DNA from: Streptomyces sp. NBC_00239
GTDB lineage: Bacteria; Actinomycetota; Actinomycetes; Streptomycetales; Streptomycetaceae
Assembly (NCBI RefSeq): GCF_036194065.1
Contig: NZ_CP108095.1
Coordinates: forward strand, 186,001 to 250,000
Direction: 5' to 3'
DNA length: 64,000 nt
The first letter of the stretch is position 1; the number at the start of each line of letters is the position of its first letter. Under the pieces are notes generated by a model. The model was not told where the DNA came from, made no database searches, and saw nothing but the letters and a program-made list of their open reading frames with translations. Positions 1 to 64,000 of this stretch are shown in pieces. Position numbers and translations under genes: made by a program.

Positions 1-1486
1 CGGCGCCGACCTCGTACGGCGAGTACCCGCCGTCGAGACCCTTCGCGGTGCTCATCAGGTGTTCCTTGAGCTGCTTGCCGGTCCAGTCCGGGTGCTGCTG
101 GGCCAGCATCGCCGCCGCTCCGACGACGTGCGGTGTGGCCATCGAGGTGCCGCTGAGGGTGCGGTAGAGACCCTCTGCGCCGTCCGTCATCTGCTGCGAG
201 CGGGCGGCCGTGATGTTCACGCCCGGCGCTGCGATGTCCGGCTTCATGCCGCCCGAGTACGCCAGCGGGCCGGTGCTGGAGAAGGACGCGAGGCGGTCCT
301 GCTTGTCCGTGGCGGCCACGGTCAGCGCCGACGCGGCCGCGCCCGGGGCGGAGATGGACTCCGGCCCCGCGTTGCCGGCGGCTATGACGAACAGCGTGCC
401 GTACTGCGCGGACAGCGCGTCGACCGCCTGCGACATCGGGTCGCTGCCGTCCGTCGGGTAGGAGTTGCCGAGGCTCATGTTGACGACGTCCGCCCCGGAC
501 TCGGCCGCCCACTGCATGCCGGCCATGACCCAGGAGTCCTGGCCCGAACCTTCGGCACCGCCGAGTACCTTGCCGACATACAGGTCGGCGCCCGGGGCGA
601 CACCCTGGTTGTCGCCCCCGGAGGCGGTGCCCGAGCCGACGATCGTGCCCGCCACGTGCGTCCCGTGCCCGTTGACGTCGGTGACGCCCTCATCGGGCAC
701 GAAGCTGACCGTGCCGTCGATCAGGCCGGCGAAATCGGGATGGTTGACGTCGATGCCGGTGTCGAGCACCGCGACCTTGACGCCCTTGCCGGTGTATCCG
801 GCGGCCCAGGCCTCGGGGGCGCCGATCAGCGGCACGCTCTCCTTCAGCGCGGCCTTGACCCGACCGTCGAGCCACAGCTTCGCAACGCCCCCGCCCAGCG
901 TCGCGCTGCCGTGCGGGGCGACGCCGGTCCAGAAGGCGCGGGCCTGCCGCTTGTCGGTGCTGAGCGCGGCGCCGCGGATGCTGTTGAGCTTGCGGGTGAC
1001 CCTGCTGCCCCGGGGGGCCGCCGGCGGGGTCGCCGAGCGGGTTCCGGCCTGGGCGGCGTACGTCGCGATCAGCGGCACCGCGGCCGACTTCGCGTCGTCG
1101 TAGCCCATCTCGATCAGGTCACTGACGTTGAACAGCCGCCGGTCCAGTCTGTCCTTGCCCAGCAGCGGCGCCGCCTCGTCCGGGATGACGAACAGGTCGC
1201 CGTCGACTTCCTGGATCTTTACGCCGCCGACGGCGTTGTCCGGCCGGTCGATATCGGCGGTCTGCTTGCCATCGGCCATCGTGCTGACCGTGACCACGTC
1301 GCCGGTGACCAGGGTGACCTTGTGGGTGGCCGAGGGCTTGGCGGGGACGGCGGGCTTGCTCGGAGCGGCTTGTGCGGGCGCTTGCAGAACCGCGAGTCCC
1401 GACGCCAGCAGGGGCACCGCGGTAGCGGCCGAGACCAACTGCCAGCGCCTGCGGCGCAAGGCGGATGAGAATGAGAGGAAGGACAT
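1..1486 (-). CDS. Secreted S8 (subtilisin-like) serine peptidase, C-terminus cut by window edge
   Basis: This is an exported subtilase whose 3' part lies outside the window; about 495 residues are visible. The start is ATG at 1486-1484, the first start after an in-frame TAG four codons upstream. A twin-arginine-poor, basic then hydrophobic signal peptide covers about residues 1-40, followed by a propeptide (VTLVTGDVVTV near its start, typical of large actinomycete subtilases). The catalytic triad is visible: Asp242 in VAVLDTGID, His274 in NGHGTHVAGT, Ser448 in SGTSMATPHV. The oxyanion Asn lies in the FVIAAGNAG stretch. The layout matches the second subtilase at 41620-44988 closely, so the two are paralogues. 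It probably degrades proteins outside the cell. A near-perfect 30-bp palindrome sits 47 bp upstream of the start and may be its operator. Confidence 0.93.
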   Translation of the reverse strand, partial: MSFLSFSSALRRRRWQLVSAATAVPLLASGLAVLQAPAQAAPSKPAVPAKPSATHKVTLVTGDVVTVSTMADGKQTADIDRPDNAVGGVKIQEVDGDLFVIPDEAAPLLGKDRLDRRLFNVSDLIEMGYDDAKSAAVPLIATYAAQAGTRSATPPAAPRGSRVTRKLNSIRGAALSTDKRQARAFWTGVAPHGSATLGGGVAKLWLDGRVKAALKESVPLIGAPEAWAAGYTGKGVKVAVLDTGIDVNHPDFAGLIDGTVSFVPDEGVTDVNGHGTHVAGTIVGSGTASGGDNQGVAPGADLYVGKVLGGAEGSGQDSWVMAGMQWAAESGADVVNMSLGNSYPTDGSDPMSQAVDALSAQYGTLFVIAAGNAGPESISAPGAAASALTVAATDKQDRLASFSSTGPLAYSGGMKPDIAAPGVNITAARSQQMTDGAEGLYRTLSGTSMATPHVVGAAAMLAQQHPDWTGKQLKEHLMSTAKGLDGGYSPYEVGA

Positions 1487-1532
1487 GCCATGGGTCTATC
1501 GGCCGGTGGCGCCCAGGTGAATGCCCGCTGGA

Positions 1533-1562
1533 GGCAAGTCCTTGCCATGGCGAGGACTTGCC
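1533..1562. promoter_or_regulatory. 30-bp near-perfect palindrome upstream of the S8 peptidase
   Basis: The arms are GGCAAGTCCT (1533-1542) and AGGACTTGCC (1553-1562), an exact inverted repeat, and the 10-bp centre is itself almost symmetric around GCCATGGC with a single T:G mismatch pair. It lies 47-76 bp upstream of the peptidase start codon, a position fitting a repressor operator or the leader of its mRNA. No T-run follows on either side, so a terminator is less likely. Which protein binds it is unknown. Confidence 0.5.
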
Positions 1563-1882
1563 ATCCGCACGACTCCCGAATCCTGGACAAGTCTCACTTT
1601 CGCCCCCCGCCACCGAGGGCGGTGTGGTGGTAGGCCCAGCCGGCACCGGTCATGTTGCGGCGGCCTTCGGCCCGGCCGAGGGACACGACTAGGCCGCCGG
1701 AGCGACATGACCGGCCAAATGGCGGGGCCGCTCGCGTGCCGTGGGGCGTGGCCGAGGTGAGGGTGCTTTCGTCGCGTCGTGGGCGGGCGAGGGCGGTTGC
1801 CGTGCCGACCGGGCCATCGTGCTTCGGGCCGGGGGCGGGCTCCCCTGGTTGGCCCGATCATGGAGCCTCCGAAGGAGAGATC
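1563..1882. other. Intergenic stretch between divergent peptidase and SDR genes
   Basis: No gene is supported here. Long open frames on both strands are high-GC shadows without ribosome sites or recognisable protein. The region must hold promoters for the divergent genes, but no clear -35/-10 pair can be picked. Confidence 0.5.
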
Positions 1883-2713
1883 GTGGCAACTGGTGCCGAC
1901 AACCGTGGGACCGTGCAACTGCTGGCGGGCCAGAAGGCGCTGGTGACCGGCGCCAACTCGGGCATCGGGCTGGCGACCGCCGTCGCTCTGGGCCGGGCCG
2001 GAGCGGACGTCGTTGTGAACTACGTCGTCGGCGCGGACGAGGCGGAGAAGGTCGTGGCGAAAATCAAGGCTTTCGGGGTGCGCGCCTACGCCCACGAGGC
2101 CGACGTGTCCGACGAGGGCCAAGTGGTCGCCATGCTGGACCGGATGGTCGAGGAGTTCGGCACCATCGACATCATGGTGGCCAACGCGGGCCTCCAGCGG
2201 GACGCGAACGTGACGGAGATGTCGCTCGCCCAGTGGCAGAAGGTCATCGACGTCAATCTGACCGGCCAGTTCCTCTGTGCGCGGGAGGCCACCAAGGAGT
2301 TCATGCGACGCGGTGTGGTGGAAGAGGTGTCCCGTTCCGCCGGGAAGATCGTCTGCATGAGCTCGGTCCACCAGATCATCCCGTGGGCGGGACATGTGAA
2401 CTACGCCTCCGCCAAGGGCGGTGTGGGCATGCTGATGCAGACGCTCGCCCAGGAACTGGCCCCCCACCGGATCCGGGTGAACGCGATCGCGCCGGGCGCG
2501 ATCCGCACACCGATCAACCGCGACGCCTGGTCGACCCCGGAGGCCGAGGCCGACCTCCTGCGGCTCATCCCGTACCGCCGGGTGGGCGATCCCGACGACA
2601 TCGCCAACGCCGTGGTCGCCGTGGCCTCCGACCTTTTCGACTACGTCGTGGGCGCCACGCTCTACGTCGACGGTGGAATGACGCTCTTCCCCGGCTTCGC
2701 CACAGGGGGCTGA
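1883..2713 (+). CDS. SDR family oxidoreductase (glucose 1-dehydrogenase-like)
   Basis: A 276-residue classical short-chain dehydrogenase. Seen: the NAD(P)-binding TGANSGIG at residues 22-29, the NAG motif at about 101-103, the catalytic Ser in MSSVH (160-161), Tyr174 and Lys178 in NYASAKGG, and a C-terminal VDGGM. The GTG at 1883 was chosen because GAAGGAGAG lies just upstream (1871-1879); the open frame continues farther up but without a ribosome site. An unusual insertion, RGVVEEVSRSAGK, follows the alpha-E region and resembles the insertion in glucose 1-dehydrogenase-like members of actinomycetes. Substrate cannot be read from the sequence. It precedes the cydAB-like pair by 108 bp in the same direction and could share a transcript. 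Confidence 0.9.
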   Translation: MATGADNRGTVQLLAGQKALVTGANSGIGLATAVALGRAGADVVVNYVVGADEAEKVVAKIKAFGVRAYAHEADVSDEGQVVAMLDRMVEEFGTIDIMVANAGLQRDANVTEMSLAQWQKVIDVNLTGQFLCAREATKEFMRRGVVEEVSRSAGKIVCMSSVHQIIPWAGHVNYASAKGGVGMLMQTLAQELAPHRIRVNAIAPGAIRTPINRDAWSTPEAEADLLRLIPYRRVGDPDDIANAVVAVASDLFDYVVGATLYVDGGMTLFPGFATGG

Positions 2714-2821
2714 TCGCCCGTACCCCGCGGTGCCACCCATGGCGACGCGGTCGGCCGTCGCCGGCGTCGGACGGTCTCCGCTCAGCCCCCGCCGCGTGCG
2801 GGGCCGACCTTCGAGGTACCC

Positions 2822-4285
2822 ATGCTCAGCACCGTGATCCACGCGGCGGATGTGCCGTCCCAGCTGTTGCCCGCCCGAGAGTTGATGGCCTTCACCCTCG
2901 GTTCGCACATCCTGCTGGTCCCCTTCGGAGTGGCACTGCCTTTCATCACGCTGTTGATGCATCACCGCGGGCTGCGCCGCAACGACCCCATCGCGCTCAA
3001 ACTGGCCCGGCGCTGGTCCGCCGTGATGGCCGTCCAGTTCGCCATCGGAGTCGTCACCGGCACGGTCCTCTCCTTCGAGCTCGGTCTCCTGTGGCCCGGC
3101 ATGATGGGTCGATGGGGTGACGTCTTCGGCCTCGGGTTCGGGGTCGAGGCGTGGGCGTTCTTCCTCGAAGCCGTTCTCATCGCCGTCTACCTCTACGGAT
3201 GGCGCCGTCTCAAGCCGTGGACCCACTTCTGGCTCGGGGCACCACTGCCGCTCGCGGCCCTGATGGGAGCCTTCGGCATCATCGCGGCCAACTCCTGGAT
3301 GAACACTCCTCAGGGATTCAAACTCGACGGCCAGGGCAACCCCGTCGACATCCAGGTTCGGCAGGCGATCTTCACCCCCATGTTCGGCCCGGAGTACTGG
3401 CACTTCGTAGTGGCGATGTTCATGACCGCCGGATACGTGGTCTCCGGTGTGTACGCCGTGGGCTGGCTGCGCGGGCGGCGCGACCGGTACCACCGCCTCG
3501 GCTTCACGCTGCCGTTCACGGTGGCCGCCACCCTCACCCCGGTCCAGTTCATGGTCGGCGACGCCACCGCCCGCGCGGTCTTCCACAAGCAACCGATCAA
3601 GTTCGCCGCCACGGAACTCGTCTGGGAGACCGACACCCACGTCCCCGAGTACCTGTTCGGACGATTGAACGAGGACGGGACGGTATCCGGCGGAATCAAG
3701 ATTCCTCAGTTGGACTCGATCCTCGCCGGCTTCACACCGAGTACGCAGGTGACCGGGCTGACGTCGGTGCCGGCGTCCGACCGGCCCACCGCCATCCAGG
3801 CCACCATCGCCCACTGGGCCTTCGACATCATGGTCACCATCGGCAGCCTGCTGATCCTACTGGCGCTCTGGTACGCCTGGAGCTGGCTGCGCCACCGGGA
3901 CCTTCCGCACAGCCGATGGTTCTTCCGCTGCGCGGCCGTCGCCGGAGCCGCGTGCCTTCTCACCGTGGAGTGCGGCTGGATCACCACGGAGGTCGGACGT
4001 CAGCCCTGGATCGTGTACAAGCAGATGAGGGTCTCGGCGGCGGTGACCGACACCGGTGCAGGAGCGCTGTGGGCGATGCTCGGCCTCGTCATCGTCGTGT
4101 ACGCGCTGGTGTTCGGCGCGTTCATCACGGTCGTCCTGAAAATGCGCACCCGCTGGCGCATCGCAGACGAGGCTGCGACCGCCGTGGACGGCCCACCGGC
4201 CCCGGAGGCTGACACACCGTACGGCCCCAGAACCGACCGCGGGACCGTCGCGGGCTCCGACCGAACCTCGGGTGGTGCGTCCTGA
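2822..4285 (+). CDS. cydA: Cytochrome bd-type quinol oxidase subunit I
   Basis: This membrane subunit carries the haems of a bd-type (or cyanide-insensitive, CIO) terminal oxidase that reduces O2 with electrons from menaquinol. The 487-residue protein has about nine membrane segments, the haem-ligand His29 in LGSHILLVPFG, the conserved GRQPW motif at residues 392-396, and the WxxNTPQGF-type sequence (SWMNTPQGF). The periplasmic Q-loop region is short, as in CIO-type enzymes. The stop codon overlaps the start of cydB by one base. No cydC/cydD exporter genes follow, unlike the usual Streptomyces cydABCD locus, so this is probably an extra, unlinked copy. No Rex-type operator was found upstream. 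Confidence 0.95.
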   Translation: MLSTVIHAADVPSQLLPARELMAFTLGSHILLVPFGVALPFITLLMHHRGLRRNDPIALKLARRWSAVMAVQFAIGVVTGTVLSFELGLLWPGMMGRWGDVFGLGFGVEAWAFFLEAVLIAVYLYGWRRLKPWTHFWLGAPLPLAALMGAFGIIAANSWMNTPQGFKLDGQGNPVDIQVRQAIFTPMFGPEYWHFVVAMFMTAGYVVSGVYAVGWLRGRRDRYHRLGFTLPFTVAATLTPVQFMVGDATARAVFHKQPIKFAATELVWETDTHVPEYLFGRLNEDGTVSGGIKIPQLDSILAGFTPSTQVTGLTSVPASDRPTAIQATIAHWAFDIMVTIGSLLILLALWYAWSWLRHRDLPHSRWFFRCAAVAGAACLLTVECGWITTEVGRQPWIVYKQMRVSAAVTDTGAGALWAMLGLVIVVYALVFGAFITVVLKMRTRWRIADEAATAVDGPPAPEADTPYGPRTDRGTVAGSDRTSGGAS

Positions 4286-5325
4286 TGGCCGACTTCATCG
4301 CCTGGGTGCTGGTGGTCGTCATCGCCGCGTACGCCTGCGGTGGGGGTACGGACTACGGCGCGGGATTCTGGGACCTCCTGGCCGGCGGCGCGGAGCGCGG
4401 CAAACGGCCCCGGTGGCTCATCGACCACGCGATGGCGCCGGTCTGGGAGGTCAACAACGTCTGGCTGATCTTCGTCCTCGTCATCATGTGGACCGGCTTC
4501 CCGACCATGTTCCAGGCCGTCTTCGAGGCCATGTGGCTGCCGCTCGCCCTCTCGGCCGTCGGCCTGGTGCTCCGGGGTGCCGGATTCGCCCTGCGCAAGC
4601 CCACCCGCCGACTCGCGCGACGACGAATCTACGGAGCAGCCTTCGCCGTCTCGTCGCTCGTCACCCCCTTCTTCCTCGGGGCGGTGCTCGGTGGCATCGC
4701 CGCCGGCCGTGTCACGGTCGGGGCGACCGCCTCCACAGACGCCTGGGCCAACCCGACCTCGGCCCTCACGGGTCTGCTGGCCGTCGCCGCCACCGCGTTC
4801 CTCGGGGCGGTGTACCTCTGCTCCGACGCCCGCCGGTTCGACGCGGACGACCTCGTCGACTACTTTCGCCTGCGCGCACTCGTCGCCTTGGGCGCGGTCC
4901 TCCTCCTCGCACTCGTCGCCCTGCCCGTCACCCACGACGACGCCCGGCACGTATGGGACGGCCTGACCGGCGGCCCGGGACTGCTGCTGGTCGTCCTGGC
5001 CGGGGCCTGCGGCCTGGCCACGGCGTTCTTCCTGCTTCGCCGCTCCTACCGCTGGACCCGATACACCTCGGCGGCGAGCGTGGCCCTCACCGTCCTCGCC
5101 TGGGGCTTCGCCCAGCGGCCCTACCTGCTGCCCACCTCGTTGACCGTGACCGACGCGGCGGGCGCCCCAGCCACCCTGCAGTGGTTGGTGATCGTGACGG
5201 CCATCGCGATCGTGCTGGTCGGCCCGTTGCTGGTGCTGCTCTACCGACTCGACACCCTGGGTGAGCTGGAGCCACTCACCGACGCCGACACCCAAGCGGC
5301 TGGAGCGCCCGGGGACGACGCCTAG
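4285..5325 (+). CDS. cydB: Cytochrome bd-type quinol oxidase subunit II
   Basis: A 346-residue integral membrane partner of CydA with about eight to nine hydrophobic segments. The N-terminus shows the family-typical run DYGAGFWDLLAGG followed by a cytoplasmic stretch and PVWEVNNVWLIF, which matches CydB N-terminal signatures. The ATG overlaps the cydA stop (ATGA-type junction at 4283-4287), so translation is coupled. The two proteins are expected to form a heterodimer in the cytoplasmic membrane. No small third subunit (CydX-like) is seen downstream; the next sequence is a decayed oxidoreductase on the other strand. Confidence 0.95.
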   Translation: MADFIAWVLVVVIAAYACGGGTDYGAGFWDLLAGGAERGKRPRWLIDHAMAPVWEVNNVWLIFVLVIMWTGFPTMFQAVFEAMWLPLALSAVGLVLRGAGFALRKPTRRLARRRIYGAAFAVSSLVTPFFLGAVLGGIAAGRVTVGATASTDAWANPTSALTGLLAVAATAFLGAVYLCSDARRFDADDLVDYFRLRALVALGAVLLLALVALPVTHDDARHVWDGLTGGPGLLLVVLAGACGLATAFFLLRRSYRWTRYTSAASVALTVLAWGFAQRPYLLPTSLTVTDAAGAPATLQWLVIVTAIAIVLVGPLLVLLYRLDTLGELEPLTDADTQAAGAPGDDA

Positions 5326-5398
5326 GGCGCCCGGGTAGCGCTGCACCGGTCGTGTCAGGGGACGAAGCGTACGTCGTGTCCGGGCACGTCTGCGCCCG

Positions 5399-5660
5399 TC
5401 ATTGAATCCGCTCGATGATGCGGTCGCCGACCCGCAGGGCGCTGGCGATCGCGGTGAGCGACAGGTTCACGGCGCCGATGCTCGGGAAGGAGCTCGTGTC
5501 AACGACGTAGAGGCTGGAGGCCGTGGGCCTTGCAGTCGACGTCCCGGGCCGAGCTGCGGGGGTCCGCGCCGAAGCGGACTGTGCCGGCCTGGTGCGCGGT
5601 GGCTCCGACGCGTTCACGCGTGCGAGGGATGCGGGCGTGGCCTGCTTGACCGGCCGGGCA
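5399..5660 (-). pseudogene. C-terminal remnant of a GMC-family oxidoreductase
   Basis: Two neighbouring reverse-strand frames join to give the C-terminal signature of glucose-methanol-choline oxidoreductases: GATAHQAGTVRFGADP followed by DVDCKAHGL, then after a frameshift near 5508 the end LYVVDTSSFPSIGAVN, LTAIASALRVGD and a TGA at 5399. The AHQ and VN(P) positions correspond to the active-site His and Asn regions of the family; the usual NP is here NL. Everything N-terminal, including the FAD-binding domain, is gone. It is a dead fragment left between cydB and the GAP-family gene. Confidence 0.85.
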
Positions 5661-5771
5661 GCCGCCTCCAGAGTCGGGATGTGGCACCACATGAGCGCCG
5701 CCCGACTCTGCCGGCCGGTCCGACCGTCCGCAGGCGGCCCACCGGCCCGACCCCCAGGAGCGACTGAACCG

Positions 5772-6416
5772 ATGGTCCTCGACCTGGTGGTGATCGGTAC
5801 GGCCATCACTCTGGGGCCTTTGCACAACAGCGCCTTCATCCTGCTGCTCTCCTCGCGGCGCGGCGTTCGCCAGGGCCTGGCGTTCCTGTTGTCGTGGCTG
5901 GCCAACCTGATCGCGGTGATCGCCTGTGTGATGTTGCTGACCGGTGGGCAGCCCCCGGCCCGTCACAGCACGTCCTCGACCGCCGCGATCGCCGCGAAAC
6001 TCGCCGTCGGCTTGGCACTGGTGTTGTACGGAGCGCACAGGCGCCGCCGACCGCCCCGCCCGCACGGCCCGCCCCGCTGGGCCGCCCGGATCGACAACGC
6101 CACCCTGGCCACGGCAGCCGGCCTGGCATGGCTCTTGCAGCCCTGGGGGCTGGTCGGTGCCGGTGCCGCGACCGCCCTCGACGCGGACCTCTCCACCCTC
6201 ACCGCCTGGCTCGTGCTGACCGGCTACTGCCTGCTGGCCACACTCAGCCTCATCGCCATGGAGATGTACACGGTCTGGGCGCCCGCGCGCGCGAACGCCC
6301 GGTTGGAAGCCCTGCGGAGCTGGCTGGAGCGGCACCAGGAGCAGCTGATCATCACGCTCTCCCTGCTCGCCGGCCTGTGGCTGACCGCTCGAAGCATCTA
6401 CCAGCTGGTCGCCTGA
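5772..6416 (+). CDS. GAP (Sap-like) family six-TM membrane protein
   Basis: A 214-residue membrane protein. Six hydrophobic segments are visible, beginning with DLVVIGTAITLGP and RGVRQGLAFLLSWL, the pattern of the actinobacterial GAP/Sap family (related to LysE-type exporters and to the mycobacterial sulfolipid-addressing protein). A basic loop (GAHRRRRPPRPHGPPR) separates the third and fourth segments. The ATG at 5772 has AGGAG 11-15 bases upstream (5756-5760). Function as a small-molecule or lipid transporter is a family-level inference; no partner gene is nearby to specify a substrate. Confidence 0.8.
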   Translation: MVLDLVVIGTAITLGPLHNSAFILLLSSRRGVRQGLAFLLSWLANLIAVIACVMLLTGGQPPARHSTSSTAAIAAKLAVGLALVLYGAHRRRRPPRPHGPPRWAARIDNATLATAAGLAWLLQPWGLVGAGAATALDADLSTLTAWLVLTGYCLLATLSLIAMEMYTVWAPARANARLEALRSWLERHQEQLIITLSLLAGLWLTARSIYQLVA

Positions 6417-6509
6417 CCCGGATGCCCCGGGGGCGGGTGGATGCTTCGAGCCCTGGAGGATCCGGGCCGGTTCCCGGGCACTCGACAGTGACGCATCGCC
6501 GCGGTTCGG

Positions 6510-7079
6510 TCATCCCGCGGCCCGGCTACGAGGTCGGTCGCGGTGAGCGCGCCAGGCGGCGAAGGCTTCGGTGCGGCTGCCAGCCGGATGCTCGGCATGC
6601 CAGTCACGCAGGAAGCGGTTGAGCTCGAACTGCGAGCCGATCTCTTGAAGTTGGGCAGCGGCCTGGCGCGTGGCGTGCCAGTGGGCGACGGCGTCGGCCA
6701 GGGTGCGCCCTGCACCATCGGCAACGAACGTTCTCATGTAGGAGTCGAAATGAAAGTTCGGGCCGATCTCACGGCAGAAGTACTCGCGCAGCGTCTGACT
6801 GCACCGCTGGCCCTCGGGAATCACGGTGGAGCCGTTCACCGGCGCGGCGAGCTGGCGGCCGGCGCTGCGCGTCCGAGGCGGCACGGCCGGCGGGACGGCG
6901 CCGTCCAATGCGGCCCGCAGTCGCTCCGTCAGCGCCGCCTTCCCACCGCCCCGCGGCACCCCGAGCTCCCGGGCGAGTCCGGTCAGCTCGGCCAGCGTCC
7001 AGTACCAGCGGGCCAACTCGTCCCCGCTCAAGGCCGCACTCAGCTCCGGCCGCGTCTCATCGCAGAAATTCGAACACAT
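6510..7079 (-). CDS. SAP-like domain protein (DUF6434-type)
   Basis: A 189-residue soluble protein. The first 60 residues (RPELSAALSGDELARWYWTL, then a helix-loop-helix LVPRGGGKAALTERLRAAL equivalent) resemble the SAP-like DNA-binding module found in DUF6434 proteins. The centre contains a second conserved block beginning SQTLREYFCREIGPNFHFD, which matches the C-terminal module of that family as I recall it. The two modules together suggest a nucleic-acid-associated protein, but no activity is known to me. It faces the GAP-family gene convergently and is followed upstream by more than 1 kb of decayed sequence. Confidence 0.7.
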   Translation of the reverse strand: MCSNFCDETRPELSAALSGDELARWYWTLAELTGLARELGVPRGGGKAALTERLRAALDGAVPPAVPPRTRSAGRQLAAPVNGSTVIPEGQRCSQTLREYFCREIGPNFHFDSYMRTFVADGAGRTLADAVAHWHATRQAAAQLQEIGSQFELNRFLRDWHAEHPAGSRTEAFAAWRAHRDRPRSRAAG

Positions 7080-8197
7080 GTCCCTATGGTAGGAGAGGTG
7101 GCACGCCCGGCGTGCGTCGAGACGAGCCGGCGGCCAGGAGCAGGGCCGCGACAGCGAGCGGGGAGGACGCGAAGATCTTCATGCCCGGCCAACGAGGAGA
7201 CAAGCAGCAGGATGCGCCGGTCAGCCGGCCGCCTCAGCCGGACCCTGCCCGAACCGGGGTACCTCCTCGGCCGTGGCGTCCAGGCGCAGCCGCTTGACCC
7301 GGAGCGGGTGCCGGAACACGCCGCCCCGGTCCACTGACCGGTCGGCGCTGACCTACGCCACCGCCTCCGGGCGGACCAGACCGGCGTCCAGGACGTCGCG
7401 GGACCCCCAGCCGGCGGCGAACCGCCCCCGGTCCACGGCTGCCGGGATGCGGCGGCAGTCAGCTGCTCGGCGACCAGGCGGGCCCTGCTCCGGGCGCAGC
7501 GCGGCGGTGCGGCCTACCGCCCGTAGGCGGCCGGTGTCGGCGGGCCGGCCCAGGACGAGAAGCTGCGGCCGGGCCAGAGTGCCGCCTGACCGCGGTCGTC
7601 TCCGTCAAACTCACCCATGACATCTTCGACGGCTCCACCAGAACCAGACCCAGCAATCGCGAAGCGGACGCGTACGTCCAAGGAGTCGTCCGCGAACACC
7701 TCGCCGACTGGCCGGCCACCACCCGAACGAAGCCGCGGCCATCATCCGCCACCTCCTCAGTGCCTCTACCGGACGCGGGAAGGAGTGACGAAGGGCTCAT
7801 ACACGCTGCACAGCCCGCCGGGCGCTGCGCCGGTGCCCCATTCGTCGTCCGGGCCGGCGGGGTGGACCTTGCGGCCGCGCTCCGGGCCGGGGCAGGGCCA
7901 CGCCGTGGCACCCTGGCGCCGGCGCTTGTCCTCCCGCTCCCGGTCCTCGCGTACGCGTGCGGCTTTCGCCGCCGTACGGCACCGTTCCTCGCGAACGCTG
8001 TAGGCACGGTGGTCGTCGAGGTTGTCCAGGACTTGATGCCGAGGCCTTCGCTCGCGCCAGACCGAAGCCCCGGTTGTCGTAACCGCTAGGACCCGTCGGG
8101 TCGATCATGTGACCGGCCCATGCCACGCGATCTCAGGCGGGTTTCAGATCCCTGATCAAGCATGAAACAGGCAGTAGACGCTGCGAGGATGCCCGAC
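7080..8197. other. 1.1-kb stretch without an intact gene
   Basis: Many short open frames occur but none has both a ribosome site and a recognisable product. Coding-like shreds include a reverse-strand frame ending at 7766 (listed separately) and a reverse-strand 61-codon frame at 7514-7699 containing DDSLDVRVRFAIAGSGSGG. The stretch looks like eroded former genes rather than a regulatory region. Confidence 0.5.
7766..8096 (-). pseudogene. Start-less coding remnant with conserved C-terminal peptide
   Basis: A reverse-strand frame stays open for about 109 codons from a TGA near 8096 to TAG at 7766 but contains no ATG, GTG or TTG before its charged central helix (RCRTAAKAARVREDRERED). It ends with PCPGPERGRK, then PAGPDDEWGTGAAPGG. 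The same peptide block recurs, diverged, in the same orientation at 11472-11550 (CPGPECGRK, then PGGPDDEWDTGAAPGG). This suggests two relics of one gene family, perhaps once ending in a zinc-binding tail, since the second copy keeps its Cys. The family is not recognised. Confidence 0.4.
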
Positions 8198-8890
8198 ATG
8201 GAAGCAACACTGAGCAGCCAGGAAGCCTCGGACGCGGTCCGCGATCTGGGATGGCGCTTTCTGCTGGGCACGTTAAGAGCGTCGGTTCCGGTCGGGTCAC
8301 TGGCTTCGGCAACCGAGGTGGCGACAACTGCGGTCGCGGCATGCGGTGACGCTGCCGACCAGCACCTTCTCATCGACGTCCGGCCCCGGCGGGTCGTCCT
8401 CACCCTGCAATCGTTGGACCGAGGGGCGGTGACCACGGATGACGTCAATCTCGCGCATCGGATCTCCGCCGCTGTCCATGAGATCGGGCTGAGGACAGAA
8501 CCCGAGATCGACACGGGGGCACCGCGGTCCGTCCAGCTCCTGGAGATCGCGATCGACGCACTCGACATCGCCGCGGTCCGGCCGTTCTGGAGGGCGGTGC
8601 TGGGCTATGCCGATGAGGCGGGGGCCGACGGCCCCGAGGATCCACTCGTCGACCCCATCGGGCAAGGGCCGGCGATCTGGTTCCAGCAGATGGAGCGTGC
8701 GCGCCCGCAGCGCAATCGCATCCACTTCGACGTCTGCGTTCCGCACGACGAGGCGCTCAGACGGATCGAGGCCACACTGGCAGCTGGTGGTCGACTCGTC
8801 TCAGCCGCCCGCGCTCCGGCCTTCTGGGTACTCGCCGACCGCGAGGGCAACGAGGCCTGTGTGACCACCTGGCAGGGCCGGGACGGCTGA
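8198..8890 (+). CDS. VOC family protein with N-terminal pterin-dehydratase-like domain
   Basis: About 230 residues. The first ~95 residues (LGWRFLLGTLRASVPVG, LIDVRPRRVVLTLQS) resemble the 4a-hydroxytetrahydrobiopterin dehydratase fold, here probably non-catalytic; residues ~110-230 form a glyoxalase/VOC half (VQLLEIAIDALDIAAVRPFW, NRIHFDVCVPHDEA, FWVLADREGNEACV). Metal-ligand type positions (His in RIHFDV, Glu in REGNEAC) are present. I prefer ATG 8198 because AGG sits nine bases upstream; ATGs at 8189 and 8162 are in frame but have worse ribosome sites. Such fusions are common in actinomycetes and lack an assigned reaction. Confidence 0.85.
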   Translation: MEATLSSQEASDAVRDLGWRFLLGTLRASVPVGSLASATEVATTAVAACGDAADQHLLIDVRPRRVVLTLQSLDRGAVTTDDVNLAHRISAAVHEIGLRTEPEIDTGAPRSVQLLEIAIDALDIAAVRPFWRAVLGYADEAGADGPEDPLVDPIGQGPAIWFQQMERARPQRNRIHFDVCVPHDEALRRIEATLAAGGRLVSAARAPAFWVLADREGNEACVTTWQGRDG

Positions 8891-9053
8891 AGTGGCTCGG
8901 CAGAGGCCCTGGAGAAGCCGCAGCATCGAAGGGCAGGGGTGGCGAGCGGCCGCCGGACCGGTCGCGCCCGGCAGCCGCCCATCAATGCACCACCGCCCTA
9001 CGGCTGGGAACAGCCGCAGCCGGGCTGACGGGAGATCAGATCTGCGCTGTGAC

Positions 9054-9413
9054 TCAGCCCCACCTCACCGGCGATACCCAGTCGTCGTCCAGACCGGCCG
9101 GCATCGCCCAGTCGTCATCCAGACTCGAGGGCATCGCCCAGTCGTCATCCAGACTGGCCGAAGTCGCCGGCGGAGTCGGAGCCGCTGACGTCGAGTACCG
9201 CGGAGTCGGAGCCGCCGACGTCGAGTACGACGGAATCGGAGCCGCCGACGTCGAGTACGACGGAATCGGAGCCGCCGACGTCGAGTACGACGGAATCGGA
9301 GCCGCCGACGTCGAGTACGCCTGGGCCATGCCGGTCGCGAGAGCAAGGCCAGTAACTACACCCGAAACGGCAACGGCAGCCGCCGCGAGTCCACGAACTC
9401 GGTGTGTACGCAT
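9054..9413 (-). CDS. Small exported protein made of two sets of decapeptide repeats
   Basis: A 119-residue protein with a clear Sec signal peptide (MRTHRVRG, then a hydrophobic Ala/Val-rich core, ending near AQA at residue 32). The mature part is only repeats: five copies of a decapeptide YSTSAAPIPS (last two with T-P-R and T-P-P variants), a short linker, then three copies of SLDDDWAMPS, the last as GLDDDWVSPV, ending RWG. ATG 9413-9411 has a GGGGGG run upstream. The family is not recognised. Tyr/Ser/Pro-rich repeats followed by acidic-aromatic repeats could fit a cell-surface adhesive or matrix peptide, or a multi-core precursor of a modified peptide; no maturation enzyme is adjacent. Reality of the frame is supported by signal peptide plus exact codon-phased repeats. 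Confidence 0.7.
   Translation of the reverse strand: MRTHRVRGLAAAAVAVSGVVTGLALATGMAQAYSTSAAPIPSYSTSAAPIPSYSTSAAPIPSYSTSAAPTPRYSTSAAPTPPATSASLDDDWAMPSSLDDDWAMPAGLDDDWVSPVRWG
9071..9318. repeat. Two codon-phased 30-bp tandem repeat blocks
   Basis: Block 1 has units starting at 9181, 9211, 9241, 9271 and a partial one at 9301; the three units 9211-9300 are identical base for base. Block 2 has units at 9071, 9101 and 9131. Both periods are exactly 30 bp, i.e. ten codons of the reverse-strand gene. Identity at the DNA level implies recent slippage or unequal crossing over, and copy number may vary between strains. Confidence 0.95.
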
Positions 9414-10046
9414 GTGGGTCCCCCCGGTCAATATGCCCAGCAGTGTCGCCAGCCACGATCCAAGAGCCAACACCGCCCGTCGCCGACCCGCAACAGGCTT
9501 AACCGGTGACTTAAACGCCGCAGCCGAGCGTGTTGTTGACAGCTCAAACAGTGCGTCCCGCGCTCTCCGCCGTGAAGTGTCTACCACCTCACCACCACCC
9601 GAGCCCGCACAGAGCACCAGGCCAATGCCGGCTGGCCTTGCCCACGGCTCAGAGCTCGATCGGCCGAAGCGGTGAACACACTGGCGGGGCTGGGTGATGC
9701 CCGCGCGGTCGGGCCGTCGCTGCGCGAGCACCTGGCAGACGACTCCTTGTTCGCCCGGCGCGCCGGAGTAGCCCTCGACCAGGTCGGGCAGCGCATCGGC
9801 GGGCTGCTGGCACCGCCGGTCTGGCGCGAGCTGGGGCGAACCGGACCAGGGCCAGGGTCCCATTCCCGGGGACGGCGGGCCCCCAGGGTCCCGTACAACT
9901 TCTCATCCCACGCTCGTACGATCTCCGCGCATTCCGGTGATGTGCTGAGGGGGCACTGTCCGAGATTGTGCGGGGGCGTGGATTCGGCGCTTATCGCGGG
10001 TCATCGTCTTCTGGACCACACGTAAGTTGATTAAGGATCAAACAAG
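9414..10046. other. Intergenic stretch with a possible HEAT-like gene fragment
   Basis: The sequence holds the promoter region of the repeat-protein gene and of the esterase gene. A forward frame at about 9672-9850 reads GDARAVGPSLREHLADD and FARRAGVALDQVG, which recalls one HEAT/PBS-type repeat, but it has no ribosome site and its frame then becomes low-complexity. I treat it as a fragment at best. Confidence 0.3.
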
Positions 10047-11408
10047 ATGGCTGCGCACAAGAAGCGGATCAACCGCCGAAAACTCCTCGCGACGGTGGCG
10101 ATCGCGGCAGGGGCGGTCTTTACTCCCGTGGCGGTCAATGCGGCTACCGTCGACAAGGTCCCCGCGGCCGGGGGAAAGCAGAACGTGGCCCGCGCACTGG
10201 AGCGGGCGGCCCATCCGTTGCGCTCGACAGAGCCCGGGGGAAGCACAGCGGACCTGCGAGCGCTGACGTCCATGATCGGCAACGCCAAGGTGGTGGGCCT
10301 CGGCGAGGCCACTCACGGCTCCCACGAGTTCTTCACCATGAAGGAGCGGATTTTCCGTCACCTCGTGGAGAAGAAGGGCTTCACCACTTTCTCTCTGGAA
10401 ATGAGCTGGTCCTCAGGGCTCCAGATCGACGAATACCTGCAGACCGGCAAGGGAGACGTCCGGGAGATCGCCAAGGAGGCACTTGGAAACTCGCCCTGGG
10501 AACGAGAGGAGTTCGTCAGCCTTCTCGGGTGGATGCGGAATTACAACCGCAGCCATCCCAGCCGCACCGTCCACTTCATGGGCAACGATGTCGGTGCTCC
10601 CACACTGAGCGATGAGTTCTTCGGCCGGGTGACCGGCTACGTGCAGCGCAGCCACCCGGCGGCGCTGCCACAGCTCGACGAGCTCTACACCGGCCTGCGC
10701 CCGATCGACGATGTCTTCGCCTACCTGGGCAGGTCCCTCGCCGAACGACAGCAGCTCGCCACCAAGGCACAGCAGGCCCTGGAACTGGTCAGCACGCTAG
10801 GGGGCTCCGACGACAAGGCTTTCGTGTGGGCTGAGCAGAACGCCCGGTCGATCGCCCAGACCACCAAATTTCTCACGATTGACGTCACCGATCCCGAATC
10901 GGTGGCTGCCTCGCAGCGCTTCCGCGATGAGGTGATGGCCCAGAACGTCACCTGGTGGCAGCGGGAGACCGGCGACAAGGTGCTGCTGTCGGCGCACAAC
11001 GACCATGTCGGCTACAAGGCCGGTGACCCCGAAATGTATCCCAAGACGCAGGGCTCATTCCTGCGTGACGCCTTGGGCAAGAACTACCTCCCCATCGGCT
11101 TCACCTTCAACCAGGGCTCCTTCCTGTCCAAGGATGCCGCCCTCGGCGGCGAATGGAAGAAGTTCACCGTCGGCGCCGCCGGCCCCGGCAGGAACGAGCG
11201 CACCCTCGACCAGGTCCGACACCGGAACTTCTACCTCGATGTCCGCCACGCCCCGGCGCCCGCACGCGCCTGGCTCAACACCGCCCGGCCCACACTCAAC
11301 GTCGGCACCCAGTTTCCCGCAGAACCGCGCGACATCGCGATCGCCAAGTCCTTCGACGTTCTCATCCACCTGCACGAAGTCCGGGAGGCCGACAAGCTGA
11401 AGCCGTGA
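10047..11408 (+). CDS. Erythromycin esterase family protein, exported
   Basis: A 453-residue member of the erythromycin esterase (EreA/EreB-like) family. The N-terminus (KKRINRRKLLATVAIAAGAVF, cut in two here by the signal core) looks like a twin-arginine-like or Sec signal ending near VNA, so the enzyme probably acts outside the membrane, unusual for macrolide-inactivating members. Family motifs visible: GLGEATHGSHEFF around residue 90, SLEMSW, HFMGNDVG, and SAHNDHVGY; the His and Glu residues of these motifs form the catalytic cluster in the family. ATG 10047 has AAGGA nine bases upstream. Substrate is unknown; many family members are not resistance enzymes. A strong palindrome follows the stop directly. 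Confidence 0.9.
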   Translation: MAAHKKRINRRKLLATVAIAAGAVFTPVAVNAATVDKVPAAGGKQNVARALERAAHPLRSTEPGGSTADLRALTSMIGNAKVVGLGEATHGSHEFFTMKERIFRHLVEKKGFTTFSLEMSWSSGLQIDEYLQTGKGDVREIAKEALGNSPWEREEFVSLLGWMRNYNRSHPSRTVHFMGNDVGAPTLSDEFFGRVTGYVQRSHPAALPQLDELYTGLRPIDDVFAYLGRSLAERQQLATKAQQALELVSTLGGSDDKAFVWAEQNARSIAQTTKFLTIDVTDPESVAASQRFRDEVMAQNVTWWQRETGDKVLLSAHNDHVGYKAGDPEMYPKTQGSFLRDALGKNYLPIGFTFNQGSFLSKDAALGGEWKKFTVGAAGPGRNERTLDQVRHRNFYLDVRHAPAPARAWLNTARPTLNVGTQFPAEPRDIAIAKSFDVLIHLHEVREADKLKP

Positions 11409-11434
11409 GGCGTGTCAGCGATCGCTGACACGCC
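11409..11434 (+). terminator. 26-bp perfect palindrome right after the esterase stop
   Basis: Bases 11409-11434 equal their own reverse complement (GGCGTGTCAGCGA and its mirror). They begin with the base after the TGA, so the mRNA would fold into an 11-bp hairpin with a minimal loop. There is no T-run, as is usual for Streptomyces terminators. Confidence 0.65.
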
Positions 11435-11471
11435 CCAGCCCACCCCGGACCTGCGGAACTCTCTGAGTAGC

Positions 11472-11550
11472 CGCCAGGCGCAGCCCCTGTGTCCCATTCG
11501 TCGTCCGGGCCGCCGGGGCAGACCTTGCGTCCGCATTCCGGTCCGGGGCA
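11472..11550 (-). repeat. Diverged second copy of the conserved C-terminal peptide block
   Basis: Reading the reverse strand gives CQRCPGPECGRK and then PGGPDDEWDTGAAPGG, matching the block at 7816-7897 in sequence and orientation (about 3.7 kb away). The nucleotide match extends over roughly 80 bases with scattered substitutions and small indels. The frame upstream is not open to a start codon. Confidence 0.6.
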
Positions 11551-11639
11551 GCGCTGGCAAGCCGGGGTTGCCCAGCGCCGAGCCAAGCACTGAGACACAC
11601 GACAGCACCGGTCGGCGCGCCGGTGCGGCCGCCGACAGT

Positions 11640-11755
11640 GCGGCAGGTGACGGTGCGACAGGTGACTGGCTGGATCACCCCGCACCCCACGACGCTGAAC
11701 CAGGAAGACCGGGCCGGCCTGAAGGAGGTCATGACCGCCGCGTCTGCCGGGTAGT
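11640..11755 (+). pseudogene. ISL3-family transposase fragment
   Basis: The forward frame reads VRQVTGWITPHPTTLNQED, then RAGLKEVMTAASAG and a TAG. This corresponds to the internal segment of ISL3 transposases (VRxVTxWLTxxPxxL...LKxVLAxCPEL). A short direct duplication, GTGCGGCAGGTGAC/GGTGCGACAGGTGAC, starts it. Only about 38 codons survive. Confidence 0.6.
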
Positions 11756-12059
11756 GGCTCCTGCTCCGGTCGGCCAGAAGGATCCGGGGGGTACGGATCC
11801 CAAGGGTGTCCAGGTGCCGGTGGGCTGCTTCGAAGAGCTCGATGCCAGAGGCGGGCGAGAACGGCTCCGCATGGTTGCCGGCCTGGTCGCCCGACGTGAC
11901 GGGCCCAACGCCGCTGCGTAAAGGCAGACTTCGACCCCCTCGCAATCGAACGCGGGGATGACCGCTCCGCGACGGTTCCGCAAGATCTGTGCCAGAACCG
12001 AGTACCAGCAGCACCCGATTGCTTGACTCGAAGCGCTGTCGTGTGTCCGTCCGCCGGGG
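11756..12059. other. Non-genic stretch between two transposase fragments
   Basis: No intact gene. A reverse-strand coding-like shred reads SGIELFEAAHRHLDTLGIRT and then PRILLADRSRSH, but it lacks a start and changes frame on both sides. Confidence 0.35.
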
Positions 12060-12620
12060 GTGGACGCTGCGCCTGGCAGTACGCCGCGTACGGCATCGAG
12101 ATAGCGGTCCGTCGCCCGGCAATCCGGCATGGGCCACAACACCGTCCTGCGTTTCGCCCGCGCGGCCACGCCTGAGGCCCTGTTCACCGGACAGAGGCAA
12201 AACCGCCGCACCGCGCTGGGCCCCTGCAAGCCCTACCTCCATCAGTGTCGGCAGGACGGCTGCACCAACGCCTGGCAGCTATGAGAGGAGCTCAAGGAGC
12301 AGAGCTACTCGCATGGTTGCGCCAGCGTCCGCGACTGCATCCGCTCCGTGCTGCGGGGGCAGGCCGCAGCCCATCGGTCCGCGGCCGCCGGCGGCCCGCA
12401 CCGTCACCCGATGGATCCTCACCCACCCGAAGCTCTGCAGGAACCAGATCGAATCCACCTCAAGACTGTCCTGGCCGCGTGCCCCGAACTCCATGCCCTG
12501 GCCGCGCACGTGCGCTCGTTCCCACGGGAAGTGGACCAGAACCTCACAAGCAAGAGCACTTGTCGGTGGGTTCCGGCAGCACCCATCACCCAAAGAGCGC
12601 ATGAGTGTCGGTGCGAAGCA
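12060..12620 (+). pseudogene. ISL3-family transposase, degraded
   Basis: Pieces in shifting forward frames align in order with an ISL3 transposase: a YGIEIAVRR segment, MGHNTVLRFARAATPEAL with FTGQRQNRRTAL, PYLHQCRQDGCTNAWQL, an in-frame TGA, EELKEQSYSHGCASVRD, TVTRWILTHP in another frame, and LKTVLAACPELHALAAHVRS. At least two frameshifts and one stop are needed to read it, so it is inactive. The end (C-terminal DDE-type catalytic part) is missing here; a C-terminal piece from the same IS family occurs at 16407-16600. Confidence 0.85.
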
Positions 12621-12742
12621 AGAGCACCCGGAGCAATGTGGGCTTACGGTGATGACGTGCGGCGTGTCCGGTGACAGCGATTGAGCGTTGTCCCCGAAGC
12701 TGCTGCATCCTGGCGGCTTACACCAACGAGACGGAGGCAGCG

Positions 12743-13018
12743 GTGATCGCGAGGGTGGCCGTGTGGGAACCGATGCCGGCTGACGACCGGGACTGGGTGC
12801 TGGATGCTGCCGCCGCCGTGCCCGGCGTCCATGGCGCGTATCACCTCGTCGATCCTGCCACTGGCAACGGACTGTCCGTCGCCTTCTTCGAGGACGAAGC
12901 CGCAGCTCGCGCCGCACACAACGCAATCGAGAAGCGCGCCGAGGAGATCGGCTGGAACAAGGCCCCGCACCCGGCACCCGTTTCCCAAACGATCTATCAG
13001 GTTGTCCGGCACGTGTAG
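12743..13018 (+). CDS. Small ABM-like (dimeric alpha/beta barrel) protein
   Basis: A 91-residue protein starting at GTG 12743 with GGAGG six bases upstream. The sequence IARVAVWEPMPADDRDWVLD, then GVHGAYHLVDPATGNGLSVA and FFEDEAAARAAHNAI has the strand-helix-strand pattern of antibiotic-biosynthesis-monooxygenase-like ferredoxin-fold proteins used as quinol or small-molecule modifying enzymes or as stress proteins. No catalytic residue can be assigned. A short hairpin GGCGCC-AAAA-GGCGCC follows the stop at 13022-13037 and may end its transcript. Confidence 0.75.
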   Translation: MIARVAVWEPMPADDRDWVLDAAAAVPGVHGAYHLVDPATGNGLSVAFFEDEAAARAAHNAIEKRAEEIGWNKAPHPAPVSQTIYQVVRHV

Positions 13019-13064
13019 CGCGGCGCCAAAAGGCGCCTACGCTCGGGGTTCGGTGGCACGCCGC

Positions 13065-13433
13065 TCAGCCCTTCGATGACACGGGACACGGACGTTCGGC
13101 ATCGACCCGGCCGCGGTACAGCGCACCCTGCCACGTGGCCGGTGAGCCGCGTGAGACGCCGCCGGTGCGCAGGTACTCGGGCGACAGGTGCGACTCGCCG
13201 GCCAGCTCCTCGAACATCGTGCCCTGCGCGAGGGCGCGCTCGACTGCTTCATGCAGGGAAATCTGAACGCGGCGGCTGGCCTCCACAAGGTCTGCCACGG
13301 AGTGGGCCCGCCTGCCGTCACGCAGGCCGGAGGACGCGTTGTCGGTGATCATCTCCGCGGCCACGGCCAAGCCGGCGTCCATCATCTGTCGGTCCTGCGG
13401 GAGTTCACGCTTGATCTTCCTCAGGATGCTCAT
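13065..13433 (-). CDS. Hypothetical protein
   Basis: A 122-residue predicted protein starting MSILRKIKRELPQDRQMMDA. The middle (VADLVEASRRVQISLHEAVE) is helical and amphipathic, the last third is low in structure signals. I do not recognise it. Codon use has the expected GC-rich third position and the frame is unbroken, and it lies convergent to the ABM-like gene and divergent from the permease gene. It may be real, but no independent evidence supports it. Confidence 0.45.
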   Translation of the reverse strand: MSILRKIKRELPQDRQMMDAGLAVAAEMITDNASSGLRDGRRAHSVADLVEASRRVQISLHEAVERALAQGTMFEELAGESHLSPEYLRTGGVSRGSPATWQGALYRGRVDAERPCPVSSKG

Positions 13434-13637
13434 GGGCCGCCAGACAGTAGGCGCCCGTCACCCGGGGACTGAGCAATCGGCTGTTCTCTCCGTTGGCTTC
13501 GTTCACGAGTTTGGACAGGAGTTGTTCACCGTCCCCGGAAGCGGTTGGATCGGGGCGGGGTCGATGTTCACGAGAACGGGAGGCACCTGATCCGGAGCCT
13601 GTTCCGGGGGCCGGTCGGTGAGTGCTGGGAGGCTGTC

Positions 13638-14420
13638 GTGGAGTGGTCGACGGGATTGCTCGGATTCGCCGCCGGGCTCCTGATATCGGTCACCACCGCG
13701 CCCGTGGGCGTCTCCGGAGCGGTCTTCCTGCTGCCCGTTCAAGTCAGCGTGCTGGGCGTACCGAGCCCGGCCGTGACACCCACGAACCTGCTCTACAACG
13801 TTGTGGCCGGCCCCGGTGCCCTCTTGCGCTACTGGCGGGCCGGGCGACTGGGCGGGCCGCTGACCCGCCTGCTCATCGCGGGCACCGTTCCCGGCGTCGT
13901 CATCGGCGCCGTGATCCGCGTCTTCGCCGTTCCCGGCCCGCGCGTCTTCCGTCTCCTCGTCGCCGCGCTGCTGCTACCGCTCGGACTGTGGCTGTGGCTA
14001 AGGACGGTGCGCCCGGCAGCACCGAGCACCCGCAACCAGCCTTCACCCCACACGACGACGTCGCTGGCCCTGGCCGTCGGTGTCGCCGGCGGCATCTACG
14101 GAATCGGGGGCGGCTCCCTGCTCGGCCCGATCCTCGTCGGCCGCGGCACCCCCGTTGCCACCGTCGCACCCGCCGCCCTGGCCTCCACCTTCGTGACCTC
14201 CATCGTCGGCGCGGCCACCTACGCGCTGCTCTCCCTGGCCGCCACCGGTGACGTCGCCCCCGACTGGCTGCTGGGCCTGTCCTGCGGAGCCGGCGGCCTG
14301 GTCGGCGGATACCTCGGCGCGCGCCTCCAGCCGCACCTGCCCGAAACCGTGCTCCGGCTCCTGCTCGGCACCCTCGCCACCAGTGTTGGCGCGCTCTACG
14401 CAGTTCAAATCCTTCGCTGA
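13638..14420 (+). CDS. TauE/SafE family permease
   Basis: A 260-residue membrane protein of the TauE/SafE (sulfite/organosulfonate exporter) family. About eight hydrophobic segments are arranged as two similar halves; conserved loops GVSGAVFLLPVQVSVLG with TPTNLLYN in the first half and GIYGIGGGSLLGPILVG with ASTFVTS in the second are typical. GTG 13638 is preceded by GGGAGG with five-base spacing; the frame extends farther upstream without a ribosome site. The transported anion is unknown. Confidence 0.88.
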   Translation: MEWSTGLLGFAAGLLISVTTAPVGVSGAVFLLPVQVSVLGVPSPAVTPTNLLYNVVAGPGALLRYWRAGRLGGPLTRLLIAGTVPGVVIGAVIRVFAVPGPRVFRLLVAALLLPLGLWLWLRTVRPAAPSTRNQPSPHTTTSLALAVGVAGGIYGIGGGSLLGPILVGRGTPVATVAPAALASTFVTSIVGAATYALLSLAATGDVAPDWLLGLSCGAGGLVGGYLGARLQPHLPETVLRLLLGTLATSVGALYAVQILR

Positions 14421-14656
14421 CCGTGCAGCGTCCAGTCGTCCCACGGCACTCGAGTGTTGTCGAAACGCGTGGACAATCCGGCCCGACGCTCGCCCCCGAA
14501 CGCCTCCCAAACTGATGTCGAAGTGCTGCCCGTTCTCAGGTTCTGGCTCAGCTTCTGTGGTGCAGCCCCGCTGAGTGACCGGGTCAGCTCGCGGCTGACC
14601 AATCCCGGTGGCGAGAACGCAGTGATGGGGCTCCCGCGGGTGTGGCGGCCGCGGGC

Positions 14657-15118
14657 TCAGCTGGCGGGCGGGGCTGTCGCGCGGCGCGTCTGCTGGACCA
14701 GGACGGTGGTGGCGCGTTCCAGAAGCCCGCAGAGTGTGGCGTGTTCGGAAGGCGTGAACGCGTCGGTGAGCGCGCGCTCAAGGATGATCACCTCTTGGTA
14801 GGCGCGGTCGTGTAGCGCCCGGCCCTCGTCGGTGAGGGTGGCGATCTGCACCTTGGCGTGCACAGGGGACGTCTCGCGGCGGATGAGTTCCTTGGTCTCC
14901 ATGTTGGTCAGCACGCTGCTCATGCTCTGCTGCGTCACCCCGCAGGAGCGGGCCAGTTGGGCGCCGGACATGCCGCCTTCGCGCGAGAGGATCAACAGCA
15001 CGGTGTACTGCGTCATGGTCAGCCCGTAGGCACGCAGTACTGCCTCGTGGTGCGCCATCAACGCCTGCTCCGACCGCCTGATCCGGGTGCAGAGGTCGTT
15101 CTCGATCGGGGCTGCCAT
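14657..15118 (-). CDS. MarR family transcriptional regulator
   Basis: A 153-residue winged-helix regulator. The DNA-binding part is visible as LTMTQYTVLLILSREGGMSG, then QLARSCGVTQQSMSSVLTNM and wing ETSPVHAKVQIATLTDEGRA. ATG 15118-15116 has GGAG upstream; an upstream in-frame ATG exists but would place the start inside the operator. It is transcribed divergently from the quinone oxidoreductase gene across a 104-bp gap that holds a large inverted repeat, so it very likely represses that gene and itself in response to a small molecule (electrophile or quinone is a guess from the neighbour). Confidence 0.92.
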   Translation of the reverse strand: MAAPIENDLCTRIRRSEQALMAHHEAVLRAYGLTMTQYTVLLILSREGGMSGAQLARSCGVTQQSMSSVLTNMETKELIRRETSPVHAKVQIATLTDEGRALHDRAYQEVIILERALTDAFTPSEHATLCGLLERATTVLVQQTRRATAPPAS

Positions 15119-15150
15119 CGCACACTCCCACTCCGTTGACAGGTTCATGG

Positions 15151-15206
15151 GTTGACTCAGGAACCTTACATGCCTACCTTCTCGACTATAAGGATACTGA
15201 GTCAAC
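15151..15206. promoter_or_regulatory. Inverted-repeat operator between MarR and quinone reductase genes
   Basis: Two 18-bp arms, 15151-15168 (GTTGACTCAGGAACCTTA) and 15189-15206 (TAAGGATACTGAGTCAAC), are reverse complements at 16 of 18 positions, separated by 20 bp. The outer ten bases match perfectly. Each arm also contains TTGACT, a good -35 sequence, pointing inward on opposite strands, so a bound MarR dimer pair would block both divergent promoters. Confidence 0.85.
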
Positions 15207-15222
15207 GCAGGGGGCTGTAACC

Positions 15223-16170
15223 ATGAAGGCTGTCATTCTCGACACCGATGACCACTACCGGGTCGCCGAACTCGATGAGCCCACCCCCGGCCCCGGCCAG
15301 GTGGCGATCCGTGTGGCCTACGCCGGGATCCAGTGGGGCGACACCATGGTCAGGGACGGCCACTTCGCCGTACCTCGCCCCTTCGTCCCGGGATTCGAGG
15401 CATCCGGGCACATCGTCGCGGTCGGCTCGGGTATCGACGCACGCCGTGTCGGTGAGGCCGTCACCGCACTGACCACCTCAGGCGCCTACGCCGAGGTGGT
15501 CCTGGCACCCGCCACGCTCACGTTCGGCATCGGCAGCATGCCGCTGAGGACAGCCGCAGGTCTCGGGTGGGGCGCACCGACCGCCTTCGACCTGATCAAC
15601 ACCGCCGCGCATGTGCGGCCCGGCGAAAGCGTGCTGATCCACGCTGCCGCCGGCTCAGTCGGCACGCTCGCCGCCCAGTTCGCCCGACTCGCCGGAGCAG
15701 GCCGGATCGTCGGTGTCGTCAGCACTGCCGACAGGGCCGACTACGCCGCACAGTTCGGGTACGACCAGCTCCTGCTCCGCGAGGAGTTCCCGGCCAAGCT
15801 CGGTGACGAGAAGCCCGACGTCATCCTCGACCCGGTCGGCGGCTCGACCCGCACCGCTGGCCTCGAGCAGCTCGCCGTACACGGCCGACTGGTGGCATAC
15901 GGCAACCTCGCCACGTACGAACCCGTACTCGCCAACGCCAACGACCTCCTCATGCACGGCAAGTCACTCCTGACCTACAACAGCAACCTGCTCAGCCAGA
16001 CCCACCCCGAGCGGCTCGCCGACAGTGCCCGCCGCGCACTCGGCCTCGTCGCCGACGGCAAGGTCCGCATGGACATCACCAGCGAGTACGCCCTCGGGGA
16101 CCTGGCCATGGCCGTGCAGCGCCTCGCCGAGGGCACTACCCATGGCAAGAGCATCCTCCGCGTCGCCTGA
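15223..16170 (+). CDS. Zinc-independent quinone oxidoreductase (MDR family)
   Basis: A 315-residue medium-chain NADPH:quinone reductase-like enzyme. Seen: N-terminal GroES-like fold with PGFEASGHIVAVGSGI, the nucleotide-binding stretch ESVLIHAAAGSVGTLAAQ (AAxGxVG motif), DVILDPVGGS and the C-terminal GKSILRVA. Zinc-ligand Cys residues of alcohol dehydrogenases are absent. ATG 15223 follows GGGGG with a suitable gap. Divergent from the MarR gene and sharing its operator, it is probably induced by the ligand of that regulator. Confidence 0.9.
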   Translation: MKAVILDTDDHYRVAELDEPTPGPGQVAIRVAYAGIQWGDTMVRDGHFAVPRPFVPGFEASGHIVAVGSGIDARRVGEAVTALTTSGAYAEVVLAPATLTFGIGSMPLRTAAGLGWGAPTAFDLINTAAHVRPGESVLIHAAAGSVGTLAAQFARLAGAGRIVGVVSTADRADYAAQFGYDQLLLREEFPAKLGDEKPDVILDPVGGSTRTAGLEQLAVHGRLVAYGNLATYEPVLANANDLLMHGKSLLTYNSNLLSQTHPERLADSARRALGLVADGKVRMDITSEYALGDLAMAVQRLAEGTTHGKSILRVA

Positions 16171-16279
16171 CAACACGCAGAAAGCGCCGGCCTCGAGGCG
16201 GCTCCCGCGATGAACCCCCGCCAGGACGGGAAGGGATCACCTCGGACGCGGGAGCGACCCCATATGACCCCTCATCAGT

Positions 16280-16309
16280 GCTGGGCAGCGGCCATGGCCG
16301 CTGCCCAGC
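16280..16309. terminator. 30-bp perfect palindrome between convergent genes
   Basis: Bases 16280-16309 (GCTGGGCAGCGGCCA and its exact mirror) form a perfect palindrome. It lies 110 bp after the quinone reductase and about 100 bp after the IS chimera on the opposite strand, so a bidirectional terminator is the simplest reading; an operator is possible. Its centre GGCCATGGCC resembles the centre of the palindrome at 1533-1562. Confidence 0.45.
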
Positions 16310-16406
16310 CTGCCGTGCCCCACACAGCCACACCGATCGCGTCAAGCCCCGAAGGACTTCCTGAGCTGACCACGAAGGAACTGCTTCGCTGCCTCATGTT
16401 CGGTGA

Positions 16407-16772
16407 TCAGGAGATGAGAACCCGTCTCCGCAGGAGGTTGAAGCCTGCGCGGCCGAACATCTGGCGCTTGAGCATCTTGATCCTGTTGCCATGTCCTTCG
16501 ACGACGCCCGAGCTCCAGGGCAGGGTCAGGCCGGCGATGACGGCCTCACGATCGCGTTCCAGTCCTGCGGCAAGGGTACGGAGGCTGGGAAGGTCGTCCT
16601 GTCGGACGGCGAGAAGTCCAGGGCGCCGGCCGAACAGGATGCCCTGGAACACCAGCCGGTCCGAATGCCGCTTCCGCCCCGGATGACGAACCCGCCGCTC
16701 GACCTTCGACAGGAGCGGCTCGATCACCGCCCAGAACTCATCGTCCGCTTCCCACGGCTTCCGCCGAGCCAC
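16407..16772 (-). pseudogene. Chimeric transposase: IS5-type N-terminus joined to ISL3 C-terminus
   Basis: The frame starts at GTG 16772 with the N-terminus of an IS5-family transposase (ARRKPWEADDEFWAVIEPLL, RHPGRKRHSDRLVFQGILF). After about residue 52 it changes abruptly into the C-terminus of an ISL3 transposase (SLRTLAAGLERDREAVIAGL, LPWSSGVVEGHGNRIKMLKR, QMFGRAGFNLLRRRVL). The ISL3 part carries the last catalytic acidic residue (Glu in SSGVVEGHGN), but neither family's full DDE triad is present. Two IS remnants were thus fused in frame by deletion; the product cannot be an active transposase. Confidence 0.88.
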
Positions 16773-16839
16773 CCCACACCCCCAGATCAAGGTTTCCAGA
16801 GCCATCCAGCCAGCCCAAAGATCATTTCGTTAGGGGTTG

Positions 16840-17035
16840 TAAGGCTCTTCTCCCGGCTCGTGTTCTCACCGCTGATCGCATCCAGCGCCGCTCCTACGGC
16901 CGTTTCGGAACCGTCCTGGTCATCCAGTCCTGGTTGGTCGGCGTGGGCGTCGTCGTATTCGGCGGGGCGCTGGCCGGCCGACTGCTCCACATCGGGCTCC
17001 CCCGCCTGGCTCGGGCGCTGAAACGCCGAGGGTGA
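16840..17035 (+). pseudogene. 3' remnant of a membrane-protein gene
   Basis: The forward frame ends VLTADRIQRRSYGRFGTVLV, IQSWLVGVGVVVFGGALAG, RLLHIGLPRLARALKRRG and TGA at 17033. It contains one good membrane helix and a basic tail but no start with a ribosome site; its upstream part was apparently removed by the IS event next to it. The family is not recognised. Confidence 0.4.
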
Positions 17036-17183
17036 GGCTCGGGCGTACCGCACTCTGCCCCGCTCAGGCAGCGCGGGCCGCTGCGGATATGACCGCCTGG
17101 TGGGCGGGTGGGAGAATTTCAGTACCACGGGTAGAGCGCGCGTATGTGTGCGCCCATCCCGATACAGGACAGCAGGTCAGGCC

Positions 17184-17573
17184 ATGACCAAGCAACCGAA
17201 GCGGTCCCAGCCCCGCGATGGCGAGGGCATCAGCCGGCACAAGGAAGCCAAGCAACACGGTTGGTCTCCGGATGTGGACGAGACCACTCAGCAGGAGAAT
17301 CCGAGCGCCCACCGCTCCTTCCATCCGGAGAAGTACGCCCCGGCCAAGGGCCCCGGCAGGACGGTCTCCAAGGAAGAAGCGGGAAATCCCCACGGCAACC
17401 CCTCCAAGAGCACGGGCACCCGCGGGGAGGAGCAGAGCAAGGGCTCCGGCGACAAGGGCATGCACGATCTTGGCCGGCGAGGCCGCTCACAGCGCCCCAG
17501 CGGAACCAAGGACGCCTCCGCCACCACCGGTGTGGACCCCCAGGACCCGCCCGGCATCCGCAGCGCCGGATAG
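17184..17573 (+). CDS. Hydrophilic, probably disordered hypothetical protein
   Basis: A 129-residue protein rich in Lys, Gly, Ser, Pro, Gln and Glu with almost no hydrophobic residues (TKQPKRSQPRDGEGISRHKE, KGPGRTVSKEEAGNPHGN, KGMHDLGRRGRSQRPSGTKD). Such composition is typical of small stress-related or DNA-associated disordered proteins in streptomycetes, but no named family is recognised. ATG 17184 follows a weak AGGTCAGG. It lies inside the 0.89-kb segment flanked by inverted repeats. Confidence 0.6.
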   Translation: MTKQPKRSQPRDGEGISRHKEAKQHGWSPDVDETTQQENPSAHRSFHPEKYAPAKGPGRTVSKEEAGNPHGNPSKSTGTRGEEQSKGSGDKGMHDLGRRGRSQRPSGTKDASATTGVDPQDPPGIRSAG

Positions 17574-17881
17574 CACCCAACACGCGTCTCCTCGATGGCG
17601 CCACGAGCGTCCGCCGCGTGTGGTGATCCATACCCCCGCCCGGCACGCGCAGACGGCTGCGGCGGGGAGGCTGGCGATGCCGGCGGCACGTCCCAACGAA
17701 ATGATCTTCGAGGTGGTGCCTGGTCAGGAGGACAGAGCGCCGGCCGGAGAGCAGACTGAATTTTGCGGCTCGATGGAGCAGACCCACGCCCCGACGGCAG
17801 GTGCCCAGTCCGGTGCCGCGGCGGGCGGGAGTCGCAATTTCGTTGCGGTGTTCCATGTGACCGGATGAGGGAGACAAAGCC
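17574..17881. other. Intergenic stretch, includes an IS-end-like sequence
   Basis: No gene is supported. The sequence includes the right inverted repeat at 17695-17708 and just before the next gene a GAGGGAGAC ribosome site. An open forward frame through this region has no start signal. Confidence 0.5.
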
Positions 17882-18445
17882 ATGCCCGGAATCAGTGGCG
17901 CTTGGACGTGGGCGAGTGGCGCTGTCGGATTCAAGAGGGGCAACCAGGTTCACACCACCGACTGGGGCCGTGGGCGTATGGCCTACATCCGAGACACCTT
18001 TGAGGGCCTACCCCAAGGTTGGGATGATGTCGACGCCATCTACACATGGCCGGACATCCTGAACCGCTGGGTAGCGATCAAAGGCACCCAGATGCACATC
18101 GGTTCGTCTGACAAGGACGAACCCCTCAGCTTCTGGGATTCGCTCCCGGAGGAGTGGCAGAACAACGGGGGGATCAACGGCGCTTGGACGTGGGCGAGTG
18201 GCGCTGTGGGATTCAAGAGGGGCAACCAGGTTCACACCACCGACTGGGGCCACGGTGTTACCAGGTCGATCAGAGAATGCTTCGTCGGACTTCCTGAGGG
18301 ATGGGATGATGTCGACGCCATCTACACATGGCCAAGAGGCGACAATAGCTGGGTAGCCATCAAGGGCTCACAGATGTACGTCAGTTCGTCGAAGAGGACC
18401 GAGCCCCTCAGCTACTGGGATTCGCTTCCCTACACGTGGAAGTGA
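17882..18445 (+). CDS. Hemopexin-like repeat protein with internal duplication
   Basis: A 187-residue protein made of two ~93-residue halves. Each half reads GAWTWASGAVGFKRGNQVHT near its start and LPxGWDDVDAIYTW, then WVAIKGxQM later, ending EPLSxWDSLP. The pieces DAIYTW...WVAIKGSQMYV match the hemopexin repeat pattern (DAAxxW...YxFKGxxY). No signal peptide is present, so it would be cytosolic or leave by another route. The halves are nearly identical at the DNA level over 72 bases (17899-17970 versus 18179-18250), a recent duplication. Role unknown; hemopexin folds bind proteins, metals or haem. Confidence 0.75.
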   Translation: MPGISGAWTWASGAVGFKRGNQVHTTDWGRGRMAYIRDTFEGLPQGWDDVDAIYTWPDILNRWVAIKGTQMHIGSSDKDEPLSFWDSLPEEWQNNGGINGAWTWASGAVGFKRGNQVHTTDWGHGVTRSIRECFVGLPEGWDDVDAIYTWPRGDNSWVAIKGSQMYVSSSKRTEPLSYWDSLPYTWK

Positions 18446-18888
18446 GTACCAAACCCCGGTGGGGCGCTGTTTCCCCGTGCACACGCACGCCCTGACCCGC
18501 GCTGCGCACCGTCACACAGACCCTGGGGTGAAGCCTCTGGTCTCGAAGCGGACCTCGGCGATGCCCGCCGGCACGTCCTCCGGGTCCACCGAGTCCACCG
18601 GACGTCAGGGTGAGTGCGCGGCCGGTGCCACGAGTGAATCGCGTGCGGTAGGCCGGCACGTACGCGGGGAGCGCGAGCCCGCCCCTCGGCGGCCGTTCCC
18701 GTAGTCCCCGGCTGCCGCCGAGCGGCCCCCCGCGGGTGCGCGTTCGAGTGACACTGCCGCCGGGTCCGCGCGCGCCCACCGCCGGCGCACCGGAGGATCT
18801 CAGGCGGCCGGTCACGCGCCGGCCACGCACCGCCGATCCGGCCGGGCGGGGCGCGCCCCACGGCTCCGGTCCGTCGCAGGGAGACCAC
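18446..18888. other. Intergenic region before the hydrogenase block
   Basis: No supported gene. It should contain the main promoter of the hydrogenase operon, but no consensus pair stands out. The forward frame of hypX is open from 18736, yet the N-terminal 51 codons are Pro/Arg-rich without homology, so I treat them as untranslated. Confidence 0.5.
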
Positions 18889-20691
18889 GTGCACGTCCTG
18901 CTCGTCGCGAGCGCGTTCAACAGCCTCACCCAGCGGGTCCACGCCGAGCTGCGCGACCGCGGCCACAGCGTCGCGGTGGAACTGGCGCTGCCGCGGACCG
19001 ACCTCGCCGCCGCGGTCCGCCGTCACCGGCCGGACCTGCTGGTCGCGCCGATGCTGACGTCCGCCCTGCCCGAGGAGGTGTGGTCCGCCCACACCTGCCT
19101 CATCGTCCACCCCGGCCCGGTCGGCGACCGCGGCCCGTCCTCCCTCGACCGGGCCGTCCAGGAGGGCGCCGCCCGGTGGGGCGTCACCGTGCTCCAGGCC
19201 AACGCGGAGATGGACGCCGGTGACGTGTGGGCCACGGTCGCCTGCCCGGTGCCGGTACCCCCGCAGTCCAAGAGCGCCTGGTACCGCGGGGAGGTCGCCG
19301 ACGCGGCCCTGGAGGCCGTCCTGCTCGCCGTGGACCGCTTCGCCTCCGGCACCTACCTGCCCAGGCCGCAGACCGTGGGCCGGGCCCGGCCCGTGCTGCG
19401 GCAGGAGGACCGCCGGATCGACTGGCGGACGGACGGCACCGAGCGGGTGCTGCGCGTGCTGCGCGCCGCCGACTCCCGGCCGGGCGTGCGCGACGAACTG
19501 CTCGGCGGCACCTGGTACCTGCACGGCGGCCACCCCGAGGACCTGCTGCGCGGCGCGCCGGGCGCACTCCTCGCCACCCGGGCGGGCGCGGTCTGCCGGG
19601 CCACCGCCGACGGGGCCGTGTGGATCCCCGAACTGCGGGCGCACCGGGCGCCCGGGGAGCCGGCCGCCCCCAAGCTCCCCGCCGCGCTCGCCCTCGGCGA
19701 CCGGCTTCCCTCGCTGCCCGAGCTCCCCGCCCCGGCGGACGCCGGCCTCCCGTCCCCGGCGGATGCCGGACCGGGCCCCCGTACCTGGTCCGACATCGGC
19801 TACCGCGAGGAGGGCGGCGCCGGATTCCTGTCGTTCTCGTTCCCCGGCGGCGCGATGGGCACGGACCACTGCCGGCGCCTGCTGGGCGCCTACCGCGCGG
19901 CTTGCGCCCGCCCCACCTCGGTGCTCGTGCTCGGGGGCGGCCGGGACTTCTTCTCCAACGGCATCCACCTCGGCGTCATCGAGGCCGCGGCCGACCCCGC
20001 CGAGGAGTCCTGGGCCAACATCAACGCCATGGACGACCTGGTCGAAGCCGTCCTCACCACGACCGACCGGCTCGTCGTCGCCGCGCTCGGCGGCAACGCG
20101 GCCGCCGGCGGGGCCGTGCTGGCACTCGCCGCCGACGAGGTGTGGTGCCGCTCGGGCGTCGTCCTCAATCCGCACTACCGGCTGATGGGCCTGTACGGCT
20201 CGGAGTTCTGGACGTACACCCTCCCGCGCCGGGTCGGCGCCGCCCGCGCGGAGCGCCTCACCGCCGAGGCGCTGCCGCTGAGCGCCGCGGCGGCCCGGCG
20301 GCTCGGCCTGGCCGACCGTACGCTCGACTGCCCGCCCGCCGAGTTCGCCGGGCGGGCCGCGGCGCTCGCCGCGCAGATCGCCCGGCACCCGGCCACCGCC
20401 TCCCGGATCGCCGTGAAGAAGGCCCGCCGGGAGCTCGACGAGGCACAGCGCCCGCTGGCCGCGTACCGGGCGGCCGAGCTGGACCGGATGCGGCTGACCT
20501 TCTTCGACCCGCAGGCCCCCTACCACGCGCTGCGCCGGGCCTTCGTACGCAAGGAGCGGCCCGGGGCGACCCCGGAGCACCTGACGCGGGCGGTACCGGG
20601 CGGCCGGCTCGGGGCGCGGCCGTCCGCGCGGGGGCGGCCCGTCACTGGACCGGGCGTACAAGACGCGGCGCCGGGCCCCGGCGCCTGTTAG
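18889..20691 (+). CDS. hypX: Hydrogenase maturation factor HypX (CO-ligand synthesis)
   Basis: A 600-residue two-domain protein. The N-terminal half is formyltransferase-like: SAFNSLTQRVHAELRDRGH, then HPGPVGDRGPSSLDRAVQEG with the conserved HPG and Asp region that binds formyl-tetrahydrofolate. The C-terminal half is an enoyl-CoA-hydratase/crotonase fold with VLGGGRDFFSNGIHLGVIEA and ANINAMDDLV, hallmark HypX sequences. In the family the protein turns formyl-THF via formyl-CoA into CO for the active-site iron under aerobic conditions. GTG 18889 was chosen for the GGGAG six bases upstream and because homology starts with HVLLVASAFNS. It leads the hydrogenase block and ends 89 bp before the small-subunit gene. 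Confidence 0.95.
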   Translation: MHVLLVASAFNSLTQRVHAELRDRGHSVAVELALPRTDLAAAVRRHRPDLLVAPMLTSALPEEVWSAHTCLIVHPGPVGDRGPSSLDRAVQEGAARWGVTVLQANAEMDAGDVWATVACPVPVPPQSKSAWYRGEVADAALEAVLLAVDRFASGTYLPRPQTVGRARPVLRQEDRRIDWRTDGTERVLRVLRAADSRPGVRDELLGGTWYLHGGHPEDLLRGAPGALLATRAGAVCRATADGAVWIPELRAHRAPGEPAAPKLPAALALGDRLPSLPELPAPADAGLPSPADAGPGPRTWSDIGYREEGGAGFLSFSFPGGAMGTDHCRRLLGAYRAACARPTSVLVLGGGRDFFSNGIHLGVIEAAADPAEESWANINAMDDLVEAVLTTTDRLVVAALGGNAAAGGAVLALAADEVWCRSGVVLNPHYRLMGLYGSEFWTYTLPRRVGAARAERLTAEALPLSAAAARRLGLADRTLDCPPAEFAGRAAALAAQIARHPATASRIAVKKARRELDEAQRPLAAYRAAELDRMRLTFFDPQAPYHALRRAFVRKERPGATPEHLTRAVPGGRLGARPSARGRPVTGPGVQDAAPGPGAC

Positions 20692-20780
20692 CAAGAAGGG
20701 TGGGGCCGACGCGTCCCAGGCGGTGCCCGGCCGCCGCAGCGGCCCCGCTTCCCGCTCCCCCGTTCCAAGGAGGCATCCGC

Positions 20781-21836
20781 ATGGATGCAGCAACGCCGGA
20801 CCCGGTAGAGGACCCCCTGATCCACATTCTCTGGATCAACGCGGGCCTGAGCTGCGACGGGGACTCCGTGTCCCTGACGGCCGCGATGCAGCCGAGCATC
20901 GAGGAGATCGTGACGGGCACGCTGCCCGGCCTGCCCAGGATCGCCGTGCACTGGCCGCTCATCGACTTCGAGTGCGGTCCGGTCGGCGGCGCGGACACGT
21001 TCATCGAGTGGTTCTTCAAGGGCGAGCGGGGCGAGATCGATCCGTTCGTGCTGGTCGTCGAGGGTTCCGTCCCCAACGAGAAGATCAAGGCCGAGGGGTA
21101 CTGGTGCGGCTTCGGTGACGATCCGGCGACGGGCCAGCCCATCACCACCAGCGAGTGGATCGACCGGCTGGCGCCCAAGGCCCTCGCCGTGGTCGCGATC
21201 GGCACCTGTGCCACGTACGGCGGCATCCACGCGATGGAGGGCAATCCGACGGGCGCGATGGGCGTGCCGGACTACCTGGGCTGGGACTGGAAGTCCCGTG
21301 CCGGGATCCCGATCGTGTGCGTACCGGGCTGTCCGATCCAGCCGGACAACTTCTCGGAGACCCTGACGTACCTGCTGTACCAGGCGGCCGGCTCGGCGCC
21401 GATGATCCCGCTGGACGACAAGCTGCGGCCGACCTGGCTGTTCGGCGCGACCGTCCACGAGGGCTGCGACCGCGCCGGCTATTACGAGCAGGGCCAGTTC
21501 GCCGAGACGTACGACTCCCCCAAGTGCCTGGTGAAGATGGGCTGCTGGGGTCCGGTGGTCAAGTGCAACGTGCCCAAGCGCGGCTGGATGAACGGCATCG
21601 GCGGCTGCCCGAACGTGGGCGGCATCTGCATCGCGTGCACGATGCCCGGCTTCCCCGACAAGTTCATGCCGTTCATGGACGAGCCGCCGGGCGCGAGGGT
21701 CTCCACCAAGGCCATCGGGGCGTACGGCGCGGTGGTCCGCAAGCTCCGGGCGATCACGCTGCACACCGTGGACCAGGAGCCCAAGTGGCGCCACCGCGGC
21801 GACAAGATCACCACCGGCTACCGCCCGCCCTGGTGA
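20781..21836 (+). CDS. hhyS: Group 1h [NiFe]-hydrogenase small subunit
   Basis: A 351-residue Fe-S subunit that carries electrons from the Ni-Fe site. The N-terminal proximal-cluster motif reads SCDGDSVSL: Cys25 is kept but the usual second Cys of CxxC is Asp28, the 3-Cys/1-Asp ligation known from actinobacterial-type (group 1h, formerly group 5) hydrogenases and linked to O2 insensitivity. Other cluster Cys are in GTCATYGG, VPGCPIQPDN, HEGCDRAGYY, KMGCWGPVVKCN and GGCPNVGGICIACTMPGFPDK. There is no twin-arginine signal peptide, as expected for this group. ATG 20781 has AAGGAGG seven bases upstream. Expected role: scavenging atmospheric H2 during starvation or sporulation. Confidence 0.96.
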   Translation: MDAATPDPVEDPLIHILWINAGLSCDGDSVSLTAAMQPSIEEIVTGTLPGLPRIAVHWPLIDFECGPVGGADTFIEWFFKGERGEIDPFVLVVEGSVPNEKIKAEGYWCGFGDDPATGQPITTSEWIDRLAPKALAVVAIGTCATYGGIHAMEGNPTGAMGVPDYLGWDWKSRAGIPIVCVPGCPIQPDNFSETLTYLLYQAAGSAPMIPLDDKLRPTWLFGATVHEGCDRAGYYEQGQFAETYDSPKCLVKMGCWGPVVKCNVPKRGWMNGIGGCPNVGGICIACTMPGFPDKFMPFMDEPPGARVSTKAIGAYGAVVRKLRAITLHTVDQEPKWRHRGDKITTGYRPPW

Positions 21837-21931
21837 CGCGGCCCGGGCACCGCCCCGGCCGCCCGGCACACACCTCCTCCCCCCACCGCGCTGAAGAGCC
21901 GAAGAGCTGAAGAAGGGTCACGGCACACACG

Positions 21932-23716
21932 ATGGAACCGAAGACGAAGGCGGCCGGCGACGGCAGCGGCCTGGTCGAGATGGCCTGGGATCCGATCACC
22001 CGGATCGTGGGCAGTCTCGGCATCCACACGAAGATCGACTTCAAGCAGAAGCGGGTCGCCGAGTGCTACAGCACCTCGTCGGTCTTCCGTGGCTACAGCG
22101 TCTTCATGCGCGGCAAGGACCCGCGCGACGCGCACTTCATCACCAGCCGCATCTGCGGGATCTGCGGCGACAACCACTCCACGTGCTCGGTGTACGCACA
22201 GAACATGGCCTACGGGGTGAAGCCGCCCCACCTCGCCGAATGGATCATCAACCTCGGCGAGTCCGCGGAGTACATGTTCGACCACAACATCTTCCAGGAG
22301 AACCTGGTCGGGGTCGACTACTGCGAGAAGATGGTCCGCGAGACCAACCCCGGGGTCCTGGAGCTCGCCGAGCGGACCGAGGCCCCGCACGCCGGCGACC
22401 ACGGCTACCGCACCATCGCCGACATCATGCGCTCCCTCAACCCCATCGAGGGCGAGTTCTACCGCGAGGCGCTCCAAGTGAGCCGCTACACGCGGGAGAT
22501 GTTCTGCCTGATGGAGGGCCGCCACGTGCACCCCTCCACGCTCTACCCGGGCGGCGTCGGCACCATCGCCTCGGTCCAGCTCTTCACCGACTACATGAGC
22601 CGCCTGATGCGGTACGTGGAGTTCATGAAGAAGGTGGTGCCGCTGCACGACGACCTGTTCGACTTCTTCTACGAGGCCCTGCCCGGCTACGAGGAAGTCG
22701 GCCGCCGGCGCGTGCTGCTGGGCTGCTGGGGCGCGCTCAACGACCCCGAGCACTGCGACTTCACCTACGCCAACATGACCGACTGGGGACGGAAGATGTT
22801 CGTCACCCCGGGCGTGATCGTGGACGGCAAGCTGGTCACCAACGACCTCACCGAGATCAACCTCGGCATCCGCATCCTGCTGGGCAGTTCGTACTACGAC
22901 GACTGGCAGGGCCAGGAGAAGTTCGTCACGCACGACCCGCTCGGCAACCCGGTCGACGCCCGCCACCCCTGGAACCAGCACACCATCCCGGCCCCGCAGA
23001 AGCGGAACTTCGACGACAAGTACAGCTGGGTGATGTCCCCGCGCTGGTTCGACGGCAAGGACCACCTCGCCCTCGACACCGGCGGCGGCCCGATCGCCCG
23101 GCTGTGGTCGACCGCGCTGTCCGGGCTGGTGGACGTCGGCTACGTCAAGGCCACCGGGCACAGCGTCGTCATCAACCTGCCGAAGACCATGACCAAGCCC
23201 GAGAAGCGCTTCGAGTGGACCATCCCGAAGTGGAGCAACGCGCTGGAGCGCAACCGGGCCCGTACCTACTTCCAGGCCTACGCGGCGGGGATCGCGCTGC
23301 ACTGCGCCGAGAAGGGGCTGGCGGAGGTCCGCGCCGGACGCACCCAGACCTGGGAGAAGTTCGAGGTCCCCGACGAGGCGATCGGCGTCGGCTTCACCGA
23401 GGCCGTACGGGGCGTCCTGTCGCACCACATGGTGATCCGCGACGGGAAGATCGCCAACTACCACCCGTATCCGCCGACTCCGTGGAACGCCAGCACCCGC
23501 GACACCTTCGGCACCCCGGGGCCGTACGAGGACGCGGTGCAGAACACCCCGATCTTCGAGGAGAACCCCCCGGAGAACTTCAAGGGCATCGACATCATGC
23601 GGGCGGTGCGCAGCTTCGACCCGTGCCTGCCGTGCGGCGTCCACATGTACGTCGGCGGCGGCAAGACGGTCAAGTCCATGCACGTCCCCACCGGCCTGAG
23701 CGGGCTGGCCGGATGA
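21932..23716 (+). CDS. hhyL: Group 1h [NiFe]-hydrogenase large subunit
   Basis: A 594-residue catalytic subunit. The nickel ligands are visible as RICGICGDNHST (Cys75, Cys78) and DPCLPCGVH (Cys565, Cys568). After His571 a 23-residue tail (MYVGGGKTVK...) remains that the nearby maturation protease presumably removes once nickel is inserted. The N-terminal DPITRIVGSLGIHTKID is the usual start of large subunits. It follows the small subunit by 95 bp and overlaps the NifU-like gene by four bases (ATGA at 23713-23716). Together the two subunits oxidise H2 to protons and electrons, probably feeding the respiratory chain. Confidence 0.96.
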   Translation: MEPKTKAAGDGSGLVEMAWDPITRIVGSLGIHTKIDFKQKRVAECYSTSSVFRGYSVFMRGKDPRDAHFITSRICGICGDNHSTCSVYAQNMAYGVKPPHLAEWIINLGESAEYMFDHNIFQENLVGVDYCEKMVRETNPGVLELAERTEAPHAGDHGYRTIADIMRSLNPIEGEFYREALQVSRYTREMFCLMEGRHVHPSTLYPGGVGTIASVQLFTDYMSRLMRYVEFMKKVVPLHDDLFDFFYEALPGYEEVGRRRVLLGCWGALNDPEHCDFTYANMTDWGRKMFVTPGVIVDGKLVTNDLTEINLGIRILLGSSYYDDWQGQEKFVTHDPLGNPVDARHPWNQHTIPAPQKRNFDDKYSWVMSPRWFDGKDHLALDTGGGPIARLWSTALSGLVDVGYVKATGHSVVINLPKTMTKPEKRFEWTIPKWSNALERNRARTYFQAYAAGIALHCAEKGLAEVRAGRTQTWEKFEVPDEAIGVGFTEAVRGVLSHHMVIRDGKIANYHPYPPTPWNASTRDTFGTPGPYEDAVQNTPIFEENPPENFKGIDIMRAVRSFDPCLPCGVHMYVGGGKTVKSMHVPTGLSGLAG

Positions 23717-24258
23717 GCGCCGCGCACGCGGGCGCCGCGGTGGACGCGCGGCAGGCCGGACACCGGGTGGAGGAGGTCCTCGACCGGATCGCCGCCACGG
23801 GCGACCGGGCGGCCTGCGCGGCCGCCGAGGAACTGGTGCGGGTCCTCATGGAGTTCTACGGGGCCGGCCTCGCGCGGATCACGGACCGGCTCGGCGCGGA
23901 CGGGCTCCGCCCGCTCCTCGACGACGATCTCGTGGCGAGCCTGCTGGCCCTGCACGACCTGCATCCCGAGGACGTACGGGTCCGGATCGGGCGGGCCCTG
24001 GACTGCGCGCCGGATCCGGTGGAACTGCTCGGCTTCGACGCGGAGTCGGGCGTACTGCGGCTGCGGTCCCAGGCCGACACCGGTTGCGGTTGCGGCAGTT
24101 CCGGCGCGTCCCCCCTGCCCGGGGTGCCGCAGAGCGTGGCGGACGCGCTGGCCGCCTTCGCGCCCGAGGTCACCTCCGTGGAGGTGGAGACGGCGGCCCC
24201 GGCCCCGGCCCTGCTCCAGATCGGCACCCGGCCGCACGCCCCGGCACGGGTCCGGTGA
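23713..24258 (+). CDS. NifU-like protein of the hydrogenase operon
   Basis: A 181-residue protein. Residues ~100-165 match the NifU C-terminal scaffold domain: PVELLGFDAESGVLRLRSQ, then TGCGCGSSG in place of the classical CxxCPSS, then VADALAAFAPEVTSVEV. The Cys pair (125, 127) is thus CxC rather than CxxC. The N-terminal 95 residues are helical (VEEVLDRIAATGDRAACAAA, LVRVLMEFYGAGLARI) and resemble no named domain to me. Known group 1h operons contain such a gene; a role in Fe-S cluster delivery to the small subunit is the likely inference. ATG overlaps the large-subunit stop, and its own stop overlaps the next gene. Confidence 0.9.
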   Translation: MSAAHAGAAVDARQAGHRVEEVLDRIAATGDRAACAAAEELVRVLMEFYGAGLARITDRLGADGLRPLLDDDLVASLLALHDLHPEDVRVRIGRALDCAPDPVELLGFDAESGVLRLRSQADTGCGCGSSGASPLPGVPQSVADALAAFAPEVTSVEVETAAPAPALLQIGTRPHAPARVR

Positions 24259-24920
24259 GCGCCCCGGCCCCGGCCGCGCGCGGCCTGCGGCGGTTCGCCG
24301 CCCCGCGCCCGCCCCGCCCGGAGACGTGCGAACTGTGCGGGGTGGCGGTCGCCGAGGACGGCCACCGCCACCTGGTGGAGACCGAACGGCGGGCGCTGGT
24401 CTGCGCCTGCACCGCCTGCGCGCTGCTCTTCGACCGGCCCGGTACGGCCACCGGCCGGTACCGGGCCGTGCCGGACCGGTACCTGTCCGATCCGCAGCGG
24501 CCGCTCGACGACGGCGCCTGGGAGACCCTCCAGATCCCCGTCGGCGTGGCGTTCCTCTTCCGCAACGCCGCACTGGAGCGACTGGTCGCTCTCTACCCCA
24601 GCCCCGCCGGCGCCACCGAGAGCGAGCTCGATCCGGCGACCTGGCACGACGTGCTGGGCGCGGGACGGCTCGCCGCCCTGCTGGAGCCGGACGTGGAGGC
24701 ACTGCTGCTGCACCGCGCGCACGGCCGCACCACCTGCCATCTGGTGCCCATCGACATCTGCTACGAACTGGTGGGACGGATGCGGCTGTTGTGGCAGGGC
24801 TTCGATGGCGGCGCGGAGGCCCGGGACGCACTGCGCGTCTTCTTCGAACGGGTCGAGCGGCGGTCCCGGGCGCTCGCCCCGGCCCCCGGCCCGGACCCGG
24901 TGGAAGCGGGCCGGCCGTGA
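24255..24920 (+). CDS. DUF5947 family hydrogenase-associated protein
   Basis: A 221-residue protein with a zinc-ribbon-like N-terminus: Cys25-x2-Cys28 (TCELCGV) and Cys52-x2-Cys55 (CACTACALLF). The body contains LQIPVGVAFLFRNAALERLV and a C-terminal block with ICYELVGRMRLLWQGFDGG. This matches my memory of DUF5947 proteins that occur only beside actinobacterial hydrogenases. The paired Cys could bind zinc or a rubredoxin-type iron, which would suit an electron carrier or an assembly factor. GTG 24255 overlaps the upstream stop by four bases. Confidence 0.85.
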   Translation: MSAPAPAARGLRRFAAPRPPRPETCELCGVAVAEDGHRHLVETERRALVCACTACALLFDRPGTATGRYRAVPDRYLSDPQRPLDDGAWETLQIPVGVAFLFRNAALERLVALYPSPAGATESELDPATWHDVLGAGRLAALLEPDVEALLLHRAHGRTTCHLVPIDICYELVGRMRLLWQGFDGGAEARDALRVFFERVERRSRALAPAPGPDPVEAGRP

Positions 24921-25609
24921 CGGAGTTCGCCTTCACCTGCACCGGGGTCCGCGCCGACCCGTACGCGGCCGGGCCGACCCTCGTCTTCCGGCTGCGCGTG
25001 ACCGCCTCCCCCGGGATCCGGGTGCACGCCCTCGCGCTGCGCTGCCAGATCCGTGTCGAACCCGCCCGGCGGCGGTACGGGCCGGCCGAAGCGGACGGCC
25101 TGACCGACCTGTTCGGCGCCCGCTCCCGCTGGGGTTCCACGCTCCAGCCGGTGCAGTTCGCGCAGGTCGCGGTGATGGTCGGGAGCTTCACCGGCGAGAC
25201 CGAGACCGACCTGGTGGTGCCGTGCAGCTACGACATGGACATCGCCGCCACCCGGTACTTCGCCGCGCTCCAAGACGGTGAGGTGCCGCTGCTGATGCTC
25301 TTCTCGGGGACCGCGTTCACGGGCGCGGGCGGCTTCGTCGTCGAACCCGTGCCCTGGGACCGCGAGGCCGCGTACCGGATGCCGGTGGCGGTGTGGCGGG
25401 AGATGGTCGAGCAGCACTTCCCCGGCTGCGGCTGGCTGCGGCTGCCCTCCGACACGATGGCCGACCTGCTCGCCTTCCGCTCCCGGCACGCCCTCGCCTC
25501 CTGGGAGGCGACCGTCCGGGCCCTCCTGGACGCGGCCGCGCCGCAGCCGCCGTCGCCCGCGGTACGGCTGGGGGCGGCGGCGCGCGTCACCGAGAGGACG
25601 GCCCCGTGA
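24917..25609 (+). CDS. DUF6084 family hydrogenase-associated protein
   Basis: A 230-residue soluble protein, mostly beta-strand in its first two thirds (FTCTGVRADPYAAGPTLVFR, VHALALRCQIRVEPARRRYG, then LVVPCSYDMDIAATRYFAAL) and ending in helices (MADLLAFRSRHALASWEATV). It matches the DUF6084 type seen in group 1h operons. No Fe-S or metal motif is visible, so a structural or chaperone-like role is more likely than electron transfer. GTG 24917 overlaps the DUF5947 stop by four bases and the next GTG overlaps its own stop, so stoichiometric synthesis is expected. Confidence 0.85.
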   Translation: MTEFAFTCTGVRADPYAAGPTLVFRLRVTASPGIRVHALALRCQIRVEPARRRYGPAEADGLTDLFGARSRWGSTLQPVQFAQVAVMVGSFTGETETDLVVPCSYDMDIAATRYFAALQDGEVPLLMLFSGTAFTGAGGFVVEPVPWDREAAYRMPVAVWREMVEQHFPGCGWLRLPSDTMADLLAFRSRHALASWEATVRALLDAAAPQPPSPAVRLGAAARVTERTAP

Positions 25610-27006
25610 CCGCGACCACCACCACCGCGGGGGACGCCCGTTTCGCCACGGCCCGGCAGGTGGCCGACGCCGTCCTCTTCGAGGGGTACGTCCTCTACCC
25701 GTACCGGGCGTCCGCGGTGAAGAACCGGATGCGCTGGCAGTTCGGCGTGCTCACACCGCCCGCCTGGGCGCCCGCGCACGGGGAGCACTCCTTCCAGCGC
25801 ACCGAGATCCTGATGGAGCCCCGGGGCGCGGCGACGCTGACCCTGGAGCTGCGCTTCCTGCACGCCCAGCGGCGCACGGTCCAACAGGCCCACCCCGACG
25901 GCACGTTCGAGGACGTCGCCGAACTGCACCTGCCCGACCGGGTGCTCGTACCCTGGGACGAGGGCGTCGAGGAGCGGATCGAGGTGTCCGTCGACGTGGC
26001 CGAACTGGCCGCGGCCGGCGCCTCGTTCCCCTTCACCCGTGCCGCCCGCGAGGAGGCCGAGCCGGTCCTCGGGGAAGGCGGCCGGACGGTGGGCCGCCTG
26101 GTGCGGCGTACCGAGGAGGTCTGCGGGGTGCTGCGGCTCTCGGCCGCCGAACTCGACGGCCCCTACCGGGTGGTGAAGCTCACCGCGGTCGTCGAGAACA
26201 CCGGTCCGTGGGACCCGGACGGGGACCTCGCGACGCGCGAGGAGGCACTGCCCCGCTCGCTGGTCGCCGCGCACCTCCTCCTGGGGCTGAGCGCCGGGTC
26301 GTTCCTGTCGATGACCGACCCGCCCGAGTGGGCCCGGGGCGCGGTCGGGACGTGCGAGAACCGGCACACCTGGCCCGTGCTTGCGGGCGAGCCCGGCCGC
26401 GCGGACGTGGTGCTGTCCTCCCCCATCATCCTGGAGGACCACCCGGCCATCGCACCCGAGAGCGCCGGCGCCATGTACGACGCCACGGAGATCGACGAGA
26501 TCCTCGCCCTGCGCACCGCCGCCCTCACCGAGGAGGAGAAACGGGAGGCCCGCGGGACGGATCCGCGCGCGGCCGCCGTGATCGACCTGGCCGACACCAT
26601 GCCGCCCGAGGTGCTGGAGCGCCTGCACGGCGCCGTCCGCGGCCTGCGCGAGATCACCGGCGAGGCCGACCCGGACGCGGGGGCGCTGTTCCGGCCCGAG
26701 ACCCCCTGGTGGGACCCGGCGGGCGCCGACCCCCAGGACCCGGCCCCGGACCACGTCCTGGTCGGCGGCGTCCGGGTGGGCGCCGGCAGCCGCGTGGTCC
26801 TGCGCCCCGGACTGCGGCGCACCGACGCCCAGGACCTCTTCCTCCAAGGCCGGTCCGCCCAGGTGGAGGCCGTCCTGCACGACGTCGACGGGGGCGTGCA
26901 CCTCGCGGTGACCGTGGACGGCGACCCGGGCGCGGACATCCGCCGCGAGCAGGGCAGGTTCCTCTACTTCCAGCCGGACGAGGTCACCCCCGCGGAGCAG
27001 GCATGA
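25606..27006 (+). CDS. Unrecognised 466-residue hydrogenase-operon protein
   Basis: I do not recognise a named domain. Visible features: an N-terminal stretch ADAVLFEGYVLYPYRASAVK with NRMRWQFGVLTPPAW, a beta-rich middle, a conserved-looking block LVAAHLLLGLSAGSFLSMTD with PPEWARGAVGTCENRHTWPV, and a C-terminal DHVLVGGVRVGAGSRVVLRP followed by a FLYFQPDEV end. The sequence is acidic, with no signal peptide and no Cys cluster. Four-base overlaps link it to the genes on both sides. The strict position between DUF6084 and the protease suggests a dedicated maturation, scaffold or membrane-docking function for the hydrogenase. Confidence 0.85.
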   Translation: MTATTTTAGDARFATARQVADAVLFEGYVLYPYRASAVKNRMRWQFGVLTPPAWAPAHGEHSFQRTEILMEPRGAATLTLELRFLHAQRRTVQQAHPDGTFEDVAELHLPDRVLVPWDEGVEERIEVSVDVAELAAAGASFPFTRAAREEAEPVLGEGGRTVGRLVRRTEEVCGVLRLSAAELDGPYRVVKLTAVVENTGPWDPDGDLATREEALPRSLVAAHLLLGLSAGSFLSMTDPPEWARGAVGTCENRHTWPVLAGEPGRADVVLSSPIILEDHPAIAPESAGAMYDATEIDEILALRTAALTEEEKREARGTDPRAAAVIDLADTMPPEVLERLHGAVRGLREITGEADPDAGALFRPETPWWDPAGADPQDPAPDHVLVGGVRVGAGSRVVLRPGLRRTDAQDLFLQGRSAQVEAVLHDVDGGVHLAVTVDGDPGADIRREQGRFLYFQPDEVTPAEQA

Positions 27007-27545
27007 ACGGCCGGACCCTGATCGCCGGCATCGGCAACGTCTTCCTCGGCGACGACGGCTTCGGCGTGGAGACGCTGCGGGCCCTGTCCGCGCACCCGCT
27101 GCCGCAGGGCGTACAGGCGGTGGACTTCGGGGTGCGCGGGGTCCACCTCGCCTACCAGCTGCTCGACGGGTACGACACCGTCGTCCTCGTCGACGCCACC
27201 GCGCGCGGCGGGGCCCCCGGCACCCTGTACCTGATCGAGGTCGGCGCGGGCGACACGGGGAGCGCGCCGGGCGGCGGCACCCTCGACGGCCACGACATGT
27301 CGCCCGCCACCGTGCTCGCCCTGCTGGACACCCTGTGCGCCGGGACCGGCACCGCGCCCCCCGGGCGCGTCCTGGTCCTCGGCTGCGAACCCGACTGCGT
27401 CGAGGAGGGCATCGGGCTGAGCCCGCCGGTGGCCGCCGCGGTCCCGGAAGCCGTACGGGCCCTCCTGGAGCTGCTCGCGGACGAGGAGCCGCCGGGGCCC
27501 GGCGTGCACGAACCGGCCCGCCGTGAACTGAGGAGAACCCCTTGA
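27003..27545 (+). CDS. Hydrogenase maturation protease
   Basis: A 180-residue nickel-dependent endopeptidase of the HyaD/HycI family that trims the large-subunit C-terminus. Metal ligands are visible: the N-terminal GIGNVFLGDDGFGVE (acidic ligand equivalent to Glu16 of HybD at the DDGFG position), Asp in VVLVDATARGG, and His in LDGHDMSPATVLALL. It ends with a Pro/Glu-rich tail. ATG 27003 overlaps the previous stop by four bases. Its substrate should be the 23-residue tail after His571 of the large subunit. Confidence 0.93.
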   Translation: MNGRTLIAGIGNVFLGDDGFGVETLRALSAHPLPQGVQAVDFGVRGVHLAYQLLDGYDTVVLVDATARGGAPGTLYLIEVGAGDTGSAPGGGTLDGHDMSPATVLALLDTLCAGTGTAPPGRVLVLGCEPDCVEEGIGLSPPVAAAVPEAVRALLELLADEEPPGPGVHEPARRELRRTP

Positions 27546-27591
27546 CGAACGCCGTGCGCAAACCCCCGAGCAATCCCCCGAGGAGAACGAC

Positions 27592-27696
27592 ATGAAGAAG
27601 GCCGTCATCTGCGCAGCCGCGGCCGTGGCCATGGCCGCCGTGCTCCGGCAGGTGCTCCCCGACATCCAGCGCTACCTGCGCATCCGCAGGATGTGA
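27592..27696 (+). CDS. 34-residue DUF6893-type single-helix peptide
   Basis: A very short gene: MKKAVICAAAAVAMAAVLRQ, then a tail with PDIQRYLRIRRM. The layout (KK, about 17 hydrophobic residues, a basic C-terminus) fits a single membrane-spanning peptide of the DUF6893 type common in Streptomyces. ATG 27592 has GAGGAG eight bases upstream. It lies inside the hydrogenase block, between the protease and hypA, so it might tether the complex to the membrane or be a small extra subunit; this is inference. A still smaller frame starting with TTG 27542 (17 codons, overlapping the protease stop) may couple its translation. Confidence 0.7.
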   Translation: MKKAVICAAAAVAMAAVLRQVLPDIQRYLRIRRM

Positions 27697-27809
27697 CTCC
27701 CGCAGCGCCCCGCCGCCCGAATGGCGTACGGGGCGCACGGCACGTCGGCGTGCCCGACCTCCGGGCCCCCCTCCGGCCGGTGTAATGAGCCCCGGCAGGA
27801 CGGAGACCG

Positions 27810-28205
27810 ATGCACGAGATGTCGATCGCCATGGCCGTCGTGGGCCAGGTGGAAGAGGCGGCGCCGGACGGCGCGGCGGGGATCGTCCGCCGAGTGGAGC
27901 TCCAGGTAGGCGAGTTGGCGGGAGTGGTCCCGGACTCCCTCGCCTTCTGTTTCGAACTCGCCTGCGCCGGAACGGTACTGGAGGGTGCGGAACTCGTCAT
28001 CGCGCCCGTGCCGGCCCGGGCACACTGCGGCGCCTGCTCGGGTGAATGGGCCCCGGGCATGCCCCCCGACCTGTGCTGCCCGGCCTGCGGGAAGGCCACG
28101 GAGGTCGCGCTGCGGTCGGGACGCGAGCTACGCATTCTCACCGTGACCTGGGAGGACGCTCCGGAAGCGGCCCCCTGCCGGGCACCGATCTCCGAGGAGG
28201 CCTGA
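27810..28205 (+). CDS. hypA: Hydrogenase nickel metallochaperone HypA
   Basis: A 131-residue nickel and zinc protein. The N-terminal MHEMSIA carries the nickel-binding His2; the zinc finger is C-x2-C (HCGACSG) and C-x2-C (CCPACGK). Family length is 110-130. With HypB it delivers nickel to the immature large subunit. ATG 27810 follows a GACGGAGACCG sequence; the gene begins 113 bp after the short peptide gene, so an internal promoter is possible. HypB starts four bases after its stop. Confidence 0.96.
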   Translation: MHEMSIAMAVVGQVEEAAPDGAAGIVRRVELQVGELAGVVPDSLAFCFELACAGTVLEGAELVIAPVPARAHCGACSGEWAPGMPPDLCCPACGKATEVALRSGRELRILTVTWEDAPEAAPCRAPISEEA

Positions 28206-28208
28206 ACC

Positions 28209-29048
28209 ATGTGCCGAGTGGTCGACCTGCAACAGGCGGTACTCGCCAAGAACGACGGGGCCGCGCGGGCCCTGCGCACCGAACTCACCGCCCGCGGCAC
28301 GACGGTCGTCAACCTGCTGTCCAGCCCGGGCAGCGGCAAGACCGCCCTGCTGGAACGGGAACTGCTGCTCGCCCGCGAGCAGGGGGTGGCCGTGGCCGCC
28401 CTCACCGCGGACCTGGCCACCGAGAACGACGCCGTGCGGCTGGCCCGTTCGGGGGCCCTGGTCAAGCAGGTCCTCACCGACGGCCTCTGCCACCTGGAGG
28501 CCTCGATGCTGGCCCGCCACCTGGACGGCTGGCTTCCCGAGGAGACGCGGCTGCTGTTCGTGGAGAACGTGGGCAATCTGGTCTGCCCCGCGTCCTACGA
28601 CCTCGGGGAGTCGCTGCGCGTGGTCCTCGCTTCGGTGACCGAGGGCGAGGACAAGCCGCTGAAGTATCCGACCGCCTTCGGGCCGGCCCACCTGGTGGTG
28701 GTCACCAAGACCGACATCGCGCGGGCCGTCGACTTCGACGAGGCGGCCTTCCGCGCCAACGTCCAGCGGGTCAATCCGGGCGTGGAGGTGGTGCTCACCT
28801 CGGCCCGCAGCGGTGACGGCGTGGGGCTCCTGCTGGACCGGGCGCGGGCGATCGGGAACGGCGCGGCGGCACACGTCCCGGTGATGGCCCGGCCGCAGGA
28901 CGACACCCGCGGACCCGGCCCCGGGCACGCGCACCCCCACGTGCACGACCACGACCACGACCACGACCACGGTCCGGGACACACGCACGACGAGGGGCAC
29001 GTGCACCACCACGGGCAGCCCGGCCCCACCGTGGCGCAGACCCGCTGA
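28209..29048 (+). CDS. hypB: Hydrogenase nickel-incorporation GTPase HypB, His tail at C-terminus
   Basis: A 279-residue SIMIBI GTPase. The start MCRVVDLQQAVL is the usual HypB beginning, the P-loop is LSSPGSGKTALL (residues 37-48), VENVGNLVCPASYDLGE carries the metal-site Cys, and VVTKTDIA the guanine-specific motif. Odd: the His-rich nickel-storage stretch, normally near the N-terminus, forms a C-terminal tail here (residues 239-269, 14 His within 31 residues, including HDHDHDHDH). It is followed by a short Pro/Gln end. The stop overlaps the hypF start by one base. GTP hydrolysis should drive nickel transfer together with HypA. Confidence 0.96.
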   Translation: MCRVVDLQQAVLAKNDGAARALRTELTARGTTVVNLLSSPGSGKTALLERELLLAREQGVAVAALTADLATENDAVRLARSGALVKQVLTDGLCHLEASMLARHLDGWLPEETRLLFVENVGNLVCPASYDLGESLRVVLASVTEGEDKPLKYPTAFGPAHLVVVTKTDIARAVDFDEAAFRANVQRVNPGVEVVLTSARSGDGVGLLLDRARAIGNGAAAHVPVMARPQDDTRGPGPGHAHPHVHDHDHDHDHGPGHTHDEGHVHHHGQPGPTVAQTR

Positions 29049-31513
29049 TGGAGTCCGTGGAGCGCCGCCGGGTCACCGTCCACGGCGTCGTGCAAGGCGT
29101 CGGCTTCCGGCCGTACGTCTACGCCCGCGCCACCGGACTGGGGCTGGCCGGGCACGTCACCAACACTCCGGAAGGCGTGGTGACCGAGGTCGAGGGCGCG
29201 CCCGCCGCAGTGTCGGCGTTCTGCGAGCGGCTCGCGGCCGACGCGCCCCCGCTGGCCGTCGTCGACGCGGTGGACCACTGCGCGGTCCCGGTGGTCGGCG
29301 GCGGCGGATTCTCGATCATCCCCTCGCGCGGCGGCGGACCCGCCCGGACCCTGGTCTCCCCGGACACCGCCACCTGCGCCGCCTGCCTGGCCGAACTGGC
29401 GGATCCCGCCGACCGGCGCCACCGGCACCCCTTCATCACGTGCACGCACTGCGGGCCCCGCTTCACGATCGTCACCGGGCTGCCCTACGACCGCGCCCAC
29501 ACCACCATGGCCGGCTTCCCGATGTGCCCCGACTGCGCCCGCGAGTACGCCGATCCCGCCGACCGCCGCTTCCATGCCCAGCCGGTGGCCTGCCCCGCCT
29601 GCGGCCCCCGGCTGCGGCTGCTCGCCGCGGTGCGCACCGCGCCCGGCACGCCGTACGGCGGCACGCCCGCGACCCCGTACACGATCCCGTACGGACCGCC
29701 GGACGGGCCGCCGTACGAGGTCGGCGGCGCGGACCCGGTGGCGGCGGCGCGCCGGATGCTGGCCGGGGGCGCGATCCTGGCGGTCAAGGGGCTCGGCGGT
29801 TACCACCTGGCGTGCGACGCCGCCCGGCCGGCGGCCGTGGCGGAACTGCGCCGCCGCAAGTCCCGCGGCGACAAGCCCTTCGCCGTGATGGTCCGCGACC
29901 TCGCGGAGGCGGAGCGCCTGGCGCACCTCGGTCCGGAGGAGCGCGCCTTGCTCACCGGCAGCGTCCGGCCCATCGTGCTGCTCCGGCGGCGCGGCGACGC
30001 CCGGGGCCCGGGAGCGCCGGCCGAGGAGGTCGCCCCGCGCAGCCCCGACCTCGGCGTCATGCTCCCGTACACGCCGGTGCACCACCTGCTGTTCGGGCTG
30101 CCCGGCGATCCGCCCGGGCCCCGGCTGCTCGTCATGACCAGCGGGAATCTCGCGGGCGAGCCCATCGTGACCGACGAGGCCGAAGCCCTGGAGCGACTCG
30201 CCGGGATCGCCGACGGCTGGCTCACGCACGACCGCCCCATCCACGTGCCGTGCGACGACTCGGTGGTGCGGGTGTGCGACGGCGAGACCCTGCCGGTCCG
30301 GCGCTCGCGCGGCTATGCCCCGCTGCCGGTCGCCCTGCCGCTGCCGGTTCCGCCCACGCTGGCCACCGGGGGCGACCTCAAGAACGCGCTGTGCCTCGGC
30401 GAGGGCCGGCAGGCCTGGCTGTCGGCGCACATCGGCGACATGGACGATCTCGCCACCCAGGACGCCTTCGAGCGGGCCGGCCGGCAGCTGGAGTCCATCA
30501 CCGGCGTCCGGCCCGAGCACCTGGCCTCCGACCGGCATCCCGGCTACCGGTCGGGCCGGTGGGCGGCCCGCAACGCCGGTGGCCGTCCGCTGGTGCGCGT
30601 GCAGCACCACCACGCGCACATCGCGGCGGCGATGGCCGAGCACGGTCTGGACGCGGGCCGGCGGGTCATCGGAGTCGCCTTCGACGGCACCGGCTACGGC
30701 GACGACGGCGCGGTGTGGGGCGGTGAAGTGCTCCTCGCCGACTACGCCGGGTTCACCCGCTTCGCCCATCTCGCGTACGTCCCGCTGCCGGGTGGCGACG
30801 CCGCCGTGCGGCGGCCGTACCGCATGGCCCTGTCGCACCTGCGGGCGGCGGGCCTCCCGTGGGATCCGGACCTGCCGTGCACCGCCGACTGCCCGGATGA
30901 CGAACTACGCGTACTGGCGCGCCAGTTGGATCGCGGGCTGAACTGCGTGCCGACGTCCAGCATGGGCAGGCTCTTCGACGCGGTCTCCTCGCTGGCGGGC
31001 ATCTGCCACCGTTCCGGCTACGAGGCCCAGGCGGCGATGGAGCTGGAGAACGCAGCACTGGGGGCCGCCGTACGCGACGACCCCGTCGGCTACGCCTTCC
31101 GCCTGTACTCCCCGGGCCCCGGCTCGTCCGGCCCGGTCACCGCGGACCCGGCGCCGCTGCTGGCGGCGGCGGTGGCCGACCTGCGGGCGGGCGTGGACCC
31201 GTCGGTGATCGCGGCCCGCTTCCACGCCGGCACCACCGCGCTCGTCGGCCGGCTGTGCGCGCTGGCGCGCGACCGGCACGGGCTCGACACGGTGGTCCTG
31301 ACCGGCGGGGTCTTCGCCAACACGCTGCTGTCCTCGGCCTGCGCCCGCACCCTGCGCGAGCTCGGGTTCACGGTACTGCGGCACCGCAGGGTGCCGCCGA
31401 ACGACGGCGGGCTGGCACTCGGCCAGCTCGTGGTGGCCGCCGCTCGCGAGGTCACCGACCCACCACAGCGAGGAGAGGCCCATGTGCCTGGCGGTACCCG
31501 GCAGAGTGCTTGA
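29048..31513 (+). CDS. hypF: Carbamoyltransferase HypF (CN-ligand synthesis)
   Basis: An 821-residue multidomain enzyme that activates carbamoyl phosphate and passes the carbamoyl group to HypE. Domains in order: acylphosphatase-like (residues ~5-92, VHGVVQGVGFRPYVYARA), two zinc fingers (CAACLAEL...CTHCGPRF and CPDCAREY...CPACGPRL), YrdC-like nucleotide-binding domain (~220-400, with KSRGDKPFAVMVRD) and Kae1/TobZ-like domain with HHHAHIAAAMAEHG and GVAFDGTGYGDDG. Odd: a Pro/Tyr/Gly-rich insertion (PYGGTPATPYTIPYGPPDG) lies between the zinc-finger and YrdC parts. The last 32 bases overlap hypC. Confidence 0.96.
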   Translation: MESVERRRVTVHGVVQGVGFRPYVYARATGLGLAGHVTNTPEGVVTEVEGAPAAVSAFCERLAADAPPLAVVDAVDHCAVPVVGGGGFSIIPSRGGGPARTLVSPDTATCAACLAELADPADRRHRHPFITCTHCGPRFTIVTGLPYDRAHTTMAGFPMCPDCAREYADPADRRFHAQPVACPACGPRLRLLAAVRTAPGTPYGGTPATPYTIPYGPPDGPPYEVGGADPVAAARRMLAGGAILAVKGLGGYHLACDAARPAAVAELRRRKSRGDKPFAVMVRDLAEAERLAHLGPEERALLTGSVRPIVLLRRRGDARGPGAPAEEVAPRSPDLGVMLPYTPVHHLLFGLPGDPPGPRLLVMTSGNLAGEPIVTDEAEALERLAGIADGWLTHDRPIHVPCDDSVVRVCDGETLPVRRSRGYAPLPVALPLPVPPTLATGGDLKNALCLGEGRQAWLSAHIGDMDDLATQDAFERAGRQLESITGVRPEHLASDRHPGYRSGRWAARNAGGRPLVRVQHHHAHIAAAMAEHGLDAGRRVIGVAFDGTGYGDDGAVWGGEVLLADYAGFTRFAHLAYVPLPGGDAAVRRPYRMALSHLRAAGLPWDPDLPCTADCPDDELRVLARQLDRGLNCVPTSSMGRLFDAVSSLAGICHRSGYEAQAAMELENAALGAAVRDDPVGYAFRLYSPGPGSSGPVTADPAPLLAAAVADLRAGVDPSVIAARFHAGTTALVGRLCALARDRHGLDTVVLTGGVFANTLLSSACARTLRELGFTVLRHRRVPPNDGGLALGQLVVAAAREVTDPPQRGEAHVPGGTRQSA

Positions 31514-31769
31514 CATCGCGGAGCGGGACGGCACCCGGATGGCGACCGTGGACTTCGGCGGCGTGCAGAAGGAGGTGTGCCTGGAGTACCTGCCGGACCT
31601 ACGGGTCGGCGAGTACGCCATCGTCCACGTGGGGTTCGCCCTGCAGCGGCTGGACGAGGAGTCCGCCAAGCAGACCCTGGAGCTGTTCGCGGAACTCGGG
31701 ATGCTGCAAGAGGAGTTCGGCGACCCGTGGGAACTGGCCGCGGGGCCCGACGAAGGAGCAGGGGAATGA
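31482..31769 (+). CDS. hypC: Hydrogenase chaperone HypC
   Basis: A 95-residue OB-fold chaperone starting [12 protein letters not shown]; Cys2 is the essential iron ligand used to hold the Fe(CN)2CO moiety with HypD. The core [17 protein letters not shown], then [19 protein letters not shown] is standard. AGGAGAGG precedes the ATG inside the end of hypF, so the 32-base overlap is deliberate coupling rather than mis-annotation. Its stop overlaps the hypD start by four bases. Confidence 0.96.
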
Positions 31770-32908
31770 AGTACATCGACGAATTCCAGGACCCGGCGCT
31801 CGCCCGCCGGCTCCTGGACGAGATCCACGCCACGGTGACCCGCCCGTGGGCGCTGATGGAGGTGTGCGGCGGCCAGACCCACACCATCATCCGGCACGGC
31901 ATCGACCAACTCCTGCCCGATCAGGTGGAGTTGATCCACGGGCCGGGCTGCCCGGTGTGCGTCACCCCGCTGGAGGTCATCGACAAGGCGCTGGAGATCG
32001 CCTCCCGGCCGGGCGTCATCTTCTGCTCCTTCGGGGACATGCTCCGGGTCCCGGGGACCGGCCGCGACCTGTTCCGGGTGCGCAGCGAGGGCGGTGACGT
32101 CCGGGTGGTCTACTCGCCGCTCGACGCGCTGACGATCGCCCGGCAGAACCCGGACCGGGAAGTCGTCTTCTTCGGCATCGGCTTCGAAACCACCGCCCCG
32201 CCGAACGCCATGACGGTCCATCAGGCCAAGAAGCTGGGCATCCGCAACTTCAGCCTGCTGGTGTCGCACGTACGGGTTCCCCCGGCGATCGAGGCCATCA
32301 TGCTGTCGCCGAGCTGCCGGGTGCAGGGCTTCCTCGCCGCCGGGCACGTGTGCAGCGTCATGGGCGTGGCGGAGTACCCGGAGCTCGCGGCGCGCCACCG
32401 GGTGCCGATCGTCGTCACGGGATTCGAGCCGCTGGACATCCTCGAAGGGGTCCGGCGGACCGTGCGCCAGCTCGAGCGCGGCGAGCACACCGTGGAGAAC
32501 GCGTACGCGCGGGCCGTCCGCCCGGAGGGCAACCCGGCCGCGCTCGCCATGCTGGCGGACGTCTTCGAGGTCACCGACCGGGCCTGGCGCGGCATCGGGG
32601 TGATCCCCGGCAGCGGCTGGCGACTGGCGGACCGCTACCGCGAGTTCGATGCCGAGCACCGCTTCCAGGTCACCGGGATCACCACGCAGGAGCCCGCCGA
32701 GTGCCGCAGCGGCGAAGTGCTCCAGGGGCTCCTCAAGCCGAACGAGTGCGCGGCCTTCGGCACCGTCTGCACCCCGCGCACGCCGCTCGGCGCCACGATG
32801 GTCTCCAGCGAGGGGGCCTGCGCCGCGTACTACCTCTACCGCCGGCTCGACCTCCAGGCCGCGCCCGCCGCTCCCACGACGCCGCTGGAGGCGAGCCCCG
32901 TTGGCTGA
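31766..32908 (+). CDS. hypD: Hydrogenase Fe-S maturation scaffold HypD
   Basis: A 380-residue Fe-S protein on which the Fe(CN)2CO group is assembled. Conserved motifs: [16 protein letters not shown] with the catalytic Cys, [36 protein letters not shown], and the C-terminal Fe-S Cys in [20 protein letters not shown] and EGACAAYY. Length and order agree with the family. Overlap with hypC upstream and with the TTG of hypE downstream keeps HypC, D and E in balance. Confidence 0.97.
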
Positions 32909-33965
32909 GACCGCACCGCTGGACGTCGGCTCCTGGACCTGTCCGGCCCCGCTGCGCGACCACCCCCGGGTGGTCATGGGGCACGGCGGGGGTGGCGCCC
33001 TGTCCGCCGAACTCGTCGAGCACCTCTTCATGCCCGCCTTCGGCGGCCCCGCGCTGGCCCAGCTCGGGGACGCCGCCGCGCTCTCGCTGGGCGGCGTCCG
33101 GCTGGCGTTCTCCACGGACTCGTACGTGGTGCGCCCGTTGTTCTTCCCGGGCGGCTGCATCGGCGACCTCGCGGTCAACGGCACGGTCAACGACCTGGCG
33201 ATGAGCGGGGCCCGGCCGGCCTACCTCTCCTGCGGGTTCATCCTGGAGGAGGGCGTCGAGCTGTCCGTCGTGTCGCGGGTGGCCCGGGCGATGGGCGAGG
33301 CCGCCCGGGCCGCCGGCGTGGAGGTGGCCACCGGGGACACCAAGGTCGTCGAGAGCGGCCACGGGGACGGGATCTACGTCAACACCGCGGGCATCGGCCT
33401 CATCCCCGACGGGGTGGACCTGCGCCCGCAGCGGGTCGTGCCCGGCGACGTGGTGATCGTCAGCGGTGACATCGGGCTGCACGGCGTGGCGATCATGAGC
33501 GTGCGGGAGGGCCTGGAGTTCGGGGTGGACGTCGAGAGCGACTGCGCGCCGCTGGGCGGCCTCGTGCAGAGCATGCTCGCGGTCACCCCGGACCTGCACG
33601 TCCTGCGCGACCCCACCCGCGGGGGTCTGGCCGCCTCCCTCAACGAGATCGCGGCGGGCTCCGGCACCGGCGTCGTGATCCACGAGGCCCGGATCCCCGT
33701 ACCCCCGGCGGTTGCAAATGCCTGTTCGATCCTCGGTCTGGACCCGCTGTACGTGGCCAACGAGGGCAAGCTCGTCGCCTTCGTACCTCGCGAGCACGCC
33801 GACGCCGTACTCGACGCGATGCGGGCGCACCCCCTGGGCCGCGGCGCGACCGTGATCGGCGAGACCGTCGAGGCCCACCCGGGCATGGTGGTGGCGCGCA
33901 CCCGGCTGGGTGGCACCCGCGTGGTCGACCTGCCGCTGGGGGAGCAACTCCCGCGGATCTGCTGA
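32901..33965 (+). CDS. hypE: Carbamoyl-dehydratase HypE
   Basis: A 354-residue PurM/ThiL-like ATPase that dehydrates the carbamoyl group on its C-terminal Cys to cyanide. Visible: [18 protein letters not shown] near the N-terminus, [57 protein letters not shown] and the universal C-terminus PRIC ending at the stop. TTG 32901 was chosen since it overlaps the hypD stop, has GGAGG about ten bases upstream, and no ATG precedes the family-conserved part. It closes the hydrogenase block. Confidence 0.96.
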
Positions 33966-34450
33966 GGACGCACGCCGTCCCGCGCGCCCGGTCCGGCGGG
34001 GGCCGCGAGGTCCCCGCCGTGGGTCAAGCGGCTCTGGGGCGGGTATCCCGTGAGACCACGACGGCCCCGGTGCGCCGGGCAGGCGCCGGACCCCTCCGTC
34101 GCAGGAAGCCAGCGGGTCGAGCGAGACGGTGATCGTCGCGAACCGTTCCCTGGACGCGGTGACCCGAGTCGACCTGTGGTTCCGCGACATCGACGGGCTG
34201 CGACCGGCCGAGTACGAGAGAGTGGACGGCGAGGACGTCGGCGTTGCGCCCGCCCGGCAGGAACCGGGCGAGCACTGCGAAAGCTGACCGCGAGCCGCGC
34301 CTGGCCGATCGCGGGCCGAGCCCCGGCCGAGCACGAGCGCCGAGCACGAGCGTCGAGCGCGGTTCCGCCGACTGGCGCCCGGAGTGCACGCCCCTCCCGG
34401 GCCGCGCAGGGTGGTGCACCCACCCCCTTCGCATCGGAGGTCCGACGTCG
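33966..34450 (+). other. Intergenic stretch with a weak terminator and a short gene fragment
   Basis: An 8-bp stem (CGGCGGGG at 33993-34000 with CCCCGCCG at 34011-34018) 28 bp past the hypE stop could end the hydrogenase transcript. Farther on, a forward frame at 34129-34287 starting GTG encodes VIVANRSLDAVTRVDLWFRD, then GLRPAEYERVDGED; it looks protein-like, has no convincing ribosome site and is probably a fragment. Nothing else is supported. Confidence 0.4.
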
Positions 34451-36199
34451 ATGCCCGAGAAGGCCACCACGGTCACAGACCCGCCCACCGCCCCGGCCGG
34501 CTCCGCCACGGCCCGCAGACGTTCGGGCGACCTGGCGCGGCTGGGGTCCGTTGCCGCCGCGTACGGCCTCGTCCAGCTTCTCCTCGTCGTACCGGGTACC
34601 GGGATGGGGTGGGATGAGACGGTGTACGTCAGCCAGGTGTCCCCGGACGCTCCGGCCGCGTACTTCAGCGCACCGCGGGCCCGTGGCATCACCTACCTGG
34701 TGGCCCCGGTCGTCGCGATCACCTCCTCCGTGGCGGCGCTGCGGGTCTATCTGGCCGTGCTGGCAGCGGCGGGACTGCTGCTCTCGCTGTGGGTGTGGCG
34801 GGGGCTGCTGCCCACCCGCGTGCTCGCTCTGACGGGAGGCCTGTTCGCGGGGCTGTGGATCACCGTGTTCTACGGCCCGCAGGCCATGCCCAACCTCTGG
34901 GTGGCTTTCGCGGCCCTCTTCACCGTCGGATGTTTCCTGAGGGCCGCGCGCAATCCCGAGGACCGCCTCGCACCGGTCGGCGTCGCCGCGGGAGTGGCGT
35001 TCGCCGCACTCATGCGGCCCGGTGACGCCGTGTGGCTGGTCCTGCCCCTGCTCTGCGCCGCGGTGGCCGTCCCCCCGTGGCGGCGGGCCGTCCTCCCAGC
35101 GGCTCTGGCCGTGGGGCTCGTCGTGGGCGGCGCCGAATGGGCCGTCGAGGCCCACCTCCGCTACGGCGGCCTGCTGCCCAGGCTCCGGAGGGCGAGCGAG
35201 ATCCAAGGCGGTCTGGGCTGGAACCCGGCCTTCATCGATCAGCTGCGCTCCCTCGACGGGCGGACGTTGTGCCGGCCGTGCGATGTGCCGTGGTCCCGAC
35301 CCGTCACGGGCCTGTGGTGGTTCGCGCTGCCCCCGCTCGCCGCGGGCGGGCTCTTCGCCGCGTACCGCACCGGCCGCGGCAGGCTCGTCGCCGTGCCCAC
35401 CGCGGTCGCGCTGTTCCTCGCCGCGCCCTACCTCCTGATGATCGGCTACGCGGCTCCGCGCTTCCTGCTGCCCGCATACGCACTGCTCGCGATCCCGGTC
35501 GCACTTTGTTTGGACCGCCTGTTCGCCGCCTCCCGCACCCGCCCGCTCGCCCTGACCGCGCTGTGTGCCGCCCTCGCGGCTCATCTGGCGCTGCAGTTCG
35601 CGGTCGCCGGTGCCGCGGCAGCCCGCAGCCGCGCGGACCGGGCGGCGTTCACCGCGGTCGCCGCCGAGCTGCACCGTCTGGGTGTGCGCCCACCATGCGT
35701 CCTCAGCGGCACCGAGGCGGTCCGCGCCGCATTCGCCACCGGATGCGCCGCCCGCCAGGTGTACGGGGGCCACGACGGCAGCATCACCGCCGGTGACCTG
35801 GCCTCCCTCGCGCGTACCCGGCCGACGGCAGTGCTGGTGTCAGGAAGCTCCCCGGCTCCGCGCTGGGCTCACGACTGGCACCCCCATCTGCTGCCTGAGG
35901 TACCGGGCCACCCCGCCTACCGCGCCCACCTGGCTCCCGCGACGTTGCCGGCGCCGCCCGGCGGGCCGGGACGCCGGCGTTCCGGAACGCCGAGCAGGCC
36001 CTCCACGCCCTGCCGGTCGATGCCGGACCCGGCATGGCCTACGCCGGGCCGGCCCCGCGACGGCTCCTGGACCGATGGCTGGACGCAGAAGCCCGAAACC
36101 GATCACCTGACCGCCGGATCTGTCTCAGTCCGCCGTTCTGGAGCTCAGCACGGCATCGGCTTGCGAGACGCTGTGCAACCGCTGCGGCTACTCGCTTGA
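34451..36199 (+). CDS. GT-C type membrane glycosyltransferase-like protein
   Basis: A 582-residue protein with about ten membrane segments. The first external loop holds GMGWDETVYVSQVSPDA; the Asp-Glu pair after the first helix is the catalytic-type motif of GT39/GT83-like enzymes that use polyprenyl-phosphate sugars. The C-terminal soluble part (residues ~430-510) contains AAELHRLGVRPPCVLSGTEA. After about residue 500 the sequence turns Pro/Arg/Gly-rich (PAPPGGPGRRRSGTPSRPS), which may mean a frameshift near 35950 and a false extension. ATG 34451 has GGAGG eleven bases upstream. Its 3' end overlaps the convergent Imm21 gene by 12 bp. Confidence 0.75.
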   Translation: MPEKATTVTDPPTAPAGSATARRRSGDLARLGSVAAAYGLVQLLLVVPGTGMGWDETVYVSQVSPDAPAAYFSAPRARGITYLVAPVVAITSSVAALRVYLAVLAAAGLLLSLWVWRGLLPTRVLALTGGLFAGLWITVFYGPQAMPNLWVAFAALFTVGCFLRAARNPEDRLAPVGVAAGVAFAALMRPGDAVWLVLPLLCAAVAVPPWRRAVLPAALAVGLVVGGAEWAVEAHLRYGGLLPRLRRASEIQGGLGWNPAFIDQLRSLDGRTLCRPCDVPWSRPVTGLWWFALPPLAAGGLFAAYRTGRGRLVAVPTAVALFLAAPYLLMIGYAAPRFLLPAYALLAIPVALCLDRLFAASRTRPLALTALCAALAAHLALQFAVAGAAAARSRADRAAFTAVAAELHRLGVRPPCVLSGTEAVRAAFATGCAARQVYGGHDGSITAGDLASLARTRPTAVLVSGSSPAPRWAHDWHPHLLPEVPGHPAYRAHLAPATLPAPPGGPGRRRSGTPSRPSTPCRSMPDPAWPTPGRPRDGSWTDGWTQKPETDHLTAGSVSVRRSGAQHGIGLRDAVQPLRLLA

Positions 36200-36772
36200 G
36201 GCAGGGCGGAAGCGCACGAAATCGACTTCGCCGGCGTTGGTGGCGAAATCGACCCGCCAGCACCCGGGGCCGAGTTCGATGACGCCTACCCCGCCATGTG
36301 CTCGGATCCCTCCCGGGTCGGCGGCACCGCCGTAGGCCGAATCGAACATGTAGAGGCGACCATCGGTCAGCCGGATGACGCCCGCTCCGACGGAGTGCCA
36401 GGCACTTGCGGGGACCTTCTCGGGATCGTCATCGGCTTCGTCGATCGGACAGCGGACGAGGACCCCGCCCTTCTGGTCCGCTGCGAACCACGTGAGGGTC
36501 TCGCCGTCAAGGATCAGGACGGGCCGCCCCTGCACGTCGACCCACCCGAAGCCCCCGTACGGCGTCCCCTCGGAAACCGGCGGATTACACGCCCGGTCGT
36601 AGTCGCACTCCGGGCCGTCCGGATCACCCCAGGTCCAGCCCTCAGGAACCGCAACGCCCACGGGAGGCAGCGTTCCCCGCCAGTGCTCAGCCGCCTCTGC
36701 CGGGACCACGACGACCGGTCCGCCGCCCGAAGCCGTCCACGGTCGGCCGCGTTCATCGATGTTGGGCCCCAT
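36188..36772 (-). CDS. Imm21 family immunity protein
   Basis: A 194-residue protein with the Imm21 layout: GRPWTASGGGPVVVVPAEAA, HWRGTLPPVGVAVPEGWTWG near the N-terminus, then PDGPECDYDRACN and a C-terminal GCWRVDFATNAGEVDFVRFR. ATG 36772-36770 is preceded by GGAGG with five-base spacing, better than the in-frame ATG five codons upstream. Such proteins neutralise a polymorphic toxin made by kin. No toxin gene is visible on either side, so it is an orphan immunity gene, perhaps protecting against neighbours' effectors. Confidence 0.82.
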   Translation of the reverse strand: MGPNIDERGRPWTASGGGPVVVVPAEAAEHWRGTLPPVGVAVPEGWTWGDPDGPECDYDRACNPPVSEGTPYGGFGWVDVQGRPVLILDGETLTWFAADQKGGVLVRCPIDEADDDPEKVPASAWHSVGAGVIRLTDGRLYMFDSAYGGAADPGGIRAHGGVGVIELGPGCWRVDFATNAGEVDFVRFRPASSE

Positions 36773-37226
36773 GAGTACCTCCGGCAATGGTCTTCGTACG
36801 GCGCACGCCCTCGTGCGACGCCGGCAATGTTTTCATGCGCATGGCGATCACGGGTGAGCCCCGATCACTCATGCGGCCATGTTCGTCCAGGCCGCACGCT
36901 ACGTCCTCGACCTCGCCCTCCCCCTCGCCCTGCCGGAACGGCCCTGCTCGCCGGGATCCTGTCAGCGGTCCCCCCTCGGTCTGGGCACGTAATGCTCCAC
37001 CCCGCCCTCACCGCCGCTTCCGGACTCCTCGCCGCCCACTGGATCACCGACCACCGATTCCAATGGTCCGAGCGTGATCAACTCGGCCGTGCAACCGGCC
37101 GGGGCAGTCGCTCACGGCTCGGTGAGAAAGGGGGGCGGACCTGGGCTAACGTGAAGAGAGGCGCACCGCCGCGTCCGCCCGCAGACGAATCCGCCAGGCG
37201 GTGTGCTCGATGGGCAGGTGAGGTCC
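36773..37226. other. Intergenic stretch with phage/plasmid-like shreds
   Basis: No intact gene. Forward fragments include a start-proximal FVQAARYVLDLALPLALPER (36878 onward) and HPALTAASGLLAAHWITDHR (36995 onward); the latter resembles the N-terminus of plasmid or phage DUF3307-like proteins (AHxxADHxxQ). Both break off, so they are relics at most. Confidence 0.35.
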
Positions 37227-38468
37227 GTGACCAGCACAGCCAGCGCGTCCGGTGCCGAAAGCCACCGCCACGACGTGATCGTCGTCGGAGCACGGTGCGC
37301 AGGAGCCCCGACCGCCATGCTCCTGTCCCGCCTCGGTCACCGGGTCCTCCTCGTCGACCGGGCTACCTTTCCGAGCGACACGATCTCCACCCACCTGATC
37401 CATCCGCCGGGCCTGGCTGCGCTCGAACGCTGGGGACTGCTGGACCGCGTAGTCGAAACGGGCTGCCCCGCCATCCATACCTACGCGTTCGATCTCGACC
37501 CCTTCCTCATCGTCGGCTCTCCTGCCGGTGAGGGATTCGACGTCTCCTACGCCCCGCGCCGCACGGTCCTGGACAAGATCCTGGTCGACGCCGCCGCGGA
37601 ATCGGGCGCCGAGGTCCGCGAGGGATTCACCGTCGAGGAGATCCTGTTCGACGGCGGGACGGTCACCGGCATCAAGGGCCACGGCAAGGACGGCAGGACG
37701 GCCACGGAGCACGCCCGGATCGTCGTCGGAGCGGACGGAGTCCACTCCTCCGTCGCCCGGGCGACGGACGCCACGGGCTACGCGGAGAAACCCAAGATCA
37801 ACGCCTACTACTACGCCTACTGGGCCGGTCTGCCGATGGACGGGACGTTCGAGGCGTACGACCGCGAGGGCCGCGCCTTCGCCGCATGGCCAACCAATGA
37901 CGACCAGACGCTGGTCATCTGCGCCTGGCCCATGCGCGACTTCGAGGCCAACCGCGACGATGTCGAAGGCAACTACCACGCCGCCCTGGCCCGCGCGCCG
38001 GCCTTCGCCGAACGGGTCTCGAAAGCCACTCGGACCGAGCGGTTCGTCGGCATGGCCATCCCCAACTACTTCCGCAAGCCCTACGGTCCCGGCTGGATCC
38101 TCGTCGGAGACGCCGGATACCTCAAAGACCCCATCACCGCGCAGGGCATCCAGGACGCCTTCCGCGACGCAGAACGGTGCACCCGGGCACTCGACGACGT
38201 ACTCGTCGGCCGCCGGCCCTTCGACGAAGCCATGCGGGCGTGCCAGGAGACTAGAGACTCCGAGGTCATGAGCATGTACGAGTTCACGGCCGACTTCGCC
38301 GCGCTGGAACCGCCGCCCCCCGAGATGCAGGAACTCCTCCTCGCCGTTTCCCGCAGCCGCTCGGCACAGGACGAGTTCGCCCGGGTGACGGCCGGTGTGA
38401 CACGCCCTGAGGAGTTCTTCGCGCGCATGCAGGAACGCATGGAACATCAGACGCCCAACGCCGCCTGA
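37227..38468 (+). CDS. FAD-dependent oxidoreductase (geranylgeranyl-reductase-like)
   Basis: A 413-residue flavoprotein of the group 2 flavin hydroxylase/geranylgeranyl reductase superfamily. Seen: DVIVVGARCAGAPTAMLLSR (the GxGxxG-type motif as GARCAG), LLVDRATFPSDTISTHLIHP, an ADGVHSSVARA motif and GWILVGDAGYLKDPITAQGI, the second FAD motif. The AYYYAYWAGLPMDG region may line the substrate pocket. Three in-frame GTGs exist; 37227 was chosen for AGGTGAGG just upstream. Substrate unknown; relatives act on lipids, aromatics or antibiotics. No partner gene adjoins. Confidence 0.88.
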   Translation: MTSTASASGAESHRHDVIVVGARCAGAPTAMLLSRLGHRVLLVDRATFPSDTISTHLIHPPGLAALERWGLLDRVVETGCPAIHTYAFDLDPFLIVGSPAGEGFDVSYAPRRTVLDKILVDAAAESGAEVREGFTVEEILFDGGTVTGIKGHGKDGRTATEHARIVVGADGVHSSVARATDATGYAEKPKINAYYYAYWAGLPMDGTFEAYDREGRAFAAWPTNDDQTLVICAWPMRDFEANRDDVEGNYHAALARAPAFAERVSKATRTERFVGMAIPNYFRKPYGPGWILVGDAGYLKDPITAQGIQDAFRDAERCTRALDDVLVGRRPFDEAMRACQETRDSEVMSMYEFTADFAALEPPPPEMQELLLAVSRSRSAQDEFARVTAGVTRPEEFFARMQERMEHQTPNAA

Positions 38469-38817
38469 CAGTTCAGAGAAGTGATCGAACCGAAGCTGAC
38501 CGCCCCGCCCCACACGGGGCTCATCCGCCGACCTCCGCGTCGTGCCGGCCCCCTCTTCACGCGTCGCACCCACCACCCGCAGGCCGTCCCCCGGAGCGGC
38601 CCCGGCATGGAGCCGGGACCGGACGATGGGGGCGATGTCCATGGGCAGCACCGTACGGAGTCCAGTGGTCGGGTCCTGGGCGCTTCGCGTGGTCCGGGCA
38701 CAAGGTCCGGGGCCCTCCGCTTCCGCACCCAGGCGCTTCACCCGGCCGGCGTGGTCCGCCCGGGGCGGCCGCAGGCGCCCGGCACGCCCATCGAGGACGT
38801 GGCCACGTCGCGGTGCG
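38469..38817. other. Non-coding stretch between convergent genes
   Basis: No gene is supported. A reverse-strand coding-like frame reads PMDIAPIVRSRLHAGAAPGD and GLRVVGATREEGAGTTR but is not tied to a ribosome site or a known family. No clear hairpin terminator was found. Confidence 0.4.
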
Positions 38818-39543
38818 TCAATGCCTGCAGGACGGCCGGACGCGGAGCAGCTCCGTCCGGAGCACGGGTGTGCCATCGACCGGTGCGGGGTTCTCCGCGG
38901 TCGGCTCGACTCCCCCGGCGGCGACCTTGTCGAGTGTCTTCAGGCCGTCGGCGCCGACCGTGCCGAACACCGTGTAGTTCGGTCGCAGCGCAGAGTCGCC
39001 GTATACGACGAAGAACTGTGAACCGTTCGTGTGCGGACCGGCGTTGGCCATCGCCAGCAGGCCGCGCCCATAGAGGCGGCGCGCGCCGGTCGGGTCGGTC
39101 GGTGCCGGCGGCAGGTCCACCGGCAGCTCGTCCTTGTACTTGTACCCGGGGCCGCCCTCACCGGTACCGGTCGGGTCGCCGCACTGCAGGACCTTCAGCG
39201 TCGGATACGCCGTCAGACGGTGGCACACCGTACGGTCGTAGAACCCGTGCCGGGCCAGGTGCAGGAAACTCTGGACCGTGCACGGCGCCTTGGCCCGGTC
39301 CAAGTGCAGCGGGAGCGGACCCTGGCTGGTCGGAACGGCCATGTCGACCGTTCCACGGCTGGGGGTGCGCCGCGGGTCGGGCGGCAGCGGAACACGGCGC
39401 GCCGGCGGCTCGTCCGGGGTCTGGGTGTACTGGCAAGGGCCGTGCGTGGTGCGCGGCGGAGCGCCGTCGGAAGCGGTGGCGACGCTCCCCCCGGACACGA
39501 CTAACGCCACGGCCGCGAATGCGCTGATCAGTGCTCGTTTCAT
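38818..39543 (-). CDS. Exported cyclophilin-type peptidyl-prolyl isomerase
   Basis: A 241-residue protein. The signal peptide is MKRALISAFAAVALVVSGGS followed by a cut near ATA. The cyclophilin domain follows: VQSFLHLARHGFYDRTVCHR, LQCGDPTGTGEGGPGYKYKD, LLAMANAGPHTNGSQFFVVY and TVFGTVGADGL. The active-site Arg/Phe/Gln positions (FYDRxxCHR, QFFV) are present. Several Cys (CQYTQ, APCTVQS, VCHRL, LQCGD) could form disulfides outside the cell. ATG has GGGAGG upstream. It should speed proline isomerisation of exported proteins. Confidence 0.92.
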   Translation of the reverse strand: MKRALISAFAAVALVVSGGSVATASDGAPPRTTHGPCQYTQTPDEPPARRVPLPPDPRRTPSRGTVDMAVPTSQGPLPLHLDRAKAPCTVQSFLHLARHGFYDRTVCHRLTAYPTLKVLQCGDPTGTGEGGPGYKYKDELPVDLPPAPTDPTGARRLYGRGLLAMANAGPHTNGSQFFVVYGDSALRPNYTVFGTVGADGLKTLDKVAAGGVEPTAENPAPVDGTPVLRTELLRVRPSCRH

Positions 39544-39810
39544 CTTGCACGCCCTCCCGATGATCTCCAGGTCTTGGAGCGGTCGCAGTCTAGGGCGTGG
39601 TTCGGTCCGCGGGAATGGTCAACGGCAGGAGGCCGGCGCGGCCGACCCGGAGGTCCTCGCCCTTCTTTCTGTGGCCGCGCCGTCGCATCCGGCGTCGCCC
39701 TTCGTCCGGTCGGGCGCCTTGCGGTACGGACTCGGCGAGCTTGGCCACGGCGGGCGACCGGCGGGTCCAGGCTCGGACGACGTCCAGAACGGCTTCGTGG
39801 GAGGCAGCGC

Positions 39811-41103
39811 ATGCCCGGTACCCGGCCCGGACGCGACGATTACCGCGCCTACCTCGTCGCAGTGCCGGCCGGCTGCCTCGTGGGGCTGCTCGGCGGGGCG
39901 TTCCGGTGGTGCCTGGAACACGCGGACCGGCTGCGCGGCTCCCTGCTGGAGACCGCCGACGGACTCGACGGCCCCGGGTGGCTGGTCCCGGTCGCGCTCG
40001 CGGCCGCCGGCGCGGCGCTGGCGTGCGCGATCGCCCGGCAGGTTCCGTACGCGGCGGGCAGCGGGATCCAGCACGTGGAGGCGGTGTGGCAGGAGCAGGC
40101 CCACACCGTGTCCCGTCCGCTGCGGCTGCTCGCGGCGAAGTTCACCGGCGGCCTCATCGCCATCGGCTCGGGACTGGTCCTCGGGCGGGAGGGCCCCATC
40201 GTGCACATGGGGGCTTCGATCGCCGTCGAGTCGGGACGCCGCACCCGGCTGGGCCCCGACGACGCCCGACTGCTGCACGCCGCGCTGAGCGGCGCCGGCC
40301 TGGCCGCGGCGTTCTCCGCCCCGCTCGGCGGGCTGCTGTTCGTCTGCGAGGAACTGACCCGCACGGTGCGGCCCCGGCTGGTGCTGCTCACCGTCATCGG
40401 CACGGCCGCGGCAGTCGCGTGCTCCCGCCTCGTCGTGGGCGACGCGCCGATCTTCCCGGTCCCCGGCGCACGGTTCCCGCCGGTGTCGACGCTGCCCCTG
40501 TTCCTGCTGTTCGGCGTGGCGGCCGGGATGCTGGGCGCGGCCTACAGCGGCCTCGTCGTGGGCATGCTCGCCGTTTCCGACCGGCTCACCCGGGTACCGG
40601 CCGTGGTCCGGGCCGGCGCCATCGGCTCCGTCGTCGGTCTGCTGATGGCCTCGGACCCGCTGCTGGCCGGGGGTGGCGACCCGCTGAGCCAACGACTGCT
40701 GGCGGGCGACAGCCCCGCAGTGGCAGCGCTGGCCGGCTACCTCGTCGTACGGTTCGTGGCCGGGCCGCTCAGCTACGCGGCCGGGACGCCCGGCGGGCTG
40801 TTCGCCCCGCTCCTGGCGCTGGGAGCGCTGTGGGGAGCTCTCGTACACACGGCTACGGCGCCGCTGCTGCCGGCACACGCGGTCGGCCCCGGCGCGTTCG
40901 CGGTCGCGGGCACGGCAGCCCTGTTCGCCGCGGTCGTACGGGCTCCGGTCACCGGCGTCGTCCTGGTCGTGGAGTTGACCGGCGCCACCCCCCTCATCGT
41001 CCCGGCGCTGATCGCCTGCTTCGCCGCGACACTGACCGCCGACCGGCTGGAGAGCGCGCCCATCTACGACAGTCTGCGGCGCCGGATGCTGGAACGCCCC
41101 TGA
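39811..41103 (+). CDS. ClC family chloride channel or H+/Cl- antiporter
   Basis: A 430-residue membrane protein with the ClC fold. Signature loops: YAAGSGIQHVEAVW (selectivity GSGIP region, with Gln for Pro), SGLVLGREGPIVHMGASIA (gating Glu in GREGP), LAAAFSAPLGGLLFVCEELT, and PGGLFAPLLALGALWG. The intracellular proton Glu of antiporters seems kept in FVCEEL. No CBS domains follow. ATG 39811 has GGAGG six bases upstream. It may balance charge or proton load across the membrane; neighbours give no pathway. Confidence 0.93.
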   Translation: MPGTRPGRDDYRAYLVAVPAGCLVGLLGGAFRWCLEHADRLRGSLLETADGLDGPGWLVPVALAAAGAALACAIARQVPYAAGSGIQHVEAVWQEQAHTVSRPLRLLAAKFTGGLIAIGSGLVLGREGPIVHMGASIAVESGRRTRLGPDDARLLHAALSGAGLAAAFSAPLGGLLFVCEELTRTVRPRLVLLTVIGTAAAVACSRLVVGDAPIFPVPGARFPPVSTLPLFLLFGVAAGMLGAAYSGLVVGMLAVSDRLTRVPAVVRAGAIGSVVGLLMASDPLLAGGGDPLSQRLLAGDSPAVAALAGYLVVRFVAGPLSYAAGTPGGLFAPLLALGALWGALVHTATAPLLPAHAVGPGAFAVAGTAALFAAVVRAPVTGVVLVVELTGATPLIVPALIACFAATLTADRLESAPIYDSLRRRMLERP

Positions 41104-41142
41104 GGGGGTTGCCCGAAACCTGTCGCACCCGTACCACTGCCG

Positions 41143-41430
41143 TCAGACGCCCGCCAGCGCCAGTTTCAGGAACGTCACCTCGGTGCCGGACCTGAGGTCG
41201 ATCTCCTCGTCCAGGTCGCGCACCCGGCGGTTGCCGACCAGCACCAGGAAGCCGCTGCGCCGGAACGCGCTCAGCGCCAGCGCCGTGCACGCCTTCGGAT
41301 CGGCGGCGCTCCGCGAGACCCGCATCCGGATGAGCTCCCGCACCGAGAGCCGGTCCGCGGCGACCTCCACGCCCCGGCCGTGGGCACCGCTCCCGGCAGG
41401 ACTGTCGTCGATGAACGTGATCATTCCCAT
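41143..41430 (-). CDS. Small hypothetical protein
   Basis: About 95 residues, starting GMITFIDDSPAGSGAHGRG after its Met. The sequence AADRLSVRELIRMRVSRSAA, DPKACTALALSAFRRSGFLV, then DEEIDLRSGTEVTFLKLALA looks like a compact alpha/beta protein; the C-terminal half with a charged loop and TEVTFLKL end resembles small ubiquitin-fold-like or FHA-adjacent proteins only loosely. Three start candidates (41454, 41430, 41424) exist and none has a strong ribosome site. It is convergent with the ClC gene. Confidence 0.5.
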   Translation of the reverse strand: MGMITFIDDSPAGSGAHGRGVEVAADRLSVRELIRMRVSRSAADPKACTALALSAFRRSGFLVLVGNRRVRDLDEEIDLRSGTEVTFLKLALAGV

Positions 41431-41564
41431 GCCCCGCACCCTAGGAGCCGCCACTGACAGCGACCGGCTGCGCCGGCAGGCGCGGGGCCCCCGGGCCGCC
41501 GCCGGCCGTCACCGCCCCGTTCCCGTGGGAAGCAGGCCGACCGGGCGGGCCGTCCGGAAACGGT

Positions 41565-41600
41565 CACGACCCCGCCAGGCGGGTGCCTGGCGGGGTCGTG
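41565..41600 (-). terminator. 16-bp perfect hairpin after the large S8 peptidase gene
   Basis: Arms 41565-41580 (CACGACCCCGCCAGGC) and 41585-41600 are exact reverse complements around a GGGT loop, lying 20 bp beyond the stop codon of the peptidase on the reverse strand. A very stable, T-less hairpin of this kind is a typical streptomycete terminator. Confidence 0.85.
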
Positions 41601-41619
41601 CCGTCGTGCGGGGGGCCGG

Positions 41620-44600
41620 TCAGTCGGTGAGGTATGCGCGCAGGACGGTCACCTCGGACGTGTTGCCGGCGGTGTCGACCGCGGTGCCGCGCAGCGACAC
41701 GTGGCCGCCCGCCGGCGGGTTCTGGACGGTGACGGAGCCGTCCCGGACCGGCACGGCCTTCCAGGTGCGGCCGTCGTCGTAGGAGTAGGACACCGTCAGG
41801 GACTTCAGCCCGCGGCCGGCCGCGGGACCCTGGACGGTGACCGGGATACGGAGCGGGTGGCCCGCGTTGGTGGTGCCCTCCATGCGGATGTCCGGGGTGA
41901 ACCGGACGATCGAGGCCGGGAGTTTCGCCGGGGCGCCGGCCGGGGTGGTGGCGGAACGGAACATCCAGGTCGCGGTCACCTTGGACGAGGTGCGGGTGAC
42001 GGCCGAGGGCTGGATGGACGAGGCCACCAGCTTGTACGAGGCCGTGCCGGCCGGGACGGTGAAGGGCGTGGAGTCACGGAGTTCGGCGGCCCGGGTGCCG
42101 ACGACGGCCCCGTTGCGGTGGAGCACGGTCCTGCCCTGGGCGAGGAAGTCCGTGCCGTTGTGTCCGGCGCCGTCGGCGAGCAGCGGCAGCGTGCCCCAGA
42201 TCCGGTTGCCCTGGCGGTAGAGACCGAGCCCCGCCGCGGTGTCCAGCCGCGGGCCGACGACGGCCGTGCCGAGCCGCTCCGTGTGCGTACGGCCGCCCGC
42301 GTAGGCACGCTCGCCGGTGTACGAGTTCTCCTCGCGCCAGCCGCCGCCCGCGGTGCTGCCGAACTGGGTCGTGGTCAGCTTCCACGTGGCGCCGTCGACC
42401 GCGGACAGGTACGTCTTCACCGCGGTCGGCACGCTCCGCCAGGGCGGAGCGGGGTTCACTCCGGCGCTGCCCATGATCCGGCCGACGGTCTCCACGGAGC
42501 CGTACTTGCCGCCTGCCGAGGTGCCCTGCTCGACCAGGACCGTGGCCAGGTCGGCGGCCTTCAGGTGCCGGGTGTAGCCGGTGCCCAGGCTGCGCACCCG
42601 CCCGCCGAGCGCGGCGTGGTACTCGTCGTCGCCGTCCAGCCAGTGCGTGTCCCAGCGCTGCACCAGGGTGCTGCCGGCGGCCGGCTCCGGGCCCTGGCCG
42701 CTGGTCCGCAGCCGGGCGTACGAGGGCAGCCACCAGCCGAATCCGTAGGTGGTGGTGCCGATCCGCAGTTCGTAGTTGGGGGTGACGAATTGCTGGGCGG
42801 CGGTGCGCGAGGGCACCGTGATGTCCACCGGCTTCGCGGTGCGCGCGTCGACGGCGACCGTGGTGTTGCCGGTGATGTCGAGTCGGGGCCGGGAGATCCA
42901 GTCGATGCCCGACCCGGCCTGCGCCGGGTCGACGTAGATGCGGGAGTCGAGGATGTAGCGGCCCTTGGGCAGGCGGACCGTCTCGGAGCCGGAGTTCTCG
43001 TGGTTCTCGAAGCCCTTGCCGGTGGCCGGGCCGGTCACGCCGACGAGCGTGCTGATGTAGGCGGTGGGGTGCCGGCCGTCGCGGCCGGTGTGGCGGAGCG
43101 TCAGCGTGTACGACTCGACCTCGCGTTCGGCGATGACCGCCGTGCGGACGCTCTGGGCACCCGCGGTCGCGACCGCCTGCCCGGCGTACCGGCCGTTGAC
43201 GGAGCCGCCGAGCCGGGTGTTCAGGGTGAGGTTGACGGAGGCGGAGCCGCCGGCGGGGACGGTGAGGGTGGGCTTGGCGAAGGCGAGGAAGCCGGCCGGC
43301 GCGGGCTTGCCGTCGGGGCCGGTGGCGCCGGCGGACAGCTTGAGGGTGACCGGGGCGGTGCCCAGGTTGCGGTAGGTGACCTTGCGGGTCTCGGGGGCGT
43401 CGTCCCCGTGCGGCCACTGCCCGCCGGCGAAGGCCAGCGAGAGCGGTTCGGCGGTCACCGACTGCCCGAGCGCCCGGTCGACCGCGATCCGGCCGCCGCC
43501 CTGCTGGAAGGCGTGGTACGGGCCGGGCTTGGCGGAGCCGACGAGGACGCCCTTGAGCTGGGCGCCGGTCCACTTCGGGTGCTTCTGCTTGAGGAGGGCG
43601 GCGGCGCCGGCCGCGTGCGGGGCGGCCATGGACGTGCCGGAGAGGGTGAGGTGGCCGGGCGGCTTCTGGCCGAAGCGCCGCTCCAGGACGCTGCCGGCGG
43701 CCGAGGCCGCGGTGATGTCCACGCCGGGGGCGGTGACGTCGGGCTTGATGGCGCCGTCGCCGGTGCGGGGCCCGGTGCCGGAGAAGTCGGCGAGGACGTC
43801 GGCGCCGTTGACGGCTCCCACGGTGAGGGCGGCGTCGGCGCTGCCCGGGGAGTCGATGGTGCCGGCCCCGGCGCGGCCGCTGTTGCCGGCGGCGACGGCG
43901 AAGAGCACGCCCTTGCCGGCGGACAGCTTGTCGATCGCGGCTTCGATCGGGTCGATGCCGGGATAGTCCTCGGCACCGAAGCTGAGATTGACGACCTGGG
44001 CGCCCTGAGCGACCGCCCATTCGATGCCGGCCAGGATGGCGGAGTCGTCGCCGCCACCGCTGTCGCCGAGCACCTTGCCGTTGAGGAGCTTGGCGCCCGG
44101 AGCGACGCCCTTGAACTTCCCGCCCGACTTGGCGCCCGTACCGGCGGCGATGGAGGCGACGTGGGTCCCGTGTCCGAAGCGGTCCGTGGTGCTGCCGGAA
44201 CGGGAGAAGTCCTTTGCGGCCACGACCTGTCCTGCGAGGTCGGGGTGGCCCGCGTCGATGCCGGTGTCGAGGACGGCGATCTTCACGCCCTTGCCGTCGT
44301 AACCCGCGGCCCAGGCCTTGTCGGCGCCGATCTGCTTCGTGCTCTTGTCCAGGCTCGCGGTACGGATGCCGTCGAGCCAGACGGCGGATACGCCGGGGGT
44401 GGTGGCCCGGCGCGCGGTGCCCGTCTGCGGGTCGGTGAGCGCCTCCCAGAGCCCGGCCGCCCCGGCCGGGGTCGCGGTGACGGCCTCCGCGCCGAGCAGC
44501 CCGTACGTGCGCTCGACGCGCAGCCCGCCGGCGGAGCGCAGGGCGGACCTGGCGGCCGGGGCGGCGCCCTCGTAGCGGACGATCAACTGCAGCCGGTCGC

Positions 44601-44988
44601 CGCGGGCCTTGCGGTACGCGGGGCGGGTGAGCTCGGTGAGGTCGAAGAGCCGGGCGTCGAGGCGGCCGGAGTCGATCAGGCGCTGGGCGTCGAGCGGGAC
44701 GAGTCGGGTGCGGCCTCCGTCGCGGCGGACCGCAACGGGTATCTGCTCGCGGCCCTCGGCCGGGGCGAAGCCGACGGGGCTGCCCTGGGTATCGACGGTG
44801 ACGCGGTCCCCGGTGATCAGGGTCAGCTGGGTGATTCCCCGACCGGCGGGCAGGTGGCCCTGGCGGGTGTCGGAGCGGCCGGGCGTGGGTGCGGCCGCGA
44901 CGGGTGTCGTCAGACCCGCCGCGAGCGCGATGGCGGCGACGGCCGCAAGGCCACCGGCCCCCGCCCCTCGAACACGAAATGTACGCAC
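41620..44988 (-). CDS. Large secreted S8 (subtilisin-like) serine peptidase
   Basis: A 1122-residue exported protease. The signal peptide (RTFRVRGAGAGGLAAVAAIA to about residue 33, PVAAAP) is followed by a propeptide starting ITQLTLITGDRVTVDTQGSP. The catalytic domain shows Asp241 (IAVLDTGID), His273 (RFGHGTHVAS) and Ser453 (SGTSMAAPHA). After residue ~500 come about 600 residues of beta-sandwich-like modules (TLTVPAGGSASVNLTLNTRL and others), probably for substrate or cell-wall binding, with a C-terminal domain ending VTVLRAYLTD. GTG 44988 follows GGGGGAAACGAC. Paralogue of the truncated gene at 1-1486. Twin direct repeats lie 91 bp upstream. Confidence 0.94.
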   Translation of the reverse strand: MRTFRVRGAGAGGLAAVAAIALAAGLTTPVAAAPTPGRSDTRQGHLPAGRGITQLTLITGDRVTVDTQGSPVGFAPAEGREQIPVAVRRDGGRTRLVPLDAQRLIDSGRLDARLFDLTELTRPAYRKARGDRLQLIVRYEGAAPAARSALRSAGGLRVERTYGLLGAEAVTATPAGAAGLWEALTDPQTGTARRATTPGVSAVWLDGIRTASLDKSTKQIGADKAWAAGYDGKGVKIAVLDTGIDAGHPDLAGQVVAAKDFSRSGSTTDRFGHGTHVASIAAGTGAKSGGKFKGVAPGAKLLNGKVLGDSGGGDDSAILAGIEWAVAQGAQVVNLSFGAEDYPGIDPIEAAIDKLSAGKGVLFAVAAGNSGRAGAGTIDSPGSADAALTVGAVNGADVLADFSGTGPRTGDGAIKPDVTAPGVDITAASAAGSVLERRFGQKPPGHLTLSGTSMAAPHAAGAAALLKQKHPKWTGAQLKGVLVGSAKPGPYHAFQQGGGRIAVDRALGQSVTAEPLSLAFAGGQWPHGDDAPETRKVTYRNLGTAPVTLKLSAGATGPDGKPAPAGFLAFAKPTLTVPAGGSASVNLTLNTRLGGSVNGRYAGQAVATAGAQSVRTAVIAEREVESYTLTLRHTGRDGRHPTAYISTLVGVTGPATGKGFENHENSGSETVRLPKGRYILDSRIYVDPAQAGSGIDWISRPRLDITGNTTVAVDARTAKPVDITVPSRTAAQQFVTPNYELRIGTTTYGFGWWLPSYARLRTSGQGPEPAAGSTLVQRWDTHWLDGDDEYHAALGGRVRSLGTGYTRHLKAADLATVLVEQGTSAGGKYGSVETVGRIMGSAGVNPAPPWRSVPTAVKTYLSAVDGATWKLTTTQFGSTAGGGWREENSYTGERAYAGGRTHTERLGTAVVGPRLDTAAGLGLYRQGNRIWGTLPLLADGAGHNGTDFLAQGRTVLHRNGAVVGTRAAELRDSTPFTVPAGTASYKLVASSIQPSAVTRTSSKVTATWMFRSATTPAGAPAKLPASIVRFTPDIRMEGTTNAGHPLRIPVTVQGPAAGRGLKSLTVSYSYDDGRTWKAVPVRDGSVTVQNPPAGGHVSLRGTAVDTAGNTSEVTVLRAYLTD

Positions 44989-45078
44989 GTCGTTTCCCCC
45001 TGAAAGACAAGCGATCACCCGCGGGAAGAATGTGCACCACGGGATCCGAAGTATGACCCCGTGCCTGACGGACACTCA

Positions 45079-45129
45079 ATGACCGTTTCGCAACAGGCCA
45101 GAGGGCTTGTATGACCGTTTCGTGACAGG
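45079..45129. promoter_or_regulatory. 19-bp direct repeats upstream of the large S8 peptidase
   Basis: ATGACCGTTTCGCAACAGG (45079-45097) and ATGACCGTTTCGTGACAGG (45111-45129) agree at 17 of 19 positions and start 32 bp apart, i.e. three helical turns, on the same face of the DNA. Their place 91-141 bp before the GTG suits an activator or response-regulator binding pair. Confidence 0.6.
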
Positions 45130-45460
45130 TTGGCGGGACGGTGGGACAGGGGGCGGCGGGGCGGGTCGAGGCGGCCGGTGACCGGGTAGCCGGCCGTGGC
45201 GAGGGCCCGGTAGTCGGTATGGCCGGGGTACTCGGCGAGGAGCCCCCGCTCCACGGCTGCTGATCGCCTGAGCACGCGGTCAGAGGGTGCAGAACCTCGG
45301 TGAGGAGGCGGCGACTTGGCGGTGCCGCCCAGGCCGGTCACGGCGGCGACGTCGATGCGGTCCGTTCCTTTGCACCACTGACGGCACTCCCCCGCCCGTG
45401 GGGGGCGATCATCGGGTGACAGAATGGCGGGCCGGTGCCGGTCGCCATGAAGGAGAAGAC
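45130..45460. other. Intergenic stretch
   Basis: No gene is supported. A reverse-strand shred, AVERGLLAEYPGHTDYRALA, recalls the extreme C-terminus of isoprenylcysteine methyltransferase-like proteins (E...YxxYxA) but is too short to call. AAGGAG of the next gene is at 45450-45455. Confidence 0.4.
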
Positions 45461-45880
45461 ATGCGGCAGCGACTCAATCTGATCCTGCTCGGTGTGCGCG
45501 ATGTCGCCGCCTCGGTCGCGTTCTACGAGGCGTTGGGCTGGCGAAGGTCCAAGGCGGGTTCGGACGAGTTCGTGCTGTTCGAACTGGGTGGGGTCGCGGT
45601 CGCGTTCCAGTCCCGCGAAGCCTTCGCGGCCGATGCCGGTCTGCCCGACCGGGAGCCGGGCGGCTTCGCCGGCTTCGCCCTGGCGTACGTGGCCCGCAGC
45701 GCCGAGGAGGTGTATCAGGTCATGGCCAAGGCCGCCGAACTGGGCGCCACCGTCACCCGCCCGGCCGGCCCGAACGCCTGGGGACACAGCGGATACTTCA
45801 CCGACCCCGACGGCCACCTGGTCGAGGTGCTCTACGAGGACGGTTGGATCTTCGACGAGCACGACGATCTGGTGCTCTGA
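45461..45880 (+). CDS. VOC (glyoxalase/bleomycin-resistance-like) family protein
   Basis: A 139-residue single-chain VOC protein: LNLILLGVRDVAASVAFYEA, LGWRRSKAGSDEFVLFELGG, then GHSGYFTDPDGHLVEVLY with the Glu and His type metal positions at the C-terminal strand. AAGGAGAAGAC immediately precedes ATG 45461. Related proteins are lactoylglutathione-lyase-like enzymes or antibiotic-binding proteins; no substrate can be assigned and no neighbour helps. Confidence 0.88.
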   Translation: MRQRLNLILLGVRDVAASVAFYEALGWRRSKAGSDEFVLFELGGVAVAFQSREAFAADAGLPDREPGGFAGFALAYVARSAEEVYQVMAKAAELGATVTRPAGPNAWGHSGYFTDPDGHLVEVLYEDGWIFDEHDDLVL

Positions 45881-46065
45881 CCGCACGAGCCCGAGCGGTG
45901 GCCCCAGCCCTCCGCAAGCAGGGAGCCGGCCAGGGAGAAGCCCTCTGACCGAGGAAGGCACCGTGCCGTGCTGGACGGCCTTTCGTGCTCGTCGGCGGTG
46001 AGATGGACGCAAACCCGGACCGCGCGGCCAGACCGCGCGGCCAGGGCTCGCGGAGCCTGCGGGCC

Positions 46066-46710
46066 TCAGGCGGCCCTCGGGGGTTCCGGGAGGGCCAGGG
46101 CGGGCGACCCGCCGGCCCACCACACGCCGATCGCGAACGCGGCCGTGGCCTCCACGTACGCCGCCCGGTCCAGCCCACCCGCCGGCATCGGGCTCCACCC
46201 CATCGCGGTGATGAGCTCCGTGACGTGCCCGGCGGCCCCCGGGTCGTCCGCGCAGAACGGCACCGCGGGCGGGGTCGCGCCGAAGGCGCCTGCCGGGTGC
46301 TCCCACATGTTCGCCTGGAGCAGGTTGAAGGCCTTCACCACGTGTGCGCCTGGTGCCGCCGCCCCGATCAGGCCGGCCACGCTCTCCCCGGCGCCGGTCG
46401 TCAGCATCACTCCGCCGGGCCCGGGGGCAAGGGGGTTCGTGCAGTCCACGACCGTCCGCCCGGCCAGTGCCCCGGCGTGCTCCCGGGCCAGCGCCGGCGC
46501 CGCCGCGGCCGGTACGGCGAGAAGCACCACCTCCTCCCCATACCCCGCCGCCTGCGCGGCCGTCCCGTGTCCGGCAGCCCCGATCCGCCCGGCGAGCGCC
46601 TCTGCGGCGGCCGCGTCCCGCCCGCCGATGAACACCTCGTGCCCGGCCCGCGCCCACGCACCGCCCAGTGCCGCCGCCATGTCTCCCGTACCCAGTACGC
46701 CTATGCGCAT
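46066..46710 (-). CDS. NADPH-dependent F420 reductase-like oxidoreductase
   Basis: A 214-residue Rossmann protein: MRIGVLGTGDMAAALGGAWA (GxGxMA/G motif), HEVFIGGRDAAAAEALAGRI, VVDCTNPLAPGPGG, and GAHVVKAFNLLQANMWEHPA, which is the NADP-binding/F420-reductase-like (Npd-type, COG2085) pattern. Start ATG 46710-46708; the open frame continues upstream into the divergent regulator region without signals. It is transcribed away from the HxlR gene 46814 over a 103-bp gap, so HxlR is probably its repressor. Whether it uses F420 is not decidable from sequence. Confidence 0.88.
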   Translation of the reverse strand: MRIGVLGTGDMAAALGGAWARAGHEVFIGGRDAAAAEALAGRIGAAGHGTAAQAAGYGEEVVLLAVPAAAAPALAREHAGALAGRTVVDCTNPLAPGPGGVMLTTGAGESVAGLIGAAAPGAHVVKAFNLLQANMWEHPAGAFGATPPAVPFCADDPGAAGHVTELITAMGWSPMPAGGLDRAAYVEATAAFAIGVWWAGGSPALALPEPPRAA

Positions 46711-46813
46711 CGTCGTATTGCCTCTCGTCCTGTCTGGTCCTGCTCGTTGCGTTCTGTGGGGTGACGCTACGGACGCCGACGCGCACCGTTCGGTGTCCAT
46801 CGGCGGAGGCAGA

Positions 46814-47209
46814 ATGGGCGGCATGGAGAAGCTGACCGATCCGGCCGCCGGCTTGCCGGACCTCGCGTACACGGCGGACTGTCGGGCGCGCGTCGCCTTC
46901 GAGGTGCTGGCGAACCGCTGGGACAGCGTCGTGGTCTTCACGCTCGGCGTGACCGGCCCGATGCGGCCCCGCGCGCTGGTCGCGCGGATAGGCGGGATCA
47001 GCCCGAAGGTTCTCAACGAAGCGCTGCGACGGCTGGAGTACAACGGCCTCGTCGAACGTCGCGCGTACGCCGAGGCCCCGCCGCGCGTCGACTACGCCCT
47101 GACCGAGGCCGGCACGGCGTTGCTCACGCCGATGCGGGCGATGGGCGCGTGGGCCGCGCGGTACGCGGACGACGTGCTCGACGCGCAGGACCGGTACGAG
47201 ACCCGCTGA
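46814..47209 (+). CDS. HxlR family transcriptional regulator
   Basis: A 131-residue winged-helix regulator: DCRARVAFEVLANRWDSVVV (the HxlR signature around Cys and RW), LGVTGPMRPRALVARIGGIS, PKVLNEALRRLEYNGLVERR and wing EAPPRVDYALTEAG. ATG 46814 follows GGAGG by five bases; a second ATG three codons later is possible. The single Cys in TADCRAR matches the redox-sensing Cys of several HxlR proteins. Divergent from the F420-reductase-like gene, it likely controls that gene in response to electrophiles or quinones. Confidence 0.92.
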   Translation: MGGMEKLTDPAAGLPDLAYTADCRARVAFEVLANRWDSVVVFTLGVTGPMRPRALVARIGGISPKVLNEALRRLEYNGLVERRAYAEAPPRVDYALTEAGTALLTPMRAMGAWAARYADDVLDAQDRYETR

Positions 47210-47264
47210 GGCAGGGCGGTGGGGGGTGGATCGCGGGGGCGGGGCGGTGAGAGTCCGCAAAGGA

Positions 47265-47299
47265 GAGGAACCCCAGCCGACGCACGGCTGGGGTTCCTC
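47265..47299. terminator. 15-bp perfect hairpin between convergent genes
   Basis: Arms 47265-47279 (GAGGAACCCCAGCCG) and 47285-47299 pair perfectly around a 5-base loop. It sits 56 bp after the HxlR stop and 122 bp after the xylanase stop on the other strand, so it can serve both. Confidence 0.8.
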
Positions 47300-47420
47300 G
47301 AGGCGGTGAGTATGGGTGGGCGGTGGGTTTCGGTCAGCAGGTGGAGTTGCCCGCGCCGTGAAGCGCTCGTCTCTCCGCCGGCAGGCCGCCCCGAATGGCC
47401 ATCACCGGGGGTCGGGCAGG

Positions 47421-50127
<2,707 letters not shown>

Positions 50128-51123
50128 CTACTTCAGCGCTGTACCACCCGAGTTGTGGTGGGCGATCGTCTTGTTGATCAGGTTTCCGCCATCGGTCTCG
50201 ACCGATGTCTGTTCTTGCTGTCCTGCACCGAACAGAAGGCCCACGACATGCGCGTTCGCCACCTGGTCCATGTGCGCGAAGAACCAATCCACCTTGTCGT
50301 CCTTGTAATGGTTGAGGGTGTTGTTCTGCGCCATGTTGCCTACGGGGATCTGCCACAAGACCACTGGTTTGCCCACGGACTCGGCCATCGTCTTGTAGAA
50401 CCCCAGCGAGGCGGCTGCCTTCCGGTCGGTCCAGAAGTTGTCGTGGCCGCCGTGGGCCGGCTGTGCGTACCAGCCTGCATCGCGGTCCGACACGTCGGCG
50501 ACCGGGAAGTCGGCGTTTCGGGCCCCGAGGTTCGCGTAATCCTCGGTACATCCCCGGGTGTTGTTCTGCCAGTCCCAGCAGGAAAGGTGGAACCCCACGG
50601 CGGTGTTCGGCGCATATTTGTGCGCCATCGCGATCAGGCAGCGGGAGAGTCCGGCGGCGCTGTTCTCCTGAGATCCGCAATCCCTCGGATGATGGCCACG
50701 ACCTCCCCCGGACCGTCGCCCGAGCCTGCCAGATCCCCGAGGTCGCGCAGAGCACCAGGTCCAGAAGAACTTCTGCGGGCGCGGGCTGCCCTTGTAAGTC
50801 GCCTGGGCCGCATGGGAGTCCCACCAGGTCACGTAAGTGCCGGGCGCCGTGGTGCTGCCGGACCAGCAGCCCCACCAGCTCTTCCACGCATCCTGGCATT
50901 TCGACGCCGAATAGTAGTCCGACGAGGGCGCGGGCTGGCTGTGCACATAGGCGTACCGCACGTCGAACGGAGCGGCGGTCGCCGAGGCGTCAGACATCGA
51001 GCCGCCGATGAGTACCGTGCTACTACCCATGAAACGGGTCGCCGAGCTGCCGCCGCCGCTGCCGACACTCCCGGCCGGGACGAGTTGCCATTGCTGGTTG
51101 GCGCCGCCCTTCGCCGCGAACAA
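50128..51123 (-). pseudogene. Broken CBM13-linked secreted hydrolase-like gene
   Basis: A reverse-strand frame of 331 codons begins inside a CBM13 repeat (GGANQQWQLVPAG) and continues with a catalytic-looking domain (YVTWWDSHAAQATYKGSPRP, KYAPNTAVGFHLSCWDWQNN, PVVLWQIPVGNMAQNNTLNH, FAHMDQVANAHVVGLLFGAG). Between about 50650 and 50770 the reading is in the wrong frame: another frame gives LRDLGDLAGSGDGPGEVVAI, which fits the protein, so two compensating frameshifts are present. The signal peptide and most of the CBM13 are missing. The hydrolase family is not recognised. Whether the frameshifts are real or sequencing errors cannot be told here, but the missing 5' part argues for a dead gene. 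Confidence 0.7.
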
Positions 51124-51452
51124 CGGTGCGGCCGTGGTGCAGTGGGGCCGTCACGGAGGGGCCAACCAGCAGTGGCGGTGGTGGGCAACGGAACATGTCT
51201 GTGCTCTCCTTCAGCGTCTACATCTGACCGGACCACCTGTCCGGACCCCACTGAGTGGTCGCCGAAGGCCGAAAAGGTTGCCTCTACACGCGAAGATCCA
51301 CAGATTCCTCCTCGACGGCTGCCTCGGCGCAGGCGGCCAGGGCGTGGTGTACGAGGGCTACGGTGCGGGCGGCCGGCGGGTGGCCGTCAAGGCCCTGCAC
51401 CGGGTGAGCGACGGCGATCGGGTGTTTCTCATCGAAGGTTGAGCGGGGAGGG
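51124..51452 (+). other. Mosaic of gene fragments: inverted CBM13 piece and kinase N-terminus
   Basis: On the forward strand 51120-51180 reads NGAAVVQWGRHGGANQQWRW, a CBM13 repeat, facing the reverse-strand CBM13 piece at the 5' end of the broken hydrolase; the two DNA segments are diverged inverted copies. Next, 51290-51442 encodes FLLDGCLGAGGQGVVYEGYG with GRRVAVKALHRVSDG, the glycine-rich loop and catalytic-lysine region of a Ser/Thr protein kinase, then stops at a TGA. None is complete. Confidence 0.7.
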
Positions 51453-53137
51453 TCATTCGTTTCCGTTGCGCTGGCGAGCGGCGAGGATCGCGACGTCGTC
51501 CTCGTACGCACCGTTCGCCAGGCGGGCCAGGAGCGTGTCGAGCATGTCGTCGAGAGGGCCGTCCGCCGGCAGGCTCACCGTCTCAAGTGCCTGCACCGAG
51601 ATGTCGATGTCTGTGCCGCGTCGTTCCACCAGGCCGTCCGTGTAGAGCAGCAGAGTGGTGCGGCGGTCCATGCGTACGGTGAGCGACTCGTAGCCACCGA
51701 GTCCGGTGCCGATGGGCGGGCCGGCCGGGAGCCACAAGACCTCGATGCTGCCGTCCGGTCGTACGGCAGCGGGCGGCAGGTGCCCGGCGCTGGCCGTCGT
51801 ACAGGTGCCCGCACCGAGATCCATGACCGCGAGCAGACAGGTGGCGAGGCGGTCAAGGCCGAGGTGCGCGACCTGGCGGTCGAACTCGCCGAGGATCTTG
51901 TCGACGCTCGCGCCGGAAGCGGCGATGGTGCGCAGCAGGGAGCGGTACTGGCTCATGGCGACAGCGGCCCGGAAGCCGTGGCCCATCACATCGCCCATGA
52001 CCAGCAGGGTGCGGGAGTCCGGCAGGGGAATCGAGTCGTACCAGTCCCCGCCGACGAGGACGCTGCGGCCGGAGGGGAGGTAGCGGGCGGCCACTTCCAC
52101 AGCGGGGTGGGGGGCGCGGGGTTCGGACAGCAGGGCCCGCTGGAGTTCCAGCGCCATGGTGTGTTCGTAGCTGTAGCGGCGCGCGCTGTCGATGGAGACG
52201 GCGGCCCGGCCGGCCAGCGCCTGGAGCGTCGCGAGGTCGTTGTCGTCGAAGGGCTGCGATGCGCCGGCCCGACCCAGGAGGACGACGCCGACCGGGTGCC
52301 CTGCCGTGATCAGCGGGGTGATGAGAAGCGAGTGGATGCCGGCCGCTCGGAAGAGCCTGGCCCGTTTGGGCTCCACGGTCACCTTCTGGAACAGCTCGTC
52401 CGTGGCCAGGTTGCCCAGCCATGGCCGCCCGGTGTCCAGGCAATGCCGTGTGGCGACGCCACGGGGAACGTCGGCGTACGGTCCTGGTCCGCCCAGCTGG
52501 TGCAGCACCCATTCCATCCCAGGAGGTGCTACCCCTCTCGTCTTGCGCAGCCGCAGGAAGCCGGGAGGAGGCGGGGGAGCACCGGTGAACTCCTCTTCGA
52601 CGATCCCACCGCGGCCACGTCGGCGAGCGAGGGGGCCAGGAAGTCGACCAGCTCCTGGCACGTGGTTTCGATGTCGAGTGTCGTGCCGACGTGCGCGGCC
52701 GCGGCATCCAGCAGGGCAAGCCGCTGGTGCGCGGTCTCCAGGTCGTCCAGATAGCGGCGCAGATTGCTGATCTCCACGCCGATCCCGCACAGACGCGCGC
52801 CCTGTCCCGGTAGATCCACCCGGTGATAGACGGCGCGCCAGAGCCTCTGCCCCAGCGGTGAGGAGACCCCGGTCGTTCCTGCGATGGTTGCCTCCCGAGG
52901 CTGCCCGTCTGCGAGTACCTCGAACAGGACGTCGTCCGGGCTCTGGAGATCGGGCAGCACTTCCCCGAGCGTTCGCCCCAGGAACGCAGTGGCGGGCACG
53001 CCGCTGACCCGGACCCATGCCGGGTTGACGTACAGATGGCGCAGCTGCGCGTCGAGAACGACGACGGGGGCCAAGGTCCCCTCCACAAGCTGACGCGCCG
53101 GAAGGCCATCACCCTCCGGAAGGAGCCACTGCGGCAT
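51453..53137 (-). pseudogene. PAS-GAF-SpoIIE phosphatase regulator, frameshifted
   Basis: Two overlapping reverse frames make one protein. N-terminal frame from ATG 53137 (GGTGAGGG upstream): a PAS domain, LVEGTLAPVVVLDAQLRHLY, VNPAWVRVSGVPATAFLGRT, then a GAF start up to LVDFLAPSLADVAAVG. After about 52605 it continues in another frame: IVEEEFTGAPPPPPGF, GAF end, and a PP2C/SpoIIE domain with ALLSEPRAPHPAVEVAARYL, LVGGDWYDSIPLPDSRTLLV, MGDVMGHGFRAAVAMSQYRS and LLYTDGLVERRGTDI, whose Asp residues bind Mn. Total span is 1685 nt, one short of a codon multiple, so a single-base loss (or two-base gain) explains it. If not a sequencing error, it is a recently inactivated anti-sigma-regulating phosphatase. 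Confidence 0.85.
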
Positions 53138-53644
53138 GGGGCCCTCACCGTTCACAGGTTTCCTCTCGCTTTCTTCCCCCGGAGCCGATGCATACCCCGT
53201 CCGAGGAAGTGACTCGCGCGGTGAGGCCGGGCGCTGGCGTCGAACAGCCGTCCCCCGCACTGGTTTCTCGGTCCTGGACGGGGCCCGATCCCCATTGGGA
53301 CGGTCCTCTACCGCGTCGGTTGCAGGGTCAATTGCGTACGCCGCGGCCGAGGCGCCTGTGCCACCAGGTGTCCAGCTGCCAGCCAGCTCCAATGAGGGCA
53401 CGGGCCTTCGGCAACCAACGCCGCCGGGCTGTCCGGCTTCCTCGGCTCGGCACGGGTCGGCAACAGCAGCCGCCCTCCACTGGACGGGCGGGGGCACCGA
53501 GCTGCCCGTGAGTGGGAGCACTGAGGTGATCGTCGTATCCGGTGCTGCGTGGTGCGGCGTAGGTGCAGGGGTCCCGACCGCGGGCCTGGCCGTTCCGGCG
53601 GCGGATTGGCTTACGCTCGCCCGAGACTCGTCCGGGGAGGGGCC
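53138..53644. other. 0.5-kb stretch open in several frames, no gene recognised
   Basis: Both strands carry long open frames over the whole interval but neither shows family resemblance or a start signal. The reverse frame is continuous with the PAS-domain frame and is Pro/Ala/Arg-rich; the forward frame encodes a Ser/Gly/Ala-rich product. I treat it as the divergent promoter region of the phosphatase and the membrane-protein gene. Confidence 0.4.
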
Positions 53645-55096
53645 TTGACCGACGGTGGTGCAGTGGTGGACGGCGGCGGGGCCCGGCCCGACGGAACCGG
53701 CGACGGGGGCGCCGCGGCCGGCGGTGGCAGCGGGACCGCGGCTCCGGCGCCGTCCACCGGACGGGTACGGCGCTGGGCGGGTACCGTTCGCGGGTGGGCC
53801 CTGCGGGTTCACCACCGCATACAGAAGCCCGCGCGCGGCTACCTGATCGGCTACGTCGGGGTGGTCCTGGGCCTGTTCGGCCTGTTCGACATCTACCGCG
53901 GCGGGAACCTCGACGTACGGACGGACGGTGTCCTGCTCCTGCTGGCCGCCGTCGTCACCTCGGTCGGCTGCACGCTCGCCCTGCGGCTCGGTACGAGCAC
54001 CACGCCGTCCCAGCGGTGGACGGTCCTGTGCGCCGACGGAGCGGCCTTGCTGGTCGCCCTGTGGATCGCCTACCGCCTGCAGTCGAACTTCGTCTTCCAG
54101 CCGGTCCTGGTCGTCTCCGCCGTGCTCGTCTTCGCGGCGGGCGTGCTCGCCGCAGTCCTGCTGTGCGGAGACTGGCTCACGCGACCCGAACCGCCGTCAC
54201 CCCCGGCAGAACGGCAGGAGAGGCCCGCCAGGGCGACCTTGCTCGCGGGCGGGCTGGGCGCACTCGGCGCGATCCTCGCGGCGAGCCTGGCCCTCCCCCA
54301 GTTCTGGTACGCGTCCCTCTACGCGCCGTCGAACTCCCCGCCCGTGGTCGCGGTCGAGACCGGCATGGAGGACGTCGAGGACACCGGCGACCACATCGAG
54401 TTCAGCCTGTGGGTATCGGTGGAGAACAAGGGGAAGACGCCCGTCAGGATGCTGACCTCGCTGTACGAGGTCAGCGGAACCCGTGTCACGGTGGGCGATG
54501 CGCCCACCGCGTCCGGGGAACCGCCCTACGGGAGGATCCTCGGCGGGAACTACGGCTCTGCCGCCCGGCTCAACCCGTTCGCCGCCTACGACACCCCGCA
54601 GACGATCCAGGTGGGACCTGTCGGCGAGGACTACGCCTGGATCGGCCCGGACGAGGAATTCCGGATGAGACTTCGCGCCCAGGCGCCCCGGGACCGGTTC
54701 GATCTCCTGCGTCTCACGGCGGACGTCGCCGTGGCGCGGGCCGACCGCGTCGAGGTCGACGAGTGGCAGCCGGGCGGCGGGCGGGCGCTCGAGACCTGCG
54801 CCGGTACGCGGATCGCCGAGGACCGGCGCCCCCTCGCCCGCCTCGGTGCCTTCGAGTGGCTGACCGAGAGCCGCAGGGAGCTCGTCACGTTCTGGGCCGT
54901 GTCAGGCGAGTTGGGCGACGAATCGCCGTGGTGGCCACCGTTTCCGTGGACCGGTGTGTCCATCCAGCACGCCGGGCACGACTGCGCCCACGCCCTGAAG
55001 CCCGACCGCGACGGCCTGGAGGACCGCGCCATGGTCGGTTGGGCCAGTGCTGTCTCCGAGGCCGCCGTGCCCACGGAACCCGAGGCCCGGCCGTAG
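53645..55096 (+). CDS. Hypothetical membrane protein with five TM helices and external domain
   Basis: A 483-residue protein. After a Gly/Ala/Pro-rich start, helices are RGYLIGYVGVVLGLFGLFDI, LLLLAAVVTSVGCTLALRLG, VLCADGAALLVALWIAYRLQ, LVVSAVLVFAAGVLAAVLLC and LGALGAILAASLALPQFWYA. The remaining ~280 residues are predicted outside, beta-rich (HIEFSLWVSVENKGKTPVRM, FRMRLRAQAPRDRFDLLRLT) and contain two or more Cys (ETCAGTRI, HDCAHALK). TTG 53645 was chosen for GGGGAGG just upstream; a GTG six codons on is also possible. Family not recognised; a surface sensor or envelope protein would fit. Confidence 0.75.
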   Translation: MTDGGAVVDGGGARPDGTGDGGAAAGGGSGTAAPAPSTGRVRRWAGTVRGWALRVHHRIQKPARGYLIGYVGVVLGLFGLFDIYRGGNLDVRTDGVLLLLAAVVTSVGCTLALRLGTSTTPSQRWTVLCADGAALLVALWIAYRLQSNFVFQPVLVVSAVLVFAAGVLAAVLLCGDWLTRPEPPSPPAERQERPARATLLAGGLGALGAILAASLALPQFWYASLYAPSNSPPVVAVETGMEDVEDTGDHIEFSLWVSVENKGKTPVRMLTSLYEVSGTRVTVGDAPTASGEPPYGRILGGNYGSAARLNPFAAYDTPQTIQVGPVGEDYAWIGPDEEFRMRLRAQAPRDRFDLLRLTADVAVARADRVEVDEWQPGGGRALETCAGTRIAEDRRPLARLGAFEWLTESRRELVTFWAVSGELGDESPWWPPFPWTGVSIQHAGHDCAHALKPDRDGLEDRAMVGWASAVSEAAVPTEPEARP

Positions 55097-55273
55097 GCGG
55101 GCGAACGCGGCAGCCGACACCACCCCGCACCAGGGCCATGGAACTGGTGGAGCAGCCCGCCCGTGCGTACGAGGCGCCGGGAACCAGCCTGTTCCCGGGC
55201 CGGCACGGTGACGGGACCGTACTTCCAGCTGCCGTGTCCGCAGACCAACGGGCCGGCCGGTTCGCGTGGCCCT

Positions 55274-55302
55274 GGCGGGCTCGGTCTTGCGCCGAGCCCG
55301 CC
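55274..55302. terminator. 11-bp perfect hairpin between convergent genes
   Basis: GGCGGGCTCGG (55274-55284) and CCGAGCCCGCC (55292-55302) pair around a 7-base loop, between the stop of the membrane-protein gene (55096) and that of the convergent GH62 gene (55342). A second short G+C hairpin (GCCGGCACCG...CGGTGCCGG) follows. Confidence 0.7.
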
Positions 55303-55341
55303 ACGCCGGCACCGCTCCGGTGCCGGACCCGTGTCACGCCG

Positions 55342-56823
55342 TCAGCGCTGCAGTGTCAGCAGAGCCGGCCGGTAGGGCCATTGGCCGTACTCGCCGCCGG
55401 AGTTCGGGTCGCGTCCCTGGTAGAGGAACTGCAGGTTGCAGGGATCGACGGTGAAGGTCTGATCGGCGGTGGTGCGGATCAGTTCGCCATGGCTGATGTC
55501 GTTGGTCCAGGTGGCGCCACTGTTGGCCTTGCCGGCGAAGGGGTTGCTTTCGGTCGCGGCCTGGGGTGTCCATGAGCCGTTCAGGCTGGTGGCCGTGAAC
55601 GAGCGGAAGTAGCGGCCCTGCGAGCCGATCGCCTCGACGATCATGAGGTAGCGGTCCTGGCCCTGGAGCTTGTAGACCTGCGGGGCTTCGAACAGGTTGT
55701 TCGTCGTGTCGCTCATGACCACGGTCGAGGTCGTGCCGAAACTGCTCGGGAAGTTCCCGATCGGCATGCTGGCCCGGTAGATCTTGCCGTTGTCACCGGC
55801 GAAGAACAGGTACATGTTCGTGCCGTCACCGATGAGCGTCTGGTCGATGGGTCCTGTTCCGGAGCCGGCGATGCTTCCGGAGAAGAGCACCTGCTGTGCT
55901 GACCAGCCATTGGGGTTGGAGGGGTCGCTGGACGTCCGGTAGGAGAAGGCGCTTCCACCACCCCACTGGTAGGCGAGCACCCAGATGTTCTTCGGCGCGA
56001 AGTAGAAGAGCGTGGGCGCGACGACGGAGTTCGTCATCGTGTTCTGGCCGGCCGAGGCCATCTCCGACCAGTTGCCGAACAAGCCGAAGTTCATCGAGCC
56101 CCAGCCCGTTCCCGGTCCCGCGCCGTGCGTCGTCGCATAGACGAGGTGCTTGCCGTTGTAGGGGGCGACGGTGAAGTCCTTGAGCGACGCCCACCCGGCC
56201 TTGGGCTGTGCCAGCGCGCCCGTCGAGGTCCAGCGGTAGGTCGACGGAAGAGCGCACCCGCCGGGGTTGCCGGCACCGACCTTGACGAGCTGCCACTGCT
56301 GGTTGGTGCCGCCCCAGTCGTCGTACTGGACGACGTTCGCGTTGTCGGCGGTGGAACCGCCTTGTACTTCGAGGGCCTTGTTGCTGTGGCGCGCGATGAA
56401 CCTCACGTAGCCGTCCGAGCTGTCGGCCAGCCGCCACTGCTGGTTGGTCCCGTTCGCGTCGGCCCATTGGACGATCGAGGCGCCGTTCGCGGTGGACCCG
56501 TTCTGGACGTCCAGCACCTTGCCGGAGTGGCGGGACTTGATGCGGTAGTAGCCGCCGCCGGAGTCGACGAACTGCCACTGCTGCTGGCTCTGGTCGTTCC
56601 TGGTCCACTGGGTGATGCGGGCGCCGTCGTTGGTCGCCAGGTTGTAGACGTCCAGAGCCTTGCCGCTACCGCGGTTGACCAGCACGTACGAAGCGTTGGG
56701 GTCGATGGCCGGCGCCGCGGCGGCGGGCTGCACACCGAGGAAGGCGGCCAGGAGCAGCAAGGGCGCGAGGACGGCGAGCGGGCGTCGTCTCAGGTGGACC
56801 GGAGACGGATGGCGAAACCACAT
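55342..56823 (-). CDS. Secreted CBM13-GH62 alpha-L-arabinofuranosidase
   Basis: A 493-residue exported enzyme. Signal peptide: basic start with [20 protein letters not shown], cut near AAAAPA (about residue 38). A ricin-B/CBM13-like module (~40-180) has QxW repeats QQQW, TNQQW and TNQQW. GH62 (~190-493) begins [20 protein letters not shown] and has [40 protein letters not shown] and the end [14 protein letters not shown] 56823 follows AAGGAG. It removes arabinose from arabinoxylan. Compared with the GH62 of the bifunctional enzyme at 47421 it is very similar throughout, implying duplication with domain shuffling; the module order differs (CBM first). Confidence 0.96.
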
Positions 56824-57251
56824 CAGAAGAGCTCCTTTGGGGGTGCGGGGGTGAGGTGACCGCGGCGAACCGCCGAGCGGCCGTGTCAGAGGGTCGGGGA
56901 CGGGATGGGTGTGGAGGCGGCGCGGTCGACGCCGACGGGCTTCTCTCTGACCTGGACCTGCCGCCGGCGGCGTACCGCACATGCCGAAGCGTTGGTGGTC
57001 CGCGGGATTGCCGTTCTGGTCATCCGCCCAGCACCTTCCTGATCGAGTGATGGACATGGCGGGCTGCTCCTCGGTGGCGGGGCTGTTCAGCCGAGGACGA
57101 TCGTGGTCAGCGTGCGCGGGAGTCGGTGCCGTTTCGCGCCGGGGCGGCCACGGCGTGCGATGTGAGCGCTAACAAAATTGCGCATGGCAGTGCGGTCAGG
57201 TGTTTTCCGTTTCACCACATCTCCTCGGGGGTGGAGGTCGCGCGGGACGGG
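56824..57251 (-). promoter_or_regulatory. GH62 upstream region with a LacI-type operator
   Basis: The 428-bp region before the GH62 gene holds TGTGAGCGCTAACA at 57161-57174, an imperfect palindrome (six of seven base pairs) with the central CG and the shape TGTnAGCGCTnACA typical of LacI-family operators. It is 338 bp before the start codon, so either the promoter is distant or the site marks an older arrangement. No other gene is supported between; short open frames here have no signals. Confidence 0.6.
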
Positions 57252-58082
57252 TCAGCCCTTGGTGGCGCCCGCGGTGAGTCCGCCGATCAGCTGCCGCTCG
57301 GCGACGGCGTAGAAGGCGAGGGCGGGGACCATGGCGAGCACGATGTAGGCGAGGACGAGCGCGTAGTCGGTCGAGTACTGGCCCTGGAACTGCTGGACTC
57401 CGACCGGGATCGTCTGCCATTTCGGATCGTTGAACACCAGCAGTGGCAGGAAGAAGTTGTTCCAGCTCGCGACGATCGCGAGCACCGAGACCGTGCCGAG
57501 CGCCGGACGCGCCATCGGCAGCAGGATCTTCCAGAAGAAGCGGAACTTGCCGCAGCCGTCCATGACGGCCGCCTCCTCGACCTCTGCCGGGATCGTCCGG
57601 AAGAAGCCGCGCAGGATGATGATCGTCATGGGGAGTCCGAAGGCCGCCTGCGGGAGGATCACTCCGAGCGGGTTGTCGAGCAGGTCGAAGTTGCGCAGCA
57701 GCAGGAACAGCGGCAGGACGGCCACCGCGAACGGGAACATCAGCCCGATCGTGAACAGCGTGTAGAACAGCTCCCTGCCGCGGAAGGCGTAGCGGGCCAG
57801 TACGAACGCCGCCATCGCCGCGACCGCCACCGTGCAGCATGCCGTGCCGATCGCGATGCCCGCGCTGTTGGCGATCTGCCGCCAGAACATTGCGTCGCCG
57901 AGAATGCCGGTGTAATTGCCGGTCTTCCAGTGCTTCGGCAGCCCGAACGGGTTGGTCGTCAGCTCGCCGGTGCTCTTGAACCCGGAGATCACCGCGTAGA
58001 TCAGCGGCACGACGACGAACGCGCCGATGAGCCAGATCACGGCGTGCAGCGACAGGCCGCGTGCCGTTCTGCGGGTGTTCAT
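57252..58082 (-). CDS. ABC sugar transporter permease (MalG-like)
   Basis: A 276-residue membrane permease with six helices (LHAVIWLIGAFVVVPLIYAV first). The cytoplasmic EAA loop reads EVEEAAVMDGCGKFRFFWKI (EAAxxDGxxxxxxFxxI), the contact to the ATPase. Family: CUT1-type importer, MalG group. Its ATG overlaps the upstream permease stop (ATGA), so it is the last gene of the reverse-strand importer operon. No ATPase gene is present; as in other streptomycetes a shared MsiK-type ATPase encoded elsewhere would power it. Predicted cargo: xylo- or arabino-oligosaccharides, from the neighbours. Confidence 0.94.
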   Translation of the reverse strand: MNTRRTARGLSLHAVIWLIGAFVVVPLIYAVISGFKSTGELTTNPFGLPKHWKTGNYTGILGDAMFWRQIANSAGIAIGTACCTVAVAAMAAFVLARYAFRGRELFYTLFTIGLMFPFAVAVLPLFLLLRNFDLLDNPLGVILPQAAFGLPMTIIILRGFFRTIPAEVEEAAVMDGCGKFRFFWKILLPMARPALGTVSVLAIVASWNNFFLPLLVFNDPKWQTIPVGVQQFQGQYSTDYALVLAYIVLAMVPALAFYAVAERQLIGGLTAGATKG

Positions 58083-59056
58083 CGAGCACCTCCCGAGGTG
58101 ACGGCCCCGCTCAGGTCGCGGCGCAGTACGTAACGCTGGTAGAAGAGGGAGAAGACCAGACTGATCATGAACAACACCACGCTGATCGCACTGGCGTAGC
58201 CGACCTGGTAGCGCTTGAACCCGAACTGGAACATCGAGATCGCCATCGTCTCGGAGGAGTGGTTGGGCCCGCCCGCGGTCATGACCCAGACGAGGTCGAA
58301 GAGCTGGATGGCGCCGATGACCGAAAGGAAGACGCTGATCCGGATCGTCGGGCCGAGCAACGGCAGCGTCACGTGCCGCAAGCGCTGCCAGGCGCCGGCG
58401 CCGTCGATGGAGGCGGCCTCGAGGATCTCGCGCGGGATGCTCTGGAGCCCGGCGAGGAAGAGCATCATGTGGAAGCCGAAGTACTTCCAGGTCATGACCA
58501 CGAACAGGGTCGGCATGACCGTCGAGGGATCGGCGAGCCACTTGCCCTGCAGCCCCTCCAGGCCGAGGGCGCCGGCGAGATGGTCGGCCATGCCGTCACC
58601 GGGAAGGAAGATCATCGTGAAGAGGACCGCCGTGACCACTTCGGACAGGACGTACGGCGCGAAGAACAGCATCCGGTAGACGGCCCGGCCGCGCAGCCTC
58701 TGGTTGAGCAGGACGGCGGTGAACAGCGCGAACGGCAACTGCACCGTGATCGACAGGGCGATCAGGTACAGCCCGCGCTCCAGATCGCCGAGGAAGACCG
58801 GATCGTCGAACAGCCTGGCGTAGTTCTCGAAGCCGACGAAGTCGTCCATGGGTCCGACCCCGCCCCACTTGAAGAAGCCGGTGTAGACGGCGACCGCGAT
58901 CGGGGCGAGGACGAAGACGAGGAAGAGGACCAGAGCCGGGACGAGGAACCAGGCGACCGACGCCCAGCTTCCCCACGCGCGCAGGAGCGACCGTGCCGGG
59001 GCGGGCGGGCGCAACGGCACGGCGTCCTGCGTCCGTTCCTTCGTCGGGGTGGACAC
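58079..59056 (-). CDS. ABC sugar transporter permease (MalF-like)
   Basis: A 325-residue CUT1 permease with six helices, starting WASVAWFLVPALVLFLVFVL, and the EAA loop PREILEAASIDGAGAWQRLR. Two in-frame GTGs (59068, overlapping the solute-binding-protein stop, and 59056) are possible; 59056 gives the usual short start STPTKERTQDAV and is preferred weakly. It partners the MalG-like subunit to form the membrane channel. Stop overlaps the next gene by four bases. Confidence 0.94.
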   Translation of the reverse strand: MSTPTKERTQDAVPLRPPAPARSLLRAWGSWASVAWFLVPALVLFLVFVLAPIAVAVYTGFFKWGGVGPMDDFVGFENYARLFDDPVFLGDLERGLYLIALSITVQLPFALFTAVLLNQRLRGRAVYRMLFFAPYVLSEVVTAVLFTMIFLPGDGMADHLAGALGLEGLQGKWLADPSTVMPTLFVVMTWKYFGFHMMLFLAGLQSIPREILEAASIDGAGAWQRLRHVTLPLLGPTIRISVFLSVIGAIQLFDLVWVMTAGGPNHSSETMAISMFQFGFKRYQVGYASAISVVLFMISLVFSLFYQRYVLRRDLSGAVTSGGAR

Positions 59057-59060
59057 GGAG

Positions 59061-60353
59061 CTAGGCACCCTTCGCAGCCTCGGTGATCGACTTGGTGACC
59101 TGCTCGGGCGTCTTGTTGCCCGCGATGAGGTCGGCAACGCTGTCGTTGACTTCCTGGCCGACCGCCGGCGGGTAGGCCTGGTCGAGGAAGAGCTGGAAGC
59201 CCGTCGCCTTGACCAGGCTGTCGGCCACCACCTTCCTGTTGGCGTCGGCAAGCCCGCTCTCCGCGCCCTTGACCACCGGCAGGTAGCCGTTGGAGGCCAG
59301 CAGCTTGGACTGGTTCTCCAGGACGAAGAACTTCAGGAAGTCCAGCGCCTCCTTCGGCGCGCCCTTGCGCAGCGCGAAACCGCCGCCACCGCCGAACACG
59401 TCGGTGACCCGACCGACGCCACCGTCGACCGTCGGGAAGGGGAAGAAGCCCAGGTCCGCTCCGAGGTCGGCGCCCGCGTCCTGCTGGACCGAGGGCCCCC
59501 ACTGCCCCATCAGCTCCATGGCGGCCTTGCCGTTGCCCATGGTCGCGGCCTGGCCGCCGGGGGTGGCGTAGCCGGCGCCGAGGAAGCCCGTCTGGAACGG
59601 CCGGAGGTCGACCAGCTCCTTGAGGTGGGCACCCGCCTGGACGAAGCCGGCGCCGGTGAAGTCCTTGGTGGTCGCGGCCTGCTGCAGCGCGGGGAGGCCT
59701 GCGACGCGCATCGCGAGGTAGGCCCAGTAGTAGTGGCCCGGCCATTTCTCCTTGCCCGCGAGGGCGATCGGAGTGACGCCCGCCGCCTTGAGCTTCCTGA
59801 CGTCCTCGAGGAACTCGGCCCAGGTGGCCGGCGGAGCGGTGATACCGGCCTTGGCGAAGAGCTTCTTGTTGTACCAGAAGCCCACCATGCCGACGTCGTA
59901 GGGCACCCCGTAGGTCCGGCCCTCGAACTGATAGGCCTGCAGCGAGACCGGGGTGAGGTCGGACGCCCAGCCGAACGCGTCGGTGAGGTCCTCGACCAGC
60001 CCCGCGTCGACCTGCTGCCGCAAAACGCCGCCGCCCCAGGTCTGGAAGACGTCGGGGAGCCGGCCCGACGAAGTGGTGGCGGTCAGCTTGGACTTGAACG
60101 CCTCGTTCTCCAACGAGGTCGTTTTGATCCTGATGTTCGGGTGAGCGGCCGTGAACGCCGAGGAGATCTGCGGGAACAGGGACTTGCCCGGTTCCGTCGT
60201 CGCGATGTTCCACCATGCGAAGGTCACTTTGCCGTCGGCCGCCGCCTCCGAGTCGGAGTCCCCGCCGCCGCAAGCCGCGGTCAGCGAGACGGACAGAGCG
60301 GTCAGGCCCGAGAGCGCAAGGAAGCTTCGTCGGCTCGGGGGTGTGCTGGCCAT
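59061..60353 (-). CDS. Extracellular sugar-binding lipoprotein of the ABC importer
   Basis: A 430-residue substrate-binding protein. The signal STPPSRRSFLALSGLTALSV ends in the lipobox LTAACGGG, so Cys is lipidated and the protein is anchored outside. The mature part has the SBP type 1 pattern: VTFAWWNIATTEPGKSLFPQ, TSSGRLPDVFQTWGGGVLRQ, TYGVPYDVGMVGFWYNKKLF and FVLENQSKLLASNGYLPVVK. ATG 60353 follows GGAGGTCAC. A 26-bp operator sits 34 bp upstream. Aromatic residues in the cleft (WWN, WGGG, YDVG) suit binding of xylo-oligosaccharides. Confidence 0.95.
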   Translation of the reverse strand: MASTPPSRRSFLALSGLTALSVSLTAACGGGDSDSEAAADGKVTFAWWNIATTEPGKSLFPQISSAFTAAHPNIRIKTTSLENEAFKSKLTATTSSGRLPDVFQTWGGGVLRQQVDAGLVEDLTDAFGWASDLTPVSLQAYQFEGRTYGVPYDVGMVGFWYNKKLFAKAGITAPPATWAEFLEDVRKLKAAGVTPIALAGKEKWPGHYYWAYLAMRVAGLPALQQAATTKDFTGAGFVQAGAHLKELVDLRPFQTGFLGAGYATPGGQAATMGNGKAAMELMGQWGPSVQQDAGADLGADLGFFPFPTVDGGVGRVTDVFGGGGGFALRKGAPKEALDFLKFFVLENQSKLLASNGYLPVVKGAESGLADANRKVVADSLVKATGFQLFLDQAYPPAVGQEVNDSVADLIAGNKTPEQVTKSITEAAKGA

Positions 60354-60386
60354 GTGACCTCCGGGGTGGGGAATACCGGTTCGATC

Positions 60387-60412
60387 TCGAAAATGTTTCG
60401 TAACATTCTCGA
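60387..60412. promoter_or_regulatory. 26-bp LacI-type operator before the importer operon
   Basis: Bases 60387-60412 form an imperfect palindrome TCGA-A-AATGTT-TCGT-AACATT-C-TCGA with a TCG(T/A) centre. The outer TCGA and inner AATGTT/AACATT arms pair perfectly. It lies 34-59 bp before the binding-protein start and 173 bp before the divergent LacI gene; repression by that regulator is the natural reading. Confidence 0.75.
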
Positions 60413-60529
60413 ATTCGTGCTGCCACAAACTAGGAACGTAGGGCCTCCCGGTCAAGCCTTCTCACCGAACTTCCGGCAACAGAAGCCCTCTTGACGGTTG
60501 ACAACCTGGTCGCGCCGACCGGAAACTCG

Positions 60530-60543
60530 TCGAAAGTTTGCGA
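60530..60543 (+). promoter_or_regulatory. Second possible operator before the LacI gene
   Basis: TCGAAAGTTTGCGA is symmetric at five of its seven pairs and resembles the GAAA-N-TTTC motif associated with xylan genes in actinomycetes (as I recall the literature). It is 42 bp before the regulator start, so it could allow autoregulation. Confidence 0.45.
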
Positions 60544-60584
60544 TACCTGTCGCCAGCCCAGGCGTACGCCGCAGAGGAGAGAAG

Positions 60585-61598
60585 TTGAGCGAGCAGCGTC
60601 CGACCCTGGCCGTCATCGCCGCGGAGGCAGGGGTCTCCCAGGCCACCGTCTCCAAGGTGATCAACGGCCGCTCCGACGTCGCACCTTCGACACGCGAACG
60701 GATCGAGAGCCTGCTGCGGTCTCACAACTACCTCCACCCCGGCCGGCAGGGCAGGGCCCGCAGGTCGGGCCTGGTCGACTTGATCATCGGCGGTCTGGAC
60801 AGCGCGTGGGCGGTGGAGATACTGCGCGGCGTCGAGGCCGAGTGCGCCCGGCGGAGCGTCGGCACGGTCGTGTCGCTCGTCCCGCCGGGAGAGGCCACGC
60901 CGTCCAGTTGGGCCGCACTGCCGGTCCTGCACCACAGCGACGGCGTCATCCTCGTCACCGCGTCGGTCACCCAAGCCCAGCGCGCCCAGGTCGAACAGGC
61001 CGGAGTGGCGCTGGTCGTCATCGACCCGATCGACCTGCCGGGCAACGGTGTGCCGAGCATCGGCGCGACCAACTGGGCGGGCGGCCTCGCCGCCACGGAA
61101 CACCTGCTGGAGCTGGGGCACCGCCGGATCGCCGCGATCGGCGGGCGCAAGGAGATGCTCTGCAGCCAGGCCCGCATCGACGGGTACCGCGCCGCCCTGG
61201 AGCGGGCCGGGATCGAGGTCGACCGCGACCTGATCCGGTTCGGCGACTTCCAGCACGAGGGCGGGTTCCGGCGCGCCCGGGAACTGCTCGCCCTCCCCGA
61301 TCCCCCGACCGCCGTCTTCGCCGGCAGCGACCAGCAGGCCATGGGCGTGTACGAAGCCGCCCGGCAGGGCGGGCTGAGCATCCCGCAGGACCTCAGCGTG
61401 GTCGGCTTCGACGACCTGCCGATGTGCGAATGGCTGTCACCGCCGCTGACGACGGTGCGCCAGCCGCTGGAGGAGATGGGCCGGCTCGCCGCCCGCACCC
61501 TTTTCCAGCTCCTGGACGGCCAGCCCCTGGTCAGCCCCCGGATGGAGCTCTCGACCGAGCTCAAGATCCGGCTCTCCACCGCCCCGCCCCGTCTCTAG
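60585..61598 (+). CDS. LacI family transcriptional regulator of xylan/arabinan use
   Basis: A 337-residue repressor. The DNA-binding domain is TLAVIAAEAGVSQATVSKVI with NGRSDVAPSTRERIESLL (helix-turn-helix plus hinge region), the sensor part GRARRSGLVDLIIGGLDSAW, IPQDLSVVGFDDLPMCEWLS and PPLTTVRQPLEEMGRLAART. TTG 60585 follows GAGGAGAG. It is divergent from the importer operon and directly upstream of GH3, so it likely represses both directions until xylose- or xylobiose-type sugars bind. Two palindromes upstream are candidate binding sites. Confidence 0.94.
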   Translation: MSEQRPTLAVIAAEAGVSQATVSKVINGRSDVAPSTRERIESLLRSHNYLHPGRQGRARRSGLVDLIIGGLDSAWAVEILRGVEAECARRSVGTVVSLVPPGEATPSSWAALPVLHHSDGVILVTASVTQAQRAQVEQAGVALVVIDPIDLPGNGVPSIGATNWAGGLAATEHLLELGHRRIAAIGGRKEMLCSQARIDGYRAALERAGIEVDRDLIRFGDFQHEGGFRRARELLALPDPPTAVFAGSDQQAMGVYEAARQGGLSIPQDLSVVGFDDLPMCEWLSPPLTTVRQPLEEMGRLAARTLFQLLDGQPLVSPRMELSTELKIRLSTAPPRL

Positions 61599-61607
61599 GA
61601 GAACTCC

Positions 61608-64000
<2,393 letters not shown>

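Follow-up and report, generated by a model that had tools for sequence, protein, structure and literature searches.

The window analyzed here, a 64,000-nucleotide stretch of Streptomyces sp. NBC_00239 DNA, carries at positions 18889 to 33965 a run of 15 genes, all on the plus strand: hypX, the subunit genes hhyS and hhyL, accessory genes, a protease gene, a micropeptide gene, and hypABFCDE (Table 1). The first-pass annotation had listed these genes in a single direction, and all 15 were found where it had placed them. It had also described the junctions as mostly 4-base overlaps; this did not hold, as only 6 of the 14 junctions overlap by 4 bases. Larger gaps precede hhyS (89 bases) and hhyL (95 bases) and flank the micropeptide gene (46 and 113 bases). 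In line with the earlier claim of a complete maturation set adjoining the structural genes, hypABFCDE, HypX, and the protease are all present. HypX possesses its three Pfam domains in the expected order, with a formyl-transferase-like N terminus and a hydratase-like C terminus, and is a predicted aerobic CO source. The hyp genes were named from gene order and homologue matches in annotated loci, not from Pfam. HypA, HypF, HypC, HypD, and HypE match the annotated C. necator stretch at 42 to 54%; HypB has no match in that stretch and was matched in annotated Streptomyces and Kitasatospora records. At E 0.01, neither the 181-aa NifU-like protein nor the 466-aa protein matched any family in Pfam or NCBIfam.

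Table 1. Genes of the hydrogenase locus, in window coordinates, with the evidence for each
Feature	Position	Strand	Evidence
hypX	18889..20691	+	600 aa, GTG start; Pfam ECH_1 3e-19, Formyl_trans_N 5e-8, Formyl_trans_C 2e-7
hhyS, small subunit	20781..21836	+	C25xxD28 replaces CxxC; phmmer to 5AA5 chain A, E 2e-165
hhyL, large subunit	21932..23716	+	Ligand motifs RICGICGDNHSTC and DPCLPCGVH; phmmer to 5AA5 chain C, 1088 bits
Short HhyE (NifU-like, 181 aa)	23713..24258	+	Sequence, alignment, counts in loci
DUF5947 protein	24255..24920	+	Pfam 2e-72; C25, C28, H37, H39, C50, C52, C55
DUF6084 protein	24917..25609	+	Pfam 2e-95
466-aa core protein of 1h locus, no family	25606..27006	+	Order kept in C. 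necator and other loci
Hydrogenase maturation protease	27003..27545	+	HycI 5e-12, TIGR00072 2e-34
DUF6893 micropeptide, 34 aa	27592..27696	+	Pfam 8e-14; one predicted membrane helix, tail LPDIQRYLRIRRM-stop
hypA	27810..28205	+	ORF and homologues in loci
hypB	28209..29048	+	ORF and homologues in loci
hypF	29048..31513	+	ORF and homologues in loci; named in the C. necator and Streptomyces annotations
hypC	31482..31769	+	Homologues in loci
hypD	31766..32908	+	Homologues in loci
hypE	~32901..33965 (start uncertain)	+	Homologues in loci

The locus almost certainly encodes a group 1h (Hhy) [NiFe]-hydrogenase, as predicted from the subunit sequences and as the first-pass annotation had proposed. In phmmer searches, both subunits matched the group 1h structure of C. 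necator (5AA5) by far the best, with 554 bits for the small and 1088 bits for the large subunit, compared with 153 and 163 bits for the next chains. The expected ligand change is present in the small subunit, where C25-D26-G27-D28 gives a 3Cys:1Asp set; replacement of one proximal-cluster Cys by Asp is reportedly a group 1h feature, known from the 5AA5 work. The CxxD motif was seen in 124 of 128 small subunits of the fetched loci, and the four exceptions are loci whose large subunits are 41 to 44% identical. HhyL carries RICGICGDNHSTC and DPCLPCGVH, the latter followed by 23 residues that form the cleavable C terminus. A genome search found no second hydrogenase, leaving Hhy as the only one found. 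S. avermitilis is described as likewise having Hhy as its sole hydrogenase (PMC6883350), and a trace-H2 role is predicted here by analogy with the S. avermitilis enzyme (PMC4767420). The locus is of a known type, an ordinary Hhy locus.

The actinobacterial-type hydrogenase of C. necator H16 (HofKG, PDB 5AA5, encoded on pHG1) shares the same core order of small subunit, large subunit, NifU-like protein, DUF5947, DUF6084, unknown protein, and protease, at 68% identity for the small and 78% for the large subunit. It also shares the CxxD motif, an HhyE without CxxC, and a DUF6893 micropeptide, which has 33 aa there and is unannotated. It differs from the present locus in that the stretch read has no hypX match, that its hyp genes are of another lineage, and that the enzyme is reported as low affinity and cytoplasmic (PMC7174314).

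The NifU-like protein listed in the first-pass annotation is present, but it lacks the CxxC of the NifU domain. In M. smegmatis, whose Hhy also belongs to group 1h and for which HhyE and a PHG067 homologue have been described, HhyE carries a CxxC in its NifU domain and a double CxxC in a C-terminal domain (PMC6883350). Going by that description, both are lost from the HhyE encoded here, which ends at 181 aa and has GCGCG near the position of the CxxC. The motif was likewise absent from 100 of 123 HhyE proteins in the loci, and a short HhyE was seen in most Hhy-positive Streptomyces of the sample; the M. intracellulare locus (L159) has the long form. HhyE lengths in a few loci (e.g., L035 and L042) were off through misread ORF starts, which leaves the CxxC counts unaffected.

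For the electron acceptor of Hhy, PMC6883350 leaves two candidates, HhyE and the PHG067 homologue. A role for HhyE as the iron-sulfur electron acceptor, as proposed for M. smegmatis, would fit the presence of its gene in this locus and the report that Hhy of that organism is inactive without HhyE (PMC6883350). However, because it has no CxxC, the HhyE of this locus is not a carrier via CxxC-bound clusters; the C-terminal domain is missing as well, and a genome search with that domain alone returned a single weak match, at 22 bits. We regard this role as highly improbable here. Judged by gene order, the DUF5947 protein is the homologue of C. necator PHG067. It was present in all 48 Hhy-positive genomes, and its five Cys and two His were kept in 40 of 40 aligned sequences; a fold search gave nothing firm. 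These residues would suit an electron relay, a function that we assign to DUF5947 tentatively. Counting against this argument, an artificial acceptor is reported not to compensate for the loss of HhyE in M. smegmatis, where HhyE might instead serve in assembly (PMC6883350).

The first-pass annotation had further proposed that the locus, HypX included, travels as one unit with everything needed and could be transferred whole. All genes are adjacent and codirectional in this locus, and hhyL lies in the outer quarter of genome length, a region of common exchange in Streptomyces, in 46 of 53 near-complete Streptomyces genomes (sizes rounded). Hhy loci were also found on very large plasmids in Streptomyces, Kitasatospora, Embleya, Streptantibioticus, Cupriavidus, Methylocystis, and Mycobacterium, and whole-locus transfer is therefore possible. 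The trees, however, argue against a single unit. The HhyS-HhyL tree comprised 76 rows (31 of the 80 loci L034 to L113 were offered), and the hypFCD tree comprised 51, limited to loci in which hypF, hypC, and hypD were all closed and fitting in length. The short stretches from genome searches (L001 to L033) were left out of all counts, and the CxxC relatives (L150 to L153) were left out of the trees and micropeptide counts. The two trees conflicted strongly, with AU P values of 1.5e-35 to 1e-43 for groups that were named after the identity pattern and trees were seen (25 rows, excluding L140, which is not a streptomycete but had fallen beside that group on a very long branch in the hyp tree). 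Furthermore, hypX had no whole-genome match in 8 of 48 Hhy-positive Streptomyces examined and was distant from hhyL in at least two more, and the hyp genes were on the opposite strand in three of the four clade C loci laid out. In S. avermitilis, hypX is transcribed separately, alongside two polycistronic units (PMC4767420); by this published description, the arrangement is compatible with the gaps in the present locus. Exchange of locus parts is what the trees show. That this locus is one transfer unit is improbable, and for the Hhy family such a reading is already contradicted; recent whole-locus moves within clade A may have occurred.

The mini-peptide, which the first-pass annotation had listed without interpreting, was confirmed as a 34-aa member of DUF6893 (PF21833), a family of unknown function, at 51.8 bits against a curated cutoff of 24.6 (E 8e-14). 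The literature searched contained no link between DUF6893 and hydrogenases. A match was found in 110 of 122 group 1h loci, three of them weak (E 0.016 to 0.035) and 12 loci having none; in this count, the twelve loci with less than 6.5 kb after hhyL entered only if a match was present. The best copy was on the hhyL strand in all 110 loci, and in 91 of the 94 genomes of the genus with a match it lay 3.8 to 6.3 kb from hhyL. Unannotated copies were present in the C. necator and M. intracellulare loci. Presence by the Pfam model followed Streptomyces clade (A, 68/68; A2, 7/8; B, 7/8; C, 9/62; Fisher P value of 2e-34, kinship ignored). Some findings weaken the link. Clade C mostly has a diverged micropeptide, the one tested scoring 20.2 bits, below the cutoff. 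Across the phylum sample, a match was limited to 18 of the 27 genomes whose HhyL is at least 65% identical and to 1 of the 12 whose HhyL is at 36 to 45%. Two copies in one genome sit on contigs without hydrogenase genes (L171 and L173). The distance from one stray copy to an Nramp gene is about 1.6 kb.

Codon-position GC of the micropeptide gene is 0.69/0.45/0.92, and R-Y at -8/-7 with a terminal Met was kept in 119 of 119 profile-chosen copies. On the opposing side, the pN/pS was 0.86 overall, at near-saturating divergence, and 0.53 in the tail. From the overall pattern of linkage and conservation, the micropeptide is very probably a real and dedicated Hhy component, and we place the same strong confidence in this and the group 1h class taken jointly. 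A leader or translational-coupling ORF controlling hypABFCDE, outside the enzyme, would fit its place 113 bases upstream of hypA and the protease-micropeptide-hypA order, the commonest arrangement (91/110 loci). In 14 of the 110 loci, however, the downstream gene is hypF, hypC, or the protease gene, and the amino acid tail is conserved across three different stop codons (TGA, TAG, and TAA) and is the same in C. necator; control of this kind seems very unlikely.

A second alternative gives the micropeptide a different role in Hhy biogenesis, such as one with a nickel transporter or the protease. The upstream gene is that of the protease, the 466-aa protein, or DUF5947 in 110 of 110 loci, and the stray copy near the Nramp gene would also fit. 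Against this, none of the 15 locus genes is a transporter by Pfam and gene order, and the tail is not tied to any maturation factor, making such a role rather unlikely. HhySL has no membrane helix, and the micropeptide is the only one of the 15 locus proteins with a 19-aa hydropathy window above 1.9. Because it combines one predicted membrane helix with a conserved tail, it is the best candidate for a membrane anchor of Hhy, an assignment that is plausible at somewhat less than even confidence. Hyd-1h of M. fumariolicum is reported to associate with the membrane despite lacking an anchor of its own and to lose affinity on isolation (PMC7174314). The same source reports two other membrane proteins in the M. 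fumariolicum operon, which counts against the anchor assignment, as does the C. necator enzyme, described as cytoplasmic and of low affinity and yet accompanied by the micropeptide.

The system may operate as follows. Assembly of the Ni-Fe(CN)2CO site would fall to HypABCDEF and HypX, trimming of HhyL after DPCLPCGVH to the protease, and HhySL would oxidize trace H2 with a proximal cluster held by three Cys and one Asp, all steps established for the family. The micropeptide would most likely hold the enzyme at the inner membrane face, using a single helix at its N terminus and a tail (LPDIxRYLxxRxM) that is basic, conserved, and cytoplasmic. Electrons would most likely pass from HhyS to menaquinone by way of the DUF5947 metal-type site. 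A dedicated extra subunit is described for Huc, an atmospheric H2 oxidizer of another hydrogenase group (2a), in which the membrane stalk HucM joins the enzyme to menaquinone (PMC13098282); the likeness is one of published description. We tentatively propose that DUF6893 is the missing group 1h anchor, missed in genome annotation because it is only about 34 codons long. Its tail would dock soluble HhySL-DUF5947 at the membrane and so give electrons a path to menaquinone; it may be this coupling, rather than the catalytic subunits alone, that sets the affinity by which bacteria subsist on atmospheric H2.

Among sinks of atmospheric H2, soil is described as the most important (PMC4767420). PMC7174314 poses as an open question how an anchorless hydrogenase becomes membrane bound and why membrane attachment determines its affinity. 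The comparison made here offers one small gene, that of the DUF6893 micropeptide, bearing on membrane attachment, and the short HhyE of most Hhy-positive Streptomyces in the sample is a natural experiment bearing on the electron acceptor.

The hydrogenase locus, which belongs to a 9.3-Mb Streptomyces-type host genome, comprises 15 co-directional genes, with 4-base overlaps at 6 of the 14 gene junctions. Matches in Pfam and NCBIfam backed hypX, both subunits (HhyS and HhyL), DUF5947, DUF6084, the protease, and DUF6893, and neither database gave a match for the NifU-like protein (HhyE) or the 466-aa protein. When the host genome was searched with PF00374, one hydrogenase large subunit was found, matched in two pieces, along with a third, sub-cut-off match that we take to be probably complex I. 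Among all PDB sequences, the best match of both subunits, far over all others, was 5AA5 (Cupriavidus necator HofK and HofG), an enzyme termed a group 1h hydrogenase in the available text of PMC10017518. This confirmed the first-pass assignment to group 1h. CxxD was present in 124 of 128 small subunits from fetched loci; the other 4 carried CxxC, all from loci with a 41 to 44% identical large subunit. These relatives (L150 to L153), in which no NifU-like, DUF5947, DUF6084, or micropeptide match was found, perhaps form another group 1 subclass. The locus is a sound, ordinary example of a hydrogenase type already known. In public records, the small subunit of L154, L155, L156, L158, and L159, which is HhyS by match or position, is labeled "hydrogenase expression protein HypE."

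Coordinates of the features discussed
Feature	Coordinates	Strand	Description
Hydrogenase (Hhy) locus	window 18889-33965		
Micropeptide gene	window 27592-27696		34-aa DUF6893 product
Long ORF	window 34244-36199	+	directly 3' of hypE; hydrophobic by eye
L170, actinomycete	G434:C1:2939500-2958500		decayed Hhy locus; hypA, hypB, a small hhyS piece, micropeptide, protease, and other hyp genes left; no hhyL match

In the genus sample, HhyL was matched at 1e-3 in 155 of 295 genomes (146 of them strongly), and clades were named by HhyL identity rank as A (90 to 97%, including the window), A2 (88 to 89%), B (about 81%), and C (70 to 74%). At 1e-100, 39 of 296 genomes in the phylum sample matched, 27 of them with at least 65% identity. 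Twelve plasmid records were more than 60% identical, three being second records of the same strain; hosts of plasmid-borne matches were Streptomyces, Kitasatospora, Embleya, Streptantibioticus, Cupriavidus, Methylocystis, and Mycobacterium. The hhyL gene lay in the outer quarter of genome length in 46 of 53 near-complete genomes (sizes rounded). In one genome, loci of clades A and C lie about 136 kb from each other on a single contig (G191:C14), and another genome (G273) has four HhyL matches.

The core order S-L-NifU-DUF5947-DUF6084-466aa-protease was the same in C. necator, Methylocystis, and most loci laid out. The hyp genes were elsewhere or on the opposite strand in many of these loci, and the 466-aa gene came first in three of the four clade C loci laid out. 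A 25-row hypFCD tree grouped Streptomycetaceae clades A, B, and C (support 100, starred), whereas the tree of both subunits combined (S+L) grouped C with loci L146/L147 (100, starred), separate from A and B (97, starred). With constrained groups picked after the data had been seen, the hyp data rejected C with L146/L147 (P = 1.5e-35), and the S+L data rejected A+B+C or A+C together (P = 8e-37 and 1e-43). In a 51-row hyp tree, a non-streptomycete locus with a very long branch (L140) was placed among streptomycetes. HypX was found in 42 of 101 genus genomes (taken to be G000 to G100), with no match in 8 of the 48 Hhy-positive genomes, and lay about 200 kb from hhyL in G085 and about 7 Mb in G062. 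The available text of PMC4767420 describes hypX of S. avermitilis as monocistronic and not always present. The tree conflict, rearranged gene order, and absent or distant HypX argue that the Hhy locus is modular; the first-pass claim that it travels whole fails on this conflict, on hyp genes lying elsewhere, and on missing or unlinked HypX.

HhyE of Mycobacterium smegmatis, as covered in the available text of PMC6883350, is essential, is a proposed electron acceptor, and carries one CxxC in its NifU domain and two more in a C-terminal domain; the paper already notes truncated forms and names the homologue of C. necator PHG067 as an alternative electron acceptor. Among 123 HhyE proteins from fetched loci, all with distinct hhyL, 100 had no CxxC, 21 had all three, and 2 had one (L134, cut by a contig end, and L148, an intermediate). 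A listed match extended to residue 299 or beyond of the 305-aa long form in 15 of 151 matching genus genomes, and the short form required at least four changes on the S+L tree. It occurs in the named Streptomyces griseoflavus (L098) and S. cattleyicolor (L157). Strains such as these take up atmospheric H2.

DUF5947 was found in 49 of 101 genus genomes: all 48 that are Hhy positive and G096, which has an HhyL fragment. Residues C25, C28, H37, H39, C50, C52, and C55 were kept in 40 of 40 aligned proteins, and the motif was present in 117 of 118, the exception (L051) being a 25-aa frame. By gene order, DUF5947 would correspond to PHG067. Because the residues are of metal type, it may serve as an electron relay, with a zinc site equally plausible; the fold search returned no firm match.

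The window micropeptide, MKKAVICAAAAVAMAAVLRQVLPDIQRYLRIRRM, is a DUF6893 match. DUF6893 was matched in 94 of 295 genus genomes, and 91 of these matches sit 3,751 to 6,282 bases away from that of hhyL, measured between their low coordinates; the other three are G111, with an HhyL fragment only, and G259 and G250, which are sub-cut-off pieces. Twenty-five of 296 phylum genomes had a match, 19 of them carrying HhyL at 1e-100. The peptide was on the hhyL contig in 15 of the 19 and on other contigs, with accessory or hyp genes, in G376, G377, G436, and G481. Of the other six, G434, G458, G462, and G524 had at least one copy whose contig also bears hyp or accessory genes, and G485 and G490 are pieces. 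No match was found in 9 of 27 phylum genomes with HhyL of at least 65% identity, in 11 of 12 with 36 to 45%, or in any of 14 control genomes. A profile iterated from ten copies found the peptide in 110 of 122 group 1h loci with distinct hhyL (107 of them with E values under 0.001); in every case the top-scoring copy was on the hhyL strand and adjoined the protease, 466-aa, or DUF5947 gene. The 12 misses were nine clade C loci (L157 among them), L148, L158, and L168. By eye, DUF5947 is followed in seven of the nine by a divergent relative resembling the peptide in helix and tail; the one in L118 scores 20.2 bits. Annotation tables, which are incomplete for PLSDB, omit the copies of C. necator, S. 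fungicidicus, Kitasatospora, and M. intracellulare. The L142 locus has two copies about 0.9 kb from each other on one strand, and L139 has a second copy upstream of the locus, on the other strand near a histidine kinase gene. DUF6893 peptides in G458 lie near an acyl-CoA dehydrogenase gene (L171) and Nramp and DtxR-type genes (L173). The L168 locus (G092) had no match for the 466-aa protein end, protease, or micropeptide.

The 119 copies collected (116 distinct) included 104 with an ATG start, as chosen by us, and 113 of 32 to 40 aa. All 119 had arginine-tyrosine at -8/-7 and a final methionine, a conservation somewhat overstated because copies were profile chosen and required to end at the stop; stop codons varied. 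The best 19-aa hydropathy window reached at least 1.6 in 109 of 119 peptides and at least 1.9 in 83. The latter value was otherwise reached by a single one of 116 466-aa proteins and a single one of 115 proteases, and by no S, L, NifU-like, DUF5947, or DUF6084 protein. The C-terminal side carried the higher net charge in 105 of 115 peptides, from which the positive-inside rule predicts a cytoplasmic tail. At high divergence, pooled pN/pS was 0.86, falling to 0.53 over the final 14 codons, a weak line of support by itself.

According to the available text of PMC7174314, the group 1h enzyme of Methylacidiphilum fumariolicum is membrane associated although its subunits lack both a helix and a signal peptide; isolation raises the Km from 140 to 300 nM, the redox partner is described as unknown, and two other membrane proteins are mentioned in the operon. 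A dedicated single-helix peptide, present in C. necator and in the majority of the actinobacterial loci examined, could provide a membrane anchor. The main difficulty is that C. necator has the peptide, but its enzyme, purified after homologous expression (PMC7174314, available text), is described as cytoplasmic and of low affinity. In the literature searched, mostly outside subscription journals, nothing was found on DUF6893 (PF21833) or on DUF5947 together with hydrogenase, and titles and abstract openings among the matches listed showed no Hhy-micropeptide link. The micropeptide is the simplest candidate here for membrane attachment of Hhy and may contact HhySL or DUF5947; this overlooked peptide is what lifts the interest of an otherwise ordinary Hhy locus.
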